NCBI GenBank assembly: GCA_903909465.1
Contig: CAIVVQ010000073.1
Coordinates: 1 to 53,161, forward strand
DNA length: 53,161 nucleotides
Origin: an uncultured Opitutia bacterium
GTDB lineage: Bacteria > Verrucomicrobiota > Verrucomicrobiia > Opitutales > UBA953
Direction of reading: 5' to 3'
This document shows, piece after piece, positions 1 through 53,161 of this stretch (positions are counted from its first letter, which is position 1; the number at the start of each line of letters is the position of its first letter). The position numbers were made by a program, and so were the translations under genes. The notes beneath the pieces are model-generated. The model had not been told where the DNA came from. It made no database searches and saw only the letters and a list, made by a program, of their open reading frames with translations.

Positions 1-758
1 AGCTTCTTTAATTCATCACGCTCCCAGCGCAGAGGCTGCTCCACGCCATCGTAAAATCCCTCAATGTTTACGGCATTATCCGCATCGTGCAGCGAGGCAC
101 ACAATTCCGCCAATGCTTGAATGGGATTATAAACCGCGCCACCGTGTAAACCTGAGTGTAAATCAGAACGCGGACCCGTCAGGCCAACTTCGAGGCCGAT
201 GATGCCGCGCAATCCGGTGGTAATGACAATTTGATCCGACGAGGGACTGGCGGTGTCGGACAACAAAACGCAGTCCGCTTCCGAAAATTCTTTTTTATAA
301 TTATTTAAAAATTCCGGAAAACTAGGTGAGCCAATCTCTTCTTCGCCTTCGATTAAGAAAGTCACACGCAATGGGAGATCAGGTTTGCGCTTCAACAAAT
401 TCGCTACCGCGACCACAGCCGCTAAGTGCGGGCCCTTGTTGTCTGCCGTGCCCCGACCCCACACACGGCCATCACGCACGACCGGCTCAAACGCAGGCGA
501 GGTCCATAAATTCAACGGATCCGCCGGCTGCACATCGTAGTGACCATACAAGATAATGTGCGGCCATTCCTTCGGACCCTTCCGACGGGCCAGCACAATC
601 GGGTGTAAAGGTGTCGGTACGACTTCGACCTCTAAGCCCGCACGCTTGAGTAAGCCGCAAATATGCTCCCGGGCTCCATCCATGCCCGCCTTAAAGCTCG
701 AATCCGTCGAAACACTGGGGTGCTTCACATATTCAATAAGCTCTTTAATCAGGTCCAT
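1..758 (-). CDS. M20 family metallopeptidase (dipeptidase-like), partial, runs off the window edge
   Basis: Manual reverse-strand translation from ATG at 758: MDLIKELIEYVKHPSVSTDSSFKAGMDGAREHICGLLKRAGLEVEVVPTPLHPIVLARRKG...IILYGHYDVQPADPLNLWTSPAFEPVVRDGRVWGRGTADNKG; the YGHYDVQP and GRGTADNKG motifs are typical of M20 peptidases. Confidence 0.88.
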   Translation of the reverse strand, partial: MDLIKELIEYVKHPSVSTDSSFKAGMDGAREHICGLLKRAGLEVEVVPTPLHPIVLARRKGPKEWPHIILYGHYDVQPADPLNLWTSPAFEPVVRDGRVWGRGTADNKGPHLAAVVAVANLLKRKPDLPLRVTFLIEGEEEIGSPSFPEFLNNYKKEFSEADCVLLSDTASPSSDQIVITTGLRGIIGLEVGLTGPRSDLHSGLHGGAVYNPIQALAELCASLHDADNAVNIEGFYDGVEQPLRWERDELKK

Positions 759-826
759 CCCTCCATTAGGTAAAGAACCCGTCCAAGCGCAAGTTCCCAC
801 CCCCTCTAACCCTGCCCCTTGTAACC

Positions 827-895
827 GTGTCACCTTGCCAACGTGCCCCCTCGCGAGCTCAGCTCGTGTTCCCCTGGCCAACGTGCCCCCTGAAC
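827..895 (+). repeat. C-rich octamer-phased dispersed repeat (two units around a small palindrome)
   Basis: gtgtcaccttgccaacgtgccccct ... ggccaacgtgccccctgaac, with cgagctCagctcg between; related sequence at 25012-25052, 25154-25190, 16161-16200 and 47621-47670. Confidence 0.6.
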
Positions 896-921
896 CTTTC
901 CTTCACTACCATTACTAACCC

Positions 922-2109
922 ATGTCCGCCGCGGAACAATTAAAGGCCATGAAGGCCCGCACCGAGAAATTCATCGGGGAACAAGAAATCGCCAAACGCC
1001 TTGAGGCTGGCAAAACCCTGCGCGTTAAACTCGGCGTCGACCCCACCCGACCCGACCTCACCTTTGGTCATATGGTCGTCTTGAATAAGCTCCGTCAGTT
1101 TCAAGACCTCGGACACCAAGCCGTCCTCATCATCGGAGATTATACAACACGCATCGGCGATCCGACGGGCCGCTCCGACACCCGCCCCGTACTCAGCGAG
1201 GCCGATATCGAAGCGAATGCCAAAACTTACCTCGAACAGGCCTACCGCATTCTGGATCCGAAAAAAACCGAAGTGCGCCGCAACAGCGAGTGGTTCGGAA
1301 AAATGTCCTTCCTCGATGCGCTTAATTTGAGTCGTCAAATGACAGTCGCACAAATGCTCGTACGCGACGATTTCGCCAAACGCTACCAAGAGCAAACGCC
1401 TATTTCCATTGTCGAATTCCTCTACCCGCTTTTACAAGGACACGACTCCGTGATGCTTAAGGCCGACATCGAAATCGGTGGCAGCGATCAACTTTTCAAC
1501 ATGATGGTGGGACGCGACCTCCAAGAGAAAGATGGTCAAGCACCGCAAGCCGTCCTCGGCATGCCCCTCCTCGTCGGACTCGATGGCGAAAAGAAAATGT
1601 CCAAGAGTTTGGGCAACTACATTGCCTTTAACGAAAACCCGAAAGATATGTTCGGCAAAATCATGTCTGTGCCCGATGCGACAATGTGGACCTACTACCG
1701 CCTGCTCCTCGAACGCAGCGACGAAGAAATTAAATCGCTCCAGACTCAACACCCGATGGAGATGAAGAAACAGCTGGCGGTCACGCTGACTGATAAATTC
1801 CATGGCACCGGTGCTGGCGCCAAAGAACGCCAAGAATTTGAGACCGTCTTCTCTAAAGGGGGCGTACGGACCGATATGCCCGAATTCACTTGGGATGCTT
1901 TATCTGCAGGGGCTAATGAGGCTGGAATTGTCGACCTACTTGCGGCCACCGGACTATTTCCCTCGAAGAAAGAAGTTCGCCGACTCATCGAAGGCGGCGC
2001 CGTGAAGATTGGTGATGAAAAAATTTCGGATTCGGCCCTGAAAATCTCCCGTCCGACCTCGGAAATTGTCATCCAAGCAGGCAAACGGACCTTCGTGAAG
2101 GTGAAGTAA
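922..2109 (+). CDS. tyrS: Tyrosine--tRNA ligase
   Basis: 395 aa; KLGVDPTRPDLTFGHMVVLNKLRQFQDLGH, GGSDQLFNMMVGRDLQ, KKMSKSLGNYI signature, C-terminal S4-like segment. Confidence 0.96.
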   Translation: MSAAEQLKAMKARTEKFIGEQEIAKRLEAGKTLRVKLGVDPTRPDLTFGHMVVLNKLRQFQDLGHQAVLIIGDYTTRIGDPTGRSDTRPVLSEADIEANAKTYLEQAYRILDPKKTEVRRNSEWFGKMSFLDALNLSRQMTVAQMLVRDDFAKRYQEQTPISIVEFLYPLLQGHDSVMLKADIEIGGSDQLFNMMVGRDLQEKDGQAPQAVLGMPLLVGLDGEKKMSKSLGNYIAFNENPKDMFGKIMSVPDATMWTYYRLLLERSDEEIKSLQTQHPMEMKKQLAVTLTDKFHGTGAGAKERQEFETVFSKGGVRTDMPEFTWDALSAGANEAGIVDLLAATGLFPSKKEVRRLIEGGAVKIGDEKISDSALKISRPTSEIVIQAGKRTFVKVK

Positions 2110-2122
2110 TCAGGCCTAGAGT

Positions 2123-3142
2123 CTATACGGTCGGGTCTAGCTCCAGCACGCGGCTAATCCAAGACGTAAATCCGTAACGGAGACGAATGGCGGGGTCTAT
2201 CGGTACATAAGGTTTAGCCAAGAACCCTGCCAGGGCATCATCGTCATCAGTTAATAAGTGAATATTATTAGGGTGGTAAAAATCACATTCCAAAATGCGG
2301 GGGTTGGTTGTGATTAATTTCTTTTCGGCACCAAGGGCCTCGAACACACGAAGTGAAAAACCTTGGTGCATATCTAGGTGTGTTACATCTAAAATAACTC
2401 GGGCGGAGCGAACATGAACAAGGTTCTCCGCATAACTAAGCAGCACCTCGGTGAATAAAATACCTTTTAACGATGTCTGGATTCCCGCTACAGGCCCAAC
2501 AATGCGCATGCTTATGCTCTGCCCATGACGACAAAGCCTCGAAGCAGTCTCTAGAATAAAAGACGTACGAGCGTCGCGTCCTCCGATAAAGTATACATCC
2601 ACAGCTGGCTCAGCAAGACCGCCAGAAGGTGCGACATGATCAAACCAAAAGTTTCCGAGATGGTGTATGCCCATCTCGGGACGTGCATCGCGAGGATCAA
2701 AGACGTAAAATTTCCGAAAGTATTGCTGTCGCTCTTCAACTCCAGGAAATCGTGCAATACCATCCCAGTGATAGGCATAACATCGACTCGACAACGATTG
2801 GATTTTTTTGAGCTGCTCATGTGTAAAAATGTCCGGCCTTATCACGAGAGCGTAATCTACATAGCCACATTTTTGAATTTCTCTGCTTACATGATTTTTG
2901 AGAAACTCTATGACCAATCTCTTCTTATAGCCCCTGTCACCTATAATTTTGTGCAATAAATTGGCTATCCGCTGAAAAAAATTTTGGTAGCGAAATTTTG
3001 GGGAGTTGTCGCGGAACACTGGGCACTCAGTAATAAGATGCACCCGGAAGCCAAGTTGCTCGAGATTACGTTGGAATTCAGAAAAAATACCAGCGTGCCC
3101 AGGCATAACAAGCATTATAGATTTACCGGAAAAACGACTCAC
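2123..3142 (-). CDS. Putative glycosyltransferase (CgeB-like)
   Basis: 339 aa; AYHWDGIARFPG, VDVYFIGGRDARTSF, HQGFSLRVFEALGAEKKLITTNPRI resemble CgeB-like / GT4-like folds. Confidence 0.55.
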   Translation of the reverse strand: MSRFSGKSIMLVMPGHAGIFSEFQRNLEQLGFRVHLITECPVFRDNSPKFRYQNFFQRIANLLHKIIGDRGYKKRLVIEFLKNHVSREIQKCGYVDYALVIRPDIFTHEQLKKIQSLSSRCYAYHWDGIARFPGVEERQQYFRKFYVFDPRDARPEMGIHHLGNFWFDHVAPSGGLAEPAVDVYFIGGRDARTSFILETASRLCRHGQSISMRIVGPVAGIQTSLKGILFTEVLLSYAENLVHVRSARVILDVTHLDMHQGFSLRVFEALGAEKKLITTNPRILECDFYHPNNIHLLTDDDDALAGFLAKPYVPIDPAIRLRYGFTSWISRVLELDPTV

Positions 3143-3244
3143 TTGTGTAATTGATTCGTGTAAGATTAAATTTATTGATTATGAGCGAGCCACTAGACAA
3201 AAGGTTTCTCTGCTCATGCAATCACAAACAACATAAACCTACTC

Positions 3245-4144
3245 GTGCTTTCTCTTGTAATTTGTGTTTTTACTTTTGTGTTACTACGCAAGCCCACGCG
3301 CGCGATGCGCAGGCGCCTCACCTACCGCATTAGAATCTGGCGAAATCGGTCGTTCTGGTCCTCCGTTCATCCGCAGCAGCCTCGCTCGCCGAGATTACGC
3401 ATTATTGTGAGTCTAACGACATCCCCTTCACGGTTAAAGCAGCTCGAGCCCGTACTGCGGTCTCTTACAGTTGGACAGACGCGTCCGCCCAATGAAATCC
3501 ACCTTAACCTGCCCTGGAAGTTTAATCGTGGCACTGAAGAATTTGTGCTGCCGGAATTTCTCTCCCGCTATCCAGTTACTATATTTCGTGTAGATGATGT
3601 CGGCCCAGCAACCAAACTTATTCCTACGCTCGCACGTATAACCGACCCGAATACCTGGGTGCTAACAGTCGATGATGACGTCAGGCACCTTCCCGCGGCC
3701 ATCGAGCAACTAGAATGCGCAGCCGTTGCAGATTCAACCTCAGCATTTGGGTATTCCGACTATGCACTTTGGCGAAAATGGAAACCAGGTACGCCTGTCG
3801 ACTTCTTAGCAGGCTACGGTGGCTGTCTTTATAAGCGAAGTTTTTTTGGCGCCAACTTCACTGCATATTTTGAACAAGCTAGCGCTAATCGTTCATGCTA
3901 CTTCCAGGATGACATCGTAATAAGCAACTATCTTGAACTACAGGGCGTCAGGCGCTGGCGAATAGCTCCCCTTGAATGTAATATTACGATAATGAAAAAA
4001 CGCGGGTGCCTCTTAGAGCAAGCTGCCGGCAAGGATGCACTTTCTCACGGCGCAGGAAGCGGCATGAATACAAGGGACCGCTCTCTTAATGCGATAAAAT
4101 ACCTCGAGCGAGCGGGCTTAGCAACCCAGCGCACTAGTAACTAA
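3245..4144 (+). CDS. Putative glycosyltransferase (GT2-like fold), paralogue of the 9361 gene
   Basis: LRIIVSLTTSPSRLKQLEPVLRSLTVGQTRPPNEIHLNLP...DVGPATKLIPTL...VLTVDDDVRHLP aligns with the 9361-10314 product; start may be ATG at 3305. Confidence 0.65.
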   Translation: MLSLVICVFTFVLLRKPTRAMRRRLTYRIRIWRNRSFWSSVHPQQPRSPRLRIIVSLTTSPSRLKQLEPVLRSLTVGQTRPPNEIHLNLPWKFNRGTEEFVLPEFLSRYPVTIFRVDDVGPATKLIPTLARITDPNTWVLTVDDDVRHLPAAIEQLECAAVADSTSAFGYSDYALWRKWKPGTPVDFLAGYGGCLYKRSFFGANFTAYFEQASANRSCYFQDDIVISNYLELQGVRRWRIAPLECNITIMKKRGCLLEQAAGKDALSHGAGSGMNTRDRSLNAIKYLERAGLATQRTSN

Positions 4145-5406
4145 TCGTAAGTCCTTCGGATTACCTTATCCACTAAAAGGGCCGTCGAGGAATCCCAGTC
4201 TAACCACTTCCAGTTTCGCACCGTCCGCCGAGGACTAGAAGCGCTGCGATCTATAATTTCTGCAAGTTTATCAACATTTCCCAACGGAAAAAACTCCACC
4301 GACTCGCCTGCAATCTCGCGGAACACGGCGATATCGGAAGCAATCACCGGGAGGCCGCGGCTCAATGACTCAATCACAGGCAAGCCGAACCCTTCAATGT
4401 AGGAAGCCGCAATCAGGGCATGTGACTTTTGATAGGCAAAACCAAGCTCTGCGTCGCCGAGCTCATGAAAAATAAAGATTCTGCGTCCGAGCTCCGGGTG
4501 AAATGATATTCGCCCCAGCAACTCATCGGCCTGCCAGCCAACTTTGCCAATAATCAAAAGGTTCGCATCTACACCCCTGGCCCACAGACGCTCCATCGCA
4601 TCTAGCACCTGCAAGTGATTCTTGTGTGGAGCGACAGTTCCCACCATTAGAAAACAAGGGCGACTTACTGCCTCGGCCAATGCAATTTGAGGCCTAAGGG
4701 CTACGGGAGTGGACGCATCAGCTCCAAGGTGGAAGTAATCTACCCACGGGCCACAGGTATCGGGTAGACGCGATTTAATTTCCTGCTCAGAAAAAGCGGA
4801 GATCGTCATAATTCCTTCCGCCTGTCTTGATACCCATTGGAAAAACTCGCCAAACTCTTTCATGTCGCGGTAAAATTCCGGATGCGAGAGCGGAACACAG
4901 TCGTAAATAAACATGATGACATGAACCCCTCTCGCTTTGGCTCCAGCTATCGATTGTAGCCTATGAATCGGGTACTCGACAACCACAAGGGTGTCGCCGC
5001 GTGACAGCTTAATGGCCTTGGTCTGTCGTAAACATCGTCGGACGCACGCCGCCAAAATCGACCCAACTATTGAGCCCAAAAAGCCGCCCAGGAATCTAAA
5101 AGCGGAGGCAACATGAGCGGGATTTGATTTCAACTTTGCCCTAGCTAAACGACGCAATGAACGACACCTAAAGGTGAATAGCCTTGCCCACACGAAGGCC
5201 CGATAGACAGGGCCGTCAACGTTTTCGAAGGCACCCCAGTGACGGCCATCAAATTGTACCGCCTGTACCTCCACACCCGCTGGAACAATATCACGACACC
5301 GGCGGCAGACTTCTCTTGCTACACGCTGGATTCCAGTGCGATTTTCTGGCCGCCAAAATGACTCCGTGCCGTCAAAAAAAATTCTCCTAGGCATAAACGT
5401 ACCCAA
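4141..5406 (-). CDS. Glycosyltransferase family 4 (GT-B)
   Basis: 421 aa; FLMVGTVAPHKNHLQVLDAMERL, LLIIGKVGW, ASYIEGFGLPVIESLSRGLPVIASDI. Stop codon overlaps the convergent upstream gene's stop. Confidence 0.88.
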   Translation of the reverse strand: MGTFMPRRIFFDGTESFWRPENRTGIQRVAREVCRRCRDIVPAGVEVQAVQFDGRHWGAFENVDGPVYRAFVWARLFTFRCRSLRRLARAKLKSNPAHVASAFRFLGGFLGSIVGSILAACVRRCLRQTKAIKLSRGDTLVVVEYPIHRLQSIAGAKARGVHVIMFIYDCVPLSHPEFYRDMKEFGEFFQWVSRQAEGIMTISAFSEQEIKSRLPDTCGPWVDYFHLGADASTPVALRPQIALAEAVSRPCFLMVGTVAPHKNHLQVLDAMERLWARGVDANLLIIGKVGWQADELLGRISFHPELGRRIFIFHELGDAELGFAYQKSHALIAASYIEGFGLPVIESLSRGLPVIASDIAVFREIAGESVEFFPLGNVDKLAEIIDRSASSPRRTVRNWKWLDWDSSTALLVDKVIRRTYD

Positions 5407-5560
5407 GGTTAAGCAGCCAAATTAGCAAGCGGAAGTACAATAACCATGCAATCGGGGGTTTTCGTGGCGGCAGTTCAACTACTGGGAAAAACTCGTGTCC
5501 CCGTGAAGGTCTTTTCCCTTCCCTAGGACTAACTTGCCTCCCTATTATCCGACCTCCCGC

Positions 5561-8500
5561 ATGGCCGCCGAACACTCTAGTCCCGATTTCGTGCACCTCC
5601 ACGTGCATACGGATTACAGCATGCTCGATGGCTGCAGCCGCATCGACCGCCTCATGGATCGGGCTTGCGATATGAATATGCGCGCGGTTGCCATCACCGA
5701 CCACGGCAATCTTTTCGGTCTCTTCGACTTCTGGCACGAGGCCCAACAAAAATCTAAAAGTGGATTGAAATTAAAACCTCTCTTGGGCTGTGAACTTTAC
5801 CTGGTCTGGGACCACGCGCTCACTGACAAGCCCGATCGCAATAGCCACAAGTACTACCACATGGGTGTCATCGCCCGCAGTTTTAAAGGCTACCAGAATT
5901 TAACGAAACTTGTCTCCGATGCCCACGTTCGCGGCCTGCACTACAAGCCGCGTACCGACATCGTTCAACTCGCCAAACACGCCGAAGGGCTCATCGGTTT
6001 CAGCGGCTGTCTCCAAGGCATTATCCCACAAAATCTCCTTAAAGGTGACTACGAGGCCGCACGCAAGGCCTGCGCACATCTCGTCGAAATCTTCGGCCGA
6101 GAAAATTTTGTCATCGAACTGATGGACCACGGTATCGAGGAACAGAAACGCATCATCCCAGAGCTCCTTAAACTCGCCGAAGAATTTAAACTGCGAGTGG
6201 TCGCCACCAACGACGTTCACTATGTCAACGAGAGCGACAATGTTGCCCACGACGCAATGCTTTGCATTCAAACCGGTGCCCGACTCGCCGATGAACGTCG
6301 TATGCGTTACCCCGCGCAAGAATTCTACCTTAAGAGTGAAGCAGAAATGCTGCGCGTCTTCTCCGAGATTCCTGACGCGATTAAAAACACGGTGGCGATT
6401 GCCGAAATGTGCGACGTGCAATTGCCCGTCGGAAAAAATCACTACCCGGTTTATATTTTCAGCGAAGGCACCAAGCCGAAGTCAGACAAGAAGCTCGATA
6501 ATATTCTCGATGGCTACGAGGGCCTAAAAAATAAGCTGTCCGTCGCCGCCGGCAAAGCGGGCGATTTTAAGGTCACCAGCGATAGCCGTGATGGCATGCG
6601 ACTGAATGGATCCTTCCTTCTCGATGTTGTTAAGAAAGGACTAAAGGAGCGCTACGGTGTCGATTACGACAGCCCTAAATCGTGGACCGATGAGAAAATT
6701 CCTGGACCAGGAAAATCAAGTCCCGCTGAACTGTGTCGGCGCGTCGATTACGAGATGGGCGTCATCGCTGGCACCGGCTTTGTTGATTACTTCTTAATCG
6801 TCTGGGACTTTATCGATTGGGCCCGCCATCAAGACATCCCCGTTGGCCCTGGTCGTGGATCGGGCGCCGGATCCATCGTCGCTTACTGCCTCAAAATTAC
6901 CGACATCGATCCGATTCGCTTCGGACTCCTGTTCGAACGCTTCCTGAATCCTGAACGCGTCTCCGCACCCGACTTCGATATCGATTTTTGTATGCGCCGT
7001 CGTGACGAGGTCGTCGATTACGTGCGTAAAAAATACGGCTCCGATCGCGTCGCCAACATCATCACCTTCGGAACCTTCGGCGCGAAGATGGTCGTGCGTG
7101 ACCTCGCACGCATTAAGGACCTGCCGTTCATTGAGTCCAATCGACTCGCGAAACTCATTCCCGAGGACATCAACATCTCTCTCGAAGACGCGCTAAAGAA
7201 ATCGAACGAGCTCCGCGAAGAGGTGAATGTGAATCCTCAAGCGGCCAGCATCATCGAAACGGGGCGCGTTATTGAAGGCATGGTGCGTAACAGCGGTAAA
7301 CACGCTTGCGGTATGATCATCGCCGACCGTCCGCTGACCGACATCATTCCGGTAACCATGCAGGAAGGCGATCTGACTACTCAGTACGCCAAGGACCCCG
7401 TAGAAAAACTCGGCCTATTGAAGATGGATTTCTTGGGACTGAAGACTTTAACCGTTATCGACGACGCACAAAAGCTCGTGCGCAAACACCGCAAGCAGCC
7501 TGATTTTAATATCGATAAAATCGGCTTCGAAGACGCCGCAACTTTTGCCCTGCTTAATGACGCCAAAACAGTCGGCGTGTTCCAACTTGAATCAGGCGGC
7601 ATGCAATCGCTCTGCCGTCAGTTTGGCATTTCCTCAATCGATGAAATCGTGGCCTTGATTGCACTCTATCGCCCAGGCCCGATGCAGTTCATCCCTGAGT
7701 TCGTGAAGAGCAAAAAAGACCCAGCCGCCGTCCGCTACGCCCACCCCTTGCTCGAGCCGGTGGCGAAAGAGACCTACGGTATTCTGGTTTACCAAGAACA
7801 AGTAATGGAGGCCGCGCGAGTGGTCGCAGGCTACACCCTCGGCGCCGCTGACCTTCTTCGCCGTGCGATGGGTAAAAAGATTAAAGAGGAAATGGACAAA
7901 CAGCGCTCCATCTTCGTCGAAGGCGCCGCCAGGACTCACAAAATTGAAAAGAAGAAAGCTGAAGAGATTTTCGCGACGCTGGAGAAATTTGCAGAATACG
8001 GATTTAATAAATCCCACTCTGCCGCTTACGCGATTCTCTCGTACCGCACCGCCTACCTGAAAGCGAACTACCCGGTTGAGTTCATGTCGGCCATTCTGAC
8101 CTCTGAGCAAGGTAACGCTGATAAGCTCGCCGAATTCATGTCCGAGGTTGAATCACTTGGCATGAAAGCACTCGGCCCCGACGTGAATCAATCGGACACA
8201 GACTTCACACCTGTAGTTAAAGACAACGCCATCCGCTTTGGACTCGGCGCGATTAAAGGCGTCGGCGAACAAGCCGCGCGTGCAATCGTTGCCGAACGTG
8301 AGAAGAACGGACCATTTAAAGACTTCTGCGACTTCGTTGGCCGGATGGGCGACGAAAATCTCAACACGCGCACACTCGACTGCTTATCGCGCGCGGGTGC
8401 ATTCGATTTCTCCGGCGAGGATCGCCGTCACTTAGTCGATTCCATTGAATCCGTACGTCGTCACTTCTCTGCGGAACGCAAAGAACGTGCCAGCGGACAA

Positions 8501-9304
8501 GGAAGTCTCTTTGATATGCTTGGCGCAGAAGATGCCGGTTCGGCCCGTCCAACTGATCTCATTCTGCGCAAGTCGGAAAAGATGCCAAAGCTGGAGATGC
8601 TCAACAGCGAGAAGCAACTTATTGGCTTCTACCTTAGTGGCCACCCACTTGCCGATTACCACGGACTCGATGAGGCGATTGCGACCCTGAGCACCACGCC
8701 CGATCGCATTGAACTGGACCGTAATGAACGCCACACCGTGCGCATTTGCGGTATCATCGGCGGCCTCGAAAAAAAGATTACCAAGAAAGACAATCGCCCC
8801 TGGGCCCTCTTCACGGTCGCGTCGCGTTCGGTGACGATTCCTATCAACATGTTCACCGAGGCCTACGAGGCCGCAGCCCAATTAAAGGACGGCGAACTCC
8901 CCTTATTAATGGACGGTTCTCACGTCATCGTTGATGCCCGCGTTATCTGGCGCGAAGAGCGCAGCGAATGGTCCATCAGTGCACACGCCATCACGCCACT
9001 ACGTCGAGCCCCAAGTTTAATTAAGAAAATTCTATTTGCGTTGAAACCCGGACCCGAAGCCGGCGACTTCATGGAGAAACTCGTGGGACACACACGAAAG
9101 ATTGATGGAACCTCAATCGTGCAGATTGGATTTATCCAGCCCGATGGCCGCGTCTTGGTCGCTGAAGCCGCACGCACGATGACGACACGTTTCGAACCCG
9201 AAACCTACGCGCTCTTTGCTAAGCATCCAGCTTGCGCCGGAATCCAAGTCGAAGCCATCGCTCCCTCTCAGCCTCCGCAACGGAAATTCGGCCCCAGGGG
9301 GTAA
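5561..9304 (+). CDS. dnaE: DNA polymerase III subunit alpha
   Basis: [23 protein letters not shown] domain, [92 protein letters not shown] opens at TTG 5534; ATG 5561 ([10 protein letters not shown]) preferred. Confidence 0.97.
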
Positions 9305-9360
9305 ATTAAAACAAGAGGGTTGCGGGTCGATTGCCCACGGTTTAAGTAGAGGGCGCCCCG

Positions 9361-10314
9361 TTGCATGCCGAGAAATCTATGCGTCTTCGTGATAAAATTT
9401 ACCTGAAGTTAAGGAGCCTAAGCTACTTCGATAAACTCCGAAAACTCCGGTACCTTATGCGCACATGGAGCAACGCCTTGTTCTGGGCGATGCCACACAA
9501 AGTTAAGCCAAAACCTATTTCAGCGAAAATTATTGTGGGGCTCACCGCCTCGCCCGATCGCATTCGCCACCTAAAGCCCGTCCTGAAATCAATTCTGCGT
9601 CAAAGTTACCCGCCGGATGAGATTCATTTAAATATTCCATTTGTATTTAAACGCAACGGCACTTCCTACGATATCCCACAATGGCTTCTCGAAATTAATC
9701 CTAAAATTAAATTGAAGCGCGTAGAAGATGTCGGTCCGGGCACTAAAGTAATCCCTACACTCCTAGAACTAGGGAGCACAGAAGACGTCCTCGTGATTAC
9801 TGCTGACGATGACATTTTGATGATTCCTGGGACGATTGAGGAGATTGCTAAAGCATTTCTCCAGGACCCCGAAAGGCTTTACGGCTTCAGCGGTTATACG
9901 CTGAGCGAAGATTTCGCCCCAGACTACGAAAATAAAGAGCGGCCAGTCGATGTACTGGAGGGGTATGCGCACTTCGCCGTTCACCGTAGGTTCATCGATC
10001 AAGATTTTGCGGATTACATTAAGGCCGCTCACGCCCTTCGTGCCTGCTATTTGCAGGATGATATTGTGCTAGCTAATTATTTTGCCCTTAAAGGGAGGCC
10101 TCGTATCCAATTATACACACCGCACGCCAATCGTGAAGTGGCCCGCCATCGGGGGGCTATTCTCTATTACGGCATGGGAGCGGATGCATTACATATGGGC
10201 GGCGGCTCTGATTCATACAGCGACACTTATAGCGCACCATTTCTTACTAAGACCAAAGAGATCGCAAAGTTCCTGGGCGAAAAAAATCTGTGGGCGCTCA
10301 TCCCGCGCAGCTAA
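9361..10314 (+). CDS. Putative glycosyltransferase (GT2-like fold), paralogue of the 3245 gene
   Basis: AKIIVGLTASPDRIRHLKPVLKSILRQSYPPDEIHLNIPF...EDVGPGTKVIPTL...VLVITADDDILMIP. TTG start or ATG at 9379. Confidence 0.66.
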   Translation: MHAEKSMRLRDKIYLKLRSLSYFDKLRKLRYLMRTWSNALFWAMPHKVKPKPISAKIIVGLTASPDRIRHLKPVLKSILRQSYPPDEIHLNIPFVFKRNGTSYDIPQWLLEINPKIKLKRVEDVGPGTKVIPTLLELGSTEDVLVITADDDILMIPGTIEEIAKAFLQDPERLYGFSGYTLSEDFAPDYENKERPVDVLEGYAHFAVHRRFIDQDFADYIKAAHALRACYLQDDIVLANYFALKGRPRIQLYTPHANREVARHRGAILYYGMGADALHMGGGSDSYSDTYSAPFLTKTKEIAKFLGEKNLWALIPRS

Positions 10315-10444
10315 GACCATGACTACTCGCTTCAAGCCCGAAACCTACGCCCTCTTTGCGAAGCACCCAGCCTGTGCCGGCATCCAAGTCGAAGCCATCG
10401 CACCCTCTCAACCACCCCAACGCAAATTCGGCCCCCGCGGTTAG
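10307..10444 (+). pseudogene. Displaced second copy of the dnaE 3' end (C-terminal fragment)
   Basis: [45 protein letters not shown] versus dna[46 protein letters not shown]; 126 nt from each ATG to the stop, no indels, about 106/126 nt identical by hand count. Confidence 0.93.
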
Positions 10445-10463
10445 AATTATTTCTTTAAGCTTA

Positions 10464-11462
10464 ATGAAATCTATTAAAATAGCTTTTAGCGATTTCATCT
10501 TTGGCGCTAACTCGAGAGATCGCCTAGCGCAATTTGACCCTCGTTCTAATTTTATAACTGACTTACTAAAATTACATTACGGCGTTGAGGTCGTTCAGTC
10601 GCATGAGGCTGAAGTCTTGTTTTATTCTACGTTTGGCAATGAACATAGAAAGTTTGTGGGGAAAAAGATATTTTATACCTCTGAAAATGTTTTGCCCGAC
10701 TTTAATGAATGCGACTTTGCCATAACCTTCTGCCACCTGCCAGATGAGCCAAGACACCTACGTCTCCCGCAGTATGTACATTATGTTTTAAACCCAAAAG
10801 CTTTAGTCAAAGATTCAAGTTACGACCCCGAGAGTGTCCTGAGAAATAAGGGTCGTTTTTGCAATTTTCTTGTTTCAAATCCACGGGGAGCTGAAAGAAA
10901 TAAATTTTTGAAGATGTTGAATCGCCGAAAGGCGGTCGATTCTGGAGGGCGGCACTTCAACAACATAGGCAAAATCGTTTTAGATAAACTTTCATTTATT
11001 CAGGACTATAAATTTACTTTAGCGTTCGAAAATTCATCCTACCCTGGATACACGACCGAAAAACTGGTTGAGCCAATGCTGGCAAAAAGTTTGCCAATTT
11101 ACTGGGGCAACCCAGAGGTCGCACGCGACTTCAACCCGCGGAGCTTCATAAATATTTCAGACTTTTCTAGTTTTGATGCTGCCATTGATTATGTCCTGAA
11201 AGTTGATTCCGACGATCAACTCTACCTGTCTTACCTCAAGGAACCCTGGTTTAACGACAATCGCATACCCGATTGGTTTAGACCTGAGTACACTTCAGCA
11301 GCATTAAAAAGATTCATTGATGCGCCCTGGTCAATGCACCCTCGCATCTATAAGAATCGAGGACTGCGCGATCACGCATTAGGCACAGGACTGAAGCGCC
11401 ACCTATCAAGCGTCGGCTGTAAACTTGATGGCTTTCTGTGGAAACTCGGCTGGCGCGACTAA
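10464..11462 (+). CDS. Alpha-1,3-fucosyltransferase-like (GT10)
   Basis: FTLAFENSSYPGYTTEKLVEPMLAKSLPIYWGNPEVARDFNPRSFINISDF is a clear GT10 signature; start set at ATG 10464 (MKSIKIAFSDF) because the upstream extension lies in the dnaE-tail relic. Confidence 0.87.
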   Translation: MKSIKIAFSDFIFGANSRDRLAQFDPRSNFITDLLKLHYGVEVVQSHEAEVLFYSTFGNEHRKFVGKKIFYTSENVLPDFNECDFAITFCHLPDEPRHLRLPQYVHYVLNPKALVKDSSYDPESVLRNKGRFCNFLVSNPRGAERNKFLKMLNRRKAVDSGGRHFNNIGKIVLDKLSFIQDYKFTLAFENSSYPGYTTEKLVEPMLAKSLPIYWGNPEVARDFNPRSFINISDFSSFDAAIDYVLKVDSDDQLYLSYLKEPWFNDNRIPDWFRPEYTSAALKRFIDAPWSMHPRIYKNRGLRDHALGTGLKRHLSSVGCKLDGFLWKLGWRD

Positions 11463-12245
11463 CTATATTCTTCTTAGAATACGACCTAACCAAGGTCGTC
11501 GCAGCCAACTTGTTGGCCATCCAACGCGATGCTTCCATCGACGAGTATGCAATGGATAATCCAGGTGGATTCTCCAATTGGGACTCCAGTCGGTTTCATC
11601 CTTAATGTGGCAGACGCCGTAACGATGAGCTAAAATTGAAAAAATGCTCTGGTCGTGGCGATGGGCGATGAATCCCTTAACCTCATCCGCTGCAGGCGAG
11701 TCATCGACCATAGCCCTCTCCTGCATTGCTTCAAACCACTGCTTCGCAAGGGCGACATTGTCGTGTCGTGCTAGAATGAACTGACAGCCTGCCTGCAGCA
11801 TAGGAAGACCACGCGTATTCGCATCGTCACCAGAGTATTTTTGCAGCAAAGAGCGCTTAGTGTAGCAGCCAATCTGCTGGCCCGTCTCAAAAACGAGCCA
11901 TCCCGACGGGTGAGAGATGGCACGTGCGACGTATTCATGAAATCGGACCAGCCCTTCGACGTTTAAGGAATAACCAGCGTCAACATACAGAAGTACGTCA
12001 CCTAACGGCAACTTTTCCAGTTGGCGCTTAATAATGTATGGCTTCCAGGTCCAGAAACCGAAACCGCGCCGTGGATGCGTCCGAACGAAATCGCCGCAAG
12101 CTCTCCAATAATCATCACCCAAATCCCGCGAACTTAGCAATGTGATTGAAGAAAAACATCCCATCGACTCCGCCTCACAGCGAAGACGATGCAAGGAGCC
12201 GATGCGCGAGCTGGCAAAGCTAAGAAGATGAACCCGGTGGATCAT
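11463..12245 (-). CDS. Putative glycosyltransferase / capsular polysaccharide biosynthesis protein
   Basis: MIHRVHLLSFASSRIGSLHRL...GFGFWTWKPYIIKRQLEKLPLGDVLLYVDAGYSLN; VDAG segment resembles glycosyltransferase-like hypothetical proteins in polysaccharide loci. ORF track opens at TTG 12308; ATG 12245 preferred. Confidence 0.5.
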   Translation of the reverse strand: MIHRVHLLSFASSRIGSLHRLRCEAESMGCFSSITLLSSRDLGDDYWRACGDFVRTHPRRGFGFWTWKPYIIKRQLEKLPLGDVLLYVDAGYSLNVEGLVRFHEYVARAISHPSGWLVFETGQQIGCYTKRSLLQKYSGDDANTRGLPMLQAGCQFILARHDNVALAKQWFEAMQERAMVDDSPAADEVKGFIAHRHDQSIFSILAHRYGVCHIKDETDWSPNWRIHLDYPLHTRRWKHRVGWPTSWLRRPWLGRILRRI

Positions 12246-12297
12246 ATATAGATCATCATAACTGCCCTTAACTATAAGCAAACACTTATCAAAACTC

Positions 12298-12366
12298 CTA
12301 GCGGGCAATCTTGCGGCGCCTGCTCAACGACGGCCGATGATGTCATCGGCCTCGATTATTACCAGT
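12298..12366 (+). pseudogene. Frameshifted relic of the 5' part of a UDP-glucuronate decarboxylase-type epimerase gene
   Basis: gggc-aatcttgc--ggcgcctgctcaacgacggccgatgatgtcatcggcctcgattattaccag aligns to 16245-16308 gggcgaatcttgcctggcgcttgctcaacgacggcc-atgaggtcatcgggctcgataactaccac with small indels. Confidence 0.78.
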
Positions 12367-12407
12367 TAGAGCAATTGCGCCCTGCTTAGGCTTGGGGAAT
12401 CTAAATC

Positions 12408-13349
12408 TTATTCCCAGCGAGATAAGCTATCAGCAAGGGCTTCTTCTACCGAACGCATAGTAATACCGGCACAAAGTAATTTACTTGAATCAAGAATGCA
12501 GTTCGATCTTAACGTCTTGGCCGCCAAACGATAAAATTCTTCATCGCTCTCCCAGAAAACAAAGTCTCGGTCGATTTTTAAAATCTTTTTCACCATATCT
12601 ACTACCTGGCGGGTAGAAATGAATCCTGGGTTCGTGACATTGTAAGTGCCATACGGAACGTGATTCAGCCAACAATTAATGCATGCGTTCGCAAAATCTT
12701 CTAAGTGCGAGAGTGAATTCAAGTTATCGTACACCTTTGAGTAGGTCTGAATCTTTGTGAGGTAATTTCGAGGGTTGTTCGTCCCGCTAAAAGGAATCCT
12801 TAGCCTCCAGACATAATGGCTGCCTATTCCTTTTATCGCCTCCTCTCCCAAGGCTTTAGTTCCGCTGTAATAGCTACACGGACCGTCGCTAAAAGAGAAG
12901 TTAGGCGTGAAGGATTCATCGAAGCCCTTTAGCCGACTCGGCTCGTTAAGGGCAATTTTACGGATATAATCCCGGCTCATATTTTTCTCCGCTATCCATT
13001 TGCCGCCTTGCTCCACAAAGCAGCCTGAGAAAATACAGCCTGATGATACATGGCCCCACGGGATTCCCAATTCAGCGCAAACCTCCGCCAGCATTTTAGG
13101 GAAATGAACATTCCCCTGCATGGTCTCCTCCTTCTGCAACTCACATGCGTCAACATTAGGCTTACCCGTAAAGCCAGCAGCATTGATAATAAAATCTGGG
13201 CGATTGGCAGCCAGGTAAGCCCTTAAATGCGGCGCGGAGGTGTAATCAATTTGAGCGCGTCTCAATGATTTTAATTTTATACCACGAAGTGAAAGAACCC
13301 TTTCGAATTCTTTCCCAACGTAACCTGTGGCGCCCAATAAAAGTATCAT
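12408..13349 (-). CDS. NAD(P)-dependent sugar reductase/epimerase (RmlD-like SDR)
   Basis: MILLLGATGYVGKEFERVLSLRG, PDFIINAAGFTGKPNVDACE, GHVSSGCIFSG, YYSGTKALGEE. Confidence 0.75.
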   Translation of the reverse strand: MILLLGATGYVGKEFERVLSLRGIKLKSLRRAQIDYTSAPHLRAYLAANRPDFIINAAGFTGKPNVDACELQKEETMQGNVHFPKMLAEVCAELGIPWGHVSSGCIFSGCFVEQGGKWIAEKNMSRDYIRKIALNEPSRLKGFDESFTPNFSFSDGPCSYYSGTKALGEEAIKGIGSHYVWRLRIPFSGTNNPRNYLTKIQTYSKVYDNLNSLSHLEDFANACINCWLNHVPYGTYNVTNPGFISTRQVVDMVKKILKIDRDFVFWESDEEFYRLAAKTLRSNCILDSSKLLCAGITMRSVEEALADSLSRWE

Positions 13350-13350
13350 T

Positions 13351-14115
13351 TTATTTTTTATAAAAATTTAGGGCAGTAAAGTCCTCTATATCGTTACTAC
13401 CCTTCGATTCATCGGCAAATGCACTCATGTCACGAAGCCCAGGCTGGTCGGCCCTCCCCCTCTGAATCTTTAATCGAAACTCTGCATATGTTTTAGTAAA
13501 ATAATGGTTTATCTGTATTAAGTTCACCGGTCCGTCTGGATTAAAAGGCCCTTCAACTTTTCTACGGTCTGTATCTATCAAGGGGGTGTTGGGGTGATGC
13601 GGATCAATCATCCTAAGCTTAGTTCGCCCAAGCCCGAATAGGAGCTGAATCCAAAACGTTTTCTTAGTTCGGAGAATCGTTTTAATGTGTAGATTTGGGC
13701 GATGGCAGCATCTGGTGAAGCGCGACAAAACACCGTAATCTCCATTTTTGACATCCGTCAGTCCGTTAGACCCAAACATGACCCAGTTAACCGCCAGGCC
13801 ACCTTGCACATCCTTGAAGTCCAACAAGAAAGTTTTCATATCGGAATGTTTCTTGAGGACTAAAAACTCATCCACGTCAAGGAACGCAACCCAATCAAAT
13901 TTCGAGGAATATTTCTCGATAAAATGATTGTACGCCGGCAGTTGCTGGCATTCGCCATTAAATTTCAAAGTGTGAACGCCCTTAACATTTATTGGGAAAT
14001 TCCAGTTATTCTGATAAATAAAAATATCGTCGAATCCCAGCTTCAGATGATAGGCAATCCACTCTGAGATATAATTATCCTCATTTTTAGCGATACATAC
14101 CAGTGCTGTTTTCAT
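13351..14115 (-). CDS. Glycosyltransferase family 92-like / GT2
   Basis: MKTALVCIAKNEDNYISEWIAYHLKLGFDDIFIYQNN...FDWVAFLDVDEFLVL. Confidence 0.8.
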   Translation of the reverse strand: MKTALVCIAKNEDNYISEWIAYHLKLGFDDIFIYQNNWNFPINVKGVHTLKFNGECQQLPAYNHFIEKYSSKFDWVAFLDVDEFLVLKKHSDMKTFLLDFKDVQGGLAVNWVMFGSNGLTDVKNGDYGVLSRFTRCCHRPNLHIKTILRTKKTFWIQLLFGLGRTKLRMIDPHHPNTPLIDTDRRKVEGPFNPDGPVNLIQINHYFTKTYAEFRLKIQRGRADQPGLRDMSAFADESKGSNDIEDFTALNFYKK

Positions 14116-14131
14116 GGCCGTCGCGACACTC

Positions 14132-14995
14132 TTATCGCTCTATTAAATTTTTAAGGTAAAGCCCGTAGCCTGATTTTGCAACTGGTTCAGCAAGCGCGAG
14201 TAGCTGCGCATCGGTGATGTATTTCTTCCTCCAGGCAATTTCTTCGATGCAACCAATCTTAAACCCCTGGCGAGCTTCAATAATCTGAACAAATTGTGCC
14301 GCCTGTAGAAGGGAATCAAAAGTGCCGGTGTCGAGCCATGCGGTTCCGCGATTCATAACCTTAACATTTAACTTATTCTGGCGAAGGTACTCACGATTCA
14401 CGTCTGTTATTTCATACTCACCGCGGGCCGAAGGTTTAAGCGCCTTGGCGACGCCAATGACAGAGTTTTCGTAGAAGTATAATCCTGGGACCGCATAACT
14501 TGATTTCGGTTGCTTAGGCTTCTCTTCAATCGAAATAGCCCTACCTGCAGCATCAAACTCAACCACGCCAAATCGCTCAGCGTCAGGTACGTGGTAAGCA
14601 AATACAATTCCTCCATTCGGCTCACGGCATGATTGCAGAAGCTCACTAAAGCCTGCGGCGTAGAAAATATTATCACCCAGAACTAGGCATACGTTATCTT
14701 TCCCAATAAATTTTTCGCCGATAACGAATGCTTGGGCTAAGCCATTAGGCACGGCCTGTTCTGCATATTCAAAACGGCAGCCGACTCGCGAGCCATCGCC
14801 CAGCACCTCGCGAAAACGCGGTAAGTCTTGCGGAGTAGAAATAATCAAAACCTCACGAATGCCTGCGAGCATAAGGACAGAAAGCGGATAATAAATCATC
14901 GGTTTATCGTAAACGGGCAAGAGCTGCTTGCTCATGCACTGCGTGAGCGGGTGAAGTCTCGTCCCCGATCCGCCTGCTAGGATAATCCCTTTCAT
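14132..14995 (-). CDS. rmlA: Glucose-1-phosphate thymidylyltransferase
   Basis: [55 protein letters not shown]; full-length RmlA. Confidence 0.95.
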
Positions 14996-15007
14996 GGGTT
15001 ATTGCTA

Positions 15008-16060
15008 TTAGGCTTTGCCCAGACGCTCAAGGCGATAAGAGCCATCAAGGATAGCTTGAGTCCATTGCGGGTTATCTAAGTACCATTTTACGGTCTTACG
15101 AAAACCGCTTTCGAAATTCTCTTGCGGAGCCCAACCCAATTCCTCACGAGCACGCGATGCATTAATGGCGTAACGCATGTCATGCCCAGGGCGGTCTGTC
15201 ACATAAGTGATAGCTGATGCATGCGGCTTACCGTCGGCCCGCGGACGCATTTCATCCAGCAGCGAACAAATGAGTTTAACTAAATCGATATTCATTCGTT
15301 CGTTGTCTCCACCAATACAATAGGTGCGACCAGGTTTACCTTTTAAAACTGCTGCAAACAATCCACGGGCATGATCATCGACGTATAACCAGTCACGAAT
15401 ATTTTCTCCTCTTCCGTAAACTGGAATCGCCTCACCGCGCAATGCCTTAAGAAGTACTACGGGGATGAGTTTCTCGGGGAATTGATATGGCCCATAATTG
15501 TTGGAACAATTGGTGATTACAACAGGCAGCCCATACGTATCCATCCACGAACGAGCTAGGTGGTCGCTCGACGCTTTGCTTGCACTGTATGGTGAGTGCG
15601 GGTCGTAAGGAGTAGCCTCACTGAACGCTGCATCTTTAGGCCCAAGTGAACCAAAAACCTCGTCAGTGGAAACATGCAGAAATCTAAATTTATCTTTCTG
15701 CTCGCCCGCGAGGCTTCTCCAGTAACCTAGAGCAGCCTGAAGCAGTTCGAACGTGCCCGTTACGTTAGTCGCAATAAATTCTCCAGGGCCATCAATGGAA
15801 CGATCCACGTGCGACTCGGCTGCGAGATGCATAATAGCATCAGGCTTAAATGCCGCGACTGCCGTTCGCATCGCTTCGGCATCACAAATATCGACCTGCA
15901 GGAATTGATAGCCTTTTTTGCCTTCTAGGTCGGAGAGAGAAGCACGATTCCCTGCGTATGTTAGCTTATCAACCACAAGGACTTCGTGACCCAAGCCATG
16001 AGCCATGCGAACAAGGTTAGATCCAATAAAGCCCGCCCCACCTGTGATAAGCAAACGCAT
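15008..16060 (-). CDS. rmlB: dTDP-glucose 4,6-dehydratase
   Basis: [106 protein letters not shown] 16060 with AAAGGAA upstream preferred over the ORF-track start. Confidence 0.95.
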
Positions 16061-16160
16061 CGTTAATTCCTTTAATACTGTCTTACGTATGCACCCAACC
16101 AGACAACCCATAAGTGGCACGGTTATCTAATATAAGTCCTGTATTTGCATAATAGCCTAT

Positions 16161-16200
16161 CTACTTGTCCACTTGCCCAACAGCCGCCCTGCCCTTAACA
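16161..16200 (+). repeat. C-rich octamer-phased dispersed repeat
   Basis: CTTGTCCA CTTGCCCA units immediately upstream of the epimerase; CTTGTCCA also occurs in the 47621-47670 copy (reverse strand). Confidence 0.45.
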
Positions 16201-16207
16201 ACTCACT

Positions 16208-17140
16208 ATGAAGTACCTCGTAACCGGAGCGGCTGGATTTTTAGGGGCGAATCTTGCCTGGCGCTTGCTCAACGACGGCCATGAGGTCATCGGGCTCGAT
16301 AACTACCACTCGGGGAGCAAATCCAATATCGTTGGCCTCATGAAGCACCCGAAGTTCAGTTTCGTCGAACATGATGTCGTGAAACCCTACGATATCGCAT
16401 GTGACTACGTTTGCAATTTGGCCTGCCCTGCCTCCCCTCCCCACTACCAGCGTGATCCGATTTACACGATGAAGATATCGGTGTTGGGCACACTCAACGC
16501 TCTTGAAAACGCCGAACGCTACAAAGCTCGCCTACTCCAAGCTTCAACTTCTGAAATTTACGGCGACCCCCTGGTTCATCCCCAAGTTGAAACCTACCTC
16601 GGGAATGTAAACTCCATTGGACCTCGCGCTTGCTATGACGAAGGCAAACGTGCCGCTGAAACATTGTGTGCCGACTTCACTCGCCTCGGTCGCGTTGATG
16701 CTCGCCTGGTTCGAATTTTTAATACCTACGGACCGCACATGCGCGGCGACGATGGACGCGTGGTAACAAACTTCATCCTACAATCTCTCGAAGGTCGCGC
16801 GCTCACTGTCTACGGTGCCGGCCAACAAACACGGTCCTTCTGTTACGTGGACGATCTTATCGAAGGTTTCATCCGGATAATGGCTCTGACCGCCAACCCG
16901 GGGCCAATCAACCTCGGCAACCCCAACGAGTTCACCATGCTCGAGCTCGCTGATAAGGTACAAGCCATCGTTGGCACGAAGCTCCCCATTGAATTTAACC
17001 CCATCCCAGTCGACGATCCACGCCAACGTCGACCCGACATCAGCAAGGCTAAACATATGCTCAATGGCTGGGAACCCAAGGTTCAATTACAAGAAGGCCT
17101 GACCAAAAGTATTGCCTATTTCCGCAGTCTCAAAAAATAA
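16208..17140 (+). CDS. UDP-glucuronate decarboxylase-like NAD-dependent epimerase (UXS type)
   Basis: MKYLVTGAAGFLGANLAWRLLNDGHEVIGLDNYHSG, CPASPPHYQRDPIYTMKISVLGTLNAL, ASTSEIYGDPLVHPQ, YDEGKRAAETL, RIFNTYGPHMRGDDGRVVTNFI. Confidence 0.9.
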   Translation: MKYLVTGAAGFLGANLAWRLLNDGHEVIGLDNYHSGSKSNIVGLMKHPKFSFVEHDVVKPYDIACDYVCNLACPASPPHYQRDPIYTMKISVLGTLNALENAERYKARLLQASTSEIYGDPLVHPQVETYLGNVNSIGPRACYDEGKRAAETLCADFTRLGRVDARLVRIFNTYGPHMRGDDGRVVTNFILQSLEGRALTVYGAGQQTRSFCYVDDLIEGFIRIMALTANPGPINLGNPNEFTMLELADKVQAIVGTKLPIEFNPIPVDDPRQRRPDISKAKHMLNGWEPKVQLQEGLTKSIAYFRSLKK

Positions 17141-17146
17141 TTCGGC

Positions 17147-18508
17147 GTGCCCCACCCCATTAAGAAAATCGTCTGCATCGGCGCTGGCTACGTTGGCGGG
17201 CCGACTATGGCTGTTTTCGCGGATCGTTGCCCAGACATTCAAGTAACGGTAGTCGACATGAATGCGGCGCGCATCGCTGCCTGGAATTCTAATAGTCTTC
17301 CCGTCTACGAACCCGGTCTAGCAGAAATCGTACAACGCACCCGCGGACGCAATTTACATTTCATTGGACAAGCCGAAGGCGCTAAAGCCGCGGCCGAAGC
17401 AGACGCGGTTTTTATCTCCGTCAACACACCCACCAAGACACACGGCGAAGGTGCTGGCAGGGCTTCCGACTTGAGCTACGTAGAATCCTGCGCCCGGTTC
17501 ATCGCCCAACACGCCCAAGGTCACACCATCGTCATCGAGAAATCGACCATGCCAGTGCGCGCGGCAGACACGATTAAGAAAATCTTAGCGACTGGTAATA
17601 GCGGCACAAAATTTGATGTCCTTTCTAATCCGGAATTCCTTGCTGAAGGTACGGCGATTCGCGATTTGGAAAAACCAGACCGTGTTCTTATCGGAGGCGA
17701 AAGTACTGAAGCAGTTCGTGCCCTGGCCGATGTCTACGCCCACTGGGTGCCACGCGCAGCCATCATCACCACTGGGCTTTGGTCCGCAGAGTTGTCGAAA
17801 TTGGCGGCGAACGCCTTCCTCGCTCAACGTGTATCGTCGATTAATGCGATTTCTTCGATCTGTGAAGTGACCGAGGCTGACGTCGATGAAGTGGCACAAG
17901 TCGTGGGCGCCGATTCTCGTGTTGGACCCAAATTCCTTAAAGCATCCATCGGCTTCGGCGGTTCTTGCTTCAAGAAAGACGTTTACTCCTTGGTCTACCT
18001 TTGTGAGCACTATCGCCTCCCCGAGGCGGCAGCCTACTGGGAACAGGTACTCAAGATGAATGAGTGGCAGAAGCAGCGCATCACCTACAAAGTAATTGAG
18101 CAAGCGAAGTCGGGTAATGGCACCGTTGCCGTGCTGGGCCTAGCCTTTAAAAAGAATACGAATGATTTTCGTGAGTCGCCCGCCATCGACACCTGCAACC
18201 AAATGCTCCAGGCCGGACTAAAACTAAAACTGTATGATGCGAAAGTGTACTTTGCGGAATTCTCGAAAGTTTTATTACCCTCCGCCAACGGATCATACAC
18301 ACAGGCAATGAGTGCAGTGGAAGCCATGCAGGGCGTGTCGGCTGTCTTTATTCTCACCGAGTGGGACGAGTTTAAGACCATCGACTGGAAAGCCGTAGCG
18401 AAAGTCACCCAGCCCAAGGCTGGCATCTTTGATGGTCGTGCCATCATCGATGTCGCCGCCGCCAAAGCCGCCGGATTCTCGGTCTACTCTGTCGGCAAGG
18501 CCCGCTAG
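17147..18508 (+). CDS. ugd: UDP-glucose 6-dehydrogenase (GTG start)
   Basis: KIVCIGAGYVGGPTMAVFADRCPDIQVTVVDMN, EKSTMPVRAAD, LSNPEFLAEGTAI, ASIGFGGSCFKKDVYSLVYLCE. Confidence 0.94.
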   Translation: MPHPIKKIVCIGAGYVGGPTMAVFADRCPDIQVTVVDMNAARIAAWNSNSLPVYEPGLAEIVQRTRGRNLHFIGQAEGAKAAAEADAVFISVNTPTKTHGEGAGRASDLSYVESCARFIAQHAQGHTIVIEKSTMPVRAADTIKKILATGNSGTKFDVLSNPEFLAEGTAIRDLEKPDRVLIGGESTEAVRALADVYAHWVPRAAIITTGLWSAELSKLAANAFLAQRVSSINAISSICEVTEADVDEVAQVVGADSRVGPKFLKASIGFGGSCFKKDVYSLVYLCEHYRLPEAAAYWEQVLKMNEWQKQRITYKVIEQAKSGNGTVAVLGLAFKKNTNDFRESPAIDTCNQMLQAGLKLKLYDAKVYFAEFSKVLLPSANGSYTQAMSAVEAMQGVSAVFILTEWDEFKTIDWKAVAKVTQPKAGIFDGRAIIDVAAAKAAGFSVYSVGKAR

Positions 18509-18513
18509 TAATA

Positions 18514-19995
18514 TTAGTCCAAGTTGATTAGTCGCTGATGCTCTTCTGCGGTTAGCTTTTTGCGCAATAAGACTGGTGCATTCCACGGATCAAATTTTTC
18601 CAGCCTCTCAGTCTCCGCATTGGGACGAGCAAATCCAGCGGCCACCTCGTTTAGCATGGCAGCAGCAAACGAATATGAGCTGTTTGCTGTTAATACAAAG
18701 TCCGCCTTAGACATAACGTAAAAGTCGAAATAGGCTACCAGGCTCGCATCGATTCCTAAATTATCCGCACACACAACCAAGTTTCCGGGGAAGCGATGAA
18801 GGTACGGGGCGGGGGTTTCCGAGCAAATATAAATCTGCCACTCTTCTGGGTTAATGGAGTTTTCGATAATCCATTTTTCATACCAAGCGCATGGTGCACG
18901 GAAGAACCATTCGGTTCCGTAATCGCCCCGCCTTAAATGAACCGCCAAGATTCGGGGGCGCCGCAATCGAAGGGTGCGAATTTTTTCCTGAAAAAACGAA
19001 TCAATGTTGGGAAGGAAACGAAAAAGCCCGCGGATATATTCTTTTTCTGAAGCGAAACACGAAGATTGCCCCACGAAGTACCCCACGAAATCTGTGGACT
19101 GGAAGGAGGGGTCCCGCCTCTGAAAAAAGTGAGCCCATTCAGAGGAAGGCTCCGTTTCCGGCGATACTTGATTCAATAAAACCGGGTCGGCCCATTCCGG
19201 TAGATTGAGAATAGGAACCGGGTCTTTAAAACCGAAAAGCTCTTGCCCGACCCATGGCGGAGTTTGCACAATGGCGCCTTGTGCTTTTGCCACTAGTCGT
19301 AGGAACATGTACTGAAAGACTTGGTTCGCGAAACGTCCATTGCGCCCTAAAGACTTCATCATCACCACGGGCTTTCGTACATAAAAGGCGTCGCCCCATG
19401 TTGGATGATGGGGCGTCACCATCGCAGCACGATTAAATTTAAAAGAGGCCATGAAGGACTCGATTTCGTCCAACATGGCACAGCCACGATAGAGCTCCTC
19501 GAGATTAACCTCCGTATTGATTGCATCAATGTGTCTTAATAATTGGGTGGCACCTCGTAGCACCATTAACTCGGCGCCTTGCACATCTATATTTAAAAAA
19601 TTAAAGTCGGCGGGACTTAAACCCACTTCGTCTAACAAAGTGTCGAGTCGGCGGGCGGGCACTTCAACCTGACCGACCGATCCAATTGAGGGATAAATTT
19701 CTTTATGTTTTAAAAAAGGGAGCACGGAACTGGCCTGATCCATGGAGGCGATATTTAATATTACGGATCCATCGGAATCCATGGCAGCGGCATTGATAAC
19801 AAACACCCGCCCCGGATGCGCTTCCGCCTTAGCGCTTAAGCCTGGAATTAAAGCGGGATTGGCTTCGATAAAGAGGACTCGCTCGAAGCCCATTTGCAAG
19901 TACCCCTCGAGTTCGGACCCATGATGAGCACCCACGTGTATCACGCCTCGCGGGACGATGCCATGGGCCCTGAGCATTACACCGATATCAATCAT
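18514..19995 (-). CDS. Fusion protein: FkbM-type methyltransferase + GT11-like (alpha-1,2-fucosyltransferase-type) domain
   Basis: N-terminal GVIHVGAHHGSELEGY...FLNIDVQGAELMVLRGA (FkbM); C-terminal GRNGRFANQVFQYMFLRLVAK...ILAVHLRRGDYG (GT11). Start at ATG 19995 preferred. Confidence 0.82.
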   Translation of the reverse strand: MIDIGVMLRAHGIVPRGVIHVGAHHGSELEGYLQMGFERVLFIEANPALIPGLSAKAEAHPGRVFVINAAAMDSDGSVILNIASMDQASSVLPFLKHKEIYPSIGSVGQVEVPARRLDTLLDEVGLSPADFNFLNIDVQGAELMVLRGATQLLRHIDAINTEVNLEELYRGCAMLDEIESFMASFKFNRAAMVTPHHPTWGDAFYVRKPVVMMKSLGRNGRFANQVFQYMFLRLVAKAQGAIVQTPPWVGQELFGFKDPVPILNLPEWADPVLLNQVSPETEPSSEWAHFFQRRDPSFQSTDFVGYFVGQSSCFASEKEYIRGLFRFLPNIDSFFQEKIRTLRLRRPRILAVHLRRGDYGTEWFFRAPCAWYEKWIIENSINPEEWQIYICSETPAPYLHRFPGNLVVCADNLGIDASLVAYFDFYVMSKADFVLTANSSYSFAAAMLNEVAAGFARPNAETERLEKFDPWNAPVLLRKKLTAEEHQRLINLD

Positions 19996-19996
19996 C

Positions 19997-20884
19997 TTAC
20001 CTATTCTTTGGTTCGTGCATGGGTGCGTCAAGCATTGCAGACAAGGTCTGCTTGATTGTCATCGTCGACTTGCGCCCCGTCAGTTCCAACAACTTATCGG
20101 TGCACCCGTAGAGAATTTGGATTTCATTCGGACGCATCAAGGCGGGGCTCTGCTCAACTTTAATTTCGTGCCCAGTAATCTCTTGGCAGGTTAAGACAAT
20201 GTCACGGACGCTGATTAAATTGCCCGAACAGAAATTTACAATCTGCCCAGTATAATCGGCCTCAAACATGGCCATGTAATACTGAATGATGTCCCGCACG
20301 TCTGAAAAGTCGCGCTCAATAGAAATATCTCCGAGGGTTAATTTCGGCGCCTTTGTCTTGAAGTGCTGGATGATTTTCGGAATTAAGAATTTTTCGCTTT
20401 GGCCCGTGCCGGTATAATTAAATGAGCGGGTCACAAATATCGGGGTCTCCTTCGACCATTTTTTGGCCAAGGCCTCCATTTCAATTTTGCTCGCTGCATA
20501 TTCACTGATTCGGACCAGTGGCGCCGACTCCGAAATCCTCCCACCTTGATTGCCGTAAACGTGCGCTGAACTGGCCAAGGCAATCGCCGGCGGGGTTGGC
20601 ATCGCCGCACAACCCTTAATTAGATTCTCGGTCTGAGTGACGTGCACGTCCTTAAATAATGGAGCCAAGTTTGGGTCAGTGCCGTAGACCCCGGTCAAAT
20701 GCAGCACTCGTTCGGGGCGAATCTCTCGCAATAACGCTTTGATCGCCGCTTCGTCTCGAAAATCGCATTTTATTGCCGTGTCTAAAGTAGTCGACGTAGC
20801 AAAAACATCCTCTCCGCGCGCTTTTAGATGCGAGATGAAATGCTGAGCAGTGAAGCCGCGGGCGCCTGTGATTAGCCATCTCAT
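19997..20884 (-). CDS. NAD-dependent epimerase/dehydratase (GDP-4-keto-6-deoxymannose reductase-like)
   Basis: MRWLITGARGFTAQHFISHLKARGEDVFATS...LHLTGVYGTDPNL...YAASKIEMEALA; start at ATG 20884. Confidence 0.75.
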   Translation of the reverse strand: MRWLITGARGFTAQHFISHLKARGEDVFATSTTLDTAIKCDFRDEAAIKALLREIRPERVLHLTGVYGTDPNLAPLFKDVHVTQTENLIKGCAAMPTPPAIALASSAHVYGNQGGRISESAPLVRISEYAASKIEMEALAKKWSKETPIFVTRSFNYTGTGQSEKFLIPKIIQHFKTKAPKLTLGDISIERDFSDVRDIIQYYMAMFEADYTGQIVNFCSGNLISVRDIVLTCQEITGHEIKVEQSPALMRPNEIQILYGCTDKLLELTGRKSTMTIKQTLSAMLDAPMHEPKNR

Positions 20885-21019
20885 GGAAGAAAACATTCTG
20901 TCGCATTTAATCGTTTTGCAACCCACTTATCGCACCCGCGACGGGAGATTAACGATAATAAATGCAATCATCTTGAGGTTTCAGACTTCCTTTAAATACG
21001 GAGTTTAATACCGTTAGGC

Positions 21020-22078
21020 ATGGCAAAAGACACCATCGGCATTGGCATCTGGGGAACCGGCATGATTGCCGAATTCCATGCTCAGGCCTTGGCCGAAATT
21101 CCTAATGCAAAATTGGTTGCCGCACATAATCGTACCGTCGAAAAGGGGAAGGCCTTCGCCGCCAAGCATCGGATCGCCTACGCTGAAACACCCGAAGCGC
21201 TTTTATCCAATCCCTCAATTCATGCCGTCTGCCTCTGCACGCCGAGCGGCGACCACCTCGGGCCCGCACTCGCCTGCGCCCAAGCGGGGAAGCACGTCAT
21301 CGTAGAAAAACCACTCGAAGTCACACTCGCACGTTGCGACGAAATGATTGCAGCGTGCAAAAAAGCCGCCGTGCAAATCGGAGGCATTCTCCCTCGGCGA
21401 TTTGGCGCGGGAGCGGTGGCACTAAAAGCCGCGATTCAAACTCAACGTTTTGGGAAAATCACCTTGGCCAGCGCCCTTATTCCGTGGTGGCGCAGCCAGG
21501 AGTATTACGACTCCGCCGCTTGGCGCGGCACTCAACAGTTTGACGGCGGTGGCGCCCTCATGAATCAAGGCATTCATACGATCGATCTACTTCTTTGGCT
21601 TCTAGGGCCTGCGACGAGAGTTTCTGCAACGATGGGGTTGATGGCGCATAAAAATATTGAGGTCGAAGATGTCGCAGCGGGCTGGATTGAATTTACCAAC
21701 GGTGCACGCGCAACAATTGCAGGTTCAACAGCCTGTTGGTCTAAAGACGGATTTCCTGCCGAAATTCGTATCCATGGCACCACGGGCTCAGCCATCTTGC
21801 GCGATGATCAACTGACTGCGTTTGAGTTCGCGTCATCACTGCCGTCAGACTCCGGCAACATTTTATCGAGCGAAAATTTAAGGGGCGCCGGAGCCAACGA
21901 CCCCAAGGCCATTGGTCACGCTTGGCATAAAGCAAACTTATCGGAAATCATCGATGCCCTCATCGCCGGACGCGAGCCCGCCATTAACGGAGCCGAAGGA
22001 CGCAAGGCCGTGGAACTCATTCTTGCCCTTTACCAATCCGCCCACAACAAAGGCGCCCCCGTCCCCATCAAGGGCTGA
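21020..22078 (+). CDS. Gfo/Idh/MocA family oxidoreductase
   Basis: IGIGIWGTGMIAEFHAQALAEIPNAKLVAAHNR, GKHVIVEKPLEVTLARCDEMIAACK, GGGALMNQGIHTIDLLLWLLGP. Confidence 0.92.
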   Translation: MAKDTIGIGIWGTGMIAEFHAQALAEIPNAKLVAAHNRTVEKGKAFAAKHRIAYAETPEALLSNPSIHAVCLCTPSGDHLGPALACAQAGKHVIVEKPLEVTLARCDEMIAACKKAAVQIGGILPRRFGAGAVALKAAIQTQRFGKITLASALIPWWRSQEYYDSAAWRGTQQFDGGGALMNQGIHTIDLLLWLLGPATRVSATMGLMAHKNIEVEDVAAGWIEFTNGARATIAGSTACWSKDGFPAEIRIHGTTGSAILRDDQLTAFEFASSLPSDSGNILSSENLRGAGANDPKAIGHAWHKANLSEIIDALIAGREPAINGAEGRKAVELILALYQSAHNKGAPVPIKG

Positions 22079-22095
22079 TTGGGTCTTCCACTTTT

Positions 22096-24426
22096 GTGAA
22101 TGGGGTGCTTAATTATGGCATGCGACGACTGTTGGGGATTATTGGGGCGCTTGGCTTATGCCTAACGGCAAGGGCGGAGGTTAAGCTTTTTGAAAATAAT
22201 CGCTGGCAGGGGCCGATTGTGATTTCGCAAAATGCAGAACTCGACGAGTGGTACGCCGCCCAAAATCTTGCCGACTGGTGTGAGCGCGTCACTGGGCAAC
22301 GGCCAGAAATCTTTGGAGAGTCGCCCAATAAAAAAACTCCCGATGTAGGAGTTTTCGTCGGCCGTACGCTGGCAGCGCTAGCGGGTAAAATTTCCGCGCC
22401 CACAGGCCAGGGTGATACGGCTATTCGCGCCACGATTGAAGGCAGGGTTTTTCTGCTAGGTAATAATCCAGGCGCTACGCGCATTGCGGTGGGTCGTTTT
22501 TGTGAACAGCACCTAGGGATCACATTTGTGCTTCCGGACATCAAGGGAGCCGACTGGATGCCGCTCAAGGAAGTCGCCCTGCCCACCCCCGACACCTTTC
22601 AGCCAAAGTTTAACTGGCGCAGTATTGGCGGATTCCGGAGCGGCCCGACCCAAGACTGGTGCTACCTCATTGGATACGGCCAAGCTCCTCAATGCGGACA
22701 CAGCCTTTACGCAGCTTTCTCGAAAAAATATACAGACGACGACCCGACACTCTTGGCCGACTTGGGTAACGGCCGCGTAACCGAATCTAATTTTGAATTC
22801 ACCCCAAACCCCAACCTCGGCCATCCCGGCGCTGCAAAGATTGGCGCAGAATACACCCTACATTTCTTGGAGAAAAATCCTTCTGAATTTTGCGCGCCGT
22901 TAGGCGTGAACGATACTACTGATTTCGACCGTTCATCCAAAAGCGAAGGATGGTACCGAGAGCGACCCGTCCGCACCGACTACCTGATAAATTTTCTTAA
23001 TCGCGTAGCTCAAGAGAAATGGAGGCCTGATGATAGCGCGCCACACGCCATCGGCACGCTCGCTTATCTGCATACGCAGCGAGCCCCAAGCATCGCAGCC
23101 AACCCAGATATTTTCCCATTTATTTGTGCTGATCGCATGGCCTATGCCAATCGCGACTTCGCCATGGCGGATGCCGAGAACCTCATCGCCTGGAAAAAGT
23201 CAGGGGTCAAACACCTCGGCATCTACGATTACTGGCACGGCACTAACCAATGCGTGCCACGTATCAATTTTACGGCTCAGGCCCTTTCAATTAAAACGGC
23301 TGCCGACATTGGCGTGTCGGCGTGGACGGCCGAGATGGGGCGTCCCTGGGTGGTTGATGCGCCCAAGGCTTGGCTGGGGGCGAAGCTTCTCATCGATCCG
23401 AGCGCCGACGCCGAGGGCCTACTGAATCAATGGTTTGAAGCCGCCTACGGACCCGCCGCCAAATCCATGCGCGAGGCGTACCGCGTGATCGAAGGAGCTT
23501 GGTCACGCGCTGCGATCAACGGTGGCGCCAACCAATGGCTTCGTCACTACGTCGACGAAAAAGGCACGTGGGTTTTAGGCGATAGCGAAGTCGCACTTAT
23601 TAATCAGCACCTTGCTGAGGTGAGTCGCGCCCTCGCCAAAGCAACCTCTACGCCGCGCTTGGCGAATCAGCAATGGCGAGCCGAACAATTTAAACTGAAT
23701 TGGGAAGTCGTTTTGTCTTTCCGAGAAGTGGTGCGGGCACGTCAACGCATTGCGAAAACGCCCGACGAGGCGATGGCCTGCCTCCAGGGTTTAATTGCGG
23801 CAGAGCAAAAATGTAAAGCGCTGCAAGAGTCATACAATCTAGCGTGGGGAGCCGTCGGAGATTCAATGAACTGGATGAGTTTTATTCCGACAGACCCTCG
23901 GGCTGCGTGGCTAGAAATTATCGGAAAAAATCCTGGACCCTCTAGCGAGGTTAGTAAATTAGTGCGTCTTGATACCACGGGGCTGAGCGTCTTAATTGAT
24001 TTTTATCAGCAACATGCGGCAAGCGTTGCGACTATGAGCAGGCCACAAGATTTTACGGCCTTTAATCAAGACTGGCACGTCAAGCTGGCCGGCAATCAGT
24101 TCTCGGACATCAATTACCACGAAGGCCTGCTGCAGGTGAATAACGACTCGGGCACCTTGACCTACAAGGCCGCGGTCAAGCCGGGTGAAATCATAAACTT
24201 AAGCGTGAAACTCGCACAACCCAGCGGGGCGACCCGACTGGGCTTAAAGTTCACAGGTGGCGAGCAATCGTTGAAACGTTCAGTGCAATACGGCGAGCAA
24301 TCGACCTCGGTCATCATGATTGCACCCAAAGGCTCGACGGAAGTTGAATTTGAAATCGTGTTTACCGATAATATTAATCTAATCTCCCTGCAGGCCAGTC
24401 GGCTTGACCCTAAAGCCAACCCATGA
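22096..24426 (+). CDS. DUF4838-type, alpha-glucuronidase-like secreted protein
   Basis: 776 aa; signal-like MRRLLGIIGALGLCLTARA (ATG 22120 possible start); VGVFVGRTLAA...AVGRFCEQHLGITFVLPDIKGADWMP...KHLGIYDYWHGTNQCVPRI. Confidence 0.75.
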   Translation: MNGVLNYGMRRLLGIIGALGLCLTARAEVKLFENNRWQGPIVISQNAELDEWYAAQNLADWCERVTGQRPEIFGESPNKKTPDVGVFVGRTLAALAGKISAPTGQGDTAIRATIEGRVFLLGNNPGATRIAVGRFCEQHLGITFVLPDIKGADWMPLKEVALPTPDTFQPKFNWRSIGGFRSGPTQDWCYLIGYGQAPQCGHSLYAAFSKKYTDDDPTLLADLGNGRVTESNFEFTPNPNLGHPGAAKIGAEYTLHFLEKNPSEFCAPLGVNDTTDFDRSSKSEGWYRERPVRTDYLINFLNRVAQEKWRPDDSAPHAIGTLAYLHTQRAPSIAANPDIFPFICADRMAYANRDFAMADAENLIAWKKSGVKHLGIYDYWHGTNQCVPRINFTAQALSIKTAADIGVSAWTAEMGRPWVVDAPKAWLGAKLLIDPSADAEGLLNQWFEAAYGPAAKSMREAYRVIEGAWSRAAINGGANQWLRHYVDEKGTWVLGDSEVALINQHLAEVSRALAKATSTPRLANQQWRAEQFKLNWEVVLSFREVVRARQRIAKTPDEAMACLQGLIAAEQKCKALQESYNLAWGAVGDSMNWMSFIPTDPRAAWLEIIGKNPGPSSEVSKLVRLDTTGLSVLIDFYQQHAASVATMSRPQDFTAFNQDWHVKLAGNQFSDINYHEGLLQVNNDSGTLTYKAAVKPGEIINLSVKLAQPSGATRLGLKFTGGEQSLKRSVQYGEQSTSVIMIAPKGSTEVEFEIVFTDNINLISLQASRLDPKANP

Positions 24427-25013
24427 TTAAGAGAATTTTTGATATTTGCTTCGCTTTGGCTTGGTTAATCTTTTTCGCACCACTCCTAATCGTCGTAGCA
24501 CTTCTGGTCCGGATCAAACTCGGGTCGCCCATCTTTTTCATCCAAGACCGGCCTGGCAAAAATGGTGCGCCCTTCCGCATGGTCAAGTTCCGGACGATGA
24601 TTGACGCGCGCGACGCCCATGGCGAATTGCTGCCTGACGAAACTCGCCTCACTCCCTTTGGAAAACTGCTGCGGTCTACTACGCTCGATGAGTTTCCAGA
24701 AATGTGGAATGTGCTGCTAGGCGACATGAGCGTCGTTGGTCCACGGCCTCTACTGATGCGCTACCTGCCTCGTTATAATGTCTCCCAGGCGCGTCGTATG
24801 GAAGTTAAGCCAGGCGTCACCGGCTGGGCCCAAGTGAATGGGCGCAATGCCCTGAGCTGGGACGATAAATTTGCTTACGATGTTTGGTATGTGGAAAATC
24901 AAAGCTTGTGGCTGGATATAAAAATTATCCTCAAAACCTTTTTTGTCGTTTTCCGCCGCCGTGGCATTAATTCCGAAAAAGCCGCGACAATGGAAGAGTT
25001 TATGGGAAGTTAG
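24423..25013 (+). CDS. Phosphoglycosyl transferase (undecaprenyl-phosphate sugar-1-phosphate transferase; PglC-like)
   Basis: MIKRIFDICFALAWLIFFAPLLIVVALLVRIKLGSPIFFIQDRPGKNG, FRTM, LRSTTLDEFPEMWNVLLGDMSVVGPRPLLMRYLPRY, KPGVTGWAQVNGRN; ATGA overlap with the preceding gene. Confidence 0.92.
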   Translation: MIKRIFDICFALAWLIFFAPLLIVVALLVRIKLGSPIFFIQDRPGKNGAPFRMVKFRTMIDARDAHGELLPDETRLTPFGKLLRSTTLDEFPEMWNVLLGDMSVVGPRPLLMRYLPRYNVSQARRMEVKPGVTGWAQVNGRNALSWDDKFAYDVWYVENQSLWLDIKIILKTFFVVFRRRGINSEKAATMEEFMGS

Positions 25014-25190
25014 GGGGCAGGCTGGCAAGGTGACACGGTGACAAGGGGAAATTCAGATACTATATATCAGGAGCTCCGGCCCTAAACCCGAACACCAGAG
25101 GCCAAATACTTACACCAGATTTATCCCTGGCCTTGGAATCAAATGCAGCACGCATTTCCCCGTGTCACCTTGCCAACGCGCCCCCTGAAC
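25009..25190. repeat. Inverted-repeat element (~40 bp arms, ~100 bp centre), left arm covering the stop of the sugar transferase gene
   Basis: Left arm GTTAGGGGGCAGGCTGGCAAGGTGACACGGTGACAAGGGGAAAT (25009-25052); right arm ATTTCCCCGTGTCACCTTGCCAACGCGCCCCCTGAAC (25154-25190). Near reverse complements; left arm has one extra octamer. Confidence 0.8.
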
Positions 25191-25196
25191 TTTTGG

Positions 25197-25223
25197 CACA
25201 AAAAAACCGCCTGCGTGGCGGTT
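25197..25223 (-). terminator. Rho-independent terminator for the leftward operon ending at 25255
   Basis: Minus-strand transcript AACCGCC-ACGCA-GGCGGTT followed by TTTTTT; 7-bp stem, about 30 bp after the aminotransferase stop. Confidence 0.82.
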
Positions 25224-25254
25224 AAGTTGTAATTATAAAAATTATTTAGGCTTA

Positions 25255-26379
25255 TTATGTTAGCAGGCTTAGCGCTCCATCAATGACTTTGGCCCGTTCG
25301 GCGTCGGACATTCCAGAACCCGAAGGCACACAAACTCCTTGATCAAAAAGCTTATCGCTCACTCCCCTTCCGAAATATTCTGCGCCCGAGAAAATGGGCT
25401 GCTGGTGTAGCGGCTTCCAGATTGGGCGACTCTCAATATCGAGTTTCTCGAGCCCAAGGCGCAGGTCCTCACGCGCAACTTTTGCATGCTTGGGGTCAAC
25501 CAAGAGACAGGTGAGCCAGCGCGTTGACTTACCCCACGGGGCTTCAGGTTGCATCGTGATACCAGGAATATTTTTGAAGGCCGCAGCATAAGCGTCAAAG
25601 TGAGCGCGGCGGCGGGCGACCTTTTGCTTTAGTTGACTCAACTGACCACGGCCAATGCCCGCACAGACATTACTGAGTCGATAATTATAACCTATGGTAG
25701 AGTGTTGATAGTGCGGTGCAGTATCGCGGGCTTGTGTTGCCAAGAAGCGGGCCTGCCGGGCCATCTCCGCATCAGCAGTTACGAGCATACCGCCGCCTGA
25801 TGTAGTGATAATCTTATTGCCGTTAAATGAATGAATGCCCGCGAGGCCAATCGAACCTGGAGCCTTGTCGTGATAAGTCGCACCCAAGGCCTCGGCGGCA
25901 TCTTCAATGAGCTTCACGCCATACTTGTCGCAGCAGCCCTTAATTGGATTAATGTCTGCCGACTGACCATAAAGGTGTACGAGCACTAACGCCTTGGGTG
26001 CCTTGCCTGCCTTGGCTTTGCGTTCAATTACCTCAGTCAGAATGGCCGGATCCATATTCCAGCTTTGCTCTTCACAATCAATAAAGACTGGCTTTGCCCC
26101 GAGGTATGTAATTGGGGCCGCGGATGCCACAAAAGTGAGAGACGAACAAAGCACTTCATCGCCAGGGCCAACGCCAGCAAGGCGCAACGCCAAGTGTAAG
26201 GCAGCCGTTCCAGATGAGAGCGCCACTGCGTGCGGCGAACCGACCGCAGTCGCAAACTCTTTCTCGAAGGCCTCAATGTGTGGACCAACGGGGGCGATCC
26301 AGTTGGTAGAGAAAGCCTCTAGGACGTGGTTCAACTCGGCTTGACCGATGTCGGGTGCAGATAGGTAAATGCGGGGCAT
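25255..26379 (-). CDS. DegT/DnrJ/EryC1/StrS aminotransferase (PglE/EpsN-like)
   Basis: MPRIYLSAPDIGQAELNHVLEAFSTNWIAPVGPHIEAFEKEFA, ALSSGTAALHLALRLAGVGPGDEVLCSSLTFVASAAPI, EDAAEALGATY, HSFNGNKIITTSGGGML (PLP lysine). Confidence 0.94.
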   Translation of the reverse strand: MPRIYLSAPDIGQAELNHVLEAFSTNWIAPVGPHIEAFEKEFATAVGSPHAVALSSGTAALHLALRLAGVGPGDEVLCSSLTFVASAAPITYLGAKPVFIDCEEQSWNMDPAILTEVIERKAKAGKAPKALVLVHLYGQSADINPIKGCCDKYGVKLIEDAAEALGATYHDKAPGSIGLAGIHSFNGNKIITTSGGGMLVTADAEMARQARFLATQARDTAPHYQHSTIGYNYRLSNVCAGIGRGQLSQLKQKVARRRAHFDAYAAAFKNIPGITMQPEAPWGKSTRWLTCLLVDPKHAKVAREDLRLGLEKLDIESRPIWKPLHQQPIFSGAEYFGRGVSDKLFDQGVCVPSGSGMSDAERAKVIDGALSLLT

Positions 26380-26428
26380 GTGAGATTAAAAAGGGTTGGG
26401 GGCGGACAGGGCAAAGCACTACCAGCAA

Positions 26429-27154
26429 TCACTTCCATTCCGTGCCTTGAAAAATTCCTAGTTTTTCAAACGCGGAGAAGAGGGGTTCATTAGCTGGGTC
26501 CGTGAGTAAATCTTTAATTGGATAAAAAGACGAAATGCGGATAAACATCTGCTCGTTTTTTTGGTTTAAGCCGTATTTCTGAAAATCTTTTAAAACGAGC
26601 GGCATGCGCTCGATGCGGCCAATCAGCCCGTCGCGCCATCCTGTTTTCTGCTCCTGATAGCGATTAGGTTCAGCGTTAACCAAATGCCAAAAAATTACGT
26701 TTTGCTTTCCGCCGCTGGGCGTGACGTACTGCCCGTATTCATAGGGCTTCAGCTGACGTGTCCCGACTGCTGATTCAACACCGTAGGAACGTTCACTGCG
26801 GATGCAGCCCGCATTTACCCAGCATGAGTCAGGGTTATGTGTTCCCGCATCAGCCACCGAAATGCGTCCCGGCTCCCAATACGCAATGAAGACTAAAATT
26901 TGCTGTGCTCCTTTCGTGTAAATGACCTGTACCGCTTGATCGAAATTAAGGATTCCCTTAACGTTCGCGAGCTCCGCCGAAGAACCCGTCAACGGAATAT
27001 CTTTACGCTGCCAACCTGCAACATCACCAGGAAGGGCTTCGGCGAGCTTGCTCGTAAACCGACGCGGCGTGCTGGAAAAGAGTTCAGCAATAATTACCAG
27101 GACGACCAGCCCCGCCAAAAGGACAGCGGCTAGGATTATTGATAGTTTACGCAT
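26429..27154 (-). CDS. Exosortase-associated EpsI-family protein (DUF3485-like)
   Basis: N-terminal TM segment, DVAGWQRKDIPL, GRISVADAGTHNPDSCWVNAGC, NVIFWHLVN; start at ATG 27154. Confidence 0.75.
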   Translation of the reverse strand: MRKLSIILAAVLLAGLVVLVIIAELFSSTPRRFTSKLAEALPGDVAGWQRKDIPLTGSSAELANVKGILNFDQAVQVIYTKGAQQILVFIAYWEPGRISVADAGTHNPDSCWVNAGCIRSERSYGVESAVGTRQLKPYEYGQYVTPSGGKQNVIFWHLVNAEPNRYQEQKTGWRDGLIGRIERMPLVLKDFQKYGLNQKNEQMFIRISSFYPIKDLLTDPANEPLFSAFEKLGIFQGTEWK

Positions 27155-27158
27155 CTGA

Positions 27159-27785
27159 TTATAAAATTCGTGCGGGGCTGCCGAAAGCAGTAACGCCATC
27201 GGGGATATTCGTCATCACAACCGAACCAGCGCCGATGGTGGCGCCATCACCTACTTTTTTCCCAGGGATAACGCTGACTCGGCTACCCAAGAAAACCTCC
27301 GCACCTAATTGCGCGCCGCCCGTTAAATCGCACTGGGCACTAATGGTCGACCACGGGCCAACTTTAACATCATGCCCCACGGTTGAGCGTAAATTAATCA
27401 TCGAAAAATCTCCGAGTTCTATATCACACGAAAGCACGCTCTCGGGACAGATAACCACACCCATACCCAGTTTCACCCGATCGCCAATTAGGGCACGAGG
27501 GTGAACAAAGCTAATAAATTGGGCGCCCTGCTTTAGCAACGGCTGGATTACCTTCTTTTTTATTTTAGGGGAACCCACACCACAAATATAAATATTATCC
27601 GGAGAGACCTTGTGCGAGGCCAGCGGCATAGCGGATGCAAAACTACCGAAAGGATTTAAGGCGTTGGAATCATCGTCCAAGAAGCCGTGCATGATCCAAT
27701 TTCGCTCGCCTTCTGGAACGTCATTAATCCATGACGCCAATTCGCGACCAAAGCCGCCCGCGCCAACGATATAAAGTTTTTTCAT
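27159..27785 (-). CDS. Sugar O/N-acyltransferase, left-handed beta-helix (PglD/NeuD/EpsM-like)
   Basis: MKKLYIVGAGGFGRELASWIND...GFLDDD...hexapeptide repeats VVICPESVLSCDIELGDFSMINLRSTVGHDVKVGPWSTISA...GARLGAEVFLGSRVSVIPGKKVGDGATIGAGSVV-type. Confidence 0.9.
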   Translation of the reverse strand: MKKLYIVGAGGFGRELASWINDVPEGERNWIMHGFLDDDSNALNPFGSFASAMPLASHKVSPDNIYICGVGSPKIKKKVIQPLLKQGAQFISFVHPRALIGDRVKLGMGVVICPESVLSCDIELGDFSMINLRSTVGHDVKVGPWSTISAQCDLTGGAQLGAEVFLGSRVSVIPGKKVGDGATIGAGSVVMTNIPDGVTAFGSPARIL

Positions 27786-28012
27786 GAAACGTGTGGAGCG
27801 AGTTTAATTAAATCACGAGGGGTTAAACAAGCCCTCACCTGTGGGCCTGACAGGTAGACATGGTGTACGTGCTCAAAGTGACTAATCACCAAGAGGACTG
27901 CCAACGAGTCCCACTGCGACAAGGATGCCAGCGGGGCATCAAGCGTGGCTTCAGCTAAAGCGTCGACTTCAGACTGAAGGGCACGAAATTGTTTTTCGGT
28001 CACGTCACTCAT
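27782..28012 (-). CDS. Acyl carrier protein-like
   Basis: 76 aa; LASLSQWDSLAVLLVISHFEHVHHV with the D-S-L phosphopantetheine context; ATGA overlaps on both sides. Confidence 0.75.
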   Translation of the reverse strand: MSDVTEKQFRALQSEVDALAEATLDAPLASLSQWDSLAVLLVISHFEHVHHVYLSGPQVRACLTPRDLIKLAPHVS

Positions 28013-29085
28013 GGGGAAGCGGGGTACGGCTGAATCGGCGCAAGGATGAGAGGGCCCACTTCACCGGCAAAGGCACCCCAAGAGAGTCCGACGCCGAAGC
28101 CACAGCCCGCAAGCTTTAGGGGCTTCTGCGAAAGTGCATCGCCCAGGGCGTCGATTAAAGCACAGGGAATGGATGCTGAACTTTGGTTGCCGAATTTTTC
28201 GACAATTCCCGCCGGGGCCTTGTCTTTCGCAAAACCAACTTTCAGGGCGACTGATTCGACGATGAATTTGTTAGCTTGGTGTAAAATGAGCGCATCCGTC
28301 GACGCCACGGTATACCCGCCGTGCTGCATCACCGATTGTATGGCCGGGGGAATTTCACGTAGTGAAAAATTAAAAATCTCGGCGCCATCCAAGTGTAAGT
28401 TTTCAGCGTGATGCAGATTGCCGCTGGTATCGGCCGTTTCGATGCGGGTTAATTCGCTCGCAGGCTGACGAGCCCCACCCGCTGGCACGATAATAGATGA
28501 TGCGCCTTTTCCGTCGGCACCGAAAATAAAGTGCATGGGATTAGGCTGGCCTGTGCGTTCAACAATTGTGGCAGAACCAGCGTCGCCAAACAGTGGGTCG
28601 GCGGCACGGTCATTTTTGTTAGTGAGATGACTAAGGGTGTCGCCCGCGCAAAGTAAAACGCGTCCCGCACCGCCGTGCGCACAGAGCAAAGCGGCTTGAT
28701 GAAGTCCCGTCACCCATCCCGCACAGCCTTGAGCCAGATCGAAGGCCAAAGTCGACTTACTGAGCCCGAGTCGACCGTGCAACAATGAGGCGTTGTTCGG
28801 CTGGGAATGGTCCGGAGTTTGGGTTACAAAAATAATCGCATCGATGGATGAGGCATCGAGATTCATTTCACTTAAGAGGCGACGAGTGGCATCCTCGCAA
28901 AGATCCAAGGCGGTGACATCCGGGGTTGATACCATGCGATCACGAAGCCCGATAGTTTTGGCGACGCGCTCGAGTTGGGCCATCGGGATTCCATTGGCCT
29001 GTCCGTCAGCGATGAAACTGCGTCGGACTGAACCCGTCGAGACACTCAAACCTGCGATGCGGAAGTGATTGATTAAGGAATGCAT
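28009..29085 (-). CDS. 3-oxoacyl-ACP synthase III (KAS III / FabH-like)
   Basis: AFDLAQGCAGWVTGL (Cys), LILHQANKFIVE (His), KFGNQSSASIPCAL (Asn): full Cys-His-Asn triad. Confidence 0.92.
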   Translation of the reverse strand: MHSLINHFRIAGLSVSTGSVRRSFIADGQANGIPMAQLERVAKTIGLRDRMVSTPDVTALDLCEDATRRLLSEMNLDASSIDAIIFVTQTPDHSQPNNASLLHGRLGLSKSTLAFDLAQGCAGWVTGLHQAALLCAHGGAGRVLLCAGDTLSHLTNKNDRAADPLFGDAGSATIVERTGQPNPMHFIFGADGKGASSIIVPAGGARQPASELTRIETADTSGNLHHAENLHLDGAEIFNFSLREIPPAIQSVMQHGGYTVASTDALILHQANKFIVESVALKVGFAKDKAPAGIVEKFGNQSSASIPCALIDALGDALSQKPLKLAGCGFGVGLSWGAFAGEVGPLILAPIQPYPASP

Positions 29086-29093
29086 GGTGGGGG

Positions 29094-30425
29094 TTAGGGT
29101 CGTAATTTTTTCAGCCGCGTGGAAACAATCGAGGGGACAAAATTTATACGCGTTGGCACCTTGTATGCGGATAGAGTTGAGCGACAGGTTACACGAATCA
29201 AGGCCCTTAGCTTTTCCGGGTCTTCTGCCGATTGAGCAACCACTTCGGCTGCCACAGTTTGGCCTACAATCGAATTTTTTTCCCCGAAGACGCGACAGTC
29301 AATGACACCTGGGGTATTTAAAATCGCCGACTCTACTTCAGTGGGCATCACTTTCTCGCCACCCACGTTGATGAGCTCGCCCGTTCGGCCCAAGACGCAC
29401 AAAGTGTTGCCAGGCCCACGCTCTACCCTGTCGCCCGTACGGAACCAGCCATCGTCGGTAAAGGCTTCGTTAGAAGCATTCAGGTAACCGGGGACTTGGG
29501 TTTTGGAGCGTAACCAAAGTTCGTCGTTAATAATTTTCCATTCCACATTTTCGTCATCGATGGAGATGAATGTCGAATCGGGGTTGGGGCTAGAGATTTT
29601 AAGAATGCCCGTCTCGCTGGTTCCAAAGGTTTGTATTAAGCGGGCATGCCCAAAGGTTTCGCGGAGGCGATGTAAGAGGATTAACGGCATGGGCTCGGTG
29701 CCGTAAGTAATGAGCCGCAGTGAAGGCAAATGAGTCTCACCTGAGACTAATAAAAGATTAAGGAATGTAGGGGTCGCTGGGAGCACAATGACACCATGCT
29801 TGCGAATGGCTTCGGCCACACAGCGGGGGGCCCGACTCTCCGGAACAACCAACAGTGCACCTGCACTGAGTGCACCCAGTAAAGTATTAATGCCGCCGAT
29901 GTGATCGCCGCCCATCATGGCGATGATTGGCAGGTGGCTTTCACGGCGGGCTCGATACGTCTCCCACAAAATTGTGAAATCTTGAACCATTGCCTTCGGG
30001 GTGCCACTCGTGCCGCTCGAAAATAAAATCAGCCCGGCATGCTTTTTTTCCACCAGGTAGCCCAGAAATGACGGGGCAGCCGACTCATCCACGCGGGGGA
30101 GTAATTTCCATTTTAATCCATCGAGAAACACAATCCATTGTACGTGTACTTGTGCTAGTTTTTTGGGGTGTTCAGCGGCGTCTCCTGCGAGCGGCACAAT
30201 AAAGTGCTGATGTGCAGCCAGCGCAACGAGCCAAGCCACCAAGGCGGGGCTTTGTTCACCGATAATGGCAAAGGCGGTTGGGCCCTTTAGATTAAGCGCA
30301 CCCAACTCTCTGTCCGCCACGTCAACGAGCTGCAGTAAATCTGTGTAGCTTACTTCGCCGAAAGGCCCAGCCAGTGCGGGACGGTCTTTAAAGGTTTTAA
30401 ATCGTTCGAGAATCCAAGCGGACAT
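29094..30425 (-). CDS. AMP-dependent synthetase/ligase (acyl-ACP/acyl-CoA ligase-like)
   Basis: GLILFSSGTSGTPKAMVQDF, QTFGTSETG, GWFRTGDRVERGPGNTLCVLGRTGELINVGGEKVMPTEVESAIL. Confidence 0.9.
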   Translation of the reverse strand: MSAWILERFKTFKDRPALAGPFGEVSYTDLLQLVDVADRELGALNLKGPTAFAIIGEQSPALVAWLVALAAHQHFIVPLAGDAAEHPKKLAQVHVQWIVFLDGLKWKLLPRVDESAAPSFLGYLVEKKHAGLILFSSGTSGTPKAMVQDFTILWETYRARRESHLPIIAMMGGDHIGGINTLLGALSAGALLVVPESRAPRCVAEAIRKHGVIVLPATPTFLNLLLVSGETHLPSLRLITYGTEPMPLILLHRLRETFGHARLIQTFGTSETGILKISSPNPDSTFISIDDENVEWKIINDELWLRSKTQVPGYLNASNEAFTDDGWFRTGDRVERGPGNTLCVLGRTGELINVGGEKVMPTEVESAILNTPGVIDCRVFGEKNSIVGQTVAAEVVAQSAEDPEKLRALIRVTCRSTLSAYKVPTRINFVPSIVSTRLKKLRP

Positions 30426-30468
30426 ATAAATATTTCTGTTGCTCCTGCCCTAAAATAAGAACCGACGC

Positions 30469-31167
30469 TCAGCGCGATTGGATCTGCGCAAGGTAGCGAA
30501 TAGATCCGGGAACCGGATTGGCCTGCTGAATCGCTTCTAAGATAAAGTCTGCCGCCTCCTGGAGGCTTGTGCCATTCGGTCGACCAATACGTTCATTCAG
30601 ATGCTGAAGCTTGTTACCGTCGACGGCTTGAGTGAGCTTGGTCGGCACAGGTCCAAAGCCAAGGCCGACAACTGTGACACCTTGGGAGCTTAATTCCTTC
30701 CCGGCGACTTGGGTTAAAGCGTCAAGCGCCGCCTTACTTGCCACATAGGCCGCCTCCCCCTCTAAGGCCAACGGCACCGCCACGGTTGTAATATTAATAA
30801 TAAGGCCGCGTCGTTGCCGCACCATTTGTTTGCCGACGGCTTGGATGCAATGGAAGGCGCCAAGGTAATTCACTTGCATCAAATTTTCTGCAACCTTGCT
30901 TGGCGTTAATAATAAGGCGTTCATGGAAGCCGCCCCCGCATTATTGATAAGCAAATCAATGCCTTGATTGTTAGCTGTAGCTACCGCGACGGCATTTTGA
31001 ACGGACGATACTTGGGTCACATCAACTCGATGATCTACAAAATGAGGGTGGGCGATTTCTGATGGCTGACGGGAAAAGCCGTGCACGTGCCACCCGGCGG
31101 TAAGTAGTTTAAGTACGACAGCTTTGCCGAGACCCTCGGAGGAGCCCGTGATAATTGCGGTAGGCAT
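30469..31167 (-). CDS. SDR-family oxidoreductase (3-oxoacyl-ACP reductase-like)
   Basis: AIITGSSEGLGKAVVLKLL, LLINNAGAASM, AAYVASKAALDALTQVAGKEL. Confidence 0.88.
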   Translation of the reverse strand: MPTAIITGSSEGLGKAVVLKLLTAGWHVHGFSRQPSEIAHPHFVDHRVDVTQVSSVQNAVAVATANNQGIDLLINNAGAASMNALLLTPSKVAENLMQVNYLGAFHCIQAVGKQMVRQRRGLIINITTVAVPLALEGEAAYVASKAALDALTQVAGKELSSQGVTVVGLGFGPVPTKLTQAVDGNKLQHLNERIGRPNGTSLQEAADFILEAIQQANPVPGSIRYLAQIQSR

Positions 31168-31189
31168 GTTTAGTTAGAATAGTTTCTAC

Positions 31190-31489
31190 TCATCCTGCAT
31201 TCACCACTTCGATGATGTAGTCGGCCAATAAATTAACACGGCGAAATGGTGAGGTTAGGCGGCTCATGGCTTTTTCGTCGGCAAGCGCCACGCGGGCACC
31301 GCATTCGCGATAAATATCCTCCTCCAGATCGGAAATAAGTGTCACCAATCCCATGCTATCTAAGGCCGCACCATCGCCAAACAGTCGGGTCTGCTCATCG
31401 GCCGTAAGCAATGAGGGTCGGTCGAGCTCTTGGCCCAGCGCTCGAAGGCGCTTAAGCACTAGGGCTAAACTTTGGGGACGCGTCATCAT
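31190..31489 (-). CDS. Acyl carrier protein-like (second)
   Basis: 99 aa; LFGDGAALDSMGLVTLISDLEEDI, with DSM(G) phosphopantetheine context. Confidence 0.78.
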   Translation of the reverse strand: MMTRPQSLALVLKRLRALGQELDRPSLLTADEQTRLFGDGAALDSMGLVTLISDLEEDIYRECGARVALADEKAMSRLTSPFRRVNLLADYIIEVVNAG

Positions 31490-31490
31490 A

Positions 31491-32150
31491 TCAAATAAGT
31501 AAAATAAGTTCGTCGAGGCTCGAAATAATCTGCTGGGGCTGACCCAGGGGCGCCGCAGGGGTATTGCGATACTGTCCCTCGTGCCGTCGCACTTGAACGG
31601 TTCGCCAGCCTAATGCGTTGGGAGCGATAAAATCTTTACTGGCATTATCAGCTACATACATGAAATTTTCTCTGGGGTGCCTTTGCATCACTAGCTCAAA
31701 AGCTTTAGGCGAAGGCTTCCAGAACTCCCGCCCGAGCGCCTCAGTGAAAACAGGTTCAGGAATCCAGCGCTCAATGCCAAGGGCCTTAGCCTTGTTGCTT
31801 TGGGTGGGCAAAAAGCCGTCGCTAATTAAGGCAAGCGGGTGCGATTGACTGATGGCCTGCATCGCTCGCAAAGCATCAGGGAACCACGGCAAGGCAATGG
31901 GTGCATGCGTTCGATAGACTTGTAATAGCTCATGGACCTGTTCGATCGTCATCGGCTCGCGCTCGAGCCGCAGAAAGGCTTCTTGGAAAATACCCTTCCT
32001 TTGACCCGCCTGAAACAATGCAATCGCTTGGTCCGCAAACCCCGCTACTCCCCATTTTTTTAATGCATAGTCTCCGGCTGTCGCCAAGGCCGAGAGCACA
32101 AACGCATGCTCCGGGAACAGCGTGTCGTCCATATCAAATACTACTACCAT
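31491..32150 (-). CDS. HAD-superfamily hydrolase
   Basis: MVVVFDMDDTLFPE, LALISDGFLPTQSNKAKALG, KPSPKAFELVMQ. Confidence 0.9.
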   Translation of the reverse strand: MVVVFDMDDTLFPEHAFVLSALATAGDYALKKWGVAGFADQAIALFQAGQRKGIFQEAFLRLEREPMTIEQVHELLQVYRTHAPIALPWFPDALRAMQAISQSHPLALISDGFLPTQSNKAKALGIERWIPEPVFTEALGREFWKPSPKAFELVMQRHPRENFMYVADNASKDFIAPNALGWRTVQVRRHEGQYRNTPAAPLGQPQQIISSLDELILLI

Positions 32151-32152
32151 AT

Positions 32153-33187
32153 TTATTTATTGGTAAACGGGGCCCGCACAAAGCCAGCAAGCCGAGTAAG
32201 AATAGCTGCCAATAAGAATAGTGCCTGTGTGTTAACAGTCGTGCGAAGGAAGAAATACTTTACTCCCGGATACTCAGTTTCGCTCAAATGGATGATGGGC
32301 ACATGTCCACGCAATCGAAGCTCGCGGTACATTCGCGTGACGTAGCGCAAAGATTGATCCGAAATCAATAAACGAAGACAAAGGAAGAGCGTGTAACTAT
32401 CTTTTCTTGATTTTAATCTACTCACCAAGCCTGGGCTTCCTCCTTTATGAGCAGCAATCAAGCACTGGAAGTCCCCAATAGCACCAAATAGCCCGTCGCA
32501 CGCCCGCTTCATGGTCTCAGCATCGCGCCTCTTTGTTACCGAAGTTGAATGCCTAATCCAAACGTACGCAATGCCGTCACAATGTGCCATTCTTTGAGCG
32601 GCCAGAAAAACTGTCGGCGTAAAAATCGCGTCTTCGACTAGCCATCGTCCACTTGGAAATCTGATATTTGCTTCCATTAAGAGCCTACGTTGGACTAAAT
32701 AATGCCAAGCTGTATTATAGTAATTTACCTGTGCGACATAAGCCCTGCCAGTCGCAACCTGCGATAAACCGCTTTCTTGAATAAAGTCGTGATTTGTCAG
32801 GCCTGCACCCGCCGGTAATTCTTTTACCCCAAAAGTTAAGACATCTAGATTATTCTGCATTACGTGCGCGAGTAAGTGCCGTGCCGAATTTCTTATCAGC
32901 ACATCATCGTTATCTACAAACCATAAATATTCGCCGACTGCAGCATCGATGCCAACGTTGCGTGCAACTGCCACCCCCTGATTGTCCTGATTGATTATTC
33001 TAATTGCTGCATGCTTCTTCTGCAGCTCCTGTACCACACTTAAGGAATCATCGGTAGACCCGTCATTGATGATAATAATTTCGAAATCATTTAAAGGTAA
33101 GCCTTGATCAATAACAGAGGAAACGCAACGGGCGATGAATTTTTCGCCATTATAGATGGGTATTATGAAAGAAATTTTGGGAGCCAT
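32153..33187 (-). CDS. Glycosyltransferase family 2
   Basis: KISFIIPIYNGEKFIARCVSSVIDQGLPLNDFEIIIINDGSTDDSL, VARNVGIDAAVGEYLWFVDNDD. Confidence 0.94.
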   Translation of the reverse strand: MAPKISFIIPIYNGEKFIARCVSSVIDQGLPLNDFEIIIINDGSTDDSLSVVQELQKKHAAIRIINQDNQGVAVARNVGIDAAVGEYLWFVDNDDVLIRNSARHLLAHVMQNNLDVLTFGVKELPAGAGLTNHDFIQESGLSQVATGRAYVAQVNYYNTAWHYLVQRRLLMEANIRFPSGRWLVEDAIFTPTVFLAAQRMAHCDGIAYVWIRHSTSVTKRRDAETMKRACDGLFGAIGDFQCLIAAHKGGSPGLVSRLKSRKDSYTLFLCLRLLISDQSLRYVTRMYRELRLRGHVPIIHLSETEYPGVKYFFLRTTVNTQALFLLAAILTRLAGFVRAPFTNK

Positions 33188-33196
33188 TTTATGCGT

Positions 33197-34159
33197 CTAA
33201 ATTTTTTTGAAGACAGCCGCATCGTAACGTAACATAGCTAAACCGTCTTGCCAGTTATTGTGAGCCGTCGATGGCCGGCACAAAGCTTCTTCGATAATCC
33301 ACTTCCCGAAAGTGGCCCCTGCAGCATGAGCGAGAGGGTAGCCGCCACCAAAGCGGGCGTTGATTTCGAAAACCTTAGCTCCCGTTGATGTCAAAATCAC
33401 CTGGAAGCAAAATGGGCCGCGCAACCCGGGCACCGCCTGTACGATTTGTTCAGCCAACTTTTGCAGGTCTTCCCTTCTCTCCGTCACGGCCTTGCTCACT
33501 TCCCCAGCCCGAGTCTCAATGCGACGATGCGGAACAGCGGCACGTAATCGACCATTAAGATCCGCAAAGCAGTTCACCGTGTATTCGGGGCCTTCGAGCT
33601 TCTCTTGGGCGACATAACATGGCGCCTCGAGGTTAAGCGCTCGTAGCTCAGATAGATCATGGGCAACGTGTATCCCGATAGAACTGCTTCCGTCGACTCG
33701 CTTAAGAATTAAAGGGAAGTTAAGCGAGGCCGCACCCGAAAGGAAATCGGCTAGGCGAGCAGTGCGGGGCGATGGTACGTTCGCTTGAATCAAAACGTCG
33801 GCGGTGAGTTGCTTATCGCGGGCGACCCTAACCGCTGCCGAATCAGAAACTACAAGGTGCACGCCTGCCTGGCGGAATTGTTCGTGTGCTGCGCTTAATA
33901 TGGACAACTCCGTATCAATGGTAGGAATGAGAATCTTGACATGTTGCGTGCGACAAATTGTTAAAATCCGCTCAACGTATTCCGGCTCGGTACAACGCGG
34001 AACGGCAAAAGAGGCCGCCGCCCATTGGCAAGCGGCACTGAGCTGGGGCGTTGAATCAGCCGCAAGAATTTGCGCCGCCAATCCCAGTTGATGGGCGTCA
34101 TGCAAGAAGGTTTTGCCTAATTCAACTCGGCGGCCCGAGGAGGTGATACAGATATTCAT
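33197..34159 (-). CDS. ATP-grasp family protein (carbamoyl-phosphate synthase large subunit-like)
   Basis: MNICITSSGRRVELGKTFL, FPLILKRVDGSSSIGIHVAHD, VAQEKLEGPEYTVNCFAD, KVFEINARFGGGYPLAHAAG. Confidence 0.88.
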   Translation of the reverse strand: MNICITSSGRRVELGKTFLHDAHQLGLAAQILAADSTPQLSAACQWAAASFAVPRCTEPEYVERILTICRTQHVKILIPTIDTELSILSAAHEQFRQAGVHLVVSDSAAVRVARDKQLTADVLIQANVPSPRTARLADFLSGAASLNFPLILKRVDGSSSIGIHVAHDLSELRALNLEAPCYVAQEKLEGPEYTVNCFADLNGRLRAAVPHRRIETRAGEVSKAVTERREDLQKLAEQIVQAVPGLRGPFCFQVILTSTGAKVFEINARFGGGYPLAHAAGATFGKWIIEEALCRPSTAHNNWQDGLAMLRYDAAVFKKI

Positions 34160-34239
34160 AAATTCGGATGGTTGATCATTCTATCGAGAAGAAAAAGTTG
34201 CTCCTAGTTCCTGGTTCCACATTTATTAGGTGACCTCGC

Positions 34240-35325
34240 ATGATTCCTCCGGAGCAATATTCATTTATTTTTGACCACATGATGCTGGCCTTAATTTTGA
34301 TAACCCTGGCGAGCTATACACAAGGTGGGGTTAAAGGGTTTAATCGTTTAGCCGGCGTGGCGGTCCCGATTTTCTTAATCTTGTATATCGGCACTCGGCC
34401 TATTTCGGTGGTATTCGTTGACATGGTCACTTACGCACAATCATTCGAAATCGCAGCCAATACCGGAAACGTTTATTATGCGGATTGGCTTTTTAATGCC
34501 CTCATGCTGGGCATGTCGCAGGTCACAACGGTCGACGTATTTTTTGTGGTTTGTGCGATACTTTACGTTTTGCCAATTGCTGCCGGACTCGCACGTCGCC
34601 ACGGTGGTGCAGCTTTCAGTGCAATGCTCGCCACCATTACGAGCTTTTCTTTTTTTACCTACGGGGTTAACGGGATTCGCAATGGTATCGCCACATCAAT
34701 TTTATTGGCAGCATTTGCTTGGAGCGACCGAAAGTTTGTTTTTATTTTATTAGCCGTCGCGGCAACTGGCACCCACAGCTCCGTGGCGGTGCCGGCATTG
34801 TTTTATTTTCTAACCTTTTTTAATCAGAATATTGTACTTTATTTCTGTCTTTGGCTTGCGACCCTATTTTTTACCTTCGTGACCAGCGGCACAGGCGCTG
34901 TTTTTATATCAAACTTATTGTCATCGTCCGACGATTCACGTGTGGGCTACCTCACCCAGATTGGAGAAGACAAGGGTGGGTTTCGCCTCGATTTCGTACT
35001 CTACAGTATTGTGCCAGTAATCATTTCTTACTCTTGGGCCAAAGCGCATACTCGCCAGGACCCATTTTATCGCCGCCTACTTTGCAGCTATTTAGCAACG
35101 AACTCTTTTTGGCTTTTGGTAATGTATGCCGCCTACTCCAACCGCTTTTCTTACTTGTCGTGGTTTATGATGCCGTGGCTGATCGTTTATCCATTTATCC
35201 CAAACAAAGGCGGGGCGAACCATACGGAGTCGAAGCACTGGGACGTCAATAAGTTTACTGCGATGCTGGTCGGGCAGTTTACCCTCACTTATTTATTTGA
35301 TATTATTATTTACCCAAACCGCTAA
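34240..35325 (+). CDS. EpsG-family polysaccharide polymerase (Wzy-like membrane protein)
   Basis: Multi-TM; FFTYGVNGIRNGIATSILLAAFA...THSSVAVPALFYF is typical of EpsG. Confidence 0.8.
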   Translation: MIPPEQYSFIFDHMMLALILITLASYTQGGVKGFNRLAGVAVPIFLILYIGTRPISVVFVDMVTYAQSFEIAANTGNVYYADWLFNALMLGMSQVTTVDVFFVVCAILYVLPIAAGLARRHGGAAFSAMLATITSFSFFTYGVNGIRNGIATSILLAAFAWSDRKFVFILLAVAATGTHSSVAVPALFYFLTFFNQNIVLYFCLWLATLFFTFVTSGTGAVFISNLLSSSDDSRVGYLTQIGEDKGGFRLDFVLYSIVPVIISYSWAKAHTRQDPFYRRLLCSYLATNSFWLLVMYAAYSNRFSYLSWFMMPWLIVYPFIPNKGGANHTESKHWDVNKFTAMLVGQFTLTYLFDIIIYPNR

Positions 35326-35334
35326 ATTTCTGCA

Positions 35335-36525
35335 GTGATTATCGCCTACATACTTACCGCGCCCCAAATGGCTGGGTTTCTTCGTGGACAGATTTCTGCC
35401 CTAAGGGCATCGGGCTTTGTGCCGACGATTTTTTCCCCTGAGGCTACAGCACAAATTAAACAAATCGCTCATGAAGAAGGGGCTGCACTCGTTATTGTGA
35501 AAATGCGAAGGAGCATCTCACCTTGGCACGACCTTGTGAGCACCCTTCAATTGACTCATCAACTTTGGAGGTTGAAACCCGAGGTGGTAGTGACGATTGG
35601 TCCAAAGGCCGGTTTGCTTGGCGGAGTTGCCAGCTGCATCATCGGTGTGCCCTGTCGTATTCAAACAAAGTGGGGGATCCGACTTGAGACGACCACCGGG
35701 CTACTTCGCAGGGTGCTCACGGTTGCTGATAAAATTGCGGGGGCGTGTGCACACCTAATTTTATGCGACAGTCTGAGCGGGAAACAACGAACCGCAGAAC
35801 TTGGCCTCGCTCCAGCGCACAAAATTCGGGTGGTGGCCAACGGCTCGGCGAACGGTATTAACACTAAGCGCTTTGCGATTAACCCGGCGAATCAGGCAGC
35901 CGCCAGCGCGTTTCGTGCTGAATTAGGCATATCAAGTACGGCTCCGCTGGTTGGTTTTGTGGGCAGGCTTAATTTAGATAAAGGATTAATTGAACTCCGT
36001 GAAGCTTGGGCGTTGATTGTCGCCCAACGGCCCGATGCCACCCTCGCAATTATCGGCGAAGACGAATGTAAAAGCACCGAAGAAAAACTAGCGCTGGCGC
36101 AATTGAAACAATCACTTGGGGTGAAAATTTTAGGGCCGCGCACCGGCGTTGAAGGACTTTTTATGGCGATGGACGTTTTCCTGATGCCGTCACACCGCGA
36201 GGGTTTTGGCGTGGTAGTCTTAGAGGCCGCTGCCATGGAAGTTCCCACCGTTGGCTTCAATGTAACCGGCATGAAGGATTCAGTGCTCAATCATACCACG
36301 GGGGTGTTAGTCGAGCTGGGAGATGTCAAAGGACTTGCTCGCGCGACCCTGACCTACCTCGGCGATGTTCAGTTAAAGAAACAACACGGTCAAAAAGGTC
36401 GGCAGCGCGTTGAGGCCGACTTCCGGCCAGCGACTGTTTGGCGGGGATACTTTGAAACTTACCGCGACCTAGCCGAGGCGCGAAACTTGGACACTCGCCG
36501 CCTGAAATGGAATCCCCCTACATGA
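35335..36525 (+). CDS. Glycosyltransferase family 4 (GTG start)
   Basis: VVTIGPKAGLLGGVAS, LVGFVGRLNLDKGLIELREAW, VFLMPSHREGFGVVVLEAAAMEVPTVGF. Confidence 0.92.
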   Translation: MIIAYILTAPQMAGFLRGQISALRASGFVPTIFSPEATAQIKQIAHEEGAALVIVKMRRSISPWHDLVSTLQLTHQLWRLKPEVVVTIGPKAGLLGGVASCIIGVPCRIQTKWGIRLETTTGLLRRVLTVADKIAGACAHLILCDSLSGKQRTAELGLAPAHKIRVVANGSANGINTKRFAINPANQAAASAFRAELGISSTAPLVGFVGRLNLDKGLIELREAWALIVAQRPDATLAIIGEDECKSTEEKLALAQLKQSLGVKILGPRTGVEGLFMAMDVFLMPSHREGFGVVVLEAAAMEVPTVGFNVTGMKDSVLNHTTGVLVELGDVKGLARATLTYLGDVQLKKQHGQKGRQRVEADFRPATVWRGYFETYRDLAEARNLDTRRLKWNPPT

Positions 36526-37325
36526 GTAAACCGCCCGCTGTTTCGATTTTAATGGGCATCTATAATTGCGCGCCAACTTTGGCGGAAGCAATTGAGTCGA
36601 TTCAAGCGCAGACTTTTACCGACTGGGAGTTTGTCATTTGTGATGACGGCTCAAAAGACGCAAGCTGGGCGGTAAGTACAGGTTACGCCCGCCATGACCC
36701 ACGAATTAAAGTTCTCAAAAACTCAAAAAATATTGGGCTCGCCCGTACCTTAGATTACTGCGCTTCGGTCGCTCGCGGTAAATATTTTGCCCGCATGGAT
36801 GGCGACGACCGCTGCGACTCGATGCGACTAGAGAAGTTATTTGCCGCACTCGAAGCCCACCCTGAAGTCGCCGTGGTCAGCTCTTGGATGAGCATGTTTG
36901 ATGATCAAGGCACTTGGGGGGTTGTCCGGACTAAAGCACATCCAACGGCGGCTGACTTCGCTAACGGCTCCCCCATTTGCCACGCCCCTTGCATGATGCG
37001 GCGCTCTGCCTTCGAGGCCGCGGGGGGTTACGGTAGTCAACCTTGGGTGATTCGGGCGGAAGATTATTACTTATGGTTCCGTTTTTATGCTAAAGGCTTT
37101 TCCGCACTTAACTTACAAGAACCGCTTTATTACATGCGTGACGATCGAGCCGCTAAAGCTCGCCGAACATTTAAATCGCGCATCAACGAGACAATTGTGC
37201 GCTGGAAAGGCTTTGGCCTGCTTCACTTCCCTGTCTGGAAAAGGCTTTGGGCGATTCGCCCACTTTTAGTCTGGGCAATTCCATCTTGGATTTACGAACG
37301 ACTACGCAAAAGGAGCCGACAGTAG
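36522..37325 (+). CDS. Glycosyltransferase family 2
   Basis: VSILMGIYNCAPTLAEAIESIQAQTFTDWEFVICDDGSKDASW, YFARMDGDDR; ATGA overlap with preceding gene. Confidence 0.94.
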   Translation: MSKPPAVSILMGIYNCAPTLAEAIESIQAQTFTDWEFVICDDGSKDASWAVSTGYARHDPRIKVLKNSKNIGLARTLDYCASVARGKYFARMDGDDRCDSMRLEKLFAALEAHPEVAVVSSWMSMFDDQGTWGVVRTKAHPTAADFANGSPICHAPCMMRRSAFEAAGGYGSQPWVIRAEDYYLWFRFYAKGFSALNLQEPLYYMRDDRAAKARRTFKSRINETIVRWKGFGLLHFPVWKRLWAIRPLLVWAIPSWIYERLRKRSRQ

Positions 37326-37326
37326 C

Positions 37327-38529
37327 TCAGGGAATGAGTGCTAAAACTTTTTGGGCTTCACTGAGGTTGCCATAATCACGACTCGCCGCCGTGGCCGCCA
37401 GTCGATTGCGGAGTTCGACATCACGAGATAGTAGCGTAATCGCCCCTACGAGGCCATCGACACCGGCTGAAGCAATGTAGCCATCCACATTGTGTTCAAG
37501 TTGGCTACTGGCGGTGGAGAAATTCGAGATAAGCACAGCCTTACCAAGCATTTGGGCTTCGCGGACAGCAACCGCCTTTCCTTCATAGCGGGAGGGTTGG
37601 ACATATAGATCGCAAGCTTTCATGTATGGATAAGGATTGGTGCGCTTGCCGAGTAGAATGAAATTATCACCGAGGCGCTGTTCGGCAATTATTCGACGCA
37701 ACATGGGCTCGTCAGGTCCGTAGCCCATAATATACCACCGCACCTTCACGCCACTATCGAGTAACTTTCGGCAAGCCAGAGCGGCGAGTTCGAATGCTTT
37801 TTGGTGTGTGTATCGTCCGGCCGAACATAGTACCAAAGTCTGGTCATCTTTTATCATATCCGAAGGCGGGTAATTAATAAGCGCCTGGGTGCGTACGAAA
37901 TTGGGGGCTAATAAGTTTTCGATGACGACAAGTTTTGGCTTTTGCTCTATAAAAACTTTCCCGAACGAGGTTGCGACATCTGGAGAGACGGCGACGATTA
38001 CATCCATCGCGGCCCATGCCGGCTGCTCGACGGCAAGGTTAACGCCCGACTCAACGGCGGTATAGTCAGTATGAATCCACCCAACCTTACGTCGGGCGTT
38101 AACCTTCCGCCAGACGGTGTCGTGAGGCGTAAGAAACCCAATGGCTAAATCATACGCACCGGGGATTTGTGGCAAAAACAGCTGGGCGTAAGCATGTGAG
38201 CGCGACAGGAGGAATCCGGGAGTCATTCCCAGTTTCAACATTAGCTCTGAGACCATTCTTGCGGTTAGGCGAGCGAATCCAATCAGCGGATTGCGGAAAA
38301 AAAGCGCGCGCGACTGTGGCCCGTCGAGACGGGCGTATTCGGGAGCTTCGGGAAGCAGCCTTACCCACTTAGGAATCATGGGCAGAAACTCACCTTTATG
38401 CTCGTACAGAAAAATGGTTACTTCGCAGCGAGCAGGGTCCAGCGACTCCAGTAAGCCGATCAGGCTTCGCTCCACCCCGCCAATTTCCATGGCGTGCGTG
38501 ACGATTAAGATTCGGGGCTTTTTGGTCAT
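37327..38529 (-). CDS. Glycosyltransferase family 4
   Basis: RILIVTHAMEIGGVERSLIGLLESLD, LVLCSAGRYTHQKAFELA, DLYVQPSRYEGKAVAVREAQMLGKAVLISNF. Confidence 0.92.
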   Translation of the reverse strand: MTKKPRILIVTHAMEIGGVERSLIGLLESLDPARCEVTIFLYEHKGEFLPMIPKWVRLLPEAPEYARLDGPQSRALFFRNPLIGFARLTARMVSELMLKLGMTPGFLLSRSHAYAQLFLPQIPGAYDLAIGFLTPHDTVWRKVNARRKVGWIHTDYTAVESGVNLAVEQPAWAAMDVIVAVSPDVATSFGKVFIEQKPKLVVIENLLAPNFVRTQALINYPPSDMIKDDQTLVLCSAGRYTHQKAFELAALACRKLLDSGVKVRWYIMGYGPDEPMLRRIIAEQRLGDNFILLGKRTNPYPYMKACDLYVQPSRYEGKAVAVREAQMLGKAVLISNFSTASSQLEHNVDGYIASAGVDGLVGAITLLSRDVELRNRLAATAASRDYGNLSEAQKVLALIP

Positions 38530-39239
38530 GCTTTAGAATTGGAAAAGTTTTTAAGTTTTCCGATAATTTTGGCAATAAATTGTCTGAGCTTTTTGCGCCA
38601 ACGCATCCCGGGGCTTGCCCATGAATGTTGATAGTGGTGGACGGCGACTGTGCTTGGATTGCGGTAATCGATATGCTGAATGTAATCTAAAGGCGAAAAG
38701 ACCTGCATCGGGTAAACCGTTGCCTGATCCGACAAGGTCTGCTTTTGGCCATTGCGCAACAAGCCGCGCGATTCCAAGAGCCTATTAACTACCCTCACGT
38801 TGGTCGTTTGATCAATTGTCCCGTCGTGACGTAGAAAATGTCGTTCCTGATATTGTTTAAGGTAATCTCCAATCAGTGAATAGGCGGGAGCGCACCCAAT
38901 CGTACTGGTGGCAACATACTCGTTGGCCTCAAAACCCCAGAAGGCAACGTGATGAAGAAAAGGGTCTAGACGACCCACTAATTCAACATCGCAATCAAGG
39001 TAAACTCCGCCCATTTGCCACAAGGCGAGGCCTCGTGCGTAATCACTAACAAAAGCGAATTTGCGCTGAGCGTACGCTTCACGAACATAGTCGCAAACGT
39101 TGATGTCAAAATTCGTTTCGTTCCACTCTATGATTTCAAAGTCTGGATGCAGCTGGCGCCAGCCTTCGATATTTTTTAAGACATCAACAGGCTTGGGACC
39201 ACGGCCGAACCAGCAGTAATGGATAATTCGTGGTATCAC
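38526..39239 (-). CDS. GT32-family glycosyltransferase (capsular polysaccharide / OCH1-like)
   Basis: MIPRIIHYCWFGRGPKPVDV, FAFVSDYARGLALWQMGGVYLDCDVE. Confidence 0.9.
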   Translation of the reverse strand: MIPRIIHYCWFGRGPKPVDVLKNIEGWRQLHPDFEIIEWNETNFDINVCDYVREAYAQRKFAFVSDYARGLALWQMGGVYLDCDVELVGRLDPFLHHVAFWGFEANEYVATSTIGCAPAYSLIGDYLKQYQERHFLRHDGTIDQTTNVRVVNRLLESRGLLRNGQKQTLSDQATVYPMQVFSPLDYIQHIDYRNPSTVAVHHYQHSWASPGMRWRKKLRQFIAKIIGKLKNFSNSKA

Positions 39240-39247
39240 GGGTAGGT

Positions 39248-40213
39248 TTACCGAATCACGAAACCCTCGCAGGCAGCGCGAAGCTTGGCTGCTAATGGCT
39301 CATGCACGGTCAAATTTTTCGGGACAAAACTGCCATCAATCCGCCCCTTGAGTCCAAAGTTATTGGTCATGCTACCATCTGGAGCGATATCGATACGGTT
39401 AAAAAGTTCGAGCAAGCCATCAAAACGACAGGAGTCGACGTAGTCATCAAACGCATTGATAAAAATAACTGGCACGCCCATCGCTAAACACGGCAAGGCA
39501 CAATGGATCCGAGAAGTAACCACTAATTTTGCATCTGCATAATCACGTAAATAACTTTCCGCCCGCGTAAATTGTGCTTCCACAGTTACACCGGCAGAGG
39601 GCAATACGTGTCTCTTATGCTGCGCGCTTTTATGAAAATCGGGCGCAAAAATCTGCTTAAGTATGCGTTGTTTCTTGAGAATGCGCGCGGGCTCACCTTT
39701 ACGTAATCCGCGCAAGAAACGCTTCGGCGAGGCAAATAAATCGGGTAGGTCGGGGAAATTAAAGAGGGGGTCTACGATGTAACACTTTTCGCGGGTCGGG
39801 TTAGGATTACGGTAGCCACTTAAAGTCAGCGTTAGGCAGCCAGAAAAATAAGCGGCGATGCCGTGCGATTCTAAAACTCTGACCGTGTGACGATCGCGGC
39901 AACCAATCGGAGCGTGTTGTTTTAAATAGTTAATGCCTTTTTCGCTCAACATTCGGTCGGCCGCCGAGCTGTTTAAGTGAAACGAAACAAACAGCGGCTT
40001 GATTGCGGGTGATGGCACCCAGTTGCTGGGGTTGTGCGTGAACCAGCCGTTAAGGATGAGTTGCGTTTCGGGGCCGCTGAAATCGGCCATGGCCTCGCGA
40101 TTAACGAAGCTATCTACCTTCGGCAGGTACTGACGGGCAGCTAAACTTTGCACGTTGTCCCCCAGGTTATAAGTACCATGGGTCGGGGTGTAAGTGAGAA
40201 GTCCGTGTTGCAT
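39248..40213 (-). CDS. Polysaccharide pyruvyl transferase family protein
   Basis: TYNLGDNVQSLAARQYLP, KQHAPIGCRDRHTVRVLESHGI, DYADAKLVVTSRIHCALPCLAMGVPVIFI. Confidence 0.86.
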   Translation of the reverse strand: MQHGLLTYTPTHGTYNLGDNVQSLAARQYLPKVDSFVNREAMADFSGPETQLILNGWFTHNPSNWVPSPAIKPLFVSFHLNSSAADRMLSEKGINYLKQHAPIGCRDRHTVRVLESHGIAAYFSGCLTLTLSGYRNPNPTREKCYIVDPLFNFPDLPDLFASPKRFLRGLRKGEPARILKKQRILKQIFAPDFHKSAQHKRHVLPSAGVTVEAQFTRAESYLRDYADAKLVVTSRIHCALPCLAMGVPVIFINAFDDYVDSCRFDGLLELFNRIDIAPDGSMTNNFGLKGRIDGSFVPKNLTVHEPLAAKLRAACEGFVIR

Positions 40214-40217
40214 AAAA

Positions 40218-41510
40218 TCATTTAAGACGACGCAGGAGGCGCACCAAGCCGCGCCCTGCGTTATAAAAACGAGGGAAGCGAACGCAAATGATAAATTTCC
40301 ATCGAGCTAAATGGTCACGCCAAGGACGATGGTTACGCTCGAGGGCCCGATTAATTTCGCCGTCGGCCAGCCGCTTTAAGAAGTTTACCTCACTATCCCG
40401 ATCGGTGAGCACGAAAAAGTTTTCGTTCTTAAGGGCGAGACTGGCGGCCCGAGAAATCTCTTCCCAGAAAACCCTTAATCCTGCCGAGGCGCGAATCGTG
40501 GACAGGCGGGTAAATAATTGTGGGTAAGTTTCGGCGGTGAAGGGAAAGCCAAACGACCGCGGATCCACTCCAGCCAGAATTAAATTCATCATAGTGCGGT
40601 AACATTTTTCACAGCGACCACAGTTGCCATCGCGGGCGACCTCCGAATAGCAGACCCGAAGTTGAATGGATTCCTGGCGTTGCTGACAAAATGCAGCAAT
40701 TACTTCGGCCTTAGCCTGGCGACTCAGTTCGGCAGCGTCATGCACAACACTGAGCCCCCCCCACTTAATTTTCTCGTCGGCGGATTGAGTTGAACCCCAA
40801 ACCATCGGTACGTTATAGGATGAAGCAATGTAAGCTAAAGAGGCCCGGCGAATAAAGGATAGCGGGGCCAGTAATCCCAGTAGCCCGGGCCCATGCTGCA
40901 CCTTGCCCCACCAACCAAAAACCAAGGATGCTTCTACATTATCGTTATAAAATGTGCGCATGTTAGCCGTAATAGCTAAGTGGGGCAAACGACCCGAAAA
41001 AGGCTCAGTTTTAATGTGGTTAAGACAACGATGCCATTGGGTAGTATCGGTGATTTCAATGTCAGCCCCTAGAATTGTTACTAAATCTAGGTTTTCGCTA
41101 TGGTGGCGAATCAGCGTGGTGTAAGCGTCCATCCCACCACTAAAAAGCATCAATGATTTTGTGGCTGGCCAACTAATGGGGGCACTTCTTGGCGCCACCA
41201 AAACTCCAGTCAGCGGGTATCGCGGGTACATCCGCTGAAACTCTGCGCGTAGTTGCACAAGTGAGTCGGCAAAAGTTGCGTCAACCTCAGGTACTACCAA
41301 GTCAAACTTACCAAACCAGGCGAGGGTGATAAAGTTAGCGACAAATGGAATGATAGCGATGCCTGGCGGGCAGCTTGAAATGTCGTGATCGTAACGAACA
41401 AAAAAAGTTTCGTTAGGATTTAAAAACTTTTTCGCTGAACCAGTGGCAGTATAGTGGTAATCAATCCGTCGCCCGTTTTCTGAAAGTGTATAATTCCTTA
41501 AGGTAATCAT
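40218..41510 (-). CDS. PP-loop ATPase-like protein with QueC-like Cys cluster, in polysaccharide locus
   Basis: KSLMLFSGGMDAYTTLIRHH (PP-loop SGGxD), GNCGRCEKCYRTMMNLILAG (CxxCxxC). Confidence 0.6.
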   Translation of the reverse strand: MITLRNYTLSENGRRIDYHYTATGSAKKFLNPNETFFVRYDHDISSCPPGIAIIPFVANFITLAWFGKFDLVVPEVDATFADSLVQLRAEFQRMYPRYPLTGVLVAPRSAPISWPATKSLMLFSGGMDAYTTLIRHHSENLDLVTILGADIEITDTTQWHRCLNHIKTEPFSGRLPHLAITANMRTFYNDNVEASLVFGWWGKVQHGPGLLGLLAPLSFIRRASLAYIASSYNVPMVWGSTQSADEKIKWGGLSVVHDAAELSRQAKAEVIAAFCQQRQESIQLRVCYSEVARDGNCGRCEKCYRTMMNLILAGVDPRSFGFPFTAETYPQLFTRLSTIRASAGLRVFWEEISRAASLALKNENFFVLTDRDSEVNFLKRLADGEINRALERNHRPWRDHLARWKFIICVRFPRFYNAGRGLVRLLRRLK

Positions 41511-43015
41511 TGGCGAATTTTATTTAAGAACGACCAACCCATTAATTGCGTTAGAAAGTAAAGGCATGCGACCGAAGCTCCCGTAGCTAACACGAGGCCG
41601 ATTGACACCCGCATCCATGCTGATCCGACGAATGCGTGATTAAGCCAAAGGCCGATTAGCACCAGCGAGGACCAGAGCACGAGGAGCTTATTAGAGAGCG
41701 AAACCGACTGTCCCACCAGCGCGGGCAACACCATCGCTAAAACAATGCCCGAGCCAAGGTGGAGTGCGGTAAAGGCCCAACCGCATCCGATTAGTCCCAG
41801 CCGACTTGCGAAGAAGCTGATGAGTGCAAAACCCACCAGGGCCGAAATGACTTCCACCACAAAAATAGTTTTGCCCCTGCCCTTCGCCAATAAGGCCAGG
41901 CGCAGTGGCGCCGCCATGATGCGTCCGAGCACGCCGATAATCATGATACGCAGGACTTCAGCCGAAGGAGAGAAAGCAGACGAATAGAGCAGCGAAGTTG
42001 CCTGCTGTGACAAGACTGCCAGCCAGGCCAAAGCGGGGATCGAAAGCAGCAATGCGATACGTAACTGGGCGTTCATCTCTAGATTGAATCGCTCTGGCTC
42101 ATCCGCGTGGGCCACCAGTTTAGGGTAATAATCCGCTGACATGGCCGCCAAAACAAAAGTGACGGTGAAGCCAGCCAGAGAGAATGCGGCTTGATATTGG
42201 CCAACAGCGTCCAACCCTAAGTAGCGCAGGAGAATCACGCGTTCGACGTAAGGACTAAAAGTGCCGACTAGACCCGAAAGCATAATAGGCAGACCAAAAA
42301 CGATTAGTAATCGCGCCTCGGCTCGACTATCAGCGATGGAGCACGGCGCATCAGGAATCGGCACGCGCCGCGAAAACCACCAAGTGACGACTAAGGTGGC
42401 AGCGTAACTAAAAATCACCGCCAGCGCGATACCCGTCATGCCTAACCAATAGTAACAAGGTATTGCGATCAGCACTCCGGCAAAAGCCGAGCCGACGCTG
42501 ATGCGCATGTAATCGACCACTCGTCGCATGCCTTGAATAATACAACCCTGCCCAGTATAAAGTGCACGAAAGAGCACCGCTAAACCCAGACATGCAATGG
42601 GCCAAATGTATTTCGGTGCCTCACTCTCCCCAAAAGTCAGTCGAGCAATGACTCCACTCGTGAGAAGCATGAAGGCTGCTCCCGCCAAACCACTAATCCA
42701 AACGGTTCGACGTAGCGTTTGAACAATTCTTGATAGCCTTTGATCGTCGCCCGACGATGCGCTCGCTGCAATTTGCCGAATGCCGCTCGTGCCTAAGCCC
42801 AAACTAAAAGCCGCACCCACAACCTCGATGAGCTGCGTAAAAATTCCGGCTAAAGCGATGCCCGCCGGCCCAAGCCAAACGGCGATAAACTTATTACGCA
42901 CTAAACCGATCGCCATGTTCGCCAATGCTCCGCCCCCAACCAGCACGGTCTTGCGGAAGATATCAAAGAAATCAGGGGAGCCAGGTCCGGCGTCCTGCTT
43001 AATGGTTTCTGACAT
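41507..43015 (-). CDS. Wzx-type flippase / polysaccharide biosynthesis protein
   Basis: Multi-TM, 502 aa; GGALANMAIGLVRNKFIAVWLGPAGIALAGIFTQLIEVVGAAFSLGLGTSGIRQIA. Confidence 0.9.
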   Translation of the reverse strand: MSETIKQDAGPGSPDFFDIFRKTVLVGGGALANMAIGLVRNKFIAVWLGPAGIALAGIFTQLIEVVGAAFSLGLGTSGIRQIAASASSGDDQRLSRIVQTLRRTVWISGLAGAAFMLLTSGVIARLTFGESEAPKYIWPIACLGLAVLFRALYTGQGCIIQGMRRVVDYMRISVGSAFAGVLIAIPCYYWLGMTGIALAVIFSYAATLVVTWWFSRRVPIPDAPCSIADSRAEARLLIVFGLPIMLSGLVGTFSPYVERVILLRYLGLDAVGQYQAAFSLAGFTVTFVLAAMSADYYPKLVAHADEPERFNLEMNAQLRIALLLSIPALAWLAVLSQQATSLLYSSAFSPSAEVLRIMIIGVLGRIMAAPLRLALLAKGRGKTIFVVEVISALVGFALISFFASRLGLIGCGWAFTALHLGSGIVLAMVLPALVGQSVSLSNKLLVLWSSLVLIGLWLNHAFVGSAWMRVSIGLVLATGASVACLYFLTQLMGWSFLNKIRQ

Positions 43016-43020
43016 TTAGA

Positions 43021-44214
43021 TTAGCAGGTGACTGCCGACGCACATTGAGGGCCGACGGTGAGGATTGCGGCCTCATCCCGGGGGCCTGCATCCATTCGCG
43101 TTCCAGTAAAAAGAATTTGTGCGGCTCCAAGAGTTGGGCGTACATCACTATATAAACAACCCGACAGAGAAAAGAGCGGAGTAAGCGGCGCGTGTTTTAT
43201 CGGGCGATGGATTAGTTTATTAATAATCGCCCGCATTCTGAGATGCAGCGACCCTGGCAGGCTTTCTCTTTCATTCTCACGCCGCAGAATAATTTCTGCC
43301 CAGGTATAAATTTCTAAAACTAAAAGCGGGTTGCTCATTGTGCCATCGGTGAGTTGGCCGGCGCTAGAAATTATTTTTCGGCCACGATTAATTAAGCATT
43401 CCAAGCCCTCTGATCGCCAGACGTCGGCTTGAGGTAATTGGGGCCAAAGCGCTCCAGCGGTAAATAACGCCAGTGAAACAGTGAGCCCCTTGCATGCAGA
43501 ATGTGTATACGAATAGTCGTGTGTTAATTCTAAGCGTTTGGCTGAAACTAGAATGAGGCGCGCGGCGCCTGCGAGTCGCTCATCAGAGGCGGAAGAATGA
43601 AAGCAAAAAGCTTGGGCGGCAAAAGTTACCGCCAAGATGCGCCGAGCAATGGCTTCATCGCTTACCCACTGCGGACCAAGGTTGGGAGGGTTTTTCTCCA
43701 TCCAATCTTCTAATAAACTCCAGAATGCTTCAGCGTGCGCGTCATCGCCACTGACGATCCAGGCGCGCACCAGGGGATAGGCCCAATTAAACTGGGAGGC
43801 CTCATTTATTGCCGACGCGGTCGAATCAACATCCGCGGAAACCTTCGACCAATGCATGCCGGCGCTCTCCTGTTGATTACGATTCCAATCAACCGGGAAG
43901 CCCAAGTTAATAAATTGGTTATTCGCTAAACGGAATTGGCCCACCGCAATTGCTTTGGCCTCTGCTTCAGGAGAACACCCAAGCGTAACCGAAAATTGCT
44001 CAAGGTGTGGCGCCAGGTATTGACGCTCGAGCAGTGCAATCGGCAGGCGAGGCGCCTTAGACTGCCACTTGGCAATAAAATCGGCCTGCTCACCTGGCAG
44101 TGGCGGAATAAGTGACCAGGGTTGGGTCGGGGACTGACGATCAAAAATACCGACGGCGCGCTTGCACTCAAACCAAGCGTTTGAAATCAGTTGGCCTGCG
44201 CTAATGATCGTCAT
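43021..44214 (-). CDS. Heparinase II/III-like protein, apparently only the N-terminal alpha-toroid portion
   Basis: FNWAYPLVRAWIVSGDDAHAEAFWSLLEDWMEKNPPNLGPQWVSDEAIARRILAVTFAAQAF; stops at 397 aa without an obvious C-terminal beta-sandwich domain. Confidence 0.6.
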   Translation of the reverse strand: MTIISAGQLISNAWFECKRAVGIFDRQSPTQPWSLIPPLPGEQADFIAKWQSKAPRLPIALLERQYLAPHLEQFSVTLGCSPEAEAKAIAVGQFRLANNQFINLGFPVDWNRNQQESAGMHWSKVSADVDSTASAINEASQFNWAYPLVRAWIVSGDDAHAEAFWSLLEDWMEKNPPNLGPQWVSDEAIARRILAVTFAAQAFCFHSSASDERLAGAARLILVSAKRLELTHDYSYTHSACKGLTVSLALFTAGALWPQLPQADVWRSEGLECLINRGRKIISSAGQLTDGTMSNPLLVLEIYTWAEIILRRENERESLPGSLHLRMRAIINKLIHRPIKHAPLTPLFSLSGCLYSDVRPTLGAAQILFTGTRMDAGPRDEAAILTVGPQCASAVTC

Positions 44215-44219
44215 GGAGG

Positions 44220-45890
44220 TCAGGCCTTCTCATTGGTTTGATTACCCTCACGCAGCGAATCGTCGACGAGGCTAATCATTAAAGCCGAAATAAAGGCGAC
44301 CGAGAATAGCAAGGGGGTAAACCACGCAGGGAAATCAATTGCCATATTGAAGAGGAAAAGCACCAACACGCCGGCGAGTGGAATCGACTCGGGGTGGCCG
44401 CGCTTCAATGTTTTGAGGGCCCACGCGAGAAACCAAATAAGGCCAGATGCCACAATGGTTACCCCAATAATGCCCCACTCTGCCAGCATCTGAAGCCAGT
44501 CACAGTGTGCATAGGTGGCGCGCAACAATAACTTTCCTCTTTGGTCCAGTAGCGCCTTTTCTTGCGCCTGGAAGTAGGGCGAAACCCACCGATAGGATCC
44601 AGCGCCCCAACCTGTCCAGAGTCGGCCAGCGCCACTTGTAGTGGCCATCGTCCAAGTACTGTGACGCCAAGGTGAACGTGCGTCGGACTTAGTTTGTTTA
44701 TATGAATTAATCTTTGAGTCTAACTTGGCTTCAATATTTTTTAGATTGCTCGAAAATAAGAAGACGAAAATGAAGGTGATGACAAGAATGAGCGCCAGCG
44801 AACTGCGCCTGCCGTACTGACCCACTGCGGCGGGCATACCCAAAAAGAAGGCTGTCGGGGCGATAAGTAGAAACAAGGTTAAGGCTAAGGCCGAAGCCGC
44901 AACGCTGTAGGTTAATAACGTAGCACAAACCAAAAGGAGGCTGAAAAAAATTGCGATGAGATGCGGACTGCCCCGATTGGCGCTATTCTGATTCCGCCGA
45001 TAATGCCAAAATGCCAAAGCAACAGCGACGGCAGACTGAAGGTAAAAATAAACGCCCGCGTGATTTCGATAAATGAAAGGGCCAAACGGAGCTGCGCCGG
45101 CGGGGACCGGGAACCCCATTGCGCTTTCGCCGAAATTCGGCTGATGAGTGAATCCGTAGCCTGCGATGATGATCGCACTGACAACGCTTAGCCAACCAAG
45201 CATCACGTAGCCACGGCGACGAAGCAGGCCCACACGAAGCGCGCAGAACAGCAACCACGGCCCAGCGAAAATCGCAATTGTTCGCCAAGCATTCATCCCG
45301 CCGGGATCCGTCTCATCTGACGCAAATGGGGCACTTAAACCGCTCGGCAGCCACTTAATTGAATCCTCTTTGGCAATTCTCCAAAATAAATCGCGCTCCG
45401 CCACTCTGCCCCATGGGTTCAGTCCTTGCACTGCGAAATAAGAGAAGAGGGCCAACCCAATCCAGAATATTGGCTGACGCATTAGGGCGTAGAACGACTC
45501 GGCTGCGCTCAATGATTTAATGTCATCCCGCAATAAAGCCGCCGCGACCGTCTGACCGAAAAGCGCGGCCAAGGGAAAAGCCATTGCTTCCAGCCACTGA
45601 CTGCTAATGACCGTGGCGATTTCGGGAACGCCCCAGGCATTGAATACGAGCAAGCCAAACCAAACGCTTACACCTATAATTTGTACGCGGTAATCTCCGA
45701 CGGCAGCAATGAGCGCCGAGAGCGCCAAGCCCAAGGTGAAATAGGTACACCAGACAACGACGCCTCCCCAGGCCCAAGGCATGAATAGGAGTAGCACCGC
45801 CGAAATAGTAGCTACCGCTAATTCGCGTGGCGTTAAACGCGGGCGCCGAGCTTTGGGTGAATTAAAATAGAGGTGCTTGGACGAAATCAT
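44220..45890 (-). CDS. O-antigen ligase / Wzy_C family membrane protein
   Basis: 556 aa multi-TM; APFGPFIYRNHAGVYFYLQ, GAGSYRWVSPYFQ...YAHCDWLQMLAEWGIIG motif. Confidence 0.88.
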   Translation of the reverse strand: MISSKHLYFNSPKARRPRLTPRELAVATISAVLLLFMPWAWGGVVVWCTYFTLGLALSALIAAVGDYRVQIIGVSVWFGLLVFNAWGVPEIATVISSQWLEAMAFPLAALFGQTVAAALLRDDIKSLSAAESFYALMRQPIFWIGLALFSYFAVQGLNPWGRVAERDLFWRIAKEDSIKWLPSGLSAPFASDETDPGGMNAWRTIAIFAGPWLLFCALRVGLLRRRGYVMLGWLSVVSAIIIAGYGFTHQPNFGESAMGFPVPAGAAPFGPFIYRNHAGVYFYLQSAVAVALAFWHYRRNQNSANRGSPHLIAIFFSLLLVCATLLTYSVAASALALTLFLLIAPTAFFLGMPAAVGQYGRRSSLALILVITFIFVFLFSSNLKNIEAKLDSKINSYKQTKSDARSPWRHSTWTMATTSGAGRLWTGWGAGSYRWVSPYFQAQEKALLDQRGKLLLRATYAHCDWLQMLAEWGIIGVTIVASGLIWFLAWALKTLKRGHPESIPLAGVLVLFLFNMAIDFPAWFTPLLFSVAFISALMISLVDDSLREGNQTNEKA

Positions 45891-45898
45891 TTATGAAA

Positions 45899-46873
45899 TT
45901 ATACTAAACCAGCCTGATAGATATCATGAATACGCAAGAGGCCGAGACAGCGTCCACTCTTGGCGTCAACCACAGGAAGCACGGAAATCTGCGATGGGCG
46001 ATCTTCCATAATGCGCGCAGCTTCGGCCAACGAAACGGCGGGGTGAGTTTGCACAGGCTTACGCGTCATCACGTCGCCTGCGGTGGCAGTGTTGAGGTCA
46101 ACTCCACGACTGAGGGCGCGACGCAAGTCGCCATCGGTAATCAAACCAAGCAACACACCAGCTGAATCTAAGACACATGCTGCACCGTGTGGGTGAGAAG
46201 TCATCGCGATAACGGTTTCGCGGAGATTCGCGGTGGGCGCAACTTTTGCACAACGATCAAGAGGCTGAAATGCTTCGGCAACCGTGAGTGTTAAATTGCG
46301 GCCAAGCTGGCCGGCCGGATGGAGGCGCGCGAAATCGCTTTGGCTGAATCCTCGCTTCGTCATGAGGGCGGCGGCTAATGCGTCACCCAACGCGAGCGTG
46401 AGCAATGCACTGGTAGTTGGAACCAAACCAAGCGGATCGGCTTCGGGGCGAGCCCCAATATCGAGGACGAAGTCGGCTTGGGCGCCGAGAACGGACTGCG
46501 TGTTACCGACAATTGCGATAATGGGAGACTGGAAATTGCGGAACACGGGGAGCAGTCGCACGGCTTCAGCGGTCGCACCGGAACGAGAAATTAAAATAAC
46601 GGGGTCGCCCGCCTGAAGGATGCCAAGGTCGCCATGAACGGCATCAGCCGCGTGGAGAAAGATGGCGGGCGTGCCTGTGCTGCAGAGTGTAGCGGCAATT
46701 TTTTGGGCGATGAGTCCGGATTTTCCGACGCCGCAGAGAATGACTTTACCGGAGTGTGCCGCAATGAGGTCGACCACTTTAGTGAACGTGCCGTCAAGGC
46801 GCGTAGCGAGCTCAGCGAGGGCGGCGGCTTCGGTGGCAAGTAATGCCTTGGCGGATTCGAGGGGGGTTTTCAT
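45899..46873 (-). CDS. kdsD: D-arabinose-5-phosphate isomerase (KpsF/GutQ family; SIS + CBS)
   Basis: GKVILCGVGKSGLIAQKIAATLCSTGTPAIFLHAADAVHGDLGIL, LHPAGQLGRNL, CBS pair GLITDGDLRRAL. Confidence 0.93.
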   Translation of the reverse strand: MKTPLESAKALLATEAAALAELATRLDGTFTKVVDLIAAHSGKVILCGVGKSGLIAQKIAATLCSTGTPAIFLHAADAVHGDLGILQAGDPVILISRSGATAEAVRLLPVFRNFQSPIIAIVGNTQSVLGAQADFVLDIGARPEADPLGLVPTTSALLTLALGDALAAALMTKRGFSQSDFARLHPAGQLGRNLTLTVAEAFQPLDRCAKVAPTANLRETVIAMTSHPHGAACVLDSAGVLLGLITDGDLRRALSRGVDLNTATAGDVMTRKPVQTHPAVSLAEAARIMEDRPSQISVLPVVDAKSGRCLGLLRIHDIYQAGLV

Positions 46874-46877
46874 AAAT

Positions 46878-47609
46878 TTATTTAATAAGTAGTCGGGCCG
46901 CTTCTAGGTCTTGAGCGGTATCAATGGCGACGGGATGGTATTGCGTGACGACCGTCTGGAAAGTCATGCCGTGTGCCAGAAAGCGCAGTTGCTCGAGCGA
47001 CTCAGCGGCTTCGAGTTCAGTGGCGGCGAGTTTAGCATAACCGCCGACCGTGGCCCGATCGTAGCCGTAAACGCCAATGTGCGACCAGTAGTCGCGCTGC
47101 TTGACCCACTCCGTTATTTCAACACCGCGCAGGAACGGAATGGGGCTGCGCGAAAAATAAATGGCTTCACCGTTTTCAGCGCGGACGACTTTGACAACGC
47201 TTGAAGACTGCAAGCGTTCGGTCTGAGTAATTTTTGAGACCGCCGTGACGAGTCGGCACTTCGTTTCCCTCCAACGCGTGATGAGTTGGTCAAGCAAGTC
47301 GGGCTCAATGAATGGCTCATCGCCTTGAACATTGAGAAAGAATTCTCCAGGCAATTGACCCAAAATACTCGCGATGCGAGCGGTGCCCGAAGGGCAATCG
47401 GGCGAAGTCATGATGACTTCGGCGCCAAAGCCGCGTGCAACTTTCGCGACTTCTTCCGCATCGGTTAAAATAACAACGCGGGTGGCTTGCTTAACTTTTT
47501 TCGCACGCTCCCAAACATGTTGGACCACGGGCTTACCGCCCAAATCAAGCAAGACCTTGCGCGGGAGACGCGTAGAGCCGAGACGAGCGGGGATGCAGAT
47601 GATGGGCAT
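46878..47609 (-). CDS. kdsB: 3-deoxy-manno-octulosonate cytidylyltransferase
   Basis: MPIICIPARLGSTRLPRKVLLDLGGKPVVQHVWERAKK, GEFFLNVQGDEPFIEPDLLDQLI, YFSRSPIPFLR. Start at ATG 47609; the upstream ORF extension is the repeat at 47621-47670. Confidence 0.95.
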   Translation of the reverse strand: MPIICIPARLGSTRLPRKVLLDLGGKPVVQHVWERAKKVKQATRVVILTDAEEVAKVARGFGAEVIMTSPDCPSGTARIASILGQLPGEFFLNVQGDEPFIEPDLLDQLITRWRETKCRLVTAVSKITQTERLQSSSVVKVVRAENGEAIYFSRSPIPFLRGVEITEWVKQRDYWSHIGVYGYDRATVGGYAKLAATELEAAESLEQLRFLAHGMTFQTVVTQYHPVAIDTAQDLEAARLLIK

Positions 47610-47620
47610 GACTATAATTG

Positions 47621-47670
47621 AGTGGGCGCGTGGACAAGTTGGCAGGTGGGCGGAGGGGCCAACATGCCAC
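47621..47670 (-). repeat. C-rich octamer-phased dispersed repeat
   Basis: Reverse strand reads TCCGCCCA CCTGCCAA CTTGTCCA CGCGCCCA; same octamer phasing as other copies. Confidence 0.5.
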
Positions 47671-47677
47671 AAACATT

Positions 47678-48622
47678 TTATCCCTTTCGGGCGGTTTCTA
47701 AATTTTTAAGGTACCAAGCGTAGACGCTGGCAATTCCTTGTTGAAGTGGAATTTTACGCTTCCATCCAAGGGCGGCGATACGCGTGTTATCCATAATCTT
47801 TCGTGGGGTGCCGTCGGGTTTAGTCGCGTCAAATTTGAGTGTGCCTTTAAATTCCACCACGCGTGCGACGGCTTCGGCTAATTCACGAATGGTGAGCTCT
47901 TCACTTGAACCAACATTGATGTGACCCGCTTCGGAGTATTGATTCAGCAACATCACGCAGGCCTCGGCTAAATCATCGACGTGTAAGAATTCGCGCAGTG
48001 GCTTGCCGGTGCCCCAAAGTGTCAACGAATCATCTCCCCGTAATTTAGCTTCGTGCATTTTACGGACCATCGCCGGGAGCACGTGAGAGTTTTCTAAAGC
48101 AAAATTATCTTCCGGGCCGTAGAGGTTGCTCGGCATCGCGCTAATAAAATCGCAGCCGTATTGCTGGCGAGCGTGGGTACAAAGCTTGATGCCGGAAATT
48201 TTCGCAATCGCGTACGCTTCGTTCGTTGCTTCTAGGGGCCCTGTCAGCAAGGCGGATTCTTTGATCGGTTGCTCTGCCAATTTTGGGTAAATGCAGCTCG
48301 AGCCGAGAAAAAGTAATTTACGTACTTTGGTTTGACGGGACGCCTCGATGACATTGGCAGACATCATTAAGTTGTCGTAAAGAAAGTCGTACGGCGCGGT
48401 TGAATTGTAATGAATGCCACCGACGCGTGCGGCAGCCATAATCACATAGGCGGGCTTTTCGGCAGCGAAGAATGCCTGGACGGCAGTTGCATCGCGCAAG
48501 TCGAGCTCCTGTGATGTGCGACCGATGATTTGCGTGTGACCGGCAGCCTTGAGCGCGCGGATCAACGCAGAGCCCACCATGCCCCGGTGGCCGGCCACAT
48601 AAATTTTAGCAGCGCGGTCCAT
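47678..48622 (-). CDS. fcl: GDP-L-fucose synthase
   Basis: KIYVAGHRGMVGSALIRALKAAGH, AARVGGIHYNSTAPYDFLYDNLMMSANVIEA, LGSSCIYPKLAEQPIKESALLTGPLEATNEAYAIAKI. Confidence 0.96.
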   Translation of the reverse strand: MDRAAKIYVAGHRGMVGSALIRALKAAGHTQIIGRTSQELDLRDATAVQAFFAAEKPAYVIMAAARVGGIHYNSTAPYDFLYDNLMMSANVIEASRQTKVRKLLFLGSSCIYPKLAEQPIKESALLTGPLEATNEAYAIAKISGIKLCTHARQQYGCDFISAMPSNLYGPEDNFALENSHVLPAMVRKMHEAKLRGDDSLTLWGTGKPLREFLHVDDLAEACVMLLNQYSEAGHINVGSSEELTIRELAEAVARVVEFKGTLKFDATKPDGTPRKIMDNTRIAALGWKRKIPLQQGIASVYAWYLKNLETARKG

Positions 48623-49684
48623 TTAGCGGTACTTGTGCGTGAGCGCTTTAATGTCGCTGTCGACCATGCGGTGCACGAGCTGCTCGAAGGAAGTTTGTTG
48701 CGGATTCCACTTCAGCTCACGAATCGCTTTCGCGGGGTTACCAAGGAGTTGCTCGACTTCAGTCGGACGGAAGTAACGTGGGTCGACGGCGACGAGTCTG
48801 CGTCCGGTTTTCTTATCGATGCCTTTTTCGTCGGCTCCCTTGCCCTTCCATTCTAATTCAATGCCGGCACGCTTGAACGCGTGGTCACAGAATTCGCGCA
48901 CCGTATACATCTTGCCCGTAGCGATAACGAAATCGTCAGGTTGGTGATGTTGCAAAATAAGCCACATGCATTGTACGAAGTCGGGGGCGTAGCCCCAATC
49001 GCGCTGTTCGGATAAATTGCCGAGGAAGAGACAATCTTGGCGACCGAGCACAATATTAGCGACGGCGAGACTGATCTTGCGCGTGACGAACGTTTCGCCG
49101 CGGCGTTCGGATTCGTGATTAAACAAGATACCGTTACTGGCAAACATGCCGTAGGCTTCGCGGTAATTGCGCGTGATCCAGTAAGCGTAAATCTTCGCCA
49201 CACCGTATGGGCTGCGTGGGTAAAAAGGTGTGGTCTCGGATTGAGGCACTTCCAGGACCTTGCCGTAGAGCTCGGAGGTGGACGCCTGATAGATGCGAAC
49301 CTTCTTTTCGAGTTTAAGAATACGAATCGCTTCCAGCAAGCGAAGCGTGCCAACGCCATCGGTGTCGGCCGTGTATTCGGGGATCTCGAAAGAAACCTTC
49401 ACGTGTGACATGGCGCCGAGATTATAAATTTCGTCGGGCTGCACTTCGCCAATGATGCGAATGAGGTTGGTGCTGTCGGTTAAGTCGCCATAATGAAGTT
49501 GAATCTTCTTGTCGTGAATATCGCGGACTAAGTCCTCCATGTAGAGGTGCTCAATGCGCTCGGTATTGAAGCTCGATGAGCGACGGAGCAGGCCGTGAAC
49601 CTCGTAGCCTTTCTCGAGTAAAAATTCGGCGAGGTAGGACCCGTCTTGTCCGGTGATACCGGTGATCAGTGCACGTTTTTTCAT
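48623..49684 (-). CDS. gmd: GDP-mannose 4,6-dehydratase
   Basis: [119 protein letters not shown]. Confidence 0.97.
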
Positions 49685-50127
49685 TTGTTTTGAGTAGAAT
49701 TGGTTTTGGCTTCGGCGATAATGCGCGAGCTGCTGTCGATCTTGGCACCGAGTCCCTCGATGAGCATCGCACCGTGTTTCTTGAGAACAATAATCTCAGG
49801 GATATTGCCAGCATTGCGATCGCCGCCTTTACAGAAGACTGCGTCGCAGCCGAGGGCCTTGGCTTCAGTGATGAGTTTATCGAGCGTGGCGCAGACCGAT
49901 CCATCGGTGTCGACAGCGAGCACCGCGCGATCGACCACGCGAAGTGCGGAGGTGACGGCGAGGCGGGTATCTTGATCGATAAAGGCTTTTCCTTTTTTGA
50001 GGGCCGCTTGGGCGTCGGTATTCACGATAACCCAGAGCACGTCACCTTGAGCGCGAGAGAGATTAAGTAACTCAAGGTGCCCGCGGTGCATGGGGTCGAA
50101 ATAGCCGCTGGTGATGGCGATGCGCAT
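49681..50127 (-). CDS. Cytidylyltransferase-like / RfaE C-terminal-like nucleotidyltransferase
   Basis: [29 protein letters not shown] (HxGH), [15 protein letters not shown] overlap with gmd; start at ATG 50127. Confidence 0.85.
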
Positions 50128-50260
50128 GACAGTAGTGGTAGTTAAGTTGTGCTGATTTGAAAACGGCGAACTCGCGCAGGCTACCGCTCGTGCCGGGGAT
50201 TTTTTCGGCTCGTATGGTTTGGGTAGACTGTCGTGGCTGCGGTCAGGCAGCCGAAAGTTT

Positions 50261-50785
50261 TTACTCGTTGGCCGGTGGCGGCAGGAGCAACGCGGAGAGC
50301 TCGACGGCGCGAGAGTTCCAGCGCTGAAGTCGGGCGATGCGCTCAATCACTTCGGGGGTGGCCCCCTGGGCGGTGGCAGAATTAATTACATTCTGCAGGG
50401 TGGGCTTCGATTTTTCTAAACCAGGGAGTACCTGACTCCGGATAATGTTTACCAGCGAAGCCGCTAAAGAGGGGGTCGGCTCCCATCGCTCGCGCTTGGT
50501 GCCCTTCTCTTTTATGGAGAGAATCATCCCATGGTCACGTAGGAACTTAAGTCCTTGACTGACAGAGCCTTGACTCATTTCAAGCCGGCCTTGAATGTGG
50601 TCAAAGTCCAGCGGCTTAGGGGAGGCGTAAAGGAGGGAATAAATCTCGGCCACCGAGCGCTGAACCCCCAAAATAGCCGCCATTCTAACGAAAAACTGGG
50701 TTAATTCGACCTCGTGAGGCGAAAGCGGAAGGTACGCGGGGCGATCCTTGCGCTTTTCTTGGGGTTTTTCACTAGGGGGCTTCAT
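50261..50785 (-). CDS. GbsR/MarR-like winged-helix transcriptional regulator
   Basis: GVQRSVAEIYSLLYASPKPLDFDHIQGRLEMSQGSVSQGLKFLRDHGMI. Confidence 0.82.
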   Translation of the reverse strand: MKPPSEKPQEKRKDRPAYLPLSPHEVELTQFFVRMAAILGVQRSVAEIYSLLYASPKPLDFDHIQGRLEMSQGSVSQGLKFLRDHGMILSIKEKGTKRERWEPTPSLAASLVNIIRSQVLPGLEKSKPTLQNVINSATAQGATPEVIERIARLQRWNSRAVELSALLLPPPANE

Positions 50786-50943
50786 GAAATTCTGATTTTT
50801 AAGCCAGAAGCCCTAATCTTCATTAAAAATTGAACCTCGGCAACAGATAAGTGCTGCCGCTTGTGAATAAATTAGCGGCATAGTTTATGGGGCTGGGCCA
50901 TTTGGCGGCCGAAACCCAGACCCTGCGCTAAAATTATCCACCT

Positions 50944-51020
50944 TGGCGCCCCCTTGGGGATTCGAACCCCAGTTACCTCAGTGAAAACGAGGTGTCCTGA
51001 CCGGGCTAGACGAAGGGGGC
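50944..51020 (-). tRNA. tRNA-Glu (anticodon TTC), CCA encoded
   Basis: GCCCCCTTCGTCTAGCCCGGTCAGGACACCTCGTTTTCACTGAGGTAACTGGGGTTCGAATCCCCAAGGGGGCGCCA folds as a canonical cloverleaf; loop TTTTCAC gives anticodon TTC. Confidence 0.95.
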
Positions 51021-51131
51021 ACTCGGTGGAGAGTCGGAACTTACGGTCGGGCACCCCTTGGTCAAGTTTTTTGAAAAATACTAAATAGGGCACCCCGCGT
51101 GCCACATTTTAGTCAGACAAGCACTCAAAGA

Positions 51132-51359
51132 TCAGCGTCCGAAGAGGCTTTGATTTTGAATGGGGTCATCCGACGGCTGGCTCTGTCTTAATGCGGCGTT
51201 TTTTGCTAAGACGTACCCGCCCCACGCAGCGGTCCCGATGAAAAAGACGAGAAACAGAATGAGCACCCAGCGTGAAGTGGATGGTGACGGTGGAGTGACG
51301 TTCATGTTCGCAGTGGAGTTTACTGAACCAGAATTTCGAGTCTTGGCAACTTCCGCCAA
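51132..51359 (-). CDS. Small single-pass membrane protein, unknown function
   Basis: 75 aa with one TM segment RWVLILFLVFFIGTAAWGGYVLA. Confidence 0.45.
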   Translation of the reverse strand: MAEVAKTRNSGSVNSTANMNVTPPSPSTSRWVLILFLVFFIGTAAWGGYVLAKNAALRQSQPSDDPIQNQSLFGR

Positions 51360-51430
51360 ATAATTACGGTGACGGAGTGTTCCGAATACCCCTCGGGCAC
51401 AAAAGCGTATTTAAAAATACCGCTGTCTCA

Positions 51431-52204
51431 ATGAGCCCCAAACTCAAGCCCCTCATCGTTGTCATCAAGGAGGACCGAATTCTGGCGACCGAGTTAGAAC
51501 AAAAATTAGAGGAGGCTGGTTTTCTCGCCCAAGTTTTTCACAAAGGTGCGACCGCGCTTAAATTTATTGGTGAACATTACGTTCACGGTATCGTTGCAAG
51601 CGCCGCGCTACCTGACATGGGTGCGCTTAATTTAATCGAACAGGTCCGTCGGATTTCAACTTCGCCGGCGATAATTTTACTTTCACCCAATAAAGATGTC
51701 GCCGAAATTGTCGCGGCACTGAATGCAGGAGCGGATGACTTTGTGCTCAACTCTTATCATGCCGACGAATTAATCGCGCGAATCAACGCAGTGTTGCGTC
51801 GCAGTGAAATTTCTGAGGACCGTCGACTCACGCGCAATGCGGACCTCTTAACCAATTCATTTAAGTTTAACGGTGCCGAGGTGTGCCCAGATCGACTTGA
51901 ATTGGTTTTCTCACCCACCAAGCGCTGTAAGCTTGGACGCAAAGAGCTGGGCATCCTCTACCACTTACACGCCAACCCTGGTGTAATCATCAGTCGCAAC
52001 AGCCTCATTCATGCCGTCTGGGGCGTGCATGCTAATTTAAGGAGCCGCTCACTAGACCAATATGTCGCCAAGATTCGTGACGCATTTGAGATTTACGGTA
52101 ATCCGCTGAACTGCCTGCGCACCATTCACGGCATTGGCTATTGGTACGAGCGGGATGAGCCGAAAGAAGACGTCGTCGCGGCGAAAAAGGCCCGCTGGTC
52201 TTGA
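51431..52204 (+). CDS. OmpR-family response regulator with degenerate receiver domain
   Basis: Receiver LIVVIKEDRILATELEQKLEEAGF...ALNAGADDFVLNSYHADELIARINAVLRR plus winged helix LGRKELGILYHLHANPGVIISRNSLIHAVWG...LRTIHGIGYWYE. Confidence 0.85.
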   Translation: MSPKLKPLIVVIKEDRILATELEQKLEEAGFLAQVFHKGATALKFIGEHYVHGIVASAALPDMGALNLIEQVRRISTSPAIILLSPNKDVAEIVAALNAGADDFVLNSYHADELIARINAVLRRSEISEDRRLTRNADLLTNSFKFNGAEVCPDRLELVFSPTKRCKLGRKELGILYHLHANPGVIISRNSLIHAVWGVHANLRSRSLDQYVAKIRDAFEIYGNPLNCLRTIHGIGYWYERDEPKEDVVAAKKARWS

Positions 52205-52234
52205 TTTCCCGGGAAGTTCATACATTGGTAGGTC

Positions 52235-52573
52235 ATGACCACAATTAAAGCCTACCTGAAACCAAGCTGCGGCTGGAGTAATGGCGTGCGCGCCGTGTTG
52301 CGCAAGCACGGCCTCGGCTTCGAAGACGTGGATATTATTAATAATCCCGCCAACTACGCCGAGATGGTCGAGAAGACCGGTCAACGTCTCTCGCCCTGCG
52401 TCGAAGTCAACGGCGTGATGCTTGCCGATGTTTCAGGCGATGAAGTGGAGGCTTATTTGCTGGCCAACGGATTAGTGAAGCCGACCGACAAAGCAGCGGA
52501 CGTCCCAACGAATGCGCCTTGCACCGACGACGAGCACGCGAAGATGCGCGCGAAGACGATTCGGTTTTTCTGA
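52235..52573 (+). CDS. Glutaredoxin-family protein with CGWS motif
   Basis: TTIKAYLKPSCGWSNGVRAVLRKHGLGFEDVDIINNPANYAEMVEKTGQRLSPCVEVNGVMLADV. Confidence 0.82.
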   Translation: MTTIKAYLKPSCGWSNGVRAVLRKHGLGFEDVDIINNPANYAEMVEKTGQRLSPCVEVNGVMLADVSGDEVEAYLLANGLVKPTDKAADVPTNAPCTDDEHAKMRAKTIRFF

Positions 52574-52582
52574 GCTTAGCGC

Positions 52583-53161
52583 TTAAGCCGATTTACCGGC
52601 AGCAAAATCGATCAACGATTCGGCGACCCACTGACGTTGCTCCGGCTTGATCTCTGGGAATACCGGGATGCTCAGGACTTCTTGAGCAAGTAATTCGGCC
52701 GCGGGCGCACTGTCCGCGCCACGCCCTATTCCCATGAAACATTCCTGACGGTGCAGCGGTACTGGGTAATAAATTTCACAGCCAATCTTTCGGTTGGTTA
52801 AAAACGCCTTCAAGGCATCACGCTTGCCGTGCAGAACGCGCAGTGTGAATTGATTCCAAATGCCCTGACCACTGAAATCCACCGGCAGTAAAATCTTTGC
52901 ATCGCCGGAGCCAGGTCGGTTTTCGCCAATACCCGGCGCGCCACGCAGCGTCGTATGGTAATAGCCTGCATTGCCCGCGCGGGCACAATTATAACTCGGC
53001 AGGTGCGGGAGCTTGATGTGGAGCAAGGCGGCCTGCAATGGATCCATGCGGAAGTTTGCCCCGATAAATTTATGGTAATACTTCGGCTGCATACCGTGCA
53101 CTCGCAGAATACGCGCACGCTCAGCCCAAGCATCGTTTTGCGTGGTGACTAATCCGGAGTC
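52583..53161 (-). CDS. DegT/DnrJ/EryC1/StrS aminotransferase, partial (runs off window)
   Basis: Open frame from the window end: SGLVTTQNDAWAERARILRVHGMQPKYYHKFIGANFRMDPLQAALLHIKLPHL...GCEIYYPVPLHRQECFM. Confidence 0.9.
   Translation of the reverse strand, partial: DSGLVTTQNDAWAERARILRVHGMQPKYYHKFIGANFRMDPLQAALLHIKLPHLPSYNCARAGNAGYYHTTLRGAPGIGENRPGSGDAKILLPVDFSGQGIWNQFTLRVLHGKRDALKAFLTNRKIGCEIYYPVPLHRQECFMGIGRGADSAPAAELLAQEVLSIPVFPEIKPEQRQWVAESLIDFAAGKSA

Follow-up and report, generated by a model that had tools for sequence, protein, structure and literature searches.

Enzymes of the PP-loop superfamily generally spend ATP on converting an acyl oxygen to its adenylate; pyrophosphate leaves, and a nucleophile then attacks. 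QueC combines a carboxylate with ammonia, and Cap9 joins one to a protein N-terminus (PMC13329287). Protein modification is the role of the QueC-fold enzyme Cap9 and the proposed role of QatC, which has the same fold (PMC13279940, PMC13329287). Canonical QueC proteins carry a signature composed of the motifs YxQxHxxE, VPxRN and YPDC, each of which includes at least one residue needed for queuosine formation (PMC13329287). Within surface-polysaccharide synthesis, O-antigen formation depends on WbpG, a zinc protein with a PP-loop (PMC10607449; PMC13329287), and the ketal-pyruvyltransferase CsaB binds phosphoenolpyruvate through an RxH motif (PMC10435577). A 2026 survey of the QueC superfamily was built from members of PF06508 (PMC13329287).

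The window, by which we mean the whole 53,161-nucleotide stretch of DNA analysed, contains an operon encoding a 430-amino-acid protein. The first-pass annotation had placed this open reading frame between a pyruvyl transferase and a Wzx flippase, an arrangement confirmed by matches to PF04230 and to PF13440/PF01943. The genes of the operon are as follows.

37327..38529 (-), GT4 glycosyltransferase (domain match)
38526..39239 (-), DXD glycosyltransferase (Gly_transf_sug, Pfam domain)
39248..40213 (-), PF04230 polysaccharide pyruvyltransferase (PS_pyruv_trans, E 1.4e-15; RxH phosphoenolpyruvate-binding motif kept as TSRIH)
40218..41510 (-), putative QueC-like PP-loop/zinc protein (430 aa, ATG start)
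41507..43015 (-), Wzx/MOP flippase (PF13440/PF01943)
43021..44214 (-), heparinase II/III N-terminal-like protein (domain match)
44220..45890 (-), O-antigen ligase/polymerase (Wzy_C, domain match)
45899..46873 (-), SIS+CBS domain protein (KdsD/KpsF-type arabinose-5-phosphate isomerase, name inferred from domains)
46878..47672 (-), cytidylyltransferase (KdsB-type, enzyme name inferred)
47678..49684 (-), epimerase and GDP-mannose 4,6-dehydratase pair (GDP-fucose type pathway)

The start of the QueC-like gene overlaps the end of the flippase gene by 4 bp (ATGA), and its own end is separated by 4 bp from the PF04230 gene downstream, which is followed in the same operon by the two glycosyltransferase genes. 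Upstream lie the heparinase-like and O-antigen ligase/polymerase genes, the Kdo-type SIS-CBS and cytidylyltransferase genes, and the GDP-fucose type pair. Orthologues in two related genomes are full-length with intact frames and are 66-68% identical to the window protein, with a dN/dS of approximately 0.11-0.15 between the window copy and the two orthologues; one of these genomes carries a tandem second copy. These conserved intact orthologues, the dN/dS values and the invariant residues of a 22-member alignment described below indicate that the reading frame is not a chance occurrence. Close relatives with names are Opitutae metagenome assemblies. Elsewhere in the window, a PylC-like/ATP-grasp protein, possibly a second carboxylate-amine ligase, is encoded in a neighbouring glycan cluster (33197-34159, minus strand), and genes for a DegT aminotransferase, a KAS III-like ketosynthase, an AMP-binding enzyme, and SDR and HAD proteins are clustered at 25255-32150 (minus strand), a combination that looks suited to making an unusual building block, either an acyl unit or an amino sugar.

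The window protein can be divided into the following parts.

41166..41510 (-), N-terminal domain, aa 1-115 (family-wide conservation; its own AF2 model has pLDDT 93.9, pTM 0.86)
40545..41159 (-), QueC-like core, aa 118-322 (collinear with QueC over aa 118-321 by hhalign; Foldseek)
41121..41144 (-), PP-loop FSGGMDAY, aa 123-130 (all 48 members keep F123, G126 and D128)
40602..40652 (-), four-cysteine site C287-x9-C297-xx-C300-xx-C303, with the family-specific NCxxCxKC (sequence)
40221..40544 (-), C-terminal helical tail, aa 323-430 (poor conservation; alignment and AF2 model)

The first-pass annotation had described a PP-loop, SGGMDAYT, and a QueC-like cysteine cluster, and both are present exactly as it gave them (aa 124-131 and, for CGRCEKCYRTMM, aa 297-308). 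To these can be added a fourth cysteine, C287, which makes the QueC-type site complete, with the spacing C(x)9CxxCxxC in the window protein versus C(x)8CxxCxxC in QueC; this spacing varies across the family. In the 22-member alignment, which was built from profile and tblastn matches and whose members were not chosen by the cysteine motif, GGxD, C287, N296, C297, C300, K302 and C303 are invariant. The sequence NCxxCxKC occurs in 147 of 148 family members versus none of 30 QueC orthologues. Many of the 148 were retrieved by the pattern NCGxCEKC, and conservation was therefore rechecked in an independent, profile-found set from the same phylum, where the motif is kept in 43 of 44 proteins. The PP-loop expression [ST]GGxD[SAC] matches 127 of the 148, with S/A variation at the last position (SGGMDA in the window protein); within the phylum set a PP-loop is present in 30 of 44, and some tandem copies lack it. 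The N-terminal domain (aa 1-115) gave no significant fold match in the PDB and no sequence match, and its identity with a known carbohydrate-binding fold was rejected on this lack of a PDB match.

The resemblance to QueC is real; it is weak by sequence and finds support over the whole core from structure and profile comparison. Structure prediction, which the first-pass annotation had proposed as a check, yielded a confident AlphaFold2 model (pLDDT 94.0, pTM 0.91, from a 48-sequence alignment) with QueC proteins among its closest folds: in a Foldseek search of a viral structure library, the top matches were 7-cyano-7-deazaguanine synthases (prob 1.0). Fold matches in the PDB were ThiI, TtuA, argininosuccinate synthase, TrmU and Cap9, all with E-values above 0.01. 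The model and these matches place a PP-loop Rossmann fold in the window protein, and its predicted core has in common with QueC the four-cysteine site behind that fold, the order of the elements, and a post-cysteine helix with an AGVDP-like segment. By sequence, the Pfam QueC model (PF06508) scores 17.5 bits, below its cut-off of 22, and covers only the cysteine region. At E 0.01 it matches two of the 48 members (best 0.0014), and no Pfam family does better; no NCBIfam model matches any of the 48. BLASTP against the QueC of the same genome gave E 0.01 over 35 residues, and a PDB sequence search found nothing for the window protein itself; for the family profile it gave only chance-level matches to TilS and QueC. 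QueC is about 220 amino acids long, whereas the window protein has 430 and carries an extra N-terminal domain and C-terminal tail; QueC is encoded in queD/queE loci and the new family in glycan loci, and NCxxCxKC is an addition of the new family. We conclude that the enzyme belongs to a new QueC-like PP-loop/zinc family, the fold of which is predicted. As the family lies below the PF06508 cut-off, it would fall outside the 2026 survey (PMC13329287).

Another protein family displays the same layout. On a Priestia plasmid, a DUF6395 (PF19932) protein encoded at L038:19153-20469 (minus strand), a few kb from a member of the new family, combines an N-terminal domain with a PP-loop (YSGGVDS) and a C(x)8CxxCxxC site. 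DUF6395 is a separate Pfam family of unknown function, and the window protein falls below its cut-off; at E 0.01 its profile matches two of the 48 members (best 0.0088). Judging from this shared organization, DUF6395 is probably a sister family. It is not mentioned in the open-licence literature searched, in which we also found no published description of the new family.

A scan of species genomes with a nine-row alignment, which selects for NCGxCEKC, recovered at least 513 confirmed relatives in Bacteria and Archaea. The best-scoring 80 of these loci, a selection rich in haloarchaea, come from Acidobacteriota, Bacillota, Actinomycetota, Chloroflexota, Pseudomonadota, Campylobacterota and Verrucomicrobiota, and among archaea from haloarchaea, Bathyarchaeota and others. 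Within Verrucomicrobiota, the phylum of the window, 38 of 388 genomes have a match. Family matches also occur in 27 plasmid records, those among the matches listed being annotated as 'hypothetical protein', and annotated relatives are likewise called hypothetical. Viral contigs and phage records yielded no relatives, which argues against a phage connection. For hundreds of unannotated or hypothetical genes, a fold can thereby be predicted, the type of locus named and a partner enzyme assigned.

That partner emerged from the homologue neighbourhood survey suggested by the first-pass annotation, which covered approximately 120 loci (75 non-redundant non-haloarchaeal and 45 haloarchaeal, with genes called by a greedy script). 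The immediate neighbours of QueC-like genes are glycosyltransferases, PF04230 proteins and flippases, and homologues consistently outside glycan loci were not seen. PF04230, which includes the ketal-pyruvyltransferases CsaB and WcaK, is present in 32 of the 75 non-haloarchaeal loci. In 22 of them it is the direct neighbour of the QueC-like gene, when random placement of the PF04230 genes within the same loci would give 5.5 such cases on average; none of 20,000 permutations reached 22, relatedness being ignored. It is also the commonest neighbour family in the phylum set, followed by sugar-transfer ATP-grasp proteins and glycosyltransferases. ATP-grasp proteins were rejected as a universal partner, being found in few loci only. 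On a tree of 85 members, the well-supported branches call for no fewer than 11 changes in PF04230 presence, and the association thus recurs (or has repeatedly been lost) rather than marking a single clade. It is found in Bacteria and in non-halophilic Archaea, and the RxH motif is kept in all 23 of the adjacent PF04230 partners. In Azospirillum, the annotated stretch around the QueC-like/PF04230 pair contains no flippase gene and no further glycosyltransferase gene. PF04230 is absent from all 45 haloarchaeal loci. At some haloarchaeal loci (e.g., L053, L079 and L070), large Pfam-unmatched proteins recur beside the QueC-like gene, and a type I phosphodiesterase and Gfo/Idh/MocA oxidoreductases are also present.

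The PF04230 proteins are different enzymes, and for them we claim association alone; in two genomes, this association extends to fusion with a glycosyltransferase and the QueC-like protein.

L193:5824-9228 (+), GT2 + PF04230 + QueC-like fusion
L214:1498-4884 (+), GT2 + PF04230 + QueC-like fusion

In one genome (G316), a single 1134-aa frame comprises Glycos_transf_2 (9-134), PS_pyruv_trans (360-599) and a QueC-like region (689-965, E 5.7e-51), and its full-length counterpart in the other (G467) is 52% identical. The presence of three activities on the same chain implies that they share a substrate or a pathway, and nothing else in our data speaks as strongly as these fusions for an action of the QueC-like enzyme on a growing or precursor glycan. 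They also offer a direct route to its function, the three activities residing on one polypeptide. With the surveyed loci, the excess of PF04230 adjacency and the fusions all supporting the link to glycan synthesis that had been proposed for the window protein, a glycan-tailoring role for the family is very probable.

Several other readings of the protein have to be weighed. The predicted QueC fold and the zinc motif might suggest a second QueC making preQ0, but the prospect is close to nil: the same genome has a separate full-length queC (G000:C152:1402-2019) with queD on the same contig, and YxQxHxxE, VPxRN and YPDC, found in 30 of 30 QueC orthologues, are each absent from all 148 family members. 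The first-pass annotation had favored a role outside tRNA modification and had advised looking for a bona fide queC in this genome; the queC is there, and the missing substrate motifs and the glycan neighbourhoods bear out the proposed role. Furthermore, the family is present in G080 and G146, two near-complete genomes that lack full-length queC and queD; this argues against a 7-deazaguanine substrate. A rival reading closer to glycan chemistry makes the protein an N-acetyl sugar amidotransferase of the WbpG/WbuX kind (TIGR03573), which would form an acetamidine by activating an amino sugar's N-acetyl carbonyl and adding ammonia. WbpG/WbuX shares with the window protein its superfamily, a PP-loop with zinc cysteines, and location in O-antigen loci. 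However, in WbuX homologues the cysteine pairs come ahead of the PP-loop (e.g., at 5 and 25 for CxxC and at 68 for the PP-loop), whereas those of the window protein follow it, and in hhalign the weak WbuX profile match is limited to the PP-loop region. TIGR03573 matches none of the 48 members at E 0.01, nor any protein of the same genome. We regard this amidine-forming reading as improbable. WbpG/WbuX enzymes work with a glutaminase partner of the HisH type; the lists of neighbour families of QueC-like genes, which give the top 25, contain none of this type, and no glutaminase family is prominent in them.

Only slightly less improbable than the amidine-forming reading is a role as a Cap9/QatC-type carboxylate-amine ligase, joining an amine-bearing molecule (an amino acid, an amino sugar, a protein N-terminus or a 7-deazaguanine) rather than ammonia to its partner. 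These anti-phage proteins set the precedent of a repurposed QueC core, the N- and C-terminal extensions of the window protein resemble those of QatC, and ATP-grasp ligases occur among the neighbours. The proteins differ in their other conserved motifs, and glycan rather than defence genes lie alongside the new family; with the deazaguanine version, the two genomes that lack queC and queD are again at odds. PADLOC models do not match the window protein, and one relative has a chance-level match to QueC. A PADLOC defence-system identity was rejected, there being no profile match and the neighbours being glycan genes. That ThiI and TtuA are the best PDB fold matches by E-value would suit a sulfur-transfer enzyme (ThiI/TtuA/LarE-like) delivering sulfur onto a glycan or carrier, but those E-values exceed 0.01, the TM-scores are low, and the cysteine spacing is of the QueC zinc type and not of the three-cysteine iron-sulfur type, making this activity highly unlikely. 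Nearly as hard to credit is a loss of PP-loop chemistry, in which case the protein would scaffold or chaperone the flippase or the pyruvyltransferase. The fusion to PF04230 and the several tandem copies that retain the cysteines and lack the PP-loop would fit such a role; the PP-loop is, however, kept in the window copy and most members (127/148), and GGxD is invariant across 22 diverse members.

As the best explanation, which we advance tentatively, a QueC-like glycan enzyme would adenylate a carboxylate, upon which an amide would form. Acting between glycosyl transfer and Wzx export in surface-polysaccharide synthesis, the enzyme would bind ATP through its PP-loop and adenylate the carboxylate (or an amide oxygen) of a lipid- or nucleotide-linked sugar, releasing PPi, as might be expected from its fold; an amine, most simply ammonia, would then displace AMP to give the amide. 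By analogy with characterized relatives, adenylation by the family is likely, and amide formation has somewhat less than an even chance; these gradings, like those given for glycan tailoring and for the pyruvate site, are judgements. The lack of a prominent glutaminase neighbour fits the use of free ammonia, as in QueC, or of an amine. Where ketal-pyruvyltransferases are partners, the leading candidate for the site would be, at a guess, a carboxylate belonging either to the pyruvate ketal or to an acidic sugar close to it within the repeat unit, and we think it doubtful that the pyruvate ketal is the site modified. The absence of PF04230 from the 45 haloarchaeal loci and from over half of the others indicates that pyruvate is not the general substrate; at the haloarchaeal loci in particular, the substrate must vary or be more general. 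It is similarly unlikely, arguing again from analogy, that Bacteria and Archaea share an ATP-dependent conversion of the pyruvate-ketal (or acidic-sugar) carboxylate to an amide, or to a nitrile as in the second step of QueC. The open-licence literature that we consulted does not describe an amidated pyruvate ketal. Should the product prove to be a surface sugar bearing an amide or nitrile, this would represent an uncharted, charge-masking glycan modification as well as a new function of the QueC fold.

Two or three QueC-like copies, mostly in tandem, occur in 14 of the 75 loci (e.g., L093, L107, L112 and L197), and in some of these multi-copy sets one copy lacks the PP-loop yet keeps NCxxCxKC. 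Their motif content suggests that tandem copies with and without a PP-loop represent active/inactive pairs, and part of the family may be non-catalytic. At another locus (L184:8572-11067, minus strand), an 831-aa protein consists of two fused QueC-like copies, the second with an altered PP-loop (GGGID).
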